Shown in pieces: positions 1 to 64,000 of a stretch of 64,000 nt of DNA. The notes under the pieces were generated by a model. That model saw nothing but the letters and a program-made list of their open reading frames with translations, searched no databases and had not been told where the DNA came from. Position 1 is the stretch's first letter, and the number at the start of each line of letters is the position of its first letter. The translations under genes were made by a program, and so were the position numbers. The stretch is from NCBI GenBank assembly GCA_032622095.1, contig CP136067.1, forward strand, positions 61,452,893 through 61,516,892, read 5' to 3'. Source of the DNA: Siphonodentalium dalli. Taxonomy: Eukaryota; Mollusca; Scaphopoda; Gadilida; Siphonodentaliidae.

Positions 1-1590
1 ATCTGACAAGGTTATATCTGCCCAATATACAAACGATATCTTTCATGTTTTAGAACAAACTCATCGCCTAACATAAACAACTCAAAGCTCGCTCTGTGTT
101 AGGCACAAGTAGCTGATATAGTTGCATAGCAACATTTCTTTTAAACTTGAGGATAATTATCCTGTATATAGCACAATGAACAGAGGCGCACCTGGACATT
201 TCTTTAAAAACAACTGTATCTTCATGGAGATATGATAACCAGGTGTCCTCAAAATCTTAGTCAAACCCACTAGATTGATTGATACATCTCTATGTAGAAC
301 CCAATTGTCGTCTTTTATTTTTGCGAACTAATGTGTTTATGATGTTCATGTCATAACGTCTGAAGTATACGCAGTTGTAAATAAATAGTTCTTTATTGGT
401 GGGCGGATTAATCACGATAAACAAAATGACAATTGCTCCGACAAGGTGAGCTACTATACTTATATTCCGTGTGTAAGAATCATGTATGAATTGACAATAT
501 ATCTATACTATATATTTTGAGACTTCGTATATATGTGTGTATGTGTGTACTTCATAGAATCCAAAACGCGTGTACAGATTGAGCTCAAACTTCCTATGTA
601 AGTGTCAAATCTCACCGACACGACCGTGGTCGCGGTTTAGAAAAGCTCAGAGCACCCGTTCTCCAATCTCAAATCACCGCAAAGGCACGGCGTGGGTTAA
701 TCAAGTCATTATTTAATGAGCGTTTGTTTTTGACGCATCTCTATAAAGAGCGTCTGTTTGCCATTCAACGTTATTTGCATCTGCAGAGAGATATACGGAA
801 CATACATTAAATTTAAAAAACATTTGTTTCTGACCAACCCTGCGAGCACGGATGGCGCGCTTTGTTTTTACAGTATATAGTTATATACCGAAATCATCCC
901 AGATAATCACGAATATAGCATCAGATTTCTCCCCAGATATACCCTTATAAAGCTACTGGAATTTGCCAATCTACGGGAAATTCCAGGGAATGCCGATTGA
1001 GCTCAAACCTGCTACCCACGGGAAGTGTCATATATATGAGTGTGTCCTTTATAGACTCGAACCGATTGAGCTCAAACTTGCTAAATATGAAAATAGCCCC
1101 CAACCCGTAAATATCAACAACAACGATATTACTAAATACACGTTTTCGGCAATGTGAGAGTTTTCGGGGAGCCGTGATGCCAACAACAACGACCCGAAGC
1201 CCTGAATGCCAACAACAGATTCAATGCAATGTTATCTATTATGCAGAGATATTTCACGACATTACGACGGGTACGGCAGACTCAAAATATTATGCAGACA
1301 GATTTCCCGACGGGAAGCGTTTGTTTTAAATTCAATGCAATGTTATCGTAGAGAGATTTCACGAAACAAAGAATGCGTTGTCTGTCGTTCCTAGGAAGGG
1401 GGGATTTCTACGGGTAAATTTTTCCGCCAGAAACAAAAAAATTTATTAAAACAATTCACAATTTAATTAAAACAATTTAAAATTAAAAAAAATTAACAAT
1501 AAAAAAACAATTCAGAAACAAAATATATTAAATTTAAAAAACATTAAATTCATATTCAAAAATGTCATGTTTCTGAAACAAAGCCATGGG
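1..1590. other. Non-coding, short dispersed motifs only
   Basis: No coding region is supported here. The sequence is AT-rich. A short motif containing ATTGAGCTCAAACTT recurs near 579, 996 and 1066, and a motif around GCAATGTTAT recurs near 1228 and 1337. This suggests remnants of an old repeat, but no ends or target duplications could be defined. An A-rich tract of short AATTTAAAA-type units lies at 1435-1560. Confidence 0.5.
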
Positions 1591-1622
1591 ACGAATGCCG
1601 CCAGTGGCGGGCTAACCTGCTA

Positions 1623-2395
1623 GTCTATTATATATTTTGGAAGATCTGTGTGTGTGTGTCTGTGTGATGGCGATGAACTCGAAAACGGCCGAGCCGATTT
1701 CAATGAAACTTGGTATGTGAGGATACTATCGGTCGGGAAGTGGCATAGGCATATTAATTTTCAGATCCGAGGTCAACTTTTCGAGGTCAAATCTGTTTTT
1801 ACGCTGTGTTACGGGACTTTCATTTGAGTTCGGTGCTTACAAATCGATTCGAAACAGCGTGAATAATAAAATGCCAGTCATAATAATGACACTATGAGAA
1901 TCTTTCGTGTTTCCTCTTTCCAACGATATATAATGCGTATCTATCCGTTTTAGTTATCTGCCTCAATTATCAAGAAGAAATGGTACTATCTTCCATCAGG
2001 ATAAAAACAATGCGTAACATCTATGACGTCGTTAGAGGTCATAACGTTAGATCACGTTAACGCTTAACCGGCCGATGCATTTGACTGTTTCAGACGTCTT
2101 GGCGATATCTCGGGCACCGATGGTAATTTATCTTTACGTTGAAACTTGATAATTAATGAGCGTGTGTATATGAGGCGCGTTTATATACTTGAGTGGAAAT
2201 CAAATCGGGTTAAACTGGCGGATTTTTACGGACGAAATTTGATGCATATATAGGGTATCTCGGTATCCGCTGGGCCGATTTCCCGGTATCCGCTGGGCCG
2301 ATTTCCACCATTTTTGGGGTGTTGGTGTTTGACCCCACCTGACCTTGACCTTCAAAATGGTCAATTCAAGGTCAAAGCCCGGACGAAGTCGGGTC
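1623..2395 (+). repeat. Penelope pseudo-LTR-like repeat, copy 1
   Basis: This block starts with TATATATTTTGGAAGATCTG and a GT-rich run, followed by a GATGAA(C/A)TCGAAAA-type motif. The same opening recurs at 2406. The sub-block 2027-2220 is nearly identical to 2950-3143. Tandem long repeats ahead of a Penelope-like ORF fit the pseudo-LTR arrangement known for Penelope-like elements; that assignment is inference. A tandem repeat of about 29 bp (CGGTATCCGCTGGGCCGATT type) lies at 2252-2307. The spacing between copies differs because copy 2 has extra internal tandem units. Confidence 0.6.
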
Positions 2396-2405
2396 ACCTT
2401 CTAGT

Positions 2406-3147
2406 ATATCTATTATATATTTTGGAAGATCTGTGTGTGGGGGTGTGTGTGTGTGTGTCTGTCTGTGTGTTCGCGATGAACTCGAAAATGGCCGAGCCGA
2501 TTTCGATGAAACTTGGTATGTGGGGGTATTTTCGGCCGGGGGGGGGGGGGGGGGGTGACATGGGCCTATTAATTTGTCCGTGCGACGTGACCTTGACCTT
2601 GAAATCGGGTCATTTCAAGTCAAACGCCCGAATATCACGGGATTTCGATGAAACTTGGTATGTGGGGGTACCTTCGTATGGGGAGTCTCATAAGCATATT
2701 CATTTGCCCGTGCGACGTGACATTGACCTTGAAATCGGGTCATTTCAAGGTCAAACGCCCGAATATCATGGGATTTCGATGAAACTTGGTATGTGGGGGT
2801 ACCTTCGTATGGGGAGTCTCATAAGCATATTCATTTGCCCGTGCGACGTGACCTTGAATTCGGGTCAATTCAAGGTCAAATCGCCAATTTTGATGGGATT
2901 TCGACGAAATTTGATACGTGGGGTTACTTTTGTCCACTGGGTATTTTGGACGTCGTTAGAGGTCATAACGTTAGATCACGTTAACGCTTAACCGGCCGAT
3001 GCATTTGACTGTTTCAGACGTCTTGGCGATATCTCGGGCACCGATGGTAATTTATCTTTACGTTGAAACTTGATAATTAATGAGCGTGTGTATATGAGGC
3101 GCGTTCATATACTTGAGTGGAAATCAAATCGGGTTAAACTGGCGCTG
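2406..3147 (+). repeat. Penelope pseudo-LTR-like repeat, copy 2, with ~114-bp tandem units
   Basis: This is the second copy of the repeat that starts at 1623. It runs directly into the Penelope-like ORF at 3150. Inside, at about 2575-2930, a unit of roughly 114-120 bp is tandemly repeated about three times; each unit contains GATTTCGATGAAACTTGGTA and CCTTGAA...TCGGGTCA. These units produce long open frames on both strands that look like repeat translation, not genes. A poly-G run lies at about 2539-2555. Confidence 0.6.
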
Positions 3148-3149
3148 AA

Positions 3150-4181
3150 TTGGAAATATTTCATCGAGCATTCAATCAGTGCAATCCTTCAATCCAGTTC
3201 AAAATGGAATTTTCTCACACCGATATCAGCTTTCTCGATGTTACAGTGGAAAACAATGCCGATCAGTTATTCACAAAAGTATTCAGAAAACCTACGGACA
3301 GATTTTCATATCTAAATCCCATTAGTTTTCATCCCGACCACACGAAACAAGCCATTATCTACAGTCAATGCATTCGTTACCAACGCATCAATTCTCAGGA
3401 AAAAGTAAGAGACGAACAGTTCAGTGAACTACGCTCACAATTCTCGAATTTGGGATACGACAGACGTTCGATTAATAAACAATTTGGAAAAGCGAAATGT
3501 TTGGACAGGGAGATGCTCCTTCAATATCGGGACAAAACATCATCAGATCGAGTTCCCCTCGTGGTAAATTACCACCCACAGCTAGAAAAATTACGCACAA
3601 TCACTACATCTCTGAATGGCATTATTACGAGCGACCTTCATCTCAGGAACGTGTTTAACGAAAGGCCGGTTGTCGCCATGAGACAACCACCCAACTTGAA
3701 GCGGAAATTAGTAACAAGTAAGCTACCATCTTCTGGTGGACAGTCACACAATGGTACATTTCCATGTAACAGGCCGAGATGTGGGATGTGTGTGTTAATT
3801 AACAAGGCCGATGTTCTTATGCTCAATGGGCGCGTGTTCCAGAATGTGGGCCAGTTCTCATGTGTCTCAAGTGGTGTTGTGTATATCATTACGTGCGCAA
3901 ATTGTCCAGAAATGCATTACATTGGTGAAACAGGGCAACCTCTCTGCAAACGAGTGACGGGGCATAGGCAGAACATCAACAACAGGGACTTGAACCTACC
4001 CATAGCAGAACATTTCTGTCAACCACACCACACACCCGATGACATCCGCATCAAAGTATTAAGAGGTGGACTTTCGGACATGAAAGAGAGACGTGTGGCC
4101 GAATTACAACATATAGAACTGTTTGGAAGTTTTTATCGTGGCATTAATAAGGACCGTGGTTTCATGGCGAGTTGGTCATAA
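3150..4181 (+). CDS. Penelope-like element, C-terminal RT region plus GIY-YIG endonuclease (5'-truncated)
   Basis: A 343-residue open frame. Residues about 20-90 have the layout typical of the end of a Penelope RT: FLDVTV, then FRKPTDRFSYLNPISFHPDH, then a SQ..RY.RI block. A Cys cluster lies at C206, C211 and C214. The GIY-YIG nuclease core follows: GVVY at residues 242-245, YIGETG at 257-262, and KR...GHR at 267-273, where a catalytic Arg is expected. In Penelope-like elements this nuclease nicks target DNA for reverse transcription. The RT palm with its catalytic aspartates is missing, so the copy is 5'-truncated and cannot be autonomous. The start codon is nominal. The frame is otherwise unbroken, which suggests a fairly young copy. 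The pseudo-LTR-like repeats lie directly upstream. Confidence 0.88.
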   Translation: MEIFHRAFNQCNPSIQFKMEFSHTDISFLDVTVENNADQLFTKVFRKPTDRFSYLNPISFHPDHTKQAIIYSQCIRYQRINSQEKVRDEQFSELRSQFSNLGYDRRSINKQFGKAKCLDREMLLQYRDKTSSDRVPLVVNYHPQLEKLRTITTSLNGIITSDLHLRNVFNERPVVAMRQPPNLKRKLVTSKLPSSGGQSHNGTFPCNRPRCGMCVLINKADVLMLNGRVFQNVGQFSCVSSGVVYIITCANCPEMHYIGETGQPLCKRVTGHRQNINNRDLNLPIAEHFCQPHHTPDDIRIKVLRGGLSDMKERRVAELQHIELFGSFYRGINKDRGFMASWS

Positions 4182-4468
4182 TTTACAATTTCTCCTTGGT
4201 CCAACTCTCATTATCTAAAATATGCTTATACATTGTATGGACTGCTTCTAAGCTGCATGAGTTCCCGAATACTCAAGCATTGACTTTTCTTCACAACGCT
4301 ACACATGTAGCTTCTATGTTTGGCGCGTCTTTCACCTGTAAGTTTTCCCGCCATTTTTCATTTGGCGCCAAATTTTGTCAGGTAACGTTCGTTAACGCCA
4401 TAGTTACGCGATAAACAAGTTTGTCTGGATATCAATGTGTATTTTCAAATGATTGTTCATTCATGTAC

Positions 4469-4500
4469 CCGACGAAGGCTGTATAGCCGAAAGCTAGTAC
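4469..4500 (+). ncRNA. Hammerhead-ribozyme-like core downstream of the Penelope ORF
   Basis: CCGACGA (4469-4475) is followed by a 4-bp stem GGCT/AGCC (4477-4480 and 4485-4488) closing a GTAT loop, then GAAA (4489-4492). This resembles the CUGANGA - helix II - GAAA core of hammerhead ribozymes, with C in place of the conserved U and one extra A before helix II. GTAC on either side (4465-4468 and 4497-4500) could begin helix I. Hammerhead motifs are known in Penelope-like elements, so the position about 290 bp past the nuclease stop is apt. Helix III and the cleavage site are not clear. It could be inactive or a chance hairpin. Confidence 0.4.
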
Positions 4501-4553
4501 GACATTAAAGATTTGATGGGTCTTTAATTGGTGTTATCATATTGATAAGAACT

Positions 4554-4582
4554 TTCTATATATATATATATATATATATATA
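4554..4582. repeat. (TA)n microsatellite
   Basis: An uninterrupted TA-dinucleotide run just after the Penelope-like element. Confidence 0.9.
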
Positions 4583-4639
4583 CTATATCTAAGCATTGCT
4601 TATGTATTCTGGTAGTTTGATTTCTCAACCAACAGGGCA

Positions 4640-5275
4640 TGTCACTGACTGACATCTTATAATGGATATGGTATCACTGATTTATAATAATTATTATATA
4701 CCGGTATAAGGCGTAGGGTTGGCAGCAACTTATTTATAATAATTCATATAAACTGGTATATTCCTTATTGTAAGGGATAGGAGTGGTAGTCTCTGACTTA
4801 TAATAATTCGGTATTACTTATTATAAGGGGTAGGGGTGGTACCACTGATTTATAATAATTTATATATGCCGGTATTACTTATTATAAGTGGTAGGGTTGG
4901 TAGCCACTGATTCATAATAATTAATATATACCAGTGTTACTTATTGTAAGGAATAGGGGTGGTACCACTGATTTATAATAATTCATATATACTGGCATTA
5001 ATTATTATAATGGGTAGAGGGTTGTAGCCTATGATTTATAATAATTCATATATACCGGTATTATTTATTATATGGGGTAGAGGGTGCATGGTAGCCTATG
5101 TTTATAATAATTCATATATACCGGTATTCCTTATTATAGGGGGTAGAGGGTGGTAGCCTATGATTTATAATAATTCATATAAACCGGTATTCCTTATTAT
5201 AATGGGTAGAGGGTGGTAGCCTATGATTTATAATAATTCATATAAGGGGTTGGGGGATGGTAGTCTCTGATTTAC
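4640..5275. repeat. ~60-bp AT-rich minisatellite, about ten copies
   Basis: Each unit has the pattern TTTATAATAATTCATATATA, then CCGGTATT, then a TTATTATAA run, then GGGTAG-GGTGGTAG. Units are about 55-65 bp with point differences and small indels. No open frame is credible. Confidence 0.85.
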
Positions 5276-5552
5276 AATATTTCATATATATCAGTATTTA
5301 CATGCATGGTATACACACATATATACGTGGAAATTGGTTGCACGATATAACATTTATTTGTAGCACCTATTATAGTATATTATATACCTATGTGTACTAT
5401 ACACATCCTCATATACATGTGCACATATATCGCGCACACACGTATACATAATTTGTACTGTATATGTATACTTAACATACCGGTATTTATCTAAACGTGA
5501 CTATTTTGTACGGTAACCGGGAGTGCACATTTAAATAAATCGACCGATGTAT

Positions 5553-5690
5553 TAGATTCAATACAATACAATACAATATGTTTATTTCCCATTAAACTGT
5601 AAAAACAGTGTTCAAGATATAATACATAATATATAACATTGAAATAGATAATATATACATATTCACGTGTATATACAATATTCATAGGGA
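5553..5690 (-). mobile_element. LINE 3'-tail fragment (minus strand)
   Basis: Read on the minus strand, the block ends in GGGAAATAAACATATTGTAT followed by (TATTG)n, that is, a polyadenylation-like AATAAA and a short tandem tail. This is a common 3' end for CR1/L2-like LINEs. Only the tail is present, so this would be an extremely 5'-truncated insertion. The family is uncertain. Confidence 0.5.
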
Positions 5691-6347
5691 TAACAATTGT
5701 TACGAGGTTACAAAACAAAAGTGGATTCTCTCTCCTTTAAGCCCCTGTCACACTCAGGTCGGCGCTTGCATTGCGCTGCAAAAGTATCAAAGCGCACACC
5801 TAAGCGCACTAAGGTCTCCAAGAACCGATTGGTGACGCAGTGGACACTGGCTACGACGGGCGAGGGTCTCCATGGTCGCCCATAGGCACCAGAGCGCCGC
5901 GCTTGTTTTGTGCATGCACAAAACAAGCGCAGAGGCTTTGCGTTCTGACCAAGGCGTAGTAAGCTTACTGCAGTTGCAGATGAATTCTTGCTGTGACCAT
6001 GCACGAGTAGCTTGTATCAGTCCTTGCCAGTGTTCGCGCTGTCGGTAGCCAAATTAGCCAATGGCTAATCTTTTTCGAATTTGGCTAATAAAAATTTCAT
6101 TTGGCTAAACTTTTGGCTAAACTTTTTTTTACCCCAAATGGAGACTGAAAGCATGGAGTCAGAAAGCTAATTAATAAAAGCGCTCAATAGATCGACATTG
6201 AAGACGAAGTTAGGTGACGTGCGAAAGTATTTCATTATTTTCGTACTTATGAAATATCGTTCCTTAAGTAACAGCAAAATGTAAGCTCTAACATTTAGTG
6301 TAAACATATTTTATTTCCAAATCTAACATAATATACAGACAGGGTTC

Positions 6348-6390
6348 GCGCTGCCACTTGCCATATTTGCCAATGGTTTTCAATTATGTG
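6348..6390 (+). repeat. Second hAT-A-like terminus
   Basis: AGGGTTCGCGCTGCCA followed by TTTGCCAATGG resembles the opening of hAT-A at 6028 (GTGTTCGCGCTG, then TTAGCCAATGG). It may be a solo end or a partial copy of a related element. No partner end or target duplication was found. Confidence 0.4.
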
Positions 6391-6686
6391 ATGTAAACGA
6401 TCTAGTCCGAAAACATCGAAAGTATGAATATATCGCCGACTGTACAAAGGGAAACCCGATCGCGGACAGTACAAAGGGAAACCCGATCTACAACTCTATC
6501 AACCAAGCGATCACAACGTGATATGCAATCAAAGTGTGCATTGACGCCGGTATATAAGCAATTTGATCGTAACAGGCTGTTTTAATCTGGAGAAAGAGTA
6601 CGTCACTCTGCACGAAACAGCAAAAGCTCATTATTTTACATTTAATCCCATAATTTTTTAATTCATACGGAATCGACACGAAGACG

Positions 6687-7340
6687 ATGAATTCGGATAC
6701 GAGAAGGAAGTGCACCGTTAGCTTTCAAAAGTTTCGCTATATCGGTCACGAAGACGTCATACGGGCGGTACAGCAAGTGGTGGACGTGAGTAAGATCATT
6801 GCAGTGCAAATAACCGAAAAAGAATGTTACATTACTCTCACGGAATTGGACGCTAAAAGTGAGCTTATTAACACTGGGATAAATCTGTATCGAAGATTCT
6901 TACGCCCCATTGACATTGACAATAAAGCAATTCATGTCACCCTGAAGGATGCTCCTATATATATGGATGACAAAGACCTCGCACAGGCACTGTCTGGCTA
7001 TGGTACTTTTGTGCAAGGGACCTTTAAACGGGGGTTCGTCAAAGAGTGGATTGTGGAGAATGGCACCCGTTATCTGCAGATGACCGAGTGTAAGGAGATA
7101 CCAAATGTGCTAAAAGTTGGAGATTATAACATTCGTATATACTCTGACGTCACAAAGCAATCATGTCAGGCTTGAAATGAACTGCACCTTCCAAATTACC
7201 AGTGCGCGGCCAAGCGTAAGTGCACCAGATGTTTAAGCGATACTCACACCAGGCGTGAGTGCACCAATGACGTCAGATGTCGGGGCTGTTTGATGACTGG
7301 CCACGTGATGGCCCTGTGTCCAGAGCGACTAGGTCAGCAG
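6687..7340 (+). pseudogene. LINE-A ORF1, N-terminal part with two CCHC zinc knuckles
   Basis: Residues 1-162 form an open domain resembling the RRM-like N-terminal part of LINE ORF1 nucleic-acid-binding proteins; I infer this from position and composition. An in-frame TGA at 7173-7175 ends the open frame. The same frame then continues into two knuckles at 7221-7262 (CTRC....H....C) and 7281-7322 (CRGC....H....C), both C-x2-C-x4-H-x4-C. This points to a single nonsense change in a gag-like protein that would coat the RNA. The frame is interrupted at 7344 by E1. Confidence 0.75.
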
Positions 7341-7343
7341 ACA

Positions 7344-10300
7344 TATAGGAATCAGGGAGCTAAATGTGTTCTAGAGTCGGGGAGCGAGTACACCGTGGAA
7401 CCCTAAAGGTGAAGGTAACTGAAGAATGACCTTCACCTGATACATGCGACACGTTGTTAAAGGATGACATCGCGTTTATTTGATTTGTACATAATATCTA
7501 AATAATTTAAACTGGTGAATGAATGGGGGAATGGATTTTTGTGAGCGGGAAATTTATTTAACTAGCTGCTGTAGTTCTGGATTTTTCCAGAACAAATTTG
7601 GCTGTGGGATAACCCCGTCGTACACTTGGGGATTTATTTTTAAAAGTAAACACATGACCTATGATTTTTCTTGCATTTTCGTGATCAGCTGGTGTCAATC
7701 TAGCTGGGTAAACATCACTGGTATGGCCTGCAGGCTTCAATTCAGTGAATTTGGCGGAAACGTTAACACTGTCGCCTATGGGAAACCATTTAGTTCAGTG
7801 ATTCCTATAGGAAAAATATGAATTTTACGAAATTTCACGTCTCGCCATGATAAGTTGTTAATTCCATATTTTCTTATTTTCAAATGATAATGACCACATT
7901 TTGGACAGATTTAAAGAAGAAACGCATGGATTCGCCTGTAGATAGTAAAGAAAGTGATAAATCTGGGAATTTTGCATGGACATCAGGTACCATTAGGGGG
8001 TCAGGGGGGCTAAAGCCCCCCTCCCCAAAAATTTGAGTAGTGTTAGCCCCCCCCCCCCATTGGGAAAAGGTGGCAGTTAACCCAATTAAGATTTCCCGGC
8101 ACCCAGTAGCCTTATCGGGGACCGTAGTCCCACCCCAAGTCGGGGGGGGGGGGGTGATGGCATCGCCAGTAGTGTTAATGTCGTGCAAAACTGTCATGGC
8201 AGGTTTGTTAAACAGACATTATGCCCTGCCATCTGGTCAAATTGCATGCCTGAGATTGTGGCTGATGTTGTATAATTATGTTTAGATATTTAAATTGACT
8301 TATAGTTGCTTTATTATGCTATTAAAGTATTTTTTATTTAAATTTTCTGTTAATTTTTGTAAATGTTTATTATAAATTGACAAATTTTGCATGAAAAGGG
8401 TTTAAAATTGGACAAGATATCCCACTCAAAATGTATATTAACATATCCTCTTCAATTTAGTAATAGTATGGTATATAAGGGTATTCTTCAGTTATACGAG
8501 ATGCATCAGCTAGTAAAATTGAAAAAAAAATCAAAATTTTTTGGCTTTATTTTGAGGATTGACACTAATTTTCAGGATGCCTCATATTGGAAAAATAAAC
8601 AACTACTGCTCGATATAATCCATTTTTTATTTCAGTAAGGTCTATATTTTGATAAAATACTATAAGAAACGCTGTGTTTCACACATATACATATATATAG
8701 GAATCAGGGAGCTAAATGTGTTCTAGAGTCGGGGAGCGAGTACACCGTGGAACCCTAAAGGTGAAGGTAACTGAAGAATGACCTTCACCTGATACATGCG
8801 ACACGTTGTTAAAGGATGACATCGCGTTTATTTGATTTGTACATAATATCTAAATAATTTAAACTGGTGAATGAATGGGGGAATGGATTTTTGTGAGCGG
8901 GAAATTTATTTAACTAGCTGCTGTAGTTCTGGATTTTTCCAGAACAAATTTGGCTGTGGGATAACCCCGTCGTACACTTGGGGATTTATTTTTAAAAGTA
9001 AACACATGACCTATGATTTTTCTTGCATTTTCGTGATCAGCTGGTGTCAATCTAGCTGGGTAAACATCACTGGTATGGCCTGCAGGCTTCAATTCAGTGA
9101 ATTTGGCGGAAACGTTAACACTGTCGCCTATGGGAAACCATTTAGTTCAGTGATTCCTATAGGAAAAATATGAATTTTACGAAATTTCACGTCTCGCCAT
9201 GATAAGTTGTTAATTCCATATTTTCTTATTTTCAAATGATAATGACCACATTTTGGACAGATTTAAAGAAGAAACGCATGGATTCGCCTGTAGATAGTAA
9301 AGAAAGTGATAAATCTGGGAATTTTGCATGGACATCAGGTACCATTAGGGGGTCAGGGGGGCTAAAGCCCCCCTCCCCAAAAATTTGAGTAGTGTTAGCC
9401 CCCCCCCCCATTGGGAAAAGGTGGCAGTTAACCCAATTAAGATTTCCCGGCACCCAGTAGCCTTATCGGGGACCGTAGTCCCACCCCAAGTCGGGGGGGG
9501 GGGGGGGTGATGGCATCGCCAGTAGTGTTAATGTCGTGCAAAACTGTCATGGCAGGTTTGTTAAACAGACATTATGCCCTGCCATCTGGTCAAATTGCAT
9601 GCCTGAGATTGTGGCTGATGTTGTATAATTATGTTTAGATATTTAAATTGACTTATAGTTGCTTTATTATGCTATTAAAGTATTTTTTATTTAAATTTTC
9701 TGTTAATTTTTGTAAATGTTTATTATAAATTGACAAATTTTGCATGAAAAGGGTTTAAAATTGGACAAGATATCCCACTCAAAATGTATATTAACATATC
9801 CTCTTCAATTTAGTAATAGTATGGTATATAAGGGTATTCTTCAGTTATACGAGATGCATCAGCTAGTAAAATTGAAAAAAAAATCAAAATTTTTTGGCTT
9901 TATTTTGAGGATTGACACTAATTTTCAGGATGCCTCATATTGGAAAAATAAACAACTACTGCTCGATATAATCCATTTTTTATTTCAGTAAGGTCTATAT
10001 TTTGATAAAATACTATAAGAAACGCTGTGTTTCACACATATACATATATATAGGAATCAGGGAGCTAAATGTGTTCTAGAGTCGGGGAGCGAGTACACCG
10101 TGGAACCCTAAAGGTGAAGGTAACTGAAGAATGACCTTCACCTGATACATGCGACACGTTGTTAAAGGATGACATCGCGTTTATTTGATTTGTACATAAT
10201 ATCTAAATAATTTAAACTGGTGAATGAATGGGGGAATGGATTTTTGTGAGCGGGAAATTTATTTAACTAGCTGCTGTAGTTCTGGATTTTTCCAGAACAA

Positions 10301-10514
10301 ATTTGGCTGTGGGATAACCCCGTCGTACAATTGGGGATTTATTTTTAAAAGTAAACACATGACCTATGATTTTTCTTGCATTTTCGTGATCAGCTGGTGT
10401 CAATCTAGCTGGGTAAACATCACTGGTATGGCCTGCAGGCTTCAATTCAGTGAATTTGGCGGAAACGTTAACACTGTCGCCTATGGGAAACCATTTAGTT
10501 CAGTGATTCCTATA
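7344..10514. mobile_element. E1: direct-repeat (LTR-like) element A-B-A-B-A
   Basis: Flanked by the 4-bp direct repeat GACA (7340-7343 and 10515-10518). Three copies of a 466-bp block A (7344-7809, 8696-9161, 10049-10514) alternate with two copies of an ~886-bp block B, so the period is 1352-1353 bp. A begins TATAGGAATCA and ends TGATTCCTATA, an 11-bp inverted repeat at its ends. The layout matches a tandem LTR retrotransposon array sharing LTRs, but the ends are not TG/CA and B encodes nothing recognisable. Copies differ at very few bases plus poly-G length, so the array is young. A 100-residue frame repeated in each A has no recognisable domain. A stem AAGGTGAAGGT/ACCTTCACCT lies near 7407-7440. 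It sits inside LINE-A ORF1. Confidence 0.8.
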
Positions 10515-10518
10515 GACA

Positions 10519-10699
10519 AAAGCCACCTGTCGGCGACCCAGTGCAACCGAAACAGAACTCCCAATCCGTTAAAGTGAGTGACGCTCAGCTGCCACCAGAT
10601 ACACTAGAGGGCTGGATTAACCTTAATTCAGACAGCGCAGACAAAATAGGCCAAGCCGATGAAGGCGTTGTAAACACGGTAATCCTGGGAGCTAGTAAT
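10519..10699 (+). pseudogene. LINE-A ORF1, linker and SGNH block I (between E1 and E2)
   Basis: In the frame of 10520 this encodes a Gln/Ser-rich linker followed by VVNTVILGASN, which fits block I of SGNH esterases. Compared with the zinc-knuckle part upstream of E1 it is shifted by one base; an extra A in the ACAAAA run at the E1 junction would explain this. E2 is inserted immediately after the AAT codon (10697-10699). Confidence 0.7.
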
Positions 10700-12502
10700 G
10701 GTTACACTGGTGTAAATGTTTTCCATAGGCCTCAGTGCTAACGTTTTAGCGTATGCTGTTGGCTATATGAACCATGGGTCCAATTTTTTTTTTTAATCTG
10801 AAAAATTGACATTTCGGGAAACTTTTTACACAAAAAAATCATATCTGTCTAGCAGGGAATTCGCCTTTAAATCTTGTGTTTTCGTAACTATTGTCAGATC
10901 CGCATAAAAAAATACTGTCATATTTTAGACCACACCAACAAATTCAAACTTCACTACAAAGGGTTAATTCCTGTGCCAATGGCTATCTTACCTATGGGAA
11001 ATCATAGGGAAGAGGTGTGATGATTTTTTTATGCAAAAAGCACACAAGGCTATTGACCAATCAGGGCCCAGTGTCTATTTTATTCTCTCCTATATATTCC
11101 TCCCGCATCCGCTAGAGGTCTCTCCGAACCTTATTTACACCAGTGTAACCTAAAGCGATAGCCCGCTTTTTCGCGGAATAATTGTAACACCCTACATTTT
11201 TTCAGAATTGCCCATGAATGAAAAAAATGTGTTCAAAAATAATATCACTTCTGTGGTTCTTTATTTATCACACACAATTTAACCCCACTCTCTGTAACAC
11301 ATTATTCATCAAAAAAGCACATTTTTCCACCACAAGTCATATTCAGGCCCCATTTTCACACAGTTTTTGGGGTCTGGTGTTGCAAACTTGGATCAGCTAT
11401 GGAAGACTGTACAAGATCCTTTCCATGAGAGAACTTCTGGTGATGTGAGGTCATTGAGTCCAGATCTGATCAGCTGAGCATCAAGCACATGACTTTATCA
11501 GCACATGGAAGACTAAAATATGACATTTTCAGGTCTGCAAGGGTGATCCAAGATAACTGGATGTGGGTGTATATTGAATTAGTTGAACAAAGATATGCTC
11601 TCTTTGAAATGCTGAAGCATTTTCTTAAATGTGTCCAAGTTTTAGTGCTATTAACCTTCAAATGGCCATACCCACCAGTGAAAATGAGACACTTTTATTA
11701 TATATATCTGTATATCACTGGCTATAAAATCCAAAATACTTGTTAGATTAGCTTCTTATAACAATTGGTATGTGTGTCATTGACATGCTCATGTAATGGG
11801 TAATTTGCATTATCATGTGACAATTACCACCTTGAAATTTTTTGAAAATACCTTGAAAAATTGGCATTTTTTATGAAAAATCATACCATTTTTTTGGCCG
11901 ATGGAAGTGAAAGAAGACATCAGCAGCAAGAATAGCCACACCATGCATGGGAGATTCATTGGACTGAAAGACCAGGCTGTGAAAAATGCATTAAAATACT
12001 TTAAAGTGACTCCCAGGAATCAAAAATGACAAAAAGTTCATTTTTCCCTTTAGGTTACACTGGTGTAAATGTTTTCCATAGGCCTCAGTGCTAACGTTTT
12101 AGCGTATGCTGTTGGCTATATGAACCATGGGTCCAATTTTTTTTTTAATCTGAAAAATTGACATTTCGGGAAACTTTTTACACAAAAAAATCATATCTGT
12201 CTAGCAGGGAATTCGCCTTTAAATCTTGTGTTTTCGTAACTAGTGTCAGATCCGCATAAAAAAATACTGTCATATTTTAGACCACACCAACAAATTCAAA
12301 CTTCACTACAAAGGGTTAATTCCTGTGCCAATGGCTATCTTACCTATGGGAAATCATAGGGAAGAGGTGTGATGATTTTTTTATGCAAAAAGCACACAAG
12401 GCTATTGACCAATCAGGGCCCAGTGTCTATTTTATTCTCTCCTATATATTCCTCCCGCATCCGCTAGAGGTCTCTCCGAACCTTATTTACACCAGTGTAA
12501 CC
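10700..12502. mobile_element. E2: direct-repeat (LTR-like) element A'-B'-A'
   Basis: Flanked by the 4-bp direct repeat TAAT (10696-10699 and 12503-12506). Two nearly identical ~451-bp blocks A' (10700-11150 and 12053-12502) enclose a 902-bp block B'. A' starts GGTTACACTGGTGTAAAT and ends with its exact reverse complement, an 18-bp inverted repeat. Removing the element with one TAAT joins codon AAT at 10697 to codon TGT at 12507 in frame through the esterase domain, which confirms the insertion borders. B' contains no recognisable protein. It could be a miniature LTR retrotransposon with atypical ends, or two copies of a TIR element with captured DNA between them. Confidence 0.8.
11055..11098 (+). 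promoter_or_regulatory. CCAAT/TATA-like promoter in the A' repeat
   Basis: GACCAATCAG (11055-11064) is followed by TATATATT (11091-11098) in the 3' part of A'; the same pair recurs in the second copy near 12408 and 12444. The spacing suits a polymerase II promoter, as found in the U3 region of LTRs. AT-rich DNA makes chance occurrence possible. Confidence 0.3.
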
Positions 12503-12506
12503 TAAT

Positions 12507-13094
12507 TGTGTTGGTCTTAACATCGACAAACCAAATATTAAAAACTTCTCTGTCAGTGGTGCAACATTCGCCGAGATAGGAAATCTACTGGATGCTACAA
12601 AAAGTGATGCAACTGTCGGGAAATCACCTGAAGATGTGAGCTCGGTGATCGTTCACCTGGGCACAAACGACCTGACTAAAAACAATCTAAACGCGAGCTC
12701 AGCCATCCTAAACATGACGGAGGCGGTGACGGAAATTGCAGCCGTGTTCCCAAATGCCAGAATGAGCTTGTGCAGTGTTCCCCCACGAAGAGGAAACAGC
12801 ATGAACGCACAGGATCACAATTCAGCAGTCATTGTGGTAAATGACTTTATGTCCAAATATTGCTCCAAGAAGGATAACTTTGAATTTGTGGACAATTACG
12901 ACCAATTCTCTACTACGGATGGAGTAAGGAAGGAATTATTCAGTGAAAAGGACAAAAGGGGGATACACCTGAGCCCAGTCGGTAGAGATAAACTCACTGA
13001 TTCATTCATTCAAGCAAGTGCGAAGGGCAGCAGGAAAATAGGTCCACATTTCACACCACCAGAACCTAACAAACAGGCAAAGGTATATGCCTGA
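12507..13094 (+). pseudogene. LINE-A ORF1, SGNH esterase domain
   Basis: This continues the frame from 10699 after E2. It carries VIVHLGTNDLTK, matching the esterase GxND block III, and GIHLSPVGRDKL near the C-terminus, matching the DxxH-type block V region (here R-G-I-H). Esterase domains of this type occur in ORF1 of CR1/L2-like LINEs and may act on membranes or help multimerise the ORF1 protein. It ends at TGA 13092-13094. That stop could be the true ORF1 end, because the next frame has a different composition. The open part starts at 12636 by convention, but the coding similarity begins at 12507. Confidence 0.8.
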
Positions 13095-13097
13095 TGT

Positions 13098-14633
13098 GTG
13101 AAGGATGGGGAAAATGACTCATTGTTTTATAATAATAACTCATACAATAATGCTATACAACCCATAACCCAAATTCAGTGTTTGATTGATGGCAATCGAA
13201 CCGATGGCTTGAACCGAAAGATCACACATGACATTAGTGGAAATTATTTAAACAATCAAGAAACGCAACTTACCCAACCACGTACAGAAAATATAAACAA
13301 TTATAACAATTATACTGACCCACCCTTATCTCAGATGCTAATGCAGTCACGAGAACTATTATATGGAACCATAATGCCAGTATACCACATAAATAATATA
13401 GATAATGGTCCACAAAATGACGCTGTCAACAACATTTATACTGGTCCTATTAATATGCACGACGATTCCACAGAAAAGTACCCATATACAACTGTAAACT
13501 ACTCCCATGTATGGGATCCGCATAATATTAAGTATTTCGTGTACCCAGAGAAACGAGTGTTTGATATAAATGAAATGATGTCAATGTGTGATCTCCAGGT
13601 CCAAGCAACACATGTGTTGACAAATGAACAGAATAATGATGTACCATCCGTATCGTATCAAGTTATACAGAATGCATTTACTGAACCGCTTGAATCCAAC
13701 CACAACCCGGTAACGATACCACAACGCGATAAAATGGTAAAACCCATCGGCGGGGAATCACCGCCGACCAAAATAGTTAGCCTAGAAACTAGGTCATGTC
13801 CTTTTGTTTGTAAACAGTCTCGTCATACAGGTGACGACCCGAGTCCGTCTGTGGAAAGCGATAGTACAACCGCAGCGAGTCATGTACTGACAACAACAGC
13901 AATTAAATTATCTATTCAGAACCACTCCGGCGATGACCTATATCCTATTTCGGAAACCGATAGTACAACCACAGCGAGTCAATCGTGGACAACGGCAACT
14001 GCTGCTGATCGGTCCACTCAGGCACAAGCCGAAATGGCTGTCGAATGCAGTCGGGTGAAGGTCGGCTTCACACCCGATCGGTTACCAGATAATACCAATG
14101 CAACAATAAATAATAGAACACGCGCTAGAAACGACAGTTCATTGAACTTATCACAAATACTCGGTGAAACAAGGCGTATTCTAGACCATAATGTTGTTAA
14201 CCCTCTCGATAGTGAGCACTACGAAATCACACGGGGATTTAACAATAATTATAAAAATGATAACTACTATATGAGCCCAAATGACGAAATAATTTCTTAA
14301 ATAGATGACAGTTTATATACATGTAGTGGCATGTTGGGAACCTATCCAAATCGAAATTATGCCCCCTTTATTGGGGAAATACCTATGTTACAACCCTTGA
14401 ACTCTAAGCACAGTTATCATACTGTTGAATATGATAGTCAAGGTATGGGGAATCCGAACAAATGTTTATATAATACAGAGGGGCACAACTCGATCCAGTC
14501 AGAGTTGAACCCTCCAATTTCTCTTAAACAGAATTTACAGAAACCCGAAAACCAGCAAACATATATGAATTTTCCATACGAAACACAAAATGACTATGAT
14601 TATGAAGAGATAAAAAAAACGTATACTTTCTGA
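13098..14633 (+). pseudogene. LINE-A extra Asn-rich ORF between ORF1 and ORF2
   Basis: Open at 13098-14300 and again at 14331-14633 in the same frame. The stop at 14298-14300 (TAA) is GAA in the duplicated copy at 17.45 kb, so the original frame was continuous for about 511 residues. The protein is rich in Asn, Thr, Tyr, Pro and Ser, with repeated short motifs (a DSTT(A/T)AS type occurs twice). I recognise no domain, transmembrane segment or catalytic motif. It follows the esterase frame after a single stop codon, so it could be a long disordered C-terminal extension of ORF1 rather than a separate protein. Confidence 0.65.
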
Positions 14634-14656
14634 TAGCCCTGACACTGGTGTACATG
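13880..14656 (+). repeat. Left copy of the ~770-bp direct repeat flanking LINE-B
   Basis: Nearly identical to 17043-17811. The borders coincide with the ends of LINE-B: similarity stops at ...GTGTACATG (14656) and starts at TCATGTACTGAC (13880). The few differences seen are about seven substitutions and one small indel near 14080. Confidence 0.9.
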
Positions 14657-17042
14657 AATTTCGGAAATGAATTTTGATGTTAAATGTACAGAGATCCATT
14701 GGATATAGCCCAAGGTTGGCAACATTACTTTACTTCGCTCTACAAACGCACTCCTCACTCTGATCCGAACTTTGAACAGTCTATTCACTCACAGGTTAAC
14801 ATTCTACTCAACAGTAACCTCCCTGATAGCGAGGAAACCTGTCTGACGAGTCTAGTCTCCATGGCAGAATTAACCGAGGCTATTAAATTTATCAAGCCCA
14901 ATAAGGCAGCTGGTATTGACAGAGTTGTAAATGAACATATTCTGAACTCTCCGCCGGAATTTCTTAACGTATTGTGCAAACTATACTCGCTAATGTTAAA
15001 ACATACCCACATCCCTCCCGATATGAAAAGGGGGATTATCGTACCAATATTCAAAGGTGACCCAAAGCCAGTACATGCCCCGGACAGTTATCGCGCAATC
15101 ACGCTTCTACCAGCCCTTTACAAACTTTTCGAGATAATTGTCCTCGATAGACTCCGATGTAGCAATATATTCAAGAACTTTCCAACCTCTATGCAGAACG
15201 GATTTCAGAGGGGCGTCGGTTGCTCAATAACCACATTCGAGCTACAGGAAGCCTGTGCGTATGCAGAATGCAACGGGTCTCGAGTATATGCAGCGTTCCT
15301 TGATTCAAAGAAAGCCTTTGATCGCGTTTGGCATGAAGGGCTCATCTATAAATTATCTCAAAAAGGTGTAACGGGCGCTATGCTCAGAGTCATTTCAAAC
15401 ATGTACTCAGATGTACAGAGCCATGTTCTCTGTAATGGGATAACATCGGAAGCCTTCATGGTGGAGCAAGGAACAAGGCAAGGAGGGGTAATGTCGCCCT
15501 TCTTGCATCTTGTCTTTATTGATGAACTTGTGGAATCCCTGTCAGATACACATGATGGCGTTCACATTAGCTCTATTTCATGTTCGTCCCCTACGACGGC
15601 TGATGACATAACTATTCTCTCATTCACAGACGGAGGTCTCCGTAGACTCCTCAACATATGTCACCTATATAGTTTAAAGTGGCGCTTCGAGTTCTCACAC
15701 GAGAAAAGCAAAGTTGTTGTAATTGGCACCTCCCAATGCCGGCGTCACACTGAGGATAGACCATGGGAGCTCGGACCCAGACATATCGCCAAAGTAGAAG
15801 AAGTCTCTCATCTGGGTATTATTCAGAGCTCGTCTGGTAAACAGAATCCGAAAGTTGAGAAGGCTACTGATATGCTACGCAAAGTATTCTTCTCAGCTTG
15901 TCGCTCACCTGTTACAACCGAGTTCTCTCCTTTAACCAACCTAAAGATTCTTAAACATATCGTTATTCCCAAAGCTCTTTATGGCTGTGAATCATGGTGG
16001 GATTTGTCACATACGCAATATACCATGATAGAACGCGCTTATCGCATGTGTGTTAAGAATTTACAGCGCATTCCGAAACGCAGTAATACAATATTATCCC
16101 TATCACTACTCGGACTTCTCCCTATAGAGTACGAAATTCAGCGGAGAAAATTATTGTTTCTTGGAACACTGATTAACTTACCACGGAATCACAGAGCAGC
16201 TCTGGATGTATTCCTATTCAATTATCACGGTAATCGAATATACGGTCGCCCGATGACAGGATTTCTAAAAGATATATCTGATACTCTCCATAAATTCAAC
16301 TTATACCATTATCTTCCATCTTTTACGGAAACGGGTTTCTTCCCTACCCAGTCCACTTGGAAGAAAATTGTCAGAGATTGTCTCTCTGCTCACTACTCAC
16401 GCGAGGTGAGTCAGCGTGGTCAGAGAGACGATTCTCTGTCTTTTCTCTTGAAGGTAAAACCCGACAACCAGTCACTGTGGAAACTTTGGCAGCTCTCTCG
16501 AGAAGAACCTGAGTATTTTCCAATTTGTATCAAGATGGCCAATATTTTGACCAAAACCACGTATGACAATGACGCTGAATGCAATCGCTGCAACCAAACA
16601 TATTCAAATTTCTTGTTTCATAGATATCTCGAATGTACATCTGAGTTTGCACAGATGGTACGGAACACATTTTGGTATTCACTGATTGACATATTTGGAA
16701 TTGAAACTTTTACATTTCTTGACAGCATGAATAGCGATACATTCCTTGCGTTTTGCCTAGGAGGGTGTATCCCAATGCAAATTGAACTGATTTGTGATGA
16801 ATATCGTCTTTTCAAACGATGTGTGAGGTTTATTTTCATCCTGTGTTCTGACTAAGTTTTATGATATCGGATACTTCACTATATATTTGTCTTAAAAATC
16901 TTGTCTTGCAGTATATCATTCCCACAATGAATTTCTCAAGTTAAATTATATTGCATGTGTATATATGTCTTCATGTAACTTTTGTATATATATATTGTAC
17001 CATAATGGTCTCCATATTTGGAGGAATAAACATATCTCTCTC
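14657..17042 (+). mobile_element. LINE-B copy 1, 5'-truncated non-LTR retrotransposon
   Basis: A 2386-bp insertion in LINE-A. It starts abruptly upstream of the RT domain, without an endonuclease, and ends in AATAAACATATCTCTC with a CT-rich tail instead of poly-A. The last ~190 bp is non-coding 3' UTR. The same tail appears in reverse at 53256, where the second copy lies. Flanking direct repeats of about 770 bp are far longer than usual LINE target duplications. Confidence 0.88.
14684..16855 (+). CDS. LINE-B reverse transcriptase (ORF2 C-terminal part)
   Basis: An intact 723-residue frame. RT landmarks: PNKAAGIDRV (about residue 83), AAFLDSKKAFDRVW with the motif-A Asp at 207, QGTRQGGVMSPFL (motif B), and TADD at 305-308 where most LINEs have YADD or FADD. 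A Cys/His finger follows at C633, C636, H646, C651 (C-x2-C-x9-H-x4-C), as is common at LINE ORF2 C-termini. The product would copy LINE RNA into DNA at a nicked target. The N-terminal endonuclease is missing through 5' truncation. The same TADD occurs in the second copy at 53-55 kb, so Thr is a family trait, not a mutation in this copy. The frame is otherwise undamaged, suggesting recent insertion. Confidence 0.9.
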   Translation: MYRDPLDIAQGWQHYFTSLYKRTPHSDPNFEQSIHSQVNILLNSNLPDSEETCLTSLVSMAELTEAIKFIKPNKAAGIDRVVNEHILNSPPEFLNVLCKLYSLMLKHTHIPPDMKRGIIVPIFKGDPKPVHAPDSYRAITLLPALYKLFEIIVLDRLRCSNIFKNFPTSMQNGFQRGVGCSITTFELQEACAYAECNGSRVYAAFLDSKKAFDRVWHEGLIYKLSQKGVTGAMLRVISNMYSDVQSHVLCNGITSEAFMVEQGTRQGGVMSPFLHLVFIDELVESLSDTHDGVHISSISCSSPTTADDITILSFTDGGLRRLLNICHLYSLKWRFEFSHEKSKVVVIGTSQCRRHTEDRPWELGPRHIAKVEEVSHLGIIQSSSGKQNPKVEKATDMLRKVFFSACRSPVTTEFSPLTNLKILKHIVIPKALYGCESWWDLSHTQYTMIERAYRMCVKNLQRIPKRSNTILSLSLLGLLPIEYEIQRRKLLFLGTLINLPRNHRAALDVFLFNYHGNRIYGRPMTGFLKDISDTLHKFNLYHYLPSFTETGFFPTQSTWKKIVRDCLSAHYSREVSQRGQRDDSLSFLLKVKPDNQSLWKLWQLSREEPEYFPICIKMANILTKTTYDNDAECNRCNQTYSNFLFHRYLECTSEFAQMVRNTFWYSLIDIFGIETFTFLDSMNSDTFLAFCLGGCIPMQIELICDEYRLFKRCVRFIFILCSD

Positions 17043-17811
17043 TCATGTACTGACAACAACAGCAATTAAATTATCTATTCAGAACCACTCCGGCGATGAC
17101 CTATATCCTATTTCGGAAACCGATAGTACAACCACAGCGAGTCAATCGTGGACAACGGCAACTGCTGCTGATCGGTCCACTCAGGCACAAGCCGAAATGG
17201 CTGTCGAATGCAGTCGGGTGAAGGTCGGCTTCACACCCGATACATAATACCAATGCAACAATAAATAATAGAACACGCGCTAGAAACGACAGTTCATTGA
17301 ACTTATCACAAATACTCGGTGAAACAAGGCGTATTCTAGACCATAATGTTGTTAACCCTCTCGATAGTGAGCACTACGAAATCACACGGGGATTTAACAA
17401 TAATTGTAAAAATGATAACTACTATATGAGCCCACATGACGAAATAATTTCTGAAATAGATGACAGTTTATATACATGTAGTGGCATGTTGGGAACCTAT
17501 CCAAATCGAAATTATGCCCCCTTTATTGGGGAAATACCTATGTTACAACCCTTGAACTCTAAGCACAGTTATCATACTGTTGAATATGATAGTCAAGGTA
17601 TGGGGAATCCGAACAAATGTTTATATAATACAGAGGGGCACAACTCGATCCAGTCAGGGTTGAACCCTCCAATGTCTCTTAAACAGAATTTACAGAAACC
17701 CGAAAACCAGCAAACATATATGAATTTTCCATACGAAACACAAAATGACTATGATTATGAAGAGATAAAAAAACCGTATACTTTCTTATAGCCCTGACAC
17801 TGGTGTACATG
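17043..17811 (+). repeat. Right copy of the ~770-bp direct repeat flanking LINE-B
   Basis: Duplicate of 13880-14656. It holds a second copy of the LINE-A Asn-rich ORF C-terminal part; the frame 17297-17791 is open and reads through the position that is a stop in the left copy. An 8-bp-scale deletion near 17240 breaks the frame upstream of that. Confidence 0.9.
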
Positions 17812-17932
17812 TACCTGTACATGGCCTAAGCCATATACACACACAAAATGCACAGGTAACCAAATGCACACAAAGAACTGAATATACACACCGAGAAACT
17901 CCACACAATTAAATTATGGAGAACTGAAAATA

Positions 17933-20900
17933 TTGGCATTCAATGTCTGTGGGCTGAGAAAAAAGCTCCTATATCCTGAATTTAGAGAATTGTGTGAAAG
18001 CCATGATATACTATGTTTCTCTGAAACTAAAACAGTTAATTGTGATGAATTGAATCTCCCTGGTTATACATTCTATATGAAAAATAGAACCCAACTCTCT
18101 AGAGTAAGATCGGGTGGTATTGCAATCGGGGTTAAAACTGATCTGATAAGCTCAACCCGAATTATAGAAACAAAATGCCCGTATGTGCACTGGGCTGAGA
18201 TACAAGCAAGCTCCCACACACACAGTGAATGTAAGATATTGGTTGGATCGGTTTATATTCCACCCGAAAGTAGTAGGTATGCATCAGAGGAAGCATACAC
18301 ACAAATTTTGAATGATTGCTTAACTTTGAGGGAAGATACAACTCGTGTTTTTATAACAGGTGACTTTAACGCACGAACATCAAACAACGCTGATTATATA
18401 ACAACCGATGAAAGGAACCTCGATATACCGGAAATTGAAGAAACCTCAGTTGATACATCAATATACCTAGATGTAGCTGGTTTACCAAAAGAAAGGTTTA
18501 ACCAGGACAGAGTCAAAAACTCACAGGGACAAAAACTTTTACAATTTTGTAAATGTAATGAATTTTTCATTGCTAATGGACGAGTCGGAAACGATTTTGG
18601 TGTTGGAAAACTCACCTGCCGCGACGCATCTACAGTTGATTATATGGTATGCTCGGCTGAAGCTCTTCAATTGTTAAAACAATTCACAGTTGGAACATTC
18701 TGTAACTTATATTCCGACGAACATTGCCCCATTACAACGGAAATTACTCTGCCCATTGCCAATCCGGTACCGGTACCACATACCAATACAAATAGTAAAA
18801 AAAACTATTAGAAATTGGGAAGAGCGAAAGTCCAGTGAATTTACACTGAACCTAGATCCAAGTAGCATTAATAATGCAAATTTACTCCTTGATCAGATCG
18901 AAAGCGACACATCTAGATCCCAGGATATTAACCAAGTGGTGATCATGGTATCAAACTTGCTATTAACTGCAGCTGATAATACCTTTAGCAGACCAGTAAA
19001 CAAAAAGAGTCGAAAAACACACCGCAATAATAAACCATGGTTTACAAAATCATGCTGGTCTGCAAGAAAAGAGTATAGGAAGGCCGTTAGACGCTATAAA
19101 AAATCCCCCCGTGGATAAATGAAGCAGTATATGCAGGACAAATCAAGTGAATATAAAAGAGAAATGAATACTGCTATAGGAAAACATAGAGAGAAAGCAT
19201 CCAAAGAAATAGCACACATGAAATATAAAAACCCAAAGAAATTCTGGGCCTCTCTAAATAACCGCGTGAAAAACAAGGCACCACCCATTGAAATAGGCAA
19301 ATTTGAAGAATATTACCGAGAGTTAAATAGTGCAGTACATGATAGCAATGACACTGCCACTCAAATGGAGCTTTCAGATAGCAATGAATCACTAAATAAA
19401 CCAATCAGTATAGATGAACTTAAAAATGCACTGCATGGCTTGAAGAATAATAAAGCCTGTGGACAAGATATGATATTAAATGAATATCTTAAAGCATCAT
19501 CAGATAAACTGTTAAACATATATGTTAGAGTATTTAACCATGTACTGAACTCTGGATGTATACCAGATGCATGGGGTATAGGGACCATTGTCCCTATTTA
19601 TAAAAATAAAGGTGACCCAAAGAACTATAGGCCTATCACAATCCTAAGTTGTTTTGGTAAACTATTCACAAAAATTCTCTCAAATAGGCTGTATGAATTT
19701 TTAGAAAATAATGACATTCTTCAGGTAAACCAAGCAGGGTTCCGAAAGGATCACTCGACGATTGATAACTTATTCATATTGCATATGTTAGCAGAATTGA
19801 CAAAGAATATAAATTCCAACCTTTACTGTGCCTTTATAGATTTTGAGAAGGCATTCGATAGAGTTTGGAGACATGGCCTATGGCAGAAACTATTGTCATA
19901 TGATGTCAATGGAAAATTCTTCCAGGTCATTAGAAATATGTATCAGAACATCAAATCCTCTGTCAAGTCAGGAAATGAACATTCAGCATTCTTCCCATGC
20001 TTATCAGGAGTGAGGCAGGGCGAAAATCTATCGCCGGTCCTATTTTCTCTATTCCTCAATGACCTAGAGAAGTTTATGATAAACGAGGATATTGTAGGCC
20101 TCAAGAAAATATCAAATCAGATCGAAGAAGAATTGAATACTTATATGAAATTGATTATAATTTTATACGCGGATGATACAGTGCTTATGGCTGAGACCCC
20201 AAAAAAATTACAAAAGGAACTAGATTCCTTTAGAAAGTATTGTAAGACTTGGAAACTTACTGTGAATATAAACAAAACAAAAATCTTACTAATGTCCAAG
20301 CGTAGTTTACCACGTAACACTCATTTCTATTTAAACGGTATTAAACTTGAAGTAGTAAAAAAATTCAACTACTTGGGAATTGAACACACAAAATCTGGTT
20401 CGTATTCAGAAGCAAAACATATACTTGCAACAAAAGGGATCCATGCAATGTACACCGTGATAAAAAAATCCAGAGTAAATTGCCTCTCAATAGCCAACCA
20501 ATTTGATCTATTTGACACCCAAGTGCTACCAATATTACTGTATGGCTGTGGGGTCTGGGGTTATGGTGATAACCAGACCCTTGAAAATGTCCACAAAAAG
20601 TTTCTTAAACATGTCCTGAATTTGAAACAATCAACCCCCAATTATATGATTTATGGTGAATCAGGAAGATTCCCATTGGAACTCACAATAAAATTAAGAC
20701 TTTTGAAATATTGGTCGAAAGTTATAAACATGCCCAATAAACAATATGGGAAAGTCCTCTATGAGTTAACACTGAAACTTTTAAGTGAAGCAAATGAACG
20801 CACCTTTAAGTGGACAAGAGAAATTAAACAAATCTTGTCTAGCTGCGACCAACCCCAATTATTGACTGCTGGTAAATTGCACTGTGCAGACCAATTTTTA

Positions 20901-21362
20901 GACTGTGTGAAAAGAAGCCTTATCAGGGACTATAAAATTAAGTGGGCAACCGAACGTGACACCTCAAGCAGAGGTAAGATATATCGTATATTCAAACACG
21001 ATATCAATTTTGAAAAATATTTGGATACCCTAGAAAGTAGAAACAGAACTGAATTATGTAGACTCAGAACAGCGAATCATAACCTCCCAATTGAAACTGG
21101 GAGATGGAATGGGACAAATCATAAAGATAGAAAATGTCCCCTATGTACACACAAAATGATTGGAGATGAGTTCCATTATTTACTAGAATGTACAAAATAT
21201 AGACAAATAAGGGAGAAAATCGTCCCAGAAAAAAACCGTGGAAAAGCAAACATTATGATGATGAACGAAATTTTGAATTCACAAAACCCATCAACTCTAA
21301 ACCAAGTATGCAAGCTCATGAGGAAGGTTCATAAGGATCTCTCTAATGTACCACAATCTTGA
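17933..21362 (+). pseudogene. LINE-A ORF2: apurinic endonuclease plus reverse transcriptase
   Basis: The endonuclease is open to 18811, with N4, E31, GDFNA at residues 143-147 and SDEH near 261-264 as expected catalytic positions; it would nick the target strand. The frame shifts at an A8 run (about 18797-18804) into 18690-19118, then meets an in-frame TAA at 19116-19118 and continues from 19119. The RT part (747 residues from 19119) has AFIDFEKAFDRVW with the motif-A Asp at 241, RQGENLSPVLFSLFLND (motif B), YADD at 350-353 and a finger at C673, C676, H686, C691. Upstream of 17933 the frame stays open without an ATG (ELKILAFNVCGL). One frameshift and one stop are enough to inactivate it; the catalytic residues are kept. 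Confidence 0.9.
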
Positions 21363-23400
21363 ATTACTTTCCATACTCCACGTCACTTTACACGGTACTT
21401 GGTTTTAAATATGTTATTATTACCCCCCCCCCCCCCACTTCATTCTAATGTTGAACTTGATATACTAAATGCATGCAGTAACCATTGACTGGCATAGAGA
21501 TGCACCATGCTATGCCATACATGTGCATTATGCAGATTATAATCAACATACTGCACTATGTGTGACATGGAGTGCTGCATATTCATATGTGTACAACCGG
21601 TACTACTGGAAATTTTTATGATATGCATCATCAGCAGATCAACCCTTAATATGGTAGATACACACACACCAAGTAGGGTTGTTATGTATATATTCTAGTG
21701 ATATCAAGTTATATGTATTGAAAATTTGAAAAACTGATCACTTAATTTTCAAGTTACTTTAAACTATAGGTCTTAATTAATATTAATTAATATATTGTAT
21801 AATTATTGTTGATGATGGTGCACCTAGCAAAAATTATCATGACTATAAAATAATGGATATCAACCAGCTGTTAGCAAATCACACTTATTCCAGGTCGCAA
21901 ATGACCTACTGACCAACACAGAGACAGTAGAAAGGCAAAAGCAATAACACAGTGTGATCGCGAAGCTTAGCTTGACACTGACAGCGATACAGGCGAAATG
22001 TAATTCTATGCAGCTCCATTCACCGAGTATCTGCACTGAGTGAATAGAATCATTATGCCCAATTTTATGAATACTACCAGGAACAACATTTAATTAACAG
22101 ACTGGTATATAACTCACATCTGTTTATAGACGATTAACGTAATTAAATACACAATTACCGTCGAACTTCGAATCCAACTCGACTCATGATCCATTTCGGA
22201 ATTCGCGTAGAAAAACGTACTGTAAAGTCGTCGTACAAAAAAACAAACAAACAAACAAAATTGTTTAGTGTAATCTCGATTTCCCCATTGCACCGGAGAC
22301 ATGTATATAGTATGTGTATATATCTTCATATCCTTTTGTAAATATCACTCTGTATTTCTCAATATTCATTTGTAATCATGAGAATAAAGTATCAATCAAC
22401 CCAATTGTCTGTCTGTCACTCACAGGGCTCCTGCACAATGCATGTTTATGATGACATTGTATTTATGACGGTCGAGGTTTATGAGCACCAAGTGTAAGAC
22501 AATAGCTTAAAGATACGGTTGGCCTTGGCGGTGGGTATCCTGTGAAAATATTTTCACCCGTCAAAAACCGCCACAAACAGAAAGAACATCAAAATGTAGA
22601 CAGACTTTGTCCGTATACAAATAAGAAATATCGCATAAACAGTATGTTATTGTCATATATTTGACCATTGTTTTGTAAACAAAAGCTTAAAAAGTTACTT
22701 TTCTGGTGTTTGTTTATATTATGATGGTAAACATAAAGAGCGTTCTTTGTTGGTGAATTCCTGATATGGAACTAATAAAGAGCGTTTATGCCATTTGTGT
22801 GTGATTAGCCAGTATCATTGTGCTATCTTCTGTAACACAATCAGGCTCTTGCTTAGGTAAAATATAGTAGGTCTTTATGATAACATGCTGTTTACGCGAT
22901 GGTCATGGTATATATGGACGAAACTGTAGGCGTTTTAATGTTTTTCTGTTTACGGTGATTGGAACAAATATGAATATTTTCGACAACTAAGGCCTCACGT
23001 GCCTTTAATCAGCCAAATGTGAATCACGACAGATATTTTGTGGCTATTTGTCGTCAATACCGATACAGTCAAAATAATATGCATGCTTTTATGACATATT
23101 TTAATTTGATAATGGCGTAACAATATTAAGTTATTAGTTTCCAGATATCACTTAGATATTTTCGCAAGGATAAATGATTTAAAAAAAGATATTGATATAA
23201 AACAAAAAAATAATGGCATTAAGAAGGACATTCCCGGGTTACCCCCCCCCCCAATCACTCTTTCACATAAAGATTAATACATTTTTAATAAATGATATAT
23301 ATAAAAATACTTCTAGTTCATCAAAATTATTTAAAGTATTGTGTATTTTATACCTGTGTCTGTTAGATTTTACGTTTTAGTAATTAATTGTGAACCGACC
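21363..23400. other. LINE-A 3' region and right arm of hAT-A, non-coding
   Basis: No coding region is supported. A poly-C run lies at 21424-21437 and an (AAAC)n run at 22235-22259. GAGAATAAAGTATCAATCAA at about 22380-22399 looks like a polyadenylation signal with a short tandem tail. It could be the LINE-A 3' end or another truncated element. A second poly-C run is at 23242-23252. Confidence 0.5.
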
Positions 23401-23542
23401 AGAAAACGATGATTTAATTTGGCCAAAGTTCGTTTTAATTTGGCCAAAAAACATTTGGCTAAAGTTTTTTTCATTTGACTAATAAAATTTTCATTTGGCT
23501 AAAGTTTTGGCTAAAGTTTTTTTCGGTCCAGCGCGAACACTG

Positions 23543-23850
23543 GTCCTTGCTACGTCAACGGGGCGCTCATGTCGTTCGCGTTGCGCTGTCAGAGCGCCGT
23601 GCTTGTTTTGTGCATGCACAAAACAAGCGCAGAGTCTCGGCGTTCTGACCAAGGCGTAGTAAGCTTACTGCAGTTGCAGAGGAATTCTTGCTGCGACCAC
23701 GAGTAACTTGTATCCGTCCTCGCTACGTCAACGGGGCGCTCATGTCGTTCGCGTTGCGCTGTCGTGGCGACGGTACTGCGCCTGGTCAGAACGCCGAACC
23801 TCTGCGCTTGTTTTGTGCATGCACAAAACAAACGCGGCGCTCTGGCGCTC
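23543..23850. repeat. Internal direct repeats and palindromes of the piggyBac-like element
   Basis: A block of about 48 bp (GTCCT(T/C)GCTACGTCAACGGG and onward) occurs at 23543 and 23716. A perfect palindrome of 28 bp or more, whose half is GCTTGTTTTGTGCA, is centred near 23615 and is near-perfect again near 23819; it also occurs near 5921. These palindromes could extrude as cruciforms. Confidence 0.8.
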
Positions 23851-24189
23851 AGAGGCGATCACGGGGACCCTCTCCCGTCCTAGCCAGTGTCAACTGCGAC
23901 GTTACTGCGTCACCAATCGGTTCTTGGGTACCTTAGTGCGCTTTGCTCGGCGCTTTGATAATTTACAGCGCAATGCAAGCCCCGGCCTGATCGCAGTTGA
24001 GTGTGACAGTGATTTAATCGGACAGCTAATCTATTGCGGATTGTTTGGTATATTCCCAACAAACTAAAAACTGACTATGACTGGAGAACGCAGGAGACGC
24101 TATTTATTAGATATGGCAAGAAACGTGGTCAAATTTATTTTGGTACTCATATTTTGAGGGGCTAAGTGCTAAGTGCAACTGAATCAAGA

Positions 24190-25535
24190 ACATGGCGTAT
24201 CAAACTGAATTCTAGCAGTGCTATGCTACTAAACTGCTAAGGAATGAAAATATTAAAAAAGAGAGTTTCAAACTGAATTCTAGCGGTGGTATGCTGCTAA
24301 ACTGCTAACGAATGAACATATTAAAAAAGAGAGTTTCAAACTGAATTCTAGCAGTGCTCTGCTGCTAAACTGCTAAGGAATGAAAATATTAAAAAAGAGA
24401 GTTTCAAACTGAATTTTAGCAGTGCTCTGCTGCTAAACTGCTAAGGAATAAAAATATTAAAAAGGAGACTTTCAAACTCAATTCTAGAAGTGCTATGCTG
24501 CTAAACTGCTAAGGAATGAAAATATTAAAAAAGAGAGTTTCAAACCCAATTCTAGCAGTGCTCTGCTGCTAAACTGCTAAGGAATAAATATATTAAAAAG
24601 GAGAGTTTCAAACTCAAATCTAGCAGTGCTATGCTGCTAAACTGCTAAGGAATGAAAATATTAAAAAAAGAGAGTTTCAAACTCAATTCTAGCAGTGCTA
24701 TGCTGCTAAACTGCTAAGGAATGAAAATATTAAAAAATAGAGTCTCAAACTGAATTCTAGCGGTGATATGCTGCTAAACTGCTAAGGAATGGAATTATTG
24801 GAAAAGAGAGTTTCAAACGGAATTCTAGCGGTGCTATGCTGCTAAACTGCTAAGGAATGAAAATATTAAAAAATAGAGTCTCAAACGGAATTCTAGCAGT
24901 GCTATGCTGCTAAACTGCTAAGGAATGAAAATATTAAAAAAGAGAGTTTCAAACTGAATTCTAGCAGTGCTATGCTGCTAAACTGCTAAGGAATGAAAAT
25001 ATTAAAAACGAGAGTTTCAAACTCAATTCTAGCAGTGCTATGCTGCTAAACTGCTAAGGAATGAAAATATTAAAAACGAGAGTCTCAAGCTGAATTCTAG
25101 CGGTGCTATGCTGCTAAACTGCTAACGAATGAACATATTAAAAAAGAGAGTTTCAAACTGAATTCTAGCAGTGCTATGCTGCTAAACTGCTAAGAAATGA
25201 ACATATTGAAAACGAGAGTTTCAAACTCAATTCTAGCAGTGCTATGCTGCTAAACTGCTAAGGAATGAAAATATTAAAACAGAGATTTTCAAACTGAATT
25301 CTAGTAGTGCTATGCTACTAAACTGCTAAGGAATGAAAATATTAAAAAAGAGAGTTTCAAACTGAATTCTAGCAGTGCTATGCTGCTAAACTGCTAAGGA
25401 ATGAAAATATTAAAAAAGATAGTTTCAAACTGAATTCTAGCAGTGCTCTGCTGCTAAAATGCTAAGGAATGAAAATATTAAAAAATAGAGTCTCAAACGG
25501 AATTCTACCGGTGCTATACTGCTAAACTGCTAACC
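24190..25535 (+). repeat. 68-bp satellite (Sat-68), plus orientation, about 20 copies
   Basis: The unit contains GAGTTTCAAACTGAATTCTA, then GCAGTGCTATGCTGCTAAAC, then TGCTAAGGAATGAAAATATT. The TAGCAG...CTGCTA segment is an imperfect dyad. Copies are highly similar with single-base variants. The reverse-oriented partner array is at 39770-40240. Confidence 0.93.
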
Positions 25536-26595
25536 AAGGGCGATATGTCTCTCTAGCCAGTTACATTAGACACAATAGTTGGTCATGGTGGTTGTTCAGT
25601 TTATCTAGGCAGTAATCTCGATGCATATAGCTACCAATGACGGCTAGTCTATAAACAGCTATTGATAATAGTCACTATAGCCAATCAGGGTGGTATATCT
25701 ATATTGCCAGTTACATTAGTCACTGTAGCTAGTAGTGATGGCTATTTAGTACATGTGGGCAGCAATATTGATCAAAGTAGCTATAAGTGTATAATATTCT
25801 ACACAGTAAGCTAGTAAATGTAGTCACTATAGCTAACATGGGTGGTAAGTCTATCTAGCTAGTTAATCAGTCACTATAGCTAGCCATTGTGGTTAATCAG
25901 TACATGTGGGCAGTAGTATTGATCAACATAGCTAGCTATAGCGGATAATCGTTCCAGAAAGCTAGTAAGTGTAGTTACTCAAGCTAACCTGGGTGTCAAG
26001 TCTATCTAGACAGTTAATTATTCATATAAACAGTCATTGTGTATGCCTATAGCTAGTCATGGTGGTTATTCAGTATATATGGGCAGTTATATAGATCAAA
26101 GTAGCCAGATAGGAAGATAGGCTATACCACAAGCTAGTAATAGTAGTCACTGCAGCTAGCCAGGGTGGTAAGTCTATCTAGCCAGTTACTGTAGTCATAA
26201 TGGCTAATCATGGTGGTTGTGCAATTTAAATAGGCAGTAATAATAATCAATATAGCTAGCACTGGCGGATGGTCTATATATCCGGCTAATAATAATAGTC
26301 ACTATAGCTCACCAGGGTGGTAAGTCTATTTAGTGAGCTACATTGGTTACTATATTTAGTCATTGTGGTAATTCAGTACATATGGACAGTAATATCGATC
26401 AAAGTGGCTAGCTATGGTGGATAATCTGTACAGAAAAGCTGGTAAGTGTTGACATCATAGCTAACCATTGTGGTAAGTCTATCTAGCCAGTTCCATTAGT
26501 CACTATAGCTGGTCATGATGGTCACAAAGTTTATACGGGCAGTAGTATTTATCAATGTAGCTAACTATATCTATCAAGCCAGCATGTAATACTAG
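25536..26595 (+). repeat. ~151-bp tandem repeat, seven degenerate copies
   Basis: The marker GGGTGGTAAGTCTATCTAGC recurs near 25548, 25688, 25839, 25990, 26161, 26313 and 26464, mostly 151 bp apart. Between markers are CACTATAGCTAG, GGTGGTTATTCAGTACAT and GGGCAGTAATATTGATCAA. Only this left-hand array is present in the window. Confidence 0.85.
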
Positions 26596-26599
26596 TCAC

Positions 26600-27663
26600 A
26601 AAAAATAATTCATATTATATGTCCAGAATCCAAAGATTTGGGCACCTACCCATCTTCTATAATGGGCCCTTAAAATTGTGAACCCCAAATTTGAACCCGT
26701 GAAGTTTAAACATGTCAGCTATAAATGAGTCATGTACAGATGCAGGACGGTCCATATATGTCCCAACGTCCTTATTATATGCCAGAATCCAAAGATATAG
26801 GCACATCAATACACATTTTCTGTGATGGGCCCTTAAATGTTTGAACCCCAAAATGATGTACTAGTATGTGCAGTGATAACCTATGTCAACTATATATGAG
26901 TCACGTACAGATGCAGGAGGGTCCAGATATGTCCCAACATCCATATTATATTCCCAGAATTCAAAGATTTAGGCACCTACCCATTTTCTATGATGGGCCG
27001 TTAAAATGGTGAGCCCCAAATTGGAGCCTGTGTAGTCTAAACCTAAGTCAACTATATCGGAGTCCTGTACAGATGCAGGAGATTCCAGATATGTCCTAAC
27101 ACCTACAATATATTCCCAGAATCCAAAGATTTAGGCACCTGCCCATTTCTATGAAAGGGCCCTTGATATGGCGAACCCCAAATTTGAGCCCATGCAGTTT
27201 AAACCTAATTCAACTACATGTATATATGAGTCATGTACAGATGCAGGACGGTCCACATTTGTCCCAACATCCATATTATATGCCAGAACCAAAGTATAGG
27301 CACATACACAATTTCTGTTTGAACCCCAAAATGAAGTTCGTGCAGTGAACCTAAGTCAACTATATATGAGTCATGTACAGCTGCAGGACGGTCTATAGAT
27401 GCCCAACATCCATATTATATGCCAGAATCCAAAGATATAGGCACATACACATTTTCAGTGATGGGCCCTTAAATGTTTGAACCCCGATATGGAGCCCGTG
27501 CAGTGAAAACGTAAGTCAACTATATCAGTGTCATGCACAGATGCAGAAGGTTCAGATATGTCCCAACATCCATATTATATTCACAGAATCCCAAGATTTA
27601 GCCACCTACTCATTTTCTATGATGGGCCCCTAAAATGGTGAACATCAGATTTGAGTCTCTGCA
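26600..27663 (-). repeat. ~160-bp satellite (Sat-160), minus orientation
   Basis: About six to seven units; the marker TGATGGGCCCTTAAAATGG recurs near 26657, 26817, 26984, 27146, 27453 and 27613. It is the reverse complement of the array at 37314-39600. Short open frames in it are satellite translation only. Confidence 0.9.
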
Positions 27664-28541
27664 GTGTAGGGGAAACTGGGTGGAGTGGTACAGTTGGTAC
27701 TGTGGGAAGTGGAGATAACTCCATATCATCGATGAGTTGCCTATTCTGTATGGATTCATTTGATGCTCATAAGATGTCCCCAGAACATATGACATGAATC
27801 AAACGTGTAGCAAGCATATTATAATTTTTATGTGATTTTTATGGAATCTGAGCAATATTTTTTGAACACAACATTTTGAAATTTTTCATATGCGAGATAT
27901 TTTCTTACCGACTCTGAGCTCTGAAACAACTGTGTTTGGGCTTCAAATTGTACATCTGTTTCAATACCTTAGCATAGGCGTGTTGCTAAAATATTGACTC
28001 AACTGATACATGACTATGTCGGGTTAGAGTGGGACATGTGGCTCGGTGTACATTGGGACTGTTAGTTACAGTAATATAGAGTTGAGCAGATCTTTGGAAA
28101 ATACCATTCCTGGTTGCTTTTATCTTCTACATGTAGACCCCAAACAGAACTTTTTTCAATTAGTTTGTCAGATTAGAATTGGGCCCTGTGGATTGAAACT
28201 GTGTCCCACTCCTCTCCGATTGAGTGGAAGTATCAATAAAGCATTGTGTTTCAACTATATGAATGCGTGTTACCACAGAACGAATTTCCCTCTTTGAATG
28301 AATAACTATTTCAGTTGTTGTTATAGGGTATGTTATGGAATTCCAATGGGTGACCCACTGTACCCCCTGACCCGGGGAAGTGTGAGGCATTTGGGTACCT
28401 TGTTTAAGTTGCCAGCATGGGAAATATATCAAGATGGCAATGATGTATAAATAGTACAAAAAGCAACAGTCATGTAGCACACATTGAGTAATGAGCATTC
28501 AAAGAAAAAATGTCCCACTCCACCCCAGTTCCCACTACACA
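27664..28541. mobile_element. TIR element at the switch point of Sat-160 orientation
   Basis: The left end TGTAGGGGAAACTGGG and right end (reverse-complemented) TGTAGTGGGAACTGGGG form imperfect inverted repeats of about 25 bp, ending in GGAGTGG on both sides. Sat-160 is minus to the left and plus to the right, so the element lies exactly at the inversion. CAG flanks both ends but is too short to be decisive. No protein is recognisable. Confidence 0.6.
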
Positions 28542-28693
28542 GGGTTCACCATTTTAAGGGTCAATCATAGAAAAAGGGTATGTGTTTAAACATTTATATT
28601 CTGGGATATATTGTGGATAATGGGACATATCTGGACCCTCCTGAATCCGGACTTGACTCAGGTATAGCTGACATAGGTTTTCACTGCACTGGC
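28542..28693 (+). repeat. Sat-160 monomer, plus orientation
   Basis: One unit between two inserted elements. It continues into 30407 once the element at 28694-30406 is removed. Confidence 0.85.
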
Positions 28694-30406
28694 AGGGGGT
28701 GGGGTCGGAAAATAATTTCAGGCACGTATGGCATTTTTTTCTCTTTCGATCATTTTTTGTACCCACCCACCCCCATCGCCAAATTTTCTTTCCGTTTTCG
28801 ACAGTTTTTTCCGACCATTTTTGGACACCCACTCCCTTAAAACACTAAAACAGTAATAAAAATTCGAAAAACCGGCGGAAACAGTTGTTAATAACTTTCA
28901 AGTGAATTTAGGCCCATACTACTATGTGAGCTTCCTATGTTTTGAGAAAACACAAGCATGACTATTTTCGTTTTCTGAATGGATGTCAGAACACATCTAT
29001 GGCGCTAGTAACATTTTGATATTCTACCTGATTCGACCAGTGATTCGACTGCTATCTCCCAACATTTAAAGAAATGGAATTATGCAATGCTGCCTTATCA
29101 GAATATATAGTCCGATTTGAGATACAACTATGATTAAAAGACATTTTTGACAGCTGATCAGTCACGTAGCTCACTTCTTCATTTAAAAGCAATAAGAAGC
29201 AACATTTATTTCTTACTACTTTTGTAAATATGTGTCCAAATGTGTCAAGTTGACAAATCTAACGCACACTTAGTGTGCATTATGTATGGTTAAAGTCGGT
29301 TGTGTTGATTTGAACAATTGTTAAGTTGAGGAACAAGGTTACAGCAGTCTATAGATGAGAATGTTTTGGTATTTACTTTTTTGTTTTATGTTTTTAGTTG
29401 TATAAGTCTGTAAAAATTCAGTCTTAGCTCAATATTATCATGTGCCAACTTTATGTGAAGAGAAATCCACTTCTATTTTTACATTGTTATGACAAAGGTT
29501 GTTTTACTGACAAGCCGTCCAAATTTGTTTTTTATTTGCACATTTAATTGTGTTTAGATCAATGTCTAGATGTGATCAAACAAGCCATAGATTCACATGA
29601 AATAATGTCGCCATTAATACTTCTTTTGAATTATGACAAGTTCAGTTATATAGGCAGAATGACTATAGTGAAGTTTTATTGGTATAATCAAACTTTGAAA
29701 ACCAAACTTGGTAAAAGTCGACAATCAAAGGAAGTTTTACATGGCTTATTGTTATGTTTTATCAAACGAAGATATCTAGTCTAATAGTGATGCCAAATAC
29801 TCTATGTCCTGTTATCACAGTGCTTACTTTTTTATTTTAAAGTTTTATTTTTAATCAGCCCAGCTGAGCCCAGTTGCTGTTTCATAGTTTTATAGTGATG
29901 AGCATTCCTCTTATTTTTCTTTTATACCTTTATGCTAAATGTTATTTGTGTTTGTTTTATATGCAGATTATTCTAAAACAAGATAATTTTGTTATGATAA
30001 TGGTTGTTGTTTATATGACAATTCCCTTAGTGCTCTTCAGAGTATAAGATATAAATTATCAGCTGCACCCTCCTGGAATACAAAACTGAATAAGTCTACA
30101 GTCAGTATATTTTATTACAAGTGTGTATATTTTATTAGCTCGGTTTAACATCAAAAGGCAGACTTTGCTTTTTTAAAATCGCTCATGCAGGATCACGTTC
30201 GAATTTCCCATGGACTAACACCCATTTATAAAAAATACAACTGGATAACTGTCTGCAGTCAGTTTACCAGTTAGAGTTACATTATTTCTCTCATTCAAAG
30301 TGGTTTTGAAGCCCAACTCATTGCCAAAACACTAAAAAAACAAGCAGGAAATTTTGTTTTTAGTTGCGGACATATGTGCCGGAATTTTTTTTTCACCCCC
30401 CCCCCC
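28694..30406. mobile_element. G-rich-TIR DNA transposon, copy 1 (hAT-like, non-autonomous)
   Basis: The left end reads GGGGTGGGGTCGGAAAATAA and then TTTCAGGCACGTATG. The right end is its imperfect reverse complement (CATATGTGCCGGAATTTTTT, then a poly-C run). CACTGGC flanks both sides (28687-28693 and 30407-30413). Removing the element restores a normal Sat-160 unit (CACTGCACTGGCTCAAATTT), so that monomer serves as the empty site. The 7-bp visible duplication is close to the 8 bp of hAT. A sister copy is at 41358-42976. No transposase is visible. Confidence 0.8.
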
Positions 30407-31156
30407 CACTGGCTCAAATTTGGGGTTCTGGCATCTAATTTGAATATCGGGAGAATAGTTTACTTAGGTTACACCTGCACGGGCTCAAATTTGGGGTTCA
30501 CCATTTTAAGGGCCCATCATAGAAAATTGTTATGTGCCGATATCTTTGGATTCTGGGATATAATATGAATATTGGGTCACATCTGGACCATCCTGCATCT
30601 GGACATGACTCGGGCATAGTTGACATAGATTTGGCATATGTTTTCACTGCACAAGCTCAACTTTGGGATTCACAATTTTAAGGGTCCATCATAAAAGATT
30701 GGTATGTGACTATATCGTTGGATTCTGGCATATAATATGGATATCGGGACATATCTGGATCATCCTGCATCTGGACATGACTCAGGATTAAACGGCTCAA
30801 ATTTTAAGGGCCCATTATAGAAAATTCTAATGGCCTATATCTTTGGATTATGTAATAAAATATGGATATTGAGACATATCTGGACCGTCCTGCATCTGGA
30901 CATGACTCGGGTATAGTTGACATAGGTTTTCACTGCACGGGCTCAAATTTGGGGTTCACCATTTTAAGGGCCAATCTTACAAAATGGGTATGTGCCTATA
31001 TCTTAGATTCTGGCATGCAATATGGATATTGGGACATATCTGGACCCTCCTGTATCTGGACATGAATCAGGAAAAGCTGACATATGTTTTCACTGCACGG
31101 GCTCAAATTTGGGGTTCACCATTTTAAGGGCTATCATAAAAAAAAATGTTATGATT
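30407..31156 (+). repeat. Sat-160 array, plus orientation (left segment)
   Basis: About four to five units with GGCTCAAATTTGGGGTTCAC as marker. The array is interrupted at 31157 by the 6.2-kb hAT-C element and resumes at 37322. Confidence 0.9.
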
Positions 31157-32569
31157 TAGGGACCTGCGAATGTTCGAGATTCGATTCGATGTCGATATCG
31201 GGCACCCGATTCGAGATCGACACCGAATCGGTCTGCTGATTCGGATATGTTCGAATCGGTGTTACTTTGGTGTAGTCTCGTTTTTTTGCGTGTAGATAAC
31301 ATATGCAAATGATATGAACTCACAAAAATTGAAGCACAAGGTTGCCAAGTTAGCCAACATAGGTAATTTTGAATGTATGTCATTCAGAATTAAGGTGCAT
31401 GTTGGTGTTTGATCTATTGTGGTGTGAACAGTTTATCAGATAACTATAACTACCATTGGTATCGGACTACAACAATTATATAGCTGTAATTGTCCGAGAG
31501 CCTGCTGGGTTCTATTTGCAAAATTGCGTACGAAAGATTTGATGTCCCAGATTTGTTCCACCCCAGGAACGTTTGAAGAAATCCGATTTCTTAAGTTCCG
31601 CATTCCTGGCGTTATGGGGCCGGAGACCCACAAAAACTCCAAAAATGACTATTTTCACTTTTGAGTACAAAGCTGATTTGTTATATTATTAGTACTCCAG
31701 AAATCACTGACCAATAATACACAATTTCTGAAACGAAAATTCCTGGCGTTTTCATTTCAGAAGGGGGTTTCTGATCGTACCCATAAAACCCCCAAAATCA
31801 CTTCTATTTGCATTTTTTAGTACAAAGCTGATTTTTATATTAATAGTGCCATATTCATCACTGATCGATGATACACAATTTCTGAAATTAAATTTCCTGG
31901 CGTTTTCATTTCAGAAGGGGTTTCTGAATGTACCCACAAAAAAAAACTTTTATTTTCACATACTGTCGAATACAAAGCACAATTTTAAGGTGAACCTGGA
32001 AAAATTTATATAAATATACAAATCTACTGACCACAAACATTCCGCGCGTTTCAGGGAGGAAAATTCTTTATTTTTTATTATAAAAAAATGTAGTAAAACA
32101 TGTAAGAAAACGAAAATTTAAATTTTAGTCCGGGAACCAGGTCGATCAAACGTGCACACCCCCAGGATTAAACTTCATTCATTTTTCGTAAGGATGTCTA
32201 CTCAAACTATTTAGACGTTAAAAGGTGACAGTGTATGTTCCGGGCAATATAGCGGCGATTTCCGGGAGTATACCCCACTCATTACATACATGTTCAGCAA
32301 AAACCTATTGTTCTTGATTCCATGCCATATGCCTGTCATTTCCTGCATAATTTGACTGAAAAAAAAAGTCCAAAATGGAGGACAAAAAGGCAACCGAAAG
32401 TAACAAAAAGTGCATTTTACAGTAACTTTCACCGTAGGTGCCAGTTGCGCCACCATACATGATGTCCAATCCTAATATGATAACAGTAAGTCAAAACTCG
32501 AGTTTTCAAAAATTATGACGAAAATGGCAATCGGAAGTCAACAGTTGAAGTGCTTTACACAATGAGTAT

Positions 32570-33560
32570 CACGTGCCATCTAAATTACCACGAGTATTGT
32601 CGTAGCCCTGCAACGATTGTTCCAAACCACAGCGCATGGTAGTGCCCCAAACAATTCAACGAACGTTCCAAGCTACACAGTTTTTGTCCCAAACTACCAA
32701 AAATGAGGGACCCTAACCATCCAACGTGTGATCCAAATCATACAATGAGCGGGCCAATCCATCCAATGAATGCCCCAAACCACCAAATGAGTGTCCCAAA
32801 CAATCCAGCGAATGTTCGAAAGGAAAAGAGTGTCCCATATGCACCAAATATAGAGAGTTCTATGTCATACAACGGGTGTCCCAAACCACCAACTGTCGTC
32901 TCAATCCATTCCACGGCCAAATCAGTGAACCAGTCGACAAATGAGTGTCTCATTCCACCATTCGTGTGTCCCATATGCACATCTAGTGACCAAAACCACC
33001 CAATTGGTCTCAAACTTTCTAACGGGTGGCGCAAACAATTAAGTAGTGCCCTGTATGATATGCACCTGATTCCCGACCAGCACAGATAGTCCTCCAAACC
33101 ATGCATCTGGTACCCTAACCCACACAATGGGTATCACAGGCCATCCAAGGAGTGTCTCATTCACCCGATCAGTGTCGCAACCCTGCAACTGTTGTTCCAA
33201 ATCACAGTGCATGGTACTAGTAGTTCCCCAAATAATGCAACTGTTGTTCCTAACCAAATAGGTTCAAACCACCAAAAGTCGTCTCAATTTATAAAATGGC
33301 CCAATCATTGAATAAATCGACAAATTTATGTCACATTCAACCACACGTGTGTTCCATATCCAAGTCGAGTGTCTAAACCAATTCAACTGTTGTCTCAAAC
33401 CATGCAATGGGTGTTACAACCACCCACCGAGTGACCCAAACCATACAACTAGTATAACAAACCAGCCATTGAGTTCCCAATCCATCCAAATGATGTCATA
33501 AACCATCTACTAACTTGCATCTCAATACATTTAAACAAGTGTACAAAACCCTCCTCCGAG
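32570..33560 (+). repeat. Degenerate minisatellite (CCAAACCACCCAATGAGTGT type), left half
   Basis: Units of about 22-30 bp, each with TCCCAAACCA(C/T)(C/A)CAA followed by (A/T)G(A/G)GTG. They are degenerate but in the same orientation across this stretch. The right half (about 33880-34460) has the reverse complement. Confidence 0.8.
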
Positions 33561-33879
33561 TATTCAACCCTTTCATGACGGGTGATGTGCTGATACAGCA
33601 TTAATGATCCTGTGCCATGCATTCTCCCATATACATGTATGCGGGTCTCCCATATGGAGTCCTGCATATGTTATGAGAATTATGTGACTCACATGGCCAA
33701 GGTAAGTAATGTTAGGCCAATGCATTTCCTTATATATGCGATGCACCCTATGGCACAGGATTTTCGCCAAATGTCAAGAAGCTACGGTCAAGGATTAAGA
33801 CCATCAAATACATGTTCCAAACCACCCAATGGGTTTAAAATCCAAACCAAGAGACACTCGCTGGGTTGTTCGAGATATC

Positions 33880-34460
33880 CGATGGATGATTTTGTATAAT
33901 AGTTGTGACAATCATTCGATGGTGTGGGACATTCTGCATGGGGTGGCTTTAGACACCAGGCGGATTGTTTTTAGACATTCTTGGTCCGGGTGGTTTGAGG
34001 CAATCGTCATGTTGCATGGGACGGCCATTGGATTGGTATGAACACTCATTGATTTGTTTTATTGGACACACATGGGATGGTCTGGGGTTCTCAATTGATG
34101 ATTTGAGATGCTCGTTGTGAGGATTGGAACACCGCGTGCATGATTTGGGACATTCTCTGGATGATATATGGTGTCAATCGTTGGATGGTTTTGGATTACT
34201 CATCACGGCGTGTTTGGGCACCATTTGGATGGTTTGCGACACTAGTTGGGTCGATTGGGATGCGTATTGGGTGGTTCGGGACACTGGTTGGCAATTGGCA
34301 GTGCCCGTTCTATGGACTGTGTTGGTTTGGTATACTATATTACTTAAGATGGTGGTTTGAGACCCCAGATTCGTGGACTTAAGCTCCTTAGATGACACTC
34401 GTTAAGTGGTTTTGGAAACTCATTGGATATGTTTGGATACAAGTTTGGTGGCTTTTGACA
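33880..34460 (-). repeat. Degenerate minisatellite, right half in reverse
   Basis: Units carry the reverse complement of the left half, e.g. GGGTGGTTCGGGACACTGGT and CGATGGTGTGGGACATTC. With the left half they form a loose palindrome at the core of hAT-C. The 33600-33790 stretch between the halves is unique-looking. Confidence 0.75.
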
Positions 34461-35369
34461 CTCATTTCATGGCATATAGCACTATTGGCTATAAATTATA
34501 TGAGAAGAATTAGTTACAATATAAATTAATGAAAATAATATGTTTTTATTTTTGATGGTCTGGTGACCTCTAGCGAACTTGCCCAATTTTACTGCTACCG
34601 GTGGCCATTTTGTCCCTATTTTCTATATTGATGCCATCGTTTCTGCTAAAATGGGCGGTTCATGTCTGCCATCGTATTGGTATTCAGTATTCAGTACACG
34701 GGTGAGTTCAATTACCTTATGGGCATTACAATAATATTGGATTTTTCTTCGAAATTGTATTTTAAATCTATTTTAATTTGATGGACACTGATGGGCCAAA
34801 TCCTCGTGATATGGCTCATTACTATCAGATATCGATTTAGCATGGTACAATTTTTTTTAACAAAAAATGGAAATTATCTGGTAAAATGTAGCGAAATTTG
34901 CACAATTTTACCACTTCCGGACACCATTTTGTCCGCTATTTTGGATTTTGTAATGACAACAATAATAATATATTAATAATTTCACAAGGAACGAAATATC
35001 AAACAATAAAGCTATGCACGTAAATAGGACTTTTTTCAAAGAACTCCATAAATTTCCCCCCAAAGAGGATTTTGAAAATGTTGTTCCCCCGATTCTGCCC
35101 GAAAAAATGACAAAAATATTGCATATTATAGATTTTCCATTGTTTTATCTGTTATATGAGAATATGAAATGCTAGATGTTACTTCACCATTGATTCTGAC
35201 CAAGAATAATACAGATCTTAGCTAAAGGGCTTCTCCAGAAAGTAGTTATCAGAAAGTATACACGACTAAAGTTTTTCTGTAAAATCAATTAGAAAACTGG
35301 TCACGGAGAGTTGCTCGCCCACTTTTGAAAACACCCATGACGTTGGATATCAACTCATGAATAACTCTT

Positions 35370-35816
35370 GAGTTGGCGCCGATAGTTGAATGACACTACT
35401 TCAATGCGAATGTTGTTCAGCCGGGTTCTGACACCAGCAATCAATTCTGCCCGTGTTTATACTTGACATAAATCTGTCATCGTCCTCGCTTCAAATGTCT
35501 ATATAGTTCTGCAGCTTTCGAAGAAATTCCCAACGCGGTCATACTTGACATTGATTCGCGCGAACTTGTTTTTCCCCATTGTGCAGGATTGTTGAGTTGG
35601 CGCCGATAGTTGAATGACACTACTTCAATGCGAATGTTGTTCTGCCGGGTTCTGACACCAGCAATCAATTCTGCCCGTGTTTATACTTGACATAAATCTG
35701 TCATCGTCCTCGCTTCAAATGTATATATAGTTCTGCAGCTTTCGAAGAAATTCCCAACGCGGTCATACTTGACATTGATTCGCGCGAACTTGTTTTTCCC
35801 CATTGTGCAGGATTGT
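35370..35816. repeat. 224-bp tandem duplication
   Basis: The block that begins GAGTTGGCGCCGATAGTTGA at 35370 recurs at 35594 with only one or two differences seen. It lies inside hAT-C. The near-identity indicates a recent duplication. Confidence 0.95.
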
Positions 35817-36264
35817 GCCCATGATAGGGACACATCATTTATCCTATGGGGTGAGTCCGGTGTTTAGGTATCCTGTTATATAGCAACAACATACTTTCAA
35901 ATAAATCGAATCATAAATTGGAATGTCCCACCTGAAAGTGTTCATAGAATACAGGCTTAGCATAATACATGATTGTACAGCTTAATAAATACCTAACAAA
36001 GTCACGTTTAATTAAAAGGAATATTGCATTGTTTTATCGCTTATATGAGAATATGAAATGCTAGGTGTTACTACGCCATTGACTCTGATCAATTTTTTTT
36101 TTACCATTTGGTCTGTGAACAATGATGATAGTGGATATAGTATTAAGAAAAAATATTATCTGTGCGTACGGCAGTGCTAATAAAACAATTTTTCGGGTTT
36201 TCGTTGGGACTTAACACGAACGCACCTTCTCATTAACACATATCCCCCAGCACAAAAATTATCC

Positions 36265-36308
36265 ACCCCAATAATACTTACTCCTATATAATTAAGTATT
36301 ATTGGGGT
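36265..36308. repeat. Short perfect hairpin
   Basis: ACCCCAATAATACTTA (36265-36280) and its exact reverse complement (36293-36308), a 16-bp stem with a 12-nt loop. Too AT-rich and with no U-run context to call a terminator. Confidence 0.8.
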
Positions 36309-37321
36309 AGGGTCAATTGTTTCACGTGGCATGTGCTTCTTAAATGAAAACGCACGGAATTTCGTTACTTAAACGAGGTTATTATGACTAGCGATAGCAG
36401 GATAACTATTGAGGAAATTAATTTTCTAGTTTTTTGGGGGCACTTTAAAAAAAACCCATTCAGAAATGAATAGCCAAGGAATTTTGTTTCAGAAATTGTG
36501 TATTATTAATCAGTGATGACTAGAGCACTATTAATATGAAAATCAACCTTGTACTCGAAAGTGCAAATAGAAGTCATTTTTGGGGTTTTGGGGGATACTT
36601 TCAAAACCCCCTTTCTGAAATGAAAACGCCAGGAAATTTCGTTTCAGAAATTGTGTATTGTTGATCAGTAATTGCTGGAGCACAATTAATACAAAAATCA
36701 GCGTTGTACTCAAAAGTGCAAATATAATTCATTTTTGGGGTTTTGTGGGGTCTCTGGCCCCTAAACGCCAGGAATGCGGAACTTAAGAAATCCGATTTCT
36801 TTGAACGTTCCTGGGGTGTACCACATCTGGGGCATCAAACCTTTCATATGGGATTGTGCAAATAGACCCATCAGGCTCCCTGATTATAACGATGTACCCA
36901 TTTCCATGTGTGTCAAATTCTGTGTTATCTTTATTAAATAATGTAGACGAGTTACTTCAATTCCATGAAGTCTTTAAATGTCATACTGTCACTTCTTGTG
37001 TAATGGTCGCCATGACACAGCTAGATAGAAATTCAATGCAACATATCCCAAACCCCCAATGAGACCGAGAGTGACTTGCCTATGTCATGATTTCCCTAAA
37101 AAAGATGCAAGTTCCAACTGCTGTTTAAGAAGATTAAATTTTGTATATAGTATCTAGTGAATTTTGCAGTTTTTGTAATGATACACCGAATTACACACTG
37201 GTAAACAATGTCAACCACTAGCTGATTCGATTCGAGATTCGATGTCGATATCAGGAAGGAGATTCCATATCGAGATTCGCTTCGATGTAAAATCCCCGAT
37301 TCGCAGACCCCTATTATGATT

Positions 37322-39600
37322 GTGCTATACCTTTGGATTCTGGGCATAAGATATGGATATTGGGACTTAGCTGAACCATCCTGCATCCGGACTTGACTCA
37401 TGTATAGTCATCTACATTGGTAGATATGCTGGGCAACTTGTGTTTTCCCCACTGGTATTAAAGTTGTCATGTTTACAACCAAGTGGCACATGTTTTCACT
37501 GCACAGACTCAAATTCGGGGTTCGGGTTCGCCATTTTAAGTGTGCCTATATCTTTAGATTCTGGTATTTAATATGGATATTGGGACATATTTGGACCCTC
37601 CTGTATCTGGACATGAATCAAGAAAAGCTGACATATGTTTTCACTGCACGTGCTCAAATTTGGGGTTCTCCATTGTAAGGGCCCAGCATAAAAAATGGGT
37701 ATGCGCCTATATCGTTGAATTCTGGCATATAATATGGATGTTGGGACATATCTGGACCGACCTGCATCTGGGCATGACTCACGTATAGTTTACTTAGGTT
37801 TAAACTTGAGGGGCTCAAATTTGGGGTTTACCATTTTAAGGGCCCATCATTGAAAATTGTTATGTGCATATATCTTTGGATTCTGGGATGTAATGTGGAT
37901 ATTGGGACATATATGGACCATCATGATTATGTACATGACTCAGGTATAGTAGACATAGATTTTCACTGTACGGGCTCAAATTTGGGGTTCACCATTTTAA
38001 GGGCCCATCATAAAAAATTGGTATGTGCCTATATCTTAGATTCTGGCATGCAATATGGATATTGGGACATATCTGGACCCTCCTGTATCTGGACGTGAAT
38101 CAGGAAAAACTGACATACGTTTTCACTGCACGGGTTCAAATTTGGGGTTCTCCGTTGTAAAGGCCCATCTTAAAACATGCGTACGCCCCCATATCGTTGG
38201 ATTCTGCCATATAATATGGATGTTGGGACATATCTGGACCGACCTGCATCTGGACATGACTCACGTATAGTTTACTTAGGTTTAAACTTGAGTGGCTCAA
38301 AATTGGGGTTTACCATTTTAAGGGCCTATCATGGAAAATTGTTATGTGCATATATCTTTGGATTATGGGATGTAATGTGGATATTGGGACATATATGGAC
38401 CATCATGCATATGTACATGACTCAGGTATAGTAGACATAGATTTTCACTGCACGGGCTCAAATTTGGGGTTCAACATTTTAAGGGCCCATCATAAAGAAT
38501 TGGTATGTGCCTATGTCTTAGATTATGGCATGCAATATGGATATTGGGACATATATGGACCCTCCTGTATCTGGACATGAATCAGGAAAAGCTGACATAT
38601 GTTTTCACTGCACGGGCTCAAATTTGGGGTTCTCCATTGTAAAGGCCCATCATAAAAATGGGTATGCCCCCATATCGTTGGATTCTGGCATATAATATGG
38701 ATATTGGGACATATCTGGACCGACCTGCATCTGGACATGACTCACGCATAGTTTACTTAGGTTTAAACTTGAGGGGCTCAAAATTGGGGTTTACCATTTT
38801 AAGGGCCCATCATGGAAAATTGTTATGTGCATATATCTTTGGATTCTGGGATGTAATGTGGATATTGGGACATGTATGGACCCATCATGAATATGTACAT
38901 GACTCAGGTATAGTCGACATAGATTTTCACTGATTGGGCTCAAATTTGGGGTTCACCATTTTAAGGGCCCATCATAAAGAATGAGTGTGTGCCAATATCT
39001 TTAGATTCTGGCATATAATATGGATGCTGGGACATACCTGGACCATCCTGAATCTGGGCATGACTCACGTACAGTTTTCTTGGGTTTAAACTGCACTCGC
39101 TCAAATTTGGGGTTCACCATTTTAATTAATGGCCCATCATGGAAAATTGTTATGTACCTGTATCTTTCGATTCTGAGATATAATATTTATTTTGGGACAA
39201 ATCTGGACCATCATGCATCTGGACATGACTCATTTATAGCTGACATATGTTATCACTGCACGGGCTCAAATTCAGGGTTCTCCAATTTAAGGGCCCATCA
39301 CAGAAAATTGTTATGTGCCTATATCGGATTATATATATAGTATGGATGTTATGACATTGCTGGACCATCATGCATCTGGACATGACTAATGTATAGTTTG
39401 CATAGGTTTAAACTGCATGGGCTCAAATTTGGGGTTCATCCTTTTAAGGGACCATCCTAGAAAATGGGTATGTGCCTATATCTTTGTATTCTGGCATATA
39501 ATATGGATATTGGGACATATGTGGACCATACTGCATAGTTCTGGACTTGAATTAGGTTTAGGTGACATAGGTTTTCACTGCACAGGCTCAAATTCGAGAT
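37322..39600 (+). repeat. Sat-160 array, plus orientation (main array)
   Basis: About 13-14 units of roughly 155-163 bp. Markers GGCTCAAATTTGGGGTTCAC, GGGCCCATCAT, TGGATTCTGGCATATAATAT and GGGACATATCTGGACC appear in order in each unit. Subfamilies alternate (TTTACTTAGGTTTAAACTTG versus ACATAGATTTTCACTGCACG), suggesting a higher-order dimer. Confidence 0.93.
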
Positions 39601-39769
39601 TCAAGGATGTGTGAACTATTTCATTTTCCTAGTTGGAGTAATTCCCTGATAAGCATTTGTAACTATGTAACAAATACACGTACGGGTGAAATATTTTCAT
39701 TTTTCTAGTTATGAGTAATTCTCTGATTTCCAAATGTAACTATGTAACAGTTTGAGACTCATTTTTTTC

Positions 39770-40240
39770 AATATTTTCGTTGCTTGGCAGTTTAGCAGCA
39801 TAGAACCGCTAGAATTCAGTTTGAAACTTTCTGTTTTAATATTTTCATTCGCTAGCAGTTTAGCAGCATAGTACCGCTAGAATTGAGTTTGAAACTCTCT
39901 TGTTTGATATTATTATTTCTCAGCAGTTTAGCAGCATAGCACCGCTAGGATTGAGTTTGAAACTCTCTTTTTTAATATTTTCATTCCTTAGCAGTTTAGC
40001 AGCATAGCACTGCTAGAATTGAGTTTGAAACTCTCTGTTTTAATATTTTCATTCGTTAGCAGTTTAGCAGCATAGCACTGCTAGAATTCAGTTTGAAACT
40101 CTCCTTTTTAATATTTGTATTCCTTAGCAGTTTAGCAGCATAGCACTGCTAGAATTGAGTTTGAAACTCTCTTTTTTAATATTTTCATTCCTTAGCGGTT
40201 TAGCGTCATAGCATTGCTAGAATCGAGTTTAAAACTCCCT
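39770..40240 (-). repeat. 68-bp satellite (Sat-68), minus orientation, about 7 copies
   Basis: Reverse complement of the array at 24190-25535 (marker GTTTAGCAGCATAGCACTGC). A spacer before it (39617-39765) contains a ~75-bp duplication with CATTTT(C/T)CTAGTT and TGTAACTATGTAAC. Confidence 0.92.
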
Positions 40241-40345
40241 TTTCTCCCGACTTTGATATAGCAGTTAGCACCTAAAAATACGATTACCCAAACAAATTTG
40301 ACCACGTTTCTTGCCATATATGCTATTTATACTCTCCGCGCCCGC

Positions 40346-40575
40346 GCAGAGAGCGTTTTGCAAACGTATTGAGAACGTACTAGTTAGCATCACAATGACA
40401 GCGACTTGAACGCAATCAGAGCGTGAGACTTGACAAAGTAGGAACGCAATAGGAGCATACTTTGTTTTAAAAGTTTGACAATTTTGGACAGTTTTCGGCG
40501 CTCCTCCTGCGTGTTACTCATATTTTGGTACTTTTGCAGCTCAGTGCAAGCGGCGGCCTGAGTGTGACAGGGGTT
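40346..40575. mobile_element. Right end of a second piggyBac-like TTAA element
   Basis: The terminal GCCTGAGTGTGACAGGGG is followed by TTTTAA (TTAA at 40576-40579). It matches in reverse the left end at 5741 (CCCCTGTCACACTCAGG) better than it does the end at 24013. Inside, repeated GAACGCAAT/GAGCGT motifs occur. No matching left end is seen nearby; the only left end of this type is at 5741, so either that left end is lost or the unit spans the whole 5.7-40.6 kb. Confidence 0.55.
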
Positions 40576-40579
40576 TTAA

Positions 40580-41357
40580 GTATTAGTATATAACTTCGAC
40601 TTACAAGTAATTAATTTTCAATAACAAGCATATTCATCCACTTTATTTTTGGATGTGGGCAACACATTTTGCTGGTATAATCATAATATCAATACAATTT
40701 CTGGTATAATGGGAAAAATTCAGATAACTTATTTTTCCTACTCCATCGTTTTATACTACATGTATGTCGTTTTAAAGAGAAAAGGAGAGATAGGCCACAT
40801 TATTAGAGTAAGATGCGTCCGTCTGAAACAAAATTGACCGCAGTCGCATCATCGACGGATTTAATACAATTAGATTCGAGTCGACAATAATCCGTCGTTT
40901 GAAACGGGCCTTACGGCGAGTCTTATTGATTTATCTTGGTGCCTGTGCACTGAATGTTAGCAGCTAGTACGGTTATTGACAGGGCATGTGTCCCACCCAA
41001 AGGCATTCTGATGCAACATCGAAACACTCTTTTAAATAGTAGGAAGTATATCTAATATTTTTCTTGTATGCTTTCGGCATGCAGAATACCACTTGGGTAT
41101 TTAGACTGCTAACAACCAACTCGTGTTAGTAACTACAATACTTTGGTAGATTTTCATACTGTTTCAAATAACCACTCAGGGGGCGTTCTTCAGATTACAC
41201 ATATTAATGTGAAGCAACTTCCTAGATACAGCCCACTCAGCTATTGGTATACAATCTAGATGGCGCCTACTGAAACCGATATATATCAGAGCCTCCAAAA
41301 CCCTCCAAAAATCTCGTTTACCCCAAATACATATATATTTGTTTAATGCAATACAAG
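40580..41357. other. Non-coding, nothing recognised
   Basis: AT-rich single-copy-looking sequence. No open frame shows a domain, and no repeat ends were seen. Confidence 0.5.
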
Positions 41358-42976
41358 CGGGGGGGGGTCGAAAAAATTTCCAGGCACGTATGATCATTTT
41401 AATTTCTTTCCGGCCTCGGCCCACCCACCCACCCAATTTATTCCGTTTCCGGCCTTTTTTTCCAGGCAATTTTGGACACCCACCCCCTAAATAGTTTATT
41501 GCGCGAGATTTTAATAGAACAGTGCATAATGAAGATAACGATACTATTTGAATTTATCATATAAGTGTCATTAATCAAGAAATGTGTCAACATAATCACA
41601 TTTCTAGGGATAGGCAGAGTGCCAAAGTTTTTATTAACATTCATTTTCATAACATATAGTCACATGATCTAGTCACATAATCACATTTGAGTATTCTACA
41701 GACTACATGGTACAACACATTTCAGATTATTTGATATTTTGATATTTGCTATGTGATATATTGCTTGAACAAAATTGTTTATCAAAACATGTGGAAATAA
41801 CTGTTCATCCCAGTTCATCCCAGTTTGAAGAATAATGCTAATACCAATCATAACCATGATATACCCGCATGGCTCTTCTTGGGCATCTCATAAACCAGAA
41901 CTGAGGAAACATGTAAAAGCGTGTAATGACAGGCTGGTAGCCACTGCCTGAAGTAATAGGCTTCGTAATAATTGGGAATAACATATGGATGGATAGCCCA
42001 ATCTCACTTCTTTTTTGCTCACGATATCAGTGACGATAAACTCCTTGTCACTATGATTAACATTATATACAAGCTGATCCACATTAACTTGGAAAACAAT
42101 TTGAAATTGTTCAAGCTGGCCCGACTGGCCTTCAATTTATATGTTAAGATTTTATGTTTTACGTTGTCAAAAGTCTATTTTATTCCATTATTTATTATAT
42201 CTTTATTTCCATGTCACATATGGTCAAGTGTGCTTTCATTTTAGTATTCCCAATTCTCCAATAATGATAACACCATCATTGCCATCAAGCCGCGCCGGAG
42301 TCCACTAGAAATATCAATGATTTCATGCGTTATAAGAATATATGTTTCTCAGATATAGTTTCAACATACGCATCTCATTACGTTATTGAACCGTCAATCC
42401 ATATATAACATTACTGAAATGTTTGAAACAAAAAAATTTGGAGTTGACCCGACATACAAGGCGATTCGGCTAGAAATGACACCACACGCTCTATAATAGC
42501 GTGACCTATTTTCATTGTTCATGCACGAAGCGATAATTGATCGCTCACTCATTATTACCATGAACAGTGAATACAAAATTTTTCGGCTAATGTGCTTTGC
42601 ACCAAACGCTGAAAAATTATCATTGCTTATTGTCAGCTGAATTCTGCATAGTTATTCTTATTTTGTTGTATCAGTAGATGGAATCCTGATTAAATTTTAT
42701 TTTTCCAATAGCGCAGTTTCTTGTTCTATCAAGTTGAATTTGGGTTATTGTTGGCCATTGTACAACTGATCCAATTTCTGATAACCTCTATATTTTGTAT
42801 AGCATTGCTATTAACTATATATGACCTGTTTCTGTTCAAAACACATCAAAATAAGATTCAATAGCAGAAATGGAAAACAAATTTGGCACATGGAAAAAAC
42901 TGCTTTTCGGACCCGAGAGACACCCACCCACCCCATCATACGTGCCTGGAATTTTTTCCGACCCCCCCCCCCCCCC
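41358..42976. mobile_element. G-rich-TIR DNA transposon, copy 2 (hAT-like, non-autonomous)
   Basis: The left end is a G-run followed by TCGAAAAAATTTCCAGGCAC; the right end is GTGCCTGGAATTTTTTCCGA followed by a C-run. These are the same inverted ends as 28694-30406. The subterminal block CCACCCACCC...TTTTGGACACCCAC (41418-41489) also matches copy 1 (28750-28834). Flanks AATACAAG and GATACATC are an imperfect 8-bp duplication (six matches). The interior has no transposase. Confidence 0.72.
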
Positions 42977-42984
42977 GATACATC

Positions 42985-44425
42985 AATCGACCGACCTAAT
43001 TCCGAGAGTCTATAATTATGTGACTACTTTATTCCTTGTGCTGTTGGAACAGTACAGTTAGCGACAAATATCACTGTCATTGCAATGTCGGTTAACTATG
43101 TATACTCATAGTTCGTATTCCGAGGCTTTTGTTTAGTGAATAGAGTATGATATAAAAGCTTCGATTACACGGATTTTATACAAAGGCTTCGAGGACACGA
43201 ACGTGCGCCTCGACATAATACCGTTCGTCGATGAAGGGCTGTTGAGTTTTAAAAACATAAAACAATTCTAGTGTTGATAGGTTAAATAGCCTTGATAATA
43301 GTGTATAAGGATATATTCAATGTGTATACAATTATTCTGTTTATTGTACAAATATCAAGCGGGATTTCAATGTTTCTCTATATTATTTATTTCCAAGACA
43401 ATATGTATAGCATAAATATCATTGCATATGGGTTCCTATATATGTGTTTCCAAATTTCTTCTCTGTGATATTAGCGCTATTCGTCAGCCATGGAACACTT
43501 TTTGAACCTGGATGGTGCCATACCTATAATTGTATGCATGGGTCAACTGATTTCTCTGCATATATATAAATAGAGGTATCCTTCATTATTTACTACACAA
43601 TTATGTACATAGCTTTACATGTTTATTGCACCAGGTTCTGTACATATGACGTATTTTAGTCAGCACTTTAATTGTTTTCGAGCTGACAATATGATTCATC
43701 TTTTATTGATGTGTTGACCTCTGCCGAGTCGTCAATATCAAATATGGTATATATGCATGGCATGCGCTACGCGAAGTTGTCGCAAGAAAATTAAACGGAC
43801 AACCTTTTTGAGCTTTATTTCCAGCATACACATTTCATCATCATCTGGACTCTTTGTATTGCCTTCGAATGCTTAGACATGTTTATATTACAACACGTGT
43901 TGTCATATTCCAGAATGGGTCCGATGAATGTCAACATAAGCATTGTTATGTCCTTCTAACGTTTTATTATGTATAGTACTCGGTTGGCTTTGGCCTAATA
44001 TAATGTCTAATTAAGTTTAATATCGATGTATATACCAATTTGATGGATTATCCGATGCGTTTGTCTTTATGTGGGTTGTTGTATCCCAAATGAAAAACAC
44101 CATCATTTTATAGTTAAATATTTCATGTTGCTTCATTTTCTGAATTTCAGTTTAACCACACGAACACGTGTTTACAATTGAGGGTCAAATATTGGCAAAA
44201 CTTGACCAAAATCAGCTAAAATAAAGGTGAAAACAGTATTTGTTTTCTAAATCGTGGTCATATGGCATAATTTCATGCAGCAATCTGTTTCTGTTTCTGC
44301 AAGATAGGCCGAAATTCATTGTTATGAAATAAAAAGGTCATAAATCAATACGAAAATAGGCACATTGCAGCTCTATAGATCTACACTTTTTGCTATGGCT
44401 GATGCCCAAACATAGCCGCTGATTC
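42985..44425. other. Non-coding, nothing recognised
   Basis: AT-rich sequence without convincing open frames or repeats. Confidence 0.5.
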
Positions 44426-45002
44426 TTAAAGGGATACTGTACTCAAATGTTGTTGTTGGTTTCTATAGTCTCTGAGTCGTATAATAAGGTAACTATATTT
44501 CCATTATTTGAAAGTCTGTTGAGTACGAAGTAATGTTACGGATGGCTGACTAGTCGGAATGCAAAAATACAAATTGTCGTTGTCAAGTAATTTTTGTACA
44601 GTTTTCAAGCAAATGTATCAAATAAATGTTATAATATATGCATACTAGTCCCATATACTCATTTAAGTTATTGTATAGCCACTAGTCAGTGAGTGGCTTG
44701 AGTTTACGCCACGTATCAACATAGTTTTTTGCACGATCATGTGTGACACGCATTGCCCAATCCACTATCCGTTAATTAATTTGATTACGTCTTGTACACG
44801 GAAATTCGTAATTTAATTTATGGCTCCAGCTATAAATTAAGTTTATATCAAATTAATAACTTTGATTTTAAGATAACCTATTAACCTGAATGTTTACAGA
44901 ATACATCTTTGACTCAAATTACTTATTTTTCTGCATATTGTCGATATTAGATCGTTGTTATTACCGGGAATTTAATGAAAATCGCGTATAATACCCCTTT
45001 AA
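44426..45002. mobile_element. Possible TTAA MITE
   Basis: TTAAAGGGATACTGTA on the left and, in reverse complement, TTAAAGGGGTATTATA on the right. Inverted ends of about 16 bp with mismatches, about 577 bp apart, both with TTAA. The short and imperfect repeats make this tentative. Confidence 0.4.
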
Positions 45003-45990
45003 ATACATGACATCTAGTTTTATGTTTACCCTTTTCTGAAATGATCAGATATATAGGTTGTTTGTTGATCTTATCATCTAAACATTTCCCCTCAATAAAT
45101 GTAGCTCCTTCTGCACTTTTATTTATCTGTCGTCTGTTTTTATCACCTTCAGTTAACATCGCTCCAAATGAATAATAGACCATTCCGATTTACACTGTTT
45201 AACTGACTAGGAGAATCCATTTAGTATAGAAAGGTTTAAACAGTATAGATAGTGACGTAATGGTGTACCTTTTATTAACTCACATAAAGTAATAATGATG
45301 TAAATGAAGCCACATTACTAATATGAGAATACGTGAATATTGCACACACGTAGCTTTGTCTCTAGTTCCATTAATAATGTCATTCTCTGCTAATAAACAT
45401 GCGACAATAATCAGAAATCGAATCAATATCAGACAACGAGCATCAAGGGAGGTACTGTGATGCAAAGAATACGATCAATAATCGGTGCCACACACGGTAA
45501 TGCGGTTCTGGTTTAGGGTTTATTGTCGCCAAACAATATCACGACCTTTCCAGTCTTATTAATGCAGAGGGTTAAACACATACAAATGTGAGAAACTATT
45601 AACCTTCCTCAGCCTGATACACTAATCAGGTTACCGTACCTGGCTTATCTCGGGAATGCTTATGGTGGCCATTGGGGCATTGGTGCCACAGACATTAAGT
45701 GTTCCACAGGTAGTGTTATGTGATTCGGGTACCTGGTCGGTTTTTATTGCCCGGGTAGGTGGTTTCGACGCACATGCATGACGCATAACAATGTTAACTA
45801 TTTGCATATAATAGTCCTCCCAAGGAAGGTTAATTCTGCCAAAGGCTCTGCATTGGTGAGTGTTGTTCCCGCTGGAGTACGACCGAGTCTCCCAATTATG
45901 GAGATGTCACTTCGGACATGTGATAAAGGTATCTGACACTTCCGAATAGAGCTAGCCCGAGATTGTCGCTTGGGTTTCTGGGAATAATGC
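45003..45990. other. Non-coding, GC-richer block
   Basis: The stretch 45480-45980 is richer in GC than its surroundings. It could be a remnant of a coding repeat, but no domain is recognised in any frame. Confidence 0.4.
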
Positions 45991-45998
45991 CAACGGAA

Positions 45999-47116
45999 CA
46001 GGGTTGGGGCGATTACATGCCAATGTAAACGATTAGAATTAGAATTACTGCACATGATTTACATGATTATGATTACGATTACTGAAAACATTTTTTCCAA
46101 TGTAATCGATTACAATCACAATTACTTAAGTAAATGTAATCGATTACTTTTTGATTACATCTGATTACAATTGTTAGTGTCCAACCATTTTGATCACATA
46201 GGAATAAATAATGAAATAAATCAGATTAAAATATCAAATTTGATTGAATAAAACATCACTTCATAACAAGGACGCAAGAAACGACTGAAACAATAGGAAG
46301 AAGCAAGCAATAAACACATAAACTTTTTACATTTACATGTATTGGTGAGGTTTCACCATGAAGTTGTGTACCAACTTGTTGGGAATATATTATGTTTAAT
46401 GTGTATTTATTTATGTAAATATATTGTTAATATATTTTTTAATTTTCTTACATGCATTGAAACTAACGCATATTTATGAAACTATCATTAGAAACAATTA
46501 TAAATTATTTGCATGTTCTGTTAGATTCAATACCCAACACAATGAAAATAACACTAATGTTTATTTGATGATCATCCATTGATATCCTGATGAGGATTAA
46601 ATGAGTGCAGCAAATGACAAACCAGCTAATTAGGTCTACCGATGTACATCACACCTGCTTTGTTCAGTTAATTAGCCCTAGTGTACCAGTGTGACTATAC
46701 AACCCTTGTCTGCAGCAGTCCCAATAATATTTAATCCTAATTGAAGTTGGCTAGCCTATTGTATTCATATTAGAACATTTCATTGTCTGTATCATAAGTC
46801 TATTGCCATACATTTCAGCAATTGTGTGTTATCTGTGTCCACTGCCAGAATGTGCTCAGTGTACCACATGAACAAATTGTGCTAACTTTATAATACAGTG
46901 TGAGACTATGAGTATCCAACAGCCATCCGTATGGATATTTTAGTAAAAGTAATCAAAAATAATCAAAATGTAATCATGATTACAGGTACATTTGAAAGTA
47001 AACGATTACGATTACTTGTAATAAAAATGTCATGATTACTGATTACAGGCGATTACTCCAAATTTTATAACCGATTACTTTGAATACGATTACTGTTTAT
47101 GATTATCCCAACCCTG
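45999..47116. mobile_element. hAT-D, 1.1-kb hAT element
   Basis: The left end CAGGGTTGGGGCGATTACAT and right end ATTATCCCAACCCTG are inverted. They are flanked by the exact 8-bp duplication CAACGGAA (45991-45998 and 47117-47124). Subterminal ATTACGATTACT and TAATCGATTAC motifs are repeated many times at both ends (46022-46170 and 46930-47100), as is typical of transposase-binding clusters. There is no transposase, so it is non-autonomous. Confidence 0.93.
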
Positions 47117-47124
47117 CAACGGAA

Positions 47125-48080
47125 CAGCAAATACATATAGGAACATTCTGCTTCCTTGGCAATCTCATTCACCTGCCCACCATTTTTGCAAGTAAAATGG
47201 AACTATCTTTGGTAGCAAAGGAGTTTTATGTTTTGGTCTGTCTTAAATGTGTCCAACTGAATTGCTTTGGTACCAAATTACTTAAGATGGCTTGCAAATG
47301 GCAACAAAATTTGGTAAAAAATTAGTTTTCACATATATCCGGAACATTATTCTCTGCGGTTCCGAAACGGTAGCAAATTGTGACTCACTTGGTTATTAAA
47401 CATGTTACTTAATCAACTGACAACTAAATATTCTACTTTGGTTGTCACAGCATTATGAGGCATGATAAATTAATGTTAAATGATGCAGTATGGAATTTTG
47501 CCGAAAACTGCTTTTCGGATTCTGGCCATATTTTTGAAAGGAAAAGGGCAGAACTTTCATATGGAACTGAGAGAGACGATAATGTGTGGCTACTCTGGCC
47601 CATTAGCATCAAAATTGATCAACCACAATGACATCAGTTATATGGGATATCAGTTGCCCCTACCCCATCATACTCGAAACAAAAATGGTAATGAAGTAAG
47701 ACTAAACTTTGACCCAGTAGGTAAATAGGCCCCAAAATATTCGCTGTTAACAGTTTTCCTGAGCAGTACATATGAGGGTACATGAAAATACCAAAAGAAG
47801 TTAAATAGTGGGGGGTGCACGAGGGGTCATACCAGCTCATGGACTAAATTTATTATTTCATAATCACATCAGTAGAATTTGACTGTTTATTGAAAAAGAT
47901 GTGAGGAGAATGTTGCAGATTAATTTGTCAGGAGAATGTTGCAGATTAATTTGCGTGAATGTGGTTCGTTGCGTTGCATTATGAATAGGAATGTTTGGCC
48001 ATCAGATAATCCAATACATTTACGGCTCTTCATTACTATCTCATCAAAGATGTTTTACGTATATTATACAATGTCTTGAA
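47125..48080. other. Non-coding, nothing recognised
   Basis: No gene supported. A 21-bp block (GGAGAATGTTGCAGATTAAT type) is duplicated at 47904 and 47930. Confidence 0.5.
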
Positions 48081-48414
48081 GCGCACAAGGAAGAGTTCTT
48101 CTTTCTCAACCTCCATATTACATTTACTACAAATTATTTCATCAAGTGGCACTTTGGCTGACGACCCGTTTCATTTTCCAAGTTTATGATTACTAATTCT
48201 GAGTTAACAGAACATTAACAAATTGTTCTGGTTTATATTACTGTTTAACTACACGATACGTCCTTAACTTGTTCGCGTCCGCAAATTTATCATCGCTGAA
48301 AATATCAGTTTCAAAATTCTCTATGTGGCTTTCATTAAATAGTATCACTGATCTGTTTGTGAATTGATGAATTTTGGAATGCCGTTTTGTCTCACTGTAT
48401 GACTGTGGATCTGA

Positions 48415-50742
48415 TTAAGATATTCGCTTTGTGTATTTGATAGCTCTGAATAGACCATCATTCACTAACGGATATCTGCCTGGCTTTCCCCTAACCACAT
48501 GGTCTGATGCATGTTTAGTTACTCCGAGTACAGATGTACATACCATTATGTGAGTAATTTCACAAGTAATTCTGCTTAATATCTTCAAATTAATATCTGA
48601 ATTTTTCTCGCATCCGTAAAGAATAGTTGGTTTGATGAGTTTGTCAAAGAGTTTAACCCACAAATCAACAGAGAAAAGGGAATGATTTTTGAGAGACTTT
48701 CTCAATTAGAATACAATATTGTTGGTATCTTAACAGACTCGAGTGCTTTTCGAAAATCTATAAATGCAGTATACAAAGACTTTCTATCTCTTATGTGTCG
48801 CTTCATTGTGGTTTTGAGTATACATCAGTCTGATATATATCCAGACTCCGTCTCATTACTTTCATCTACGTAAGTTGATTGAAATGAAACACGGTCTGAA
48901 TTTTGTTAGACTGAGTATACATCCACTATCAATTGTACTTTTATGATTCATGAATCCGAACTGATTTTCACTTAAAATATTATTGTGTTCCAGATAATTT
49001 GAAAGCCGTGTGTATATCAATATCATGTGTATTGAAAAGCTCTCATAGTGAATTGCTCAAGACAATAGCTCTGCAGGTAGTTGTTATCGCCAATAATTAT
49101 CGGAACTACCGCTTTGAAAACCTCGTTTCGAACCTTATCTGGACCCAGAAAATTCTTATTTTTCATCTCGTCGAATGCTTCATTGTTATTTGGTCATTTT
49201 CCATTTCATGTGTGACATCAGGTCATTTACTACATTTACAAAAATGACATTTGATGTCCCATCTTTGCAAATCGCAATAAGTGTCATTGCGAAATGACAC
49301 CGCAGAGTCAGGGTCTAATTGGTCCGTAATTTGTTTCTTGCTTTTCCTAACCTTTTGTAACATATTTAACTGTTCGCTGGGATAAGAAGTCTCTATTGCA
49401 TTGAGTTTATCTTCGATACTTTTGTGAAATAACTTCATTTTATATTTTACTTCTTGCTTGTATTTATATATGAGAGATTCATCAAATGGATGTTTTTAGA
49501 TATGCAGCATATTAAATTTCAAGTTGAGATGGCGACACCTTTCGTCAATCCACGGGCGTTTCTATTTTTGCTTCTGATCCCAAATTTCTTACATTGTTCG
49601 ATGATTGATTATTTAATAATTGCATAATTGTTGTAATTTTATTCACTGCCGGTTCAGCCTTTGATTATTTACGTATTATGATATTCGATTCAACATGTTG
49701 TAAATTTCTTTTAATTTCACAATTTCTAACACTTCGACAGTTTTACTATCCGGTGTCCAATTGAAAGTGTAGTCCGCTTTATTGTAACTATATATCCATT
49801 TGGATTCGTAGATTTGATCATATTGCAGATCAGCATGTTCTCCGACAATCAGCACGTTATGGGCTTATAATTGGGTTATTTTAGGTTCATAATCGACGTA
49901 GAATCGGCTCATTTGGAGTCCATAACGAACTGAAAATGACAGTATTTTAGTACCATTATCGACTCAGAATTACTTATTATAAGTTCCTTGTTGGAGGGAA
50001 ATAACACGAATAAACAAATTCACGACTTACCAGGTGTATGCTATTTAAGATGTGTTTTCACTTTGGCCCGCGGGCCACGACATGAAATGGAATAACGGAT
50101 TTATGTCCACTATTATTCAGAATCAATATTCCAATATGAACCTATGTGAATATTATAGATCGATTATGAACCTATTTGTGCGAGGATATGTTATGCAGAT
50201 GCATGGCCAATGGCAAGGAGAATGACCTGATAATTCGTTGGGGGATTATACACAAAAATACTTAACATATGACAGATATCGATCTGAGATCAACACGTAA
50301 ACAACCACACTGCTGCCAATGGTGAATTGTAAAAAATCTTAAAAGGCCACCGACTACTCTGTCATTTACGATACGCAAGGAAACCGATATGCTGAACGAA
50401 ATGAGTTGTCAGACAAACTAATTCACTTGTTCATCTAAACTTTCGTGAGGAGAAATTTCATCAATAGTCAAATTATTTGGTAATGCGGCATGCTCGTCAT
50501 TGCTATTTACAAAAAAAGTCGGACATTTTTCCAGTTCGTGCATTAAAGTCACCACCCATATTTACCATACCGCTGTGGTTGAATGTACTCAAGGGTGCTT
50601 CAAGCTCAGTACAATTAAGAGTCCGTATGGTCTTCCAATATGTTGATTTTTTGGGTGATGTAAGTTTTAGATTCCATTTTGAAAATAAAACACTAAAATT
50701 CAACACAAAGTGCATAACCTCCAACCAAGTGTATTTGAGCAC
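48415..50742 (-). pseudogene. LINE-C, eroded LINE ORF2 (minus strand)
   Basis: On the minus strand, 50560-50510 encodes VNMGGDFNARTGKMSDFF, the endonuclease GDFNARTG block. The stretch 50480-50410 resembles the next endonuclease linker. At 48780-48724 a frame gives LYTAFIDFRKALESVKIPT, the RT motif-A block. Almost directly after it, 48705-48415 gives LWVKLFDKLIKPTILYGCE, normally found well past YADD. The palm motifs B and C are therefore deleted and the copy is dead. Many stops and frameshifts indicate an old insertion. Confidence 0.72.
49890..50175. repeat. Inverted-repeat element inside LINE-C
   Basis: TAGGTTCATAATCGAC near 49891 and its near reverse complement GATCGATTATGAACCTA near 50158 face each other about 270 bp apart. 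Related motifs (GTCCATAACGAACTG, ATTATCGACTCAGAATTA) lie between. A small MITE-like insertion is plausible; no target duplication was resolved. Confidence 0.45.
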
Positions 50743-50759
50743 TGTATAAATTTCTGGTG

Positions 50760-51765
50760 TTGTCCGCGCGACAGTAAAAAATAACTCCTCCTTTCATAGA
50801 ATATACACCATTACATATACGACTCGGTTCAGCTTTAATAGAATGTACACCATTACATATACGACTCGGTTCAGTGCAATGGTTATGTGCAATTTGGATA
50901 TCTATTTCTGGATTCTATAATTCGAAAATTACAGTTGGGGTTTACTTCCTTTGGAATCTGATTCTGTATTCAATCAACGTATCTCGAAAGTTTTCCGAAC
51001 TTGGTCAAAGGTAGGAACACAGTTTGGAATGGAACTACAACTTACAATCTCTATGTCTCTACCAAATGCAATCCATCCATTTTTTTAAAATAAACTGTTA
51101 TTTCTCTCAAACTGTTGATTTCAATTTAATTATCAGACGCAGCATATACGATCACGTTAATCAGCGAAGTTAGAGCTCTAACTGTTGGCTACCTGTTTTA
51201 TAGGACGCAAATGTTATTCCTCTGGTCCTTTGTCAGGTATGAGGTCGTATCCCCAGAAACAATAACAATTCGTGTACTTTTCGAGATTCTAACCGAAGGA
51301 CTAGTTTTGTCCAAACAACCCGAATACTGGTACAGTGATACATAAGATATTACATATTGTTTTAATGCAAAGTTTGGTTCAAATGGTCGGTTATGAATGG
51401 TATGTCAGCCTTCACTAACTTCAAGCTCTTCCAGATTGAAGTATTGGAAATGGAATTGGTTCATTTCAGTATCTCGATTCATATCCTTGTTTGATACCAA
51501 GCCTATGCAATGTCTCTTTGGTAATTGTGCTTGAAAAAAGATGATCTTAAATTTTTGACCTATATGTCCTGAACCAGTAGTGAATGTTTTCACTTCAACT
51601 CTCCTTATCAGAACTTTCATATCTGTGTGTGATCGTTTGTTTCAGGTTATTTGATACTACTGGCATCATCATAATTGTACGAACATTGGACACTGTAGAT
51701 TCAACACAATATTTCCATTTTGTTGACCAACTAATGAGAATTTTGGAGTTTCTTTTACGCCGAGT
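50760..51765. other. Non-coding with a small tandem duplication
   Basis: A ~41-bp unit (TAGAATGTACACCATTACAT then ATACGACTCGGTTCAG) occurs twice at about 50798-50876. Otherwise nothing is recognised. Confidence 0.5.
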
Positions 51766-51774
51766 TTTGTAGTA

Positions 51775-51925
51775 ACTGACGAGTTATCTGGTAGCTCACG
51801 AATTATGTAGTACATTCAACGAGTTATGTAGCAATTTGCGGTCACGAGTTCTCTAGTAGAAGATCAACGAGTGGTGTAGTAAAACAAGCTAACGAATTAT
51901 GTCATAAAAATTGTCGAGTTTGGAC
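51775..51925. repeat. Irregular minisatellite with ACGAGTTATGTAG motif
   Basis: The motif ACGA(G/A)TTATGTAG and variants recur about six times at 20-35 bp spacing. Confidence 0.7.
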
Positions 51926-51938
51926 CTGTTTGGACTTA

Positions 51939-52055
51939 AGAAATAACTCTTGTTTAGATTAAGGTTATGCATTTATAATATAACCGGAAAGTTTGAAGAT
52001 AAATTCTATGACGCGCGTATATCTCATAACCTTAATCGAAACAAGAGTTATTTCT
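51939..52055. repeat. 31-bp inverted repeat around a 55-nt loop
   Basis: Arms 51939-51969 and 52025-52055 are reverse complements with a single mismatch (AGAAATAACTCTTGTTT(A/C)GA and onward). Could be a small foldback element. Confidence 0.9.
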
Positions 52056-52059
52056 GATA

Positions 52060-53186
52060 ATTTAATCCGTAATTTCACAAGAGAACCACCATAATCAGAT
52101 GGTATAAGTATAAAAGAAGTGAACACTTTGAGATTATTGCCGTCGAAAAGAGGCACACCAAAGTTGAAATTGATATGAACGCTGGCAATCAAACATTCAA
52201 TTATCAGTGATCAAGTAGTGTGATTAATTCGTCGCGTAAATTTTGGCCATTGAAATGTGTACACACAGGGTACACACAGTGATCAACTGATCGCTCCACT
52301 GTCGCAGCAGGTGTTCCAGAAATATTTCGCATGTACTGTGGCACGAGTTGTTAGTTTCTGAAACTACATTTCTTTGCAAATGTTAGCTCGATCTAGTCTT
52401 GTTGATTTTTCTTGGTTCGTATGCACCTAAGTACTGATGGGTAATTATCAGTAAATGTAATGGCAGAGCAGTACTACCTGAAGGAGTTTTTATGCAGCAT
52501 CGGAATCCCCGTTTATATCGCAAATAGTATTGAATAGTTTCAATGTACATTTTAGGCACGCGGTATATATGTGTGGTCATATGGCATGATGCTGCTATGA
52601 CCGCTGTCATTTCAATAGCAGAAGTAATTTAGGTTATCGAGAAATAATTTTAATGGCTAAATGTCTGACAACCAATGGTTTTATTATATTCTGTGGATTG
52701 ACAGCTGATGATTAAATTGTACATTATTATATTGCAAATTCAATGTTTATTTGTGTAAGGTTTGGTGTGGCGGGCGATAATGACGCTGTAGCTCAACTTT
52801 AGCTATTGCGAATTTTGTCAGTGCTTGATTTATGGAGTTATGGCCCTTAAACCGGCCTCTCACATTTATCGACAATTGTAGAGTATGTCTGGAACGCATT
52901 GAGGTAGCGGAACGGGACAAATATTATGGTATAGAGCAATTTAAACGTGGTTCAGTTCTACAAAATGGACGTTGTCCGATTATTGATCGCGGAGTGGGGC
53001 AGGGTGTTCAAAGTCGTAAAAAATAAATTCTCTCCCATTGCGACCAAACTATTTGATAACGATGCCGTGAACATTTTGTAAATCGGTCCAAAATTTACCG
53101 AGTTACCGGCCCCTGAATGTTCAAAAATAATAAATATCTCTCCCTAATGGAGGAAAATAGCTAATGGAAGAGCTGGAGCGCGGGAT
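52060..53186. other. Non-coding, nothing recognised
   Basis: No supported gene. A 64-residue open frame (52832-53026) has no recognisable domain. Confidence 0.5.
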
Positions 53187-53255
53187 ATGGTGAGACGATG
53201 CCCGGGAAAGCGGTGGGACCAGGCCGTGGTGGTGAGACCAGACCGGGTGGTGAGA
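53187..53255. repeat. 69-bp direct repeat flanking LINE-B copy 2 (left)
   Basis: Identical to 54897-54965 (begins ATGGTGAGACGATGCCCGGG). GC-rich and unlike its surroundings. Target-site duplication of the LINE-B insertion. Confidence 0.92.
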
Positions 53256-54896
53256 GAGAGATATGTTTATTCCTCCAAATATGGAGACCATTATGGTACA
53301 ATATATATATACAAAAGTTACATGAAGACATATATACACATGCAATATAATTTAACTTGAGAAATTCATTGTGGGAATGATATACTGCAAGACAAGATGT
53401 TTAAGACATATATTTAGTGAAGTATCCGATATGATGTCTTAATCATAAAACTTAGTCAGAACACAGGATGAACATAAACCTCACTCATCGCTTGAAAAGA
53501 CGATATCCATCACAAATCAGTTCAATTTGCATTGGGATACACCCGCCTAGGCAAAACGCAAGGAATGTATCGCTATTCATGCTGTCAAGAAAGGTAAAAG
53601 TTTCAATTCCAAATATGTCAATCAGTGAATACCAAAATGTGTTCCGTACCATCTGTGCAAACTCAGATGTACACTCGAGATATCTATGAAACAAGAGATT
53701 TGAATATGTTTGGTTGCAGCGATTGCATTGAGCGTCATTGTCATACGTGGTTTTGGTAAAAATATTGGTCATCTTGATACAAATTGGAAAATACTCAGGT
53801 TCTTCGAGAGAGAGAGCTGCCAAAGTTTCCACAGTGACTGGTTGTCGGGTTTTACCTTGAAGAGAAAAGATAGATAATCTGACCACGCTGACTCACATCG
53901 TGTGAGTAGTGAGCAGAGAGACAATCTCTGACAATTTTCTTCCAAGTGGACTGGGTAGGGAAGAAACCCGTTTCCGTAAAAGATGGAAGATAATGGTATA
54001 AGTTGAATTTATGGAGAGTATCAGATATATCTTTTAGAAATCCTGTCATCGGGCAACCGTATATTCGATTACCGTTATAATTGAATAGGAATTCACCGAG
54101 AGCTGCTCTGTGATTCCGTGGTAAGTTAATCAGTGTTCCAAGAAACAATAATTTTCTCCGCTGAATTTCGTACTCAATAGGGAGAAGTCCGAGTAGTGAT
54201 AGGGATAATATTGTATTACTGTGTTTCGGAATGCGCTGTAAATTCTTAACACACATGCGATAAGCGCGTTCTATCGTGGTATATTGCGTATGTGACAAAT
54301 CCCACCATGATTCACAGCCATAAAGAGCTTTGGGAATAACGATATGCTTAAGAATCTTTAAGTTGGTTAAAGGAGAGAACTCGATTGTAACAGGTGAGCG
54401 ACAAGCTGAGAAGAATACTTTGCGTAGCATATCAGTAGCCTTCTCAACGTTCGGATTCTGTTTACCAGTCGAGCTCTGAATAATACCCAGATGAGAGACT
54501 TCTTCTACGTTGGCGATATGTCTGGGTCCGAGCTCCCATGGTCTATCCTCAGTGTGACGCCAGTATTGGGATGTGCCAATTACAACAACTTTGCTGTTCT
54601 CGTGTGAGAACTCGAAGCGCCATTTTAAACTATATAAGTGACATATGTTGAGGAGTCTACGCAGACCTCCGTCTGCGAATGAGAGAATAGTTATGTCATC
54701 AGCCGTCGTAGGGGACGAACATGAAATAGAGCTAATGTGAACGCCATCACGTGTATCTGACAGGGATTCCACAAGTTCATCAATAAAGACAAGATACAAG
54801 AAGGGCGACATTAATCCTCCTTGTCTTGTTCCTTGCTCCACTGTGAAGGCTTCCGATGTTATCCCATTACAGAGAACATGGCTCTGTACATCTGAG
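53256..54896 (-). pseudogene. LINE-B copy 2, 5'-truncated reverse transcriptase (minus strand)
   Basis: On the minus strand it starts within the RT domain at DVQSHVLCNGITSEAF and runs to the same 3' tail as copy 1 (reverse of AATAAACATATCTCTC). It keeps QGTRQGG (motif B), TADD at motif C, and the C-x2-C-x9-H-x4-C finger (CNRCNQTYSNLLFHRYLEC), and is about 95% like copy 1 by eye. Motif A is lost through truncation. A small deletion near 53870 shifts the frame (SQRGQ then IIYLFSSR), splitting it into 53852-54896 and 53485-53886. The open frame extends artificially upstream into the flanking 69-bp repeat up to 55012. Confidence 0.9.
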
Positions 54897-54965
54897 ATGG
54901 TGAGACGATGCCCGGGAAAGCGGTGGGACCAGGCCGTGGTGGTGAGACCAGACCGGGTGGTGAGA
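54897..54965. repeat. 69-bp direct repeat flanking LINE-B copy 2 (right)
   Basis: Exact copy of 53187-53255 at the 5' truncation point of LINE-B copy 2. Confidence 0.92.
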
Positions 54966-55141
54966 CCAGGCAGACCAATGGCGGATGTAAACGTCAGATT
55001 TAGCAACAACAAAACAAAAAAGTCCAGCGGTGTAATATTTTTATTGCATGTTCCGAATGGGAAGAGTGATGCGGATCCGAATATACCACTTGTTAGTTTT
55101 TTGGCCCGACCGTTACCGACCTACGACCGGGACAAAAAATG

Positions 55142-55815
55142 ACCTATTTATAGCGCCAAATCCAAACGGGCTAATTAATGAGCAAGATTAATGTAGTAGC
55201 AGATACGCCGGAATCCTGTAGGTACGATCCCAAAGTTTGACCAATCTACTATAAAGGCAACCTGTCCAAACGCGACGTCGCTTCAGGTGGGTTCAAACTT
55301 TTGGCAAATTCCAACGAAAATCAAAGGGGGGGGGGGGGGAATTTGTAAAAAAAATCACACATTAAGATAATTTTTTTTTTATAAGTGGATGTGATAGCTA
55401 GTGTCGAGGCGCAACTTTGTCATGACTCTTCAAATCGCGCTAAAGCCAAATGTTTACAAGTGGCGAGGCTTTATAAGGTAAATGAGAATAGTTAAGTGCT
55501 GTATCACTAACCTATTTTCCCCGCCAAATCCAAACGGGCTAATGAAAGAGCGAGCTAATGCAGGAGCAGTTATTTTGATATACCGTAGATAATCTCCCAA
55601 ATTTTGAGCGTTCTACTAAAGAAGCAACCAGCCCAACGGAGAGCTGGCATTCGGGTGGGTTCAAATTAGTAAATTCCACAGAAAACCAAAGGTGGAAAAA
55701 TACTCCTAAAATCAAACATGGGGATATAACTTTTTTGATGAGTGGATGTTATTGGGAGTTTTGGAGCGAACGGTTTACTCGTGGCGACGCTATATATCGT
55801 AAAACGTACGTACCT
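55142..55815. repeat. ~365-bp direct repeat, two diverged copies
   Basis: Copies at about 55142-55505 and 55508-55815 share CCTATTT...GCCAAATCCAAACGGGCTAAT, GGGTGGGTTCAAA and GTGGCGA(G/C)GCT blocks in order. They have many indels, so the duplication is old. Confidence 0.75.
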
Positions 55816-56554
55816 CTAACTTAATTGTATCTTGTATGTGAGCATGGAACAATATTTACCGTTTATATCAAGAAAAGTAGTATGACTATTTGTGCACTCA
55901 ATTGTGTTGTCTGCATTGTGATACAAATTACAATGTCTGTAATTTGGCAGGGGTGTCCATCTTCTTGGTGTGTATACAGAAATACCTATTGGTATTGAAT
56001 CATTGAAGCAGTCTCATAACATAGTTCAGAAGTGTATGGGCAACTCACATGCTACTATTTAGTCATGTAAATTGAATTTTCCCAGATATAACGTGACGTC
56101 AAACATCCACTGGGAAAAGTACTTATGCACAAAGTATCAGAGAAACACAGTACCTGAGATTTAGTCAACTGCGGATGACAGTGGAAACAAACAAACAAAC
56201 AGGTGTACACCATGAACATCCAAACATAAAAGCAAAGCATCAACGCGAGAAATAGGAAGAGAGAAGAAGGAATAGAGAGTAGTGAAGCGCAATACATGTA
56301 AAACGAGAATCATTACAAACGTTTAATTATATGGAAGTATACGAATTTCCCACCGGGAATTCGAAAAACCGCTAGTTATATCGAATTTTAGTTTCATGTT
56401 TGCGATAGCCGTATTCTATATTATTTTTTGTTATGAATTGATCTGCCTGTGTGATATCTATGTTCGTATAATATTGCTTTTAAAGTTGTTTTTGTATTGT
56501 TTTAATTATGTTTTTATTCTGAGTAACAAATCAAGTTCTAAACAAATATTTTAG
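55816..56554. other. Non-coding, nothing recognised
   Basis: No gene or repeat ends were identified. Confidence 0.5.
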
Positions 56555-56716
56555 TCATTAATTGTGAACCGCCCAGAAAATGAGGATTTAATTTGGCAAA
56601 AGTCTTTTTTAATTCGGCCAAAAACTATTTGGCCAAAGTTTTTTTCATTTGGCTAATAAAATTTTCATTCGACCAAACTTTTGGCCACAAGATTTTTCTG
56701 TCCAGCGCGAACACTG
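56555..56716. mobile_element. Solo right end of a hAT-A family element
   Basis: GTGAACCGCCCAGAAAATGA, then ATTTGGC(T/C)AA-type repeats, then CAGCGCGAACACTG at 56703-56716. This matches 23392-23542 of hAT-A. The left end was not found, so it is truncated or the family inserted as a fragment. Confidence 0.75.
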
Positions 56717-57100
56717 TAGTTGACTCCCTACTTAATAAGATATGTCTGAAACACATTCCTTCCGGTAGTTGAAGCGAGTTTCCGTAGAAAATGACATTGA
56801 GCGAATATCTGCATTGTTATCACGACGTGAATACATTCTCCACCCTATTTTAAACGTCGGAAAAGACGTAATGAGTAATTGCGTTACAGGATCCATAGTC
56901 CATGAGCCAGGCACCCCAAAAATGGAAAATGGTACCAATTTGCTGGGCAAATTCTATCAACATTTTTCTGAAAGCCTATAACCTGAAGTTTATCTCAATG
57001 CTGGGGCACACTGGGGCAGTGTAGCTAGTGTGCAAAATTTGTGTTTCTATGGCAACGGAGGGTGTTTTTGGCCAGTATAAAAATTATGCCTATAATGGTT
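56717..57100. other. Non-coding, nothing recognised
   Basis: Short overlapping frames on both strands; no domain. Confidence 0.45.
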
Positions 57101-58147
57101 TATAACTAGAAAGTTTAAGGCAGTACGTCTACCTGTGCATCGATATGGGGTGCTACCATTGTTGGGCTTTCTTTTGGCACTGGAGATTTCCCCTCAAGAG
57201 GTCAAGGTCATATATAATAATAATAGCATTTTTCATAACGGGTCATACATATTCTACCCACTGAGTTTATATATCAGTTCTGAATACGTTATCATTGCTC
57301 AGAAATAATATATAGCATATAGGCTACACGGACAACTGCGTTGTTATTGAAACCGAGAAGTCCCTCTCTTTAAACTTGGTGACCATATTCCAAAATGGGT
57401 AAAAATCAGTTATTTCACAAGATATCGTGCTTCTGTGTAGATTATCGATTAAATACTTATAGTGGGCTCCCTCAATGGTTGAATCGTGATTTTAGTGACT
57501 AAAGCATGAAACTTCAAATATATGTTGCTTAGGTATGCTCGGGTTGGGGGGGTCATCTATTATGATAAAATCAGGTTTCCATGGCAACGGCATAACATAT
57601 TTAAAGAAATAGTTAAAAAGCCACTTTTGAGATTCAACGAACCTTGGGTTTAAACAAATTATGTTAACTCATAGCTCTCATTAGTGGTCCAACAAGCGGA
57701 CCTGGTCACCATGGCATATAAGGGCAAGGTCAATTACCAGGGTCAAGGTCATAGGGGAAAATGTATTATTTTTGTCTATTTTTTATTAATTGTCTAATAT
57801 TTCGTTTAATGCAGGAAGTTTATCTTTGCAATGGTATGGGAGTGTTGGCCATTGGTGTACTTTCTTTTGACGATGGAGATTTCACCTCCAGAGGTCAAGG
57901 TCATATACAAATGTCAAAAATATTAGTTTTTTTCATATCGGGTCATAGTTTCTACCCACTGAGTTTATATCAGCTCTGAATACATTATCTTTGCTCAGAA
58001 ATAATCTACAACATATATGCTATATGGAGAACTGCGTTATTATTGCAACCGGCAAGTCGTGAGATATAGGTCTTTAAACTGTGGCCATTTTCAAAACTAG
58101 GTCAAAATCAGTTATTTCCCAAGATATCGTGTTTTTGTGCATATTAT
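57101..58147. repeat. ~693-bp direct repeat, two copies
   Basis: Block GAGGTCAAGGTCATAT, then CGGGTCATA, CTACCCACTGAGTTTATAT and CAGTTATTTC(A/C)CAAGATATCG recurs with a period of 693 bp (57198 versus 57891). The end of the second unit (ATGGTTGAATTGTGATTTAT) is displaced to 59211 by the insertions at 58148-59206. Confidence 0.8.
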
Positions 58148-58304
58148 ATAGAGGATCTACAACGAGTCCCCAGTTTATAGCGGGATTTACAAAACGAGTC
58201 CAGTAAATTAGGTCTGGGCCGAGCCTTTGGCGAGGTCCAGACCTAATTTACTGGACGAGTTTTGTAATTTTCGCTATAAACTGGGGACGAGTTGTAGATT
58301 CTAT
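58148..58304. repeat. 157-bp near-perfect hairpin
   Basis: Arms of about 72 bp (58148-58220 and 58231-58304) are reverse complements with a few mismatches. They include TCCAGTAAATTAGGTCTGG and CCCCAGTTTATAGCG in both arms, around a loop of about 10 nt. It may be one arm or the tip of a foldback or MITE inserted in the 693-bp repeat. Confidence 0.92.
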
Positions 58305-58724
58305 TTATTACATGACCCAAAACATCGACAAAACATACTTAAATCAACAAATGGGACGCGAAACTAACATCGGCTTCTATAAGACATGCGATGACGTTTG
58401 CACGTAACTATTCGTTGTTTACCGCGTAAAGAAATAGTCCAAGATAAATAAAGACTCTTTGGTGCATATATTGGCGTATTTTTAATGATATAATTTTTCA
58501 AACTCTTCATTCAAAATAGTTTGTTGGAAAAATATTGGAAGCTATAGTATTTTGAGACGTAGCTTATGGAATGTTAACAGACCACAAACCGGAAGTCAAA
58601 GGTCACCTGGCACTATTTCCTGTTATTAAACGAACGTTTAATATCACAATTTATAGAATGGGTTTATTGAATGGAATAAGGGTAGAATCATGTAATAAAG
58701 TTAGATAATTTATAGTAGGATCGT

Positions 58725-59210
58725 TTAACTCATTCATTGCCGGAGACGGATATATACATATATATAATTTCAATATTGGTGTACATGCGTAGAATACTGC
58801 GGATTACAAGTTAAATTTTGAGACACTTGTCTGTTTAATTATCATGGGGGATCTGATAAGCGTGCAATAGCTGTATTAGATGAACTCTGTCCCCGTTAAA
58901 ACAATGTATCGGGAAGCTCCACACATTGAAACGTCTATGGGATACAGCCGTCTGAATATACGTAGTGAACATTGATGTGCTTTGTGGGCGTGATTTGCAG
59001 AGTTACAGCATACATATCTGTTAATTGGAAAACCGATTTTGATTGCGTAAATGGCGATTACTATCAAGGACATGGTGCTTCAAAGCAGTTAACGAATATT
59101 GAATATTCAAACAAAGTATCTAGTTACTGTAAATAATGGCTTTCCCCCATGCAGGAAACCTGGAACAAACATATGGTTTTCCCCAGGAAACCTGGCACTT
59201 AATGAGTTAA
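58725..59210. mobile_element. piggyBac-like TTAA MITE
   Basis: TTAA at both ends (58725-58728 and 59207-59210). The left end CTCATTCATTGCC and right end in reverse complement CTCATTAAGTGCC match at 10 of 13 positions. 486 bp, no coding capacity. Near the right end CAGGAAACCTGG is repeated (59153 and 59184). Confidence 0.65.
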
Positions 59211-59339
59211 TGGTTGAATTGTGATTTATTGACTACAGCATGAAACTTCAAATATATGTATAGTCAATTTTGGACTAATATTTCACTAACGGCTCTACTT
59301 GGGCTATCGCATTATCTAACACTACACTATCTCAATCAA

Positions 59340-59410
59340 ATTAAGTTGGGGCCGTCTTCGCGTGGGGCCGTCTTCATATGGGGCCGACTTCGCGCGGGGC
59401 CGACTTCTCC
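59340..59410. repeat. ~17-bp GGGGCCGNCTTC repeat
   Basis: Four units of GGGGCCG(T/A)CTTCNNNNT type in tandem. Confidence 0.85.
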
Positions 59411-59730
59411 AGATACAGACATTTCCATACCCCGACAGATGTGTCGAAAACAACATTGATTGTTTGTAATTACGACAATCCGCATAAATTAGTTGGTGAT
59501 TAAACTAGTTTTATGAAGAAACTATATTAAAAACAGCAAAATAGTAAAACTACCAAAGTGATACTTATGTCTGGACTTCATCTGGTGTTTTAGCGGAAAT
59601 TGGGTCGAGAATAAATTGGGCGACCGACCGGATGTTCATAAAATACACAGAATTCGATCTCGGTCTCCAACGATAAACTTCACAAAAGTAAGACACCACA
59701 ACCGTAAACTATTAAACTGTACTTGATTTT

Positions 59731-60405
59731 TATACGCCCTTTTTGAAAAAAGGTCCGGGTCGTATTATATAATCAGTCTGCCTGTCCGTCCGTCCGTTAA
59801 TTTTTGGTTTCCGGTCGATAACTCCAGTTTGGATTAGTTGATCTGAACCAAAGTTAGTATGTGTATTTCCTAAAGATACAGGCCAAGTTCGAATATGGGT
59901 TCCGTCCAATTATTTTTTACATGAGTTACGGCCATTTTTCGACTTAGAATTTGACCGTCTGTTAATATTTTTGGTTTCCGACCGATAACTCCAGTTTGGA
60001 TTATTTGGTCTGAACCAAAGTTGGTATGTGTATTTCCCAGTTAAAACTACAGGCCAAGTTTGAATATGGGATCCATCCAATTATTTTTACATGAGTTACG
60101 GCCGTTTTTCGACTTAGAATTTGACCATCTGTTAACATTTTTGGTTTCCGACCGATAACTCCAGTTTGGATTATTTGATCTGAACCAAAGTTGGTATGTG
60201 TATTTCCCAGCTAACGATACAGACCAAGTTCGAATATAGGTTCTATCTAATTATTTTCACATGAGTTACAGCCATTTTTCGACTTAGAATTTGACCGCAT
60301 TTTGGCATTGAAATTAGGGGTATATAAGATATTCTTCAAATCGTAAGCCCAAAGTATTTTATTTTGCGGTAGTACAATTCGAAATATAGCTAAAGGGCGT
60401 ATTTT
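59731..60405. mobile_element. Small element with ~167-bp tandem repeats
   Basis: The left TACGCCCTTTTT and right AAAGGGCGTA are short inverted ends. Between them a ~167-bp unit is repeated three times (CGATAACTCCAGTTTGGATT at about 59815, 59981 and 60148; GAACCAAAGTT(A/G)GTATGTGT). The superfamily is unknown. Could be a satellite-bearing MITE. Confidence 0.5.
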
Positions 60406-60821
60406 GCCACACCCTAGCGATGCTCTTGTTTAAAATGCACTTATTTTAAATCATATTTGTCACCGATACACTCAGAGCCAATAGAAATTCCGAAGCGGTG
60501 TTCCCGAACTTCCCCACATAATTTGCGTACGTCTCAGATGACAAACTAGAATTGCAAAGAAAAGATATAATTGTCACATTTTATGCTCTCCTGATCACTG
60601 TCATATTAGTATATACTGGCACGAAGCTGGAAGTGTTATTGCTAATAGTGGTATAGTTATGTAACACATTCCTTTATCCCCGACTAATTAAGTATCACAT
60701 TTCATAGATTCACTGATCAGTCTTATTCATTAATTTCATTTCCGCGGTATGGTAATTGTATATTTATGCATGGACGCATTTACGAAATCTGATAGAGATT
60801 GTCGCTAACAAGCGTATCTAA

Positions 60822-62007
60822 GGGTGGATACACACATGCATGTAATCTCTGTAAATATCGTGTATTTGGCGTTTTACATGGATCATACACACCGTGTAAT
60901 ATGTGTCCGCTGACAACCCAATCATTGCAACTGTGTTTGACCACAGTGAGTTAAACTCTGAACCGCCGAAGAGCCGTTGACTGGGACAAAGTCGTCAGGC
61001 CGCTTAAAATAATTATTCGCGCGATAACTCAAATGGTCGACGTTCTGTTTAAATCATTGTCAGTCTTCTATTGACGTTAACACCAGTGATGGCCTCTTCC
61101 CCATGCAGCACAGGGGGCTATGACCCCCAACATGCACGGGGAGCTATATTATCCCAGAAGCTACCAAATTCACCATTGCATATTTCCTCGACGGGGGGTG
61201 TGCATCCAGCACCCTGAGTCCTGACACCCTGCTTTATAAATATCGTAGTCATGTCTGTCGTGTCTGTTTTCTACGAGTGATTAATCTAATATGCAGCAAT
61301 TTATGCTATTCATATAATTATGAACATATTATACAGCTTTAAATTTGAATGCATGGTGTTGCTGTTTGTCTTAATTCGGCGAAAGGGTTGCCTAGCTACG
61401 AGTTCCCAACTACGTCAACTTTCCTCTCTTGTGTTATACTGTTATGCATGTATACGCAAAATTTACAACTATAGAATATTTAAGTAAAACATTACATTGT
61501 AATTCTTGCCCAGATAATCCCGACTGATACATTCAATTAACTCCCATAGTTATTGGAAGCTTTCGAGAACCAGCCCCTCCCCCAATCATGGATTATGGTC
61601 GAAAATGTTATAATTAAAGCTTGTGACAGTTAGGAGCTTGTTCAACCTTTGGCTTGAGAAACATATATATAAATGGGGGGGGGGGGGTCACTCTTTTTAA
61701 TTTCAACGCTGTACCTGCATTATATTTTGGCGCTATAATGAATATTTGCAATAGAAATGAATTATAACTCGTGAAAAACAGCACATATATCAGACAAGAA
61801 TTTCTCATTTCGGCATCCACGAAAGAAGACATGTTTATGACTGGCCTGAAATTTCTTGATGGCAGTTTGTTTGATAATGGCTTATAACTACTCACTGGTG
61901 AAATTGACCTCTCGCGCACAGGTGATTAATTTTGTCAATTATTGGTGTGGCCATGTAAAATACATGCATTTTACATACAGACATTACATGCATGTGTGTA
62001 TCCACCC
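60822..62007. mobile_element. Harbinger-like element with perfect 25-bp TIR
   Basis: Left end GGGTGGATACACACATGCAT and onward is reverse-complementary over 25 bp to the right end at 61983-62007. TAA flanks both sides (60819-60821 and 62008-62010), the TWA duplication of PIF/Harbinger. 1186 bp. No transposase visible; a poly-G/C tract at 61674-61687. Confidence 0.88.
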
Positions 62008-62715
62008 TAAGGGCCTTGACCAATAAATTTGCACGCAGTTTTAATGAATAATAAAAATTCCAGGGATCGTATTCACCAGCTGGGTTTATTTATAGTCCAG
62101 GTAGTTTATCCGAGGCGGTGCTCAATGCGAACCTCTCAGCGAAGTTGACGGGAAGATATCGCTGCGCAGTATAGGATTATCCAATCAAGGTGATTGGGCG
62201 AAATCATAGATTGACTATCAGTCACGTACATAAAACATGCTGCGCATAGCAGACTAGCAGTACGTTTGGTTCATTTCAATCATGTGCAACCGGTGGAAAG
62301 GAAGGGGTACACAACCGACGAAGGCAACACTTTTTGATCATAGTGCAATCAAACATCAAATTCCTTGAAAATAAAGAGATCGCAACCATCCACCAGTGCC
62401 GGAAAGCAATTTCTTCGGAAATGGTAGGGAATTTTCCGAATAGTCCATGTGCAGTATTTGGATTGTGGTTAAATTCTATAGCGTGCAACAAACCTGCACT
62501 CATCATATTCTTCTCAGGGATGTGCCAACAGGGGTTTTGTTTTGGGGGAGGGGTGGGTATCTCACACCCCTTCCAACTTTTGTCAAATGTTCAACAGTTG
62601 GAAATGTCATAACCTGACACAACATTAGGAAATTTCACAACAACAATATGTTGAAATTGTTCTTGTAGTTTGATTTTCCAACAATTTATTACCAGGAAAT
62701 TTGTTGTTTTTTACG

Positions 62716-63828
62716 GTGGCTGGTTTAGGACATGGGAATCTTTTTTTTATTTGGTAGCACTAATTCGTGGCCACGAAATAACTAATTCGCGGCCACGAAA
62801 TAACTAATTCGTGGCCACGAAATAACTATTTTATCCCCATTCAGTCAGATACACTTCATATAACGGCTTAAAGTGTCTGGTATAGGCTATATCGAATAAA
62901 CGGTTACTTGTCATACACAAGAACCCGTTTCCGACACACAATTCAAGGGAACATTAAATGGGGCTAAAATATTACTTGACCATTTGGTCAAACAAAGGGT
63001 GTTGTAGGGTAAACAAAATCGGGGGCAAATAAATGGAATGGGTGCCCTGTTTGAACCCCTCTGGACGGCGGTCATTTTGGATCGGGATGAGGTGAAAGTG
63101 GTGAATTTGAACAGCTCCGTACAGCGGCCATTATGAATCTGGGTGGGGTGAAATGTGTGAATATCTAGACTCGCTGGCGGGTCACTCTACAACACCCTTT
63201 GTTTGGCCTAATTTGGTCAAAGGGACGAGAAATACAAAGGTGCCCTATTTGAACCCATCTGGACGGCGGCCATTTTGGATCGATGTGGGATGAAATATAC
63301 CAATCTTTAATACACATGGACATGGCGACAAGGTGTCTGGTAGTTTCACTCCGTTGTTCATTGCTGTATCAGCTAGCAATATCATGCACATGCAGTGACA
63401 TGGCAATATGTGGGTGTCCCATTCCACTCCCGCCGACACATACGGTGAGCCTAGCCCCATATAGGTGCCATATTTGAACCCATCTGGGGCGGCCATTTTG
63501 GATCGCGGAGGGTGAAAGCGGGTGAATATTTAGTTTGTCTCAGGGGTCACCCTACAACACACTTATTCGACATAAAATGGGGGGGGGATTGCATTGGTAC
63601 CATATATGGACCCTTCTGATAAGTTATCATTTTCGCTCGAGGTGGGCTGAATGTGTGAACATTTAGCTTGCTTTGCGAGCCACCGTACAACATCTTATTT
63701 GATCTATATCGGTCAATTAGTTATGTCGTGGCCACGAATTAGTTATTTCGTGGCCACGAATTTGTTATTTCGTGGCCACGAATTAGTATTTCCCATGACC
63801 TAAACCAGCCATGACCTAAACCAGCCAC
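62716..63828. mobile_element. TIR element built on palindromic TTCGTGGCCACGAA repeats
   Basis: The left GTGGCTGGTTTAGGACATGG and the right CCATGACCTAAACCAGCCAC are inverted; the right end carries the unit twice. Inside both ends are three or more copies of the palindrome TTCGTGGCCACGAA separated by ATAACTAA (62766-62822 and 63727-63783). The interior has four to five diverged units of TTTGAACCC(A/C)TCTGGACGGC and CATTTTGGATCG (62990-63700). No protein. The superfamily is unclear and no target duplication was resolved. Confidence 0.72.
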
Positions 63829-64000
63829 AATAGTTTTTAGACCAGCATGTGCATATATTCTCCAACTTTTGGTAAAAATGATTGACTGAGAAGGTCACCA
63901 GTTGGAAATTTACCGACCTTAGTTGGGTGTCAGGTTGGAAATTTCCAATCACATCACCGACAGCGTGTGTCGTTAGATATCTTGTGCGAAGATATCTTGT

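Follow-up and report, generated by a model that had tools for sequence, protein, structure and literature searches.

The window analysed here is a stretch of 64,000 nucleotides from Siphonodentalium dalli (assembly GCA_032622095.1, contig CP136067.1, positions 61,452,893-61,516,892 of the forward strand). On its forward strand, a 5'-truncated LINE-A element (12503-22400) is interrupted by a copy of another element, LINE-B. The LINE-A host was delimited by Pfam matches, by its colinearity with two other LINE-A copies, L001 and L002, and by comparison of the ends. Its open reading frames, assigned by Pfam matches, are an SGNH/GDSL ORF1 remnant, an APE endonuclease ORF and a reverse transcriptase (RT) ORF. 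The LINE-B copy (14660-17042, forward strand) is also 5'-truncated, has an RT frame at 14684-16855 with an RVT_1 match (E=2e-24), and ends in ATATCTCTCTC. The three nucleotides AAT preceding it on the same strand (14657-14659) are probably filler at the 5' junction, because 17 other LINE-B copies match only from query position 4 (14660); one matches from position 1 (14657).

LINE-B is located between two direct repeats, both on the forward strand. The left copy (13880-14656, 777 bp) lies within LINE-A ORF1 and stops at 14656, where LINE-B with its probable filler (14657-17042) starts. The right copy (17043-17811, 769 bp) begins immediately after the LINE-B 3' end ...AATAAACATATCTCTCTC and runs on into the remaining LINE-A. 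The two copies align from end to end with 98% identity, few substitutions and a net gap of 8 bp. The description in the first-pass annotation, near-identical flanks of about 770 bp whose borders coincide with the LINE-B ends, is therefore borne out.

The 777-bp stretch is found in 12 places genome-wide, only four of them with at least 96% identity, and two of these four are the pair in the window. A chance match of 13880-14656 with 17043-17811 is excluded because LINE-A is present in low copy. L001 contains the whole stretch once, uninterrupted, and L002, which is 5'-truncated inside the stretch, contains its last 723 bp, also once. In both, LINE-A passes directly from the equivalent of 14656 to that of 17812, and this is the empty site. 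The single-copy target that the first-pass annotation proposed to look for in related LINE-A copies is thus present in both, so that the stretch was single copy at the window locus before LINE-B was inserted. A tandem LINE-A duplication older than LINE-B was rejected for the same reason. The same annotation had set against its own reading a LINE-A duplication that lacks LINE-B, and none was seen in the 12 places, nor in L001 or L002. An independent 5'-truncated LINE-A insertion adjoining LINE-B was also rejected: few copies of LINE-A exist, and the right-hand repeat resumes LINE-A where the left one stops.

A second LINE-B copy in the window (53251-54893, reverse strand) is 96% identical to 15406-17045. 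Comparison of its flanks gives a target duplication of 66-72 bp, with one copy at the 3' end (53184-53255) and one at the 5' end (54894-54965), both on the reverse strand. The full-length relatives of LINE-B measure about 5.4 kb or slightly more. A full-length copy matches Exo_endo_phos (E=2e-9) and RVT_1 (E=2e-24), and the domains of an APE-type non-LTR retrotransposon are thus present. The 5' truncation is variable, with starts from 1 to 737, and a common 3' end (2383-2386) is found in 37 of the 40 best-scoring places.

LINE-B insertions were surveyed from the best-scoring matches, which are not a random sample. Two of 40 places were without a 3' end, and the remaining 38 come down to 31 events when copies related by segmental or tandem duplication are counted once (C6:17689253/15852673; C2:27100916/26659768; four on C8; C9:182532022/179199432; C6:144742728/144740078). 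Addition of 10 of 18 further 3' ends and of the second window copy gave 42. Removal of C9:180296878, with an incomplete 3' end, and of C9:103310830 left 40 informative independent insertions. The apparent 5' junctions of C9:103310830 and C9:99054292 are really later insertions within LINE-B; the former was dropped, while the latter was measured at its true 5' end, where no duplication was found.

Flanking duplications that end at the LINE-B ends were found in 15 of the 40 insertions, 14 of them clear and one doubtful. They range from about 70 to 1617 bp with a median of about 435 bp; 13 of the 15 exceed 100 bp, one of them being 1617 bp. In the doubtful case (C8:68011508), the left copy of the duplication is separated from the LINE-B homology by 672 bp, which could be accounted for only if its LINE-B extended farther in the 5' direction. 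The order at C6:144.74 Mb is duplication-LINE-duplication-LINE-duplication, and at C7:31007840 one copy of the duplication was later split by another insertion. C7:144554644/144557454 was considered as a second tandem of the former kind and rejected; it is a 2.8-kb tandem bordered by a repeat of roughly 288 bp and not by LINE-B ends. Flank-to-flank matches of 74-93% that stop short of the junctions were rejected as dispersed repeats (for example, C5:91998953, C7:180363659, C1:176851654, C8:188195846 and C7:35008582).

It had been considered beforehand that most LINE-B copies might carry ordinary short duplications, but a duplication of 5-20 bp was seen in none of the 40 informative insertions. 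This includes all 25 insertions for which no duplication was found at all. The flanks were searched over about 0.9-6.2 kb upstream and 1.2-1.5 kb downstream, and duplications farther off could be missed in some of these 25. The missing short duplication is treated here as an outcome of integration and not as a feature that defines a LINE.

An empty site was sought for 15 of the 25 duplication-free copies and could be read in four, C8:143356984, C9:182532022, C4:232030126 and C4:264001990. The flanks of C9:182532022 are 106-115 bp apart in 29 repeat copies, exactly 107 bp in 25 of these, and the flanks of C4:232030126 are 133-134 bp apart in 36 of 36 repeat copies. Allowing for bases shared at the joints, these correspond to target deletions of about 105-107 and 126-133 bp, respectively. 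The other two are near-blunt, with a precision of about 10-14 bp. No readable empty site was obtained for C4:35952615, C7:2248121, C9:170157540, C3:130362869, C7:28290322, C4:228755855, C1:116806160, C7:180363659, C1:77337203 and C1:176851654. C9:99054292 was searched at the false joint; a place on C5 that runs across this joint was not counted as an empty site.

LINE-A served as a control within the same genome. A long duplication within 1.2 kb was found in 14 of 40 LINE-B insertions versus none of 10 LINE-A insertions (Fisher p=0.045, with a small control). Empty sites were searched for four LINE-A insertions; the three that could be read are all near-blunt, one of them differing by 21-24 bp, and therefore the effect looks specific to LINE-B as far as this small control goes.

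The junctions were tabulated for 11 duplications. In nine of them the left flank is unrelated to LINE-B and the right copy begins directly behind the TC tail; in all nine the first base of the right copy is T or C, which can be attributed to the tail or to the target alike. The start is not clean in the other two, C6:144740078, which is nested in a tandem, and C7:31007840, which is interrupted. The 5' joint was scored in 12 of the 15 duplications; the exclusions were C2:168917873, where the joint has mismatches, C8:68011508 and the second copy in the window. Microhomology of at least 2 bp, with lengths read by hand, occurs in 8 of the 12, against 16% expected at equal base frequencies (p=1e-4). 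The 5' filler of C5:104473254 repeats 22 bp of the target next to it along with 8 bp of element sequence. At the far junction no common motif was seen by eye among the 11 tabulated duplications. If its first T, which may come from the tail, is set aside, the window duplication begins with CATGTAC and ends with GTACATG.

Integration of this one family yields long duplications as well as near-blunt joints and deletions, and short duplications were not found in 40 insertions. The readable duplications start at the (TC)n tail, and the 5' joints are rich in microhomology. It seems somewhat probable to us that LINE-B, an APE-type non-LTR retrotransposon, integrates without a fixed position on the second strand. 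Target-primed reverse transcription would produce the first strand, starting at a nicked end that base-pairs with the (TC)n tail. The cDNA end could then anneal through a few matching bases, or switch template, to whatever exposed or sister-strand target position is reached. The joining at the second site would be uncoupled from the first nick, at a distance of about -130 to +1600 bp. A joint downstream of the first nick would duplicate the interval (about 70-1617 bp seen), a joint at the nick would be blunt, and a joint upstream would give a deletion (about 105 and 130 bp seen). We give about even credence to the proposal that coupled second-strand cleavage is missing from LINE-B, whether through loss or from the outset, and that the cDNA end is normally joined to a site of microhomology anywhere within about 1-2 kb, leaving dispersed segmental duplications and deletions.

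Two origins had been offered for the long duplication in the first-pass annotation, and template-driven repair fits these data better than widely separated nicks. In the latter scheme both nicks would come from the LINE-B endonuclease, with hundreds of bases between the first and the second, which would be on the opposite strand; fill-in of the long 3' overhangs would then duplicate the interval. The CATGTAC and GTACATG ends of the window duplication would allow both nicks to sit in one motif on opposite strands. However, the other 10 tabulated far junctions have no common motif as judged by eye, and downstream nicks alone leave the two deletions and two near-blunt insertions unexplained. Two widely spaced nicks made by the element are thus not well supported, and we regard them as unlikely. 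It is comparably improbable that a peculiarity of host repair, for example weak nucleotide excision repair (NER), gives long duplications to all LINEs, as happens with human L1 in XP cells. The LINE-B spectrum does resemble that of L1 in NER-deficient cells (PMC5223499), but the LINE-A control, with no long duplication within 1.2 kb and near-blunt joints at all three readable empty sites, argues against a host-wide cause.

Unequal crossing-over or tandem duplication of local DNA, in which LINE-B either inserted at the junction or was copied as a passenger, has an example in the 2.8-kb tandem on C7 with its bordering repeat of roughly 288 bp. As a general explanation it is very improbable, given 14 clear separate loci with differing flanks and borders at the LINE-B ends, and a window stretch that is single in L001 and L002. 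Even less credible is an artefact in which flanks were collapsed or duplicated around a repeat during assembly. The evidence does come from one assembly, but the duplication copies differ by substitutions and indels (the 8-bp net gap at the window locus), one copy at C7:31007840 was split later by another insertion, and 14 clear loci show the pattern, at sizes of about 70-1617 bp.

Long duplications of variable size, up to a few hundred bp, are known from some RTE elements, and LINEs of the L2/CR1 type have a 3' tail of short repeats, as LINE-B does. According to PMC4245944, duplications peak at 10-12 bp in the RTE clade and at 3-5 bp in L2 and CR1. The LINE-B insertions examined have neither peak and reach 1617 bp; a search of the 25 duplication-free copies for duplications longer than 3 bp gave a single 4-bp match, and mismatched pairs gave the same. 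Like LINE-B, the L2/CR1-type zebrafish elements ZfL2-1 and ZfL2-2 have an ORF1 and an ORF2 with endonuclease and RT, and microhomology and extra bases derived from the flanks at their 5' joints (PMC4245944).

For human L1 in NER-deficient (XPA, XPC, XPD) cells, PMC5223499 gives duplications with a median of 1495 bp and a range from 5 bp to 5.3 kb. As in LINE-B, most exceed 100 bp, some exceed 1 kb, and some insertions have deletions; its authors suggest a distant second nick. However, long L1 duplications need a mutant host cell, the norm being 5-30 bp (PMC5223499), whereas the LINE-B copies are natural and the readable LINE-A insertions beside them are near-blunt. L1 inserts in HeLa cells (Gilbert et al., cited in PMC5223499, PMC4245944 and PMC2912911) are similar to LINE-B in being 5'-truncated with long duplications and deletions, and they also show short duplications. 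Duplications above 100 bp never exceed 10% there (PMC5223499), compared with 13 of 40 in LINE-B. In the literature surveyed, mostly sources short of full text, no natural LINE family was found described as routinely integrating in this manner.

How the second strand is cut and joined in LINEs is an open question between a "specific-cleavage" and a "random-cleavage" model (PMC4245944). LINE-B, with duplications of about 70-1617 bp, beside the near-blunt LINE-A allows ORF2 proteins that fix the second site to be compared, within one host, with ones that do not. Elements like LINE-B would also be a source of duplications of 0.1-2 kb able to recombine, as the locus at C6:144.74 Mb may illustrate.

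LINE-B, an APE-type LINE with a (TC)n tail, lies between window positions 14656 and 17043, inserted in a host element, LINE-A (12503-22400). This copy is 5'-truncated, carries a reverse transcriptase (RT) frame with an RVT_1 match and has the 3' end ATATCTCTCTC. The surrounding LINE-A has a remnant of an SGNH/GDSL ORF1, an APE endonuclease and an RT. The flanks of LINE-B, described as near-identical in the first-pass annotation, are indeed direct repeats of 777 bp (13880-14656) and 769 bp (17043-17811) with 98% identity, and at both sides their borders match the element ends, as had been claimed. The target stretch is single, and LINE-A uninterrupted, in two other LINE-A copies, L001 (entire stretch) and L002 (last 723 bp only); therefore, a single-copy target was duplicated in the window. 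A tandem array with a unit of 1353 bp (7343-12505) stops at the 5' end of LINE-A (12503), and past the LINE-A 3' end no match to this array is found among the matches listed in the window self-comparison.

The observation in the window is confirmed and recurs throughout the LINE-B family. Full-length LINE-B is about 5.4 kb or slightly more, with ORF1, APE endonuclease and RT. Its close copies are abundant, and the best 40 of 1087 candidates were scored. Comparison of upstream with downstream flanks gave duplications bounded by LINE-B ends at 15 independent loci, with sizes of 777 (window), 248, 445, 309, ~680, 173, 1617, ~880, 166, ~757, ~970, 435 and 264 bp, 66-72 bp for the second window copy (53251-54893, minus strand) and ~88 bp for the full-length copy at C8:68011508. 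The last is doubtful, because a later insertion has apparently interrupted its right duplication copy and the 672 bp that separate the left copy from the LINE-B homology are unaccounted for, unless the element extends further at this locus. At C7:31007840 an interruption of ~3.4 kb divides the left copy, whose first 200 bp are outside the DNA examined. Both junctions were tabulated for 11 duplications. In nine, the left flank has no relation to LINE-B and the right copy directly follows the TC tail, opening with one or more T or C residues assignable to tail or target. In the remaining two, a duplication nested in a tandem and an interrupted one, the start is not clean.

No junction-reaching duplication was found in 25 of the 40 informative insertions, with flanks searched over 0.9-6.2 kb upstream and 1.2-1.5 kb downstream, and none of these 25 has a duplication of 5-20 bp. 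One has a 4-bp match, of a kind that mismatched pairs also give. The empty site was sought with joined flanks for 15 of the 25, and in four the target was repetitive and the site readable. For C9:182532022, 29 repeat copies show the two flanks separated by 106-115 bp (exactly 107 in 25), and for C4:232030126 the separation is 133-134 bp in all 36 copies. These correspond to target deletions of ~105-107 and ~126-133 bp when bases common to the joints are allowed for. C4:264001990 is near-blunt: all 40 scored places cross the joint, and those covering the whole query differ from its length by -8 to +14 bp. C8:143356984 is near-blunt in two places (81-82% identity, 11-bp uncertainty). The duplication-free copies are therefore at least partly blunt or deleted.

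Ten LINE-A insertions from the same genome served as a control. None has a junction-reaching long duplication within 1.2 kb or an exact short match of more than 6 bp, which leaves room for a duplication of 3-6 bp. Empty sites were searched for four of them; three gave continuous matches and the fourth gave none. The 33 places for C8:166883247 are within ~10 bp of query length, many within 2, and the four for C9:85453849 within ~5 bp, while the three for C1:52440017, near a poly-C run, are 21-24 bp longer. LINE-A insertions with a readable empty site are thus near-blunt, and long duplications look specific to LINE-B (within 1.2 kb, 14 of 40 versus 0 of 10; Fisher p=0.045, with a small control).

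Long duplication, near-blunt joining and deletion are all present in LINE-B. The first strand would be made by ordinary target-primed synthesis, and the cDNA end would then be joined, by annealing or template switch, at a target position independent of the first nick. Microhomology of at least 2 bp is found at 8 of 12 scored 5' joints, versus 16% expected (p=1e-4; lengths read by hand). One filler, at C5:104473254, copies 22 bp from the neighbouring target and 8 bp from LINE-B, a pattern resembling a switch of template between the cDNA end and the target. Far joining would be compatible with a distant pre-existing nick and with sister-strand copying. The first-pass annotation had proposed widely separated nicks or template-driven repair. 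Two distant cuts by one endonuclease would fit the window duplication, which starts with CATGTAC (after one T attributable to the tail) and finishes with GTACATG, but the remaining ten tabulated far sites have no common motif by eye. The interpretation as a LINE-linked target duplication is supported. As its mechanism, two distant nicks are not preferred to a joining that is uncoupled and driven by annealing.

Some RTE elements have duplications that reach a few hundred bp. PMC4245944 reports clade-specific duplication peaks (L1 13-15, L2 and CR1 3-5, RTE 10-12 bp) and sets a specific-cleavage model against a random-cleavage model. According to PMC5223499, L1 duplications in NER-deficient human cells have a median of 1495 bp and range from 5 bp to 5.3 kb, those over 100 bp never exceed 10% in HeLa cells, and the use of a distant nick is proposed. 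PMC2912911 describes truncated L1 inserts in HeLa that come with extremely long duplications and with deletions. No natural LINE family presented as having long duplications as the norm was found in a literature search judged mostly by titles, with subscription journals poorly covered.

At C6:144.74 Mb (L010, L011, L028, L029), duplications and LINEs alternate in a tandem, duplication-LINE-duplication-LINE-duplication, with a unit of ~2650 bp, as expected for unequal crossing-over between long target duplications. A LINE-B-carrying 2.8-kb tandem duplication at C7:144.555 Mb (L118, L112) is bordered by a ~288-bp repeat with three occurrences. The usual RT active-site box is (F/Y)xDD; it reads TADD in the window LINE-B (frame 14684-16855), in L003-L005 and in the second window copy. 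Elsewhere in the window, an open frame of 347 aa (3138-4181) presumably resembles the C-terminal part of Penelope-like elements. Arrays of ~68-bp units at 24111-25537 and 39749-40319 are in opposite orientation, with a mutual identity of ~85-92%.
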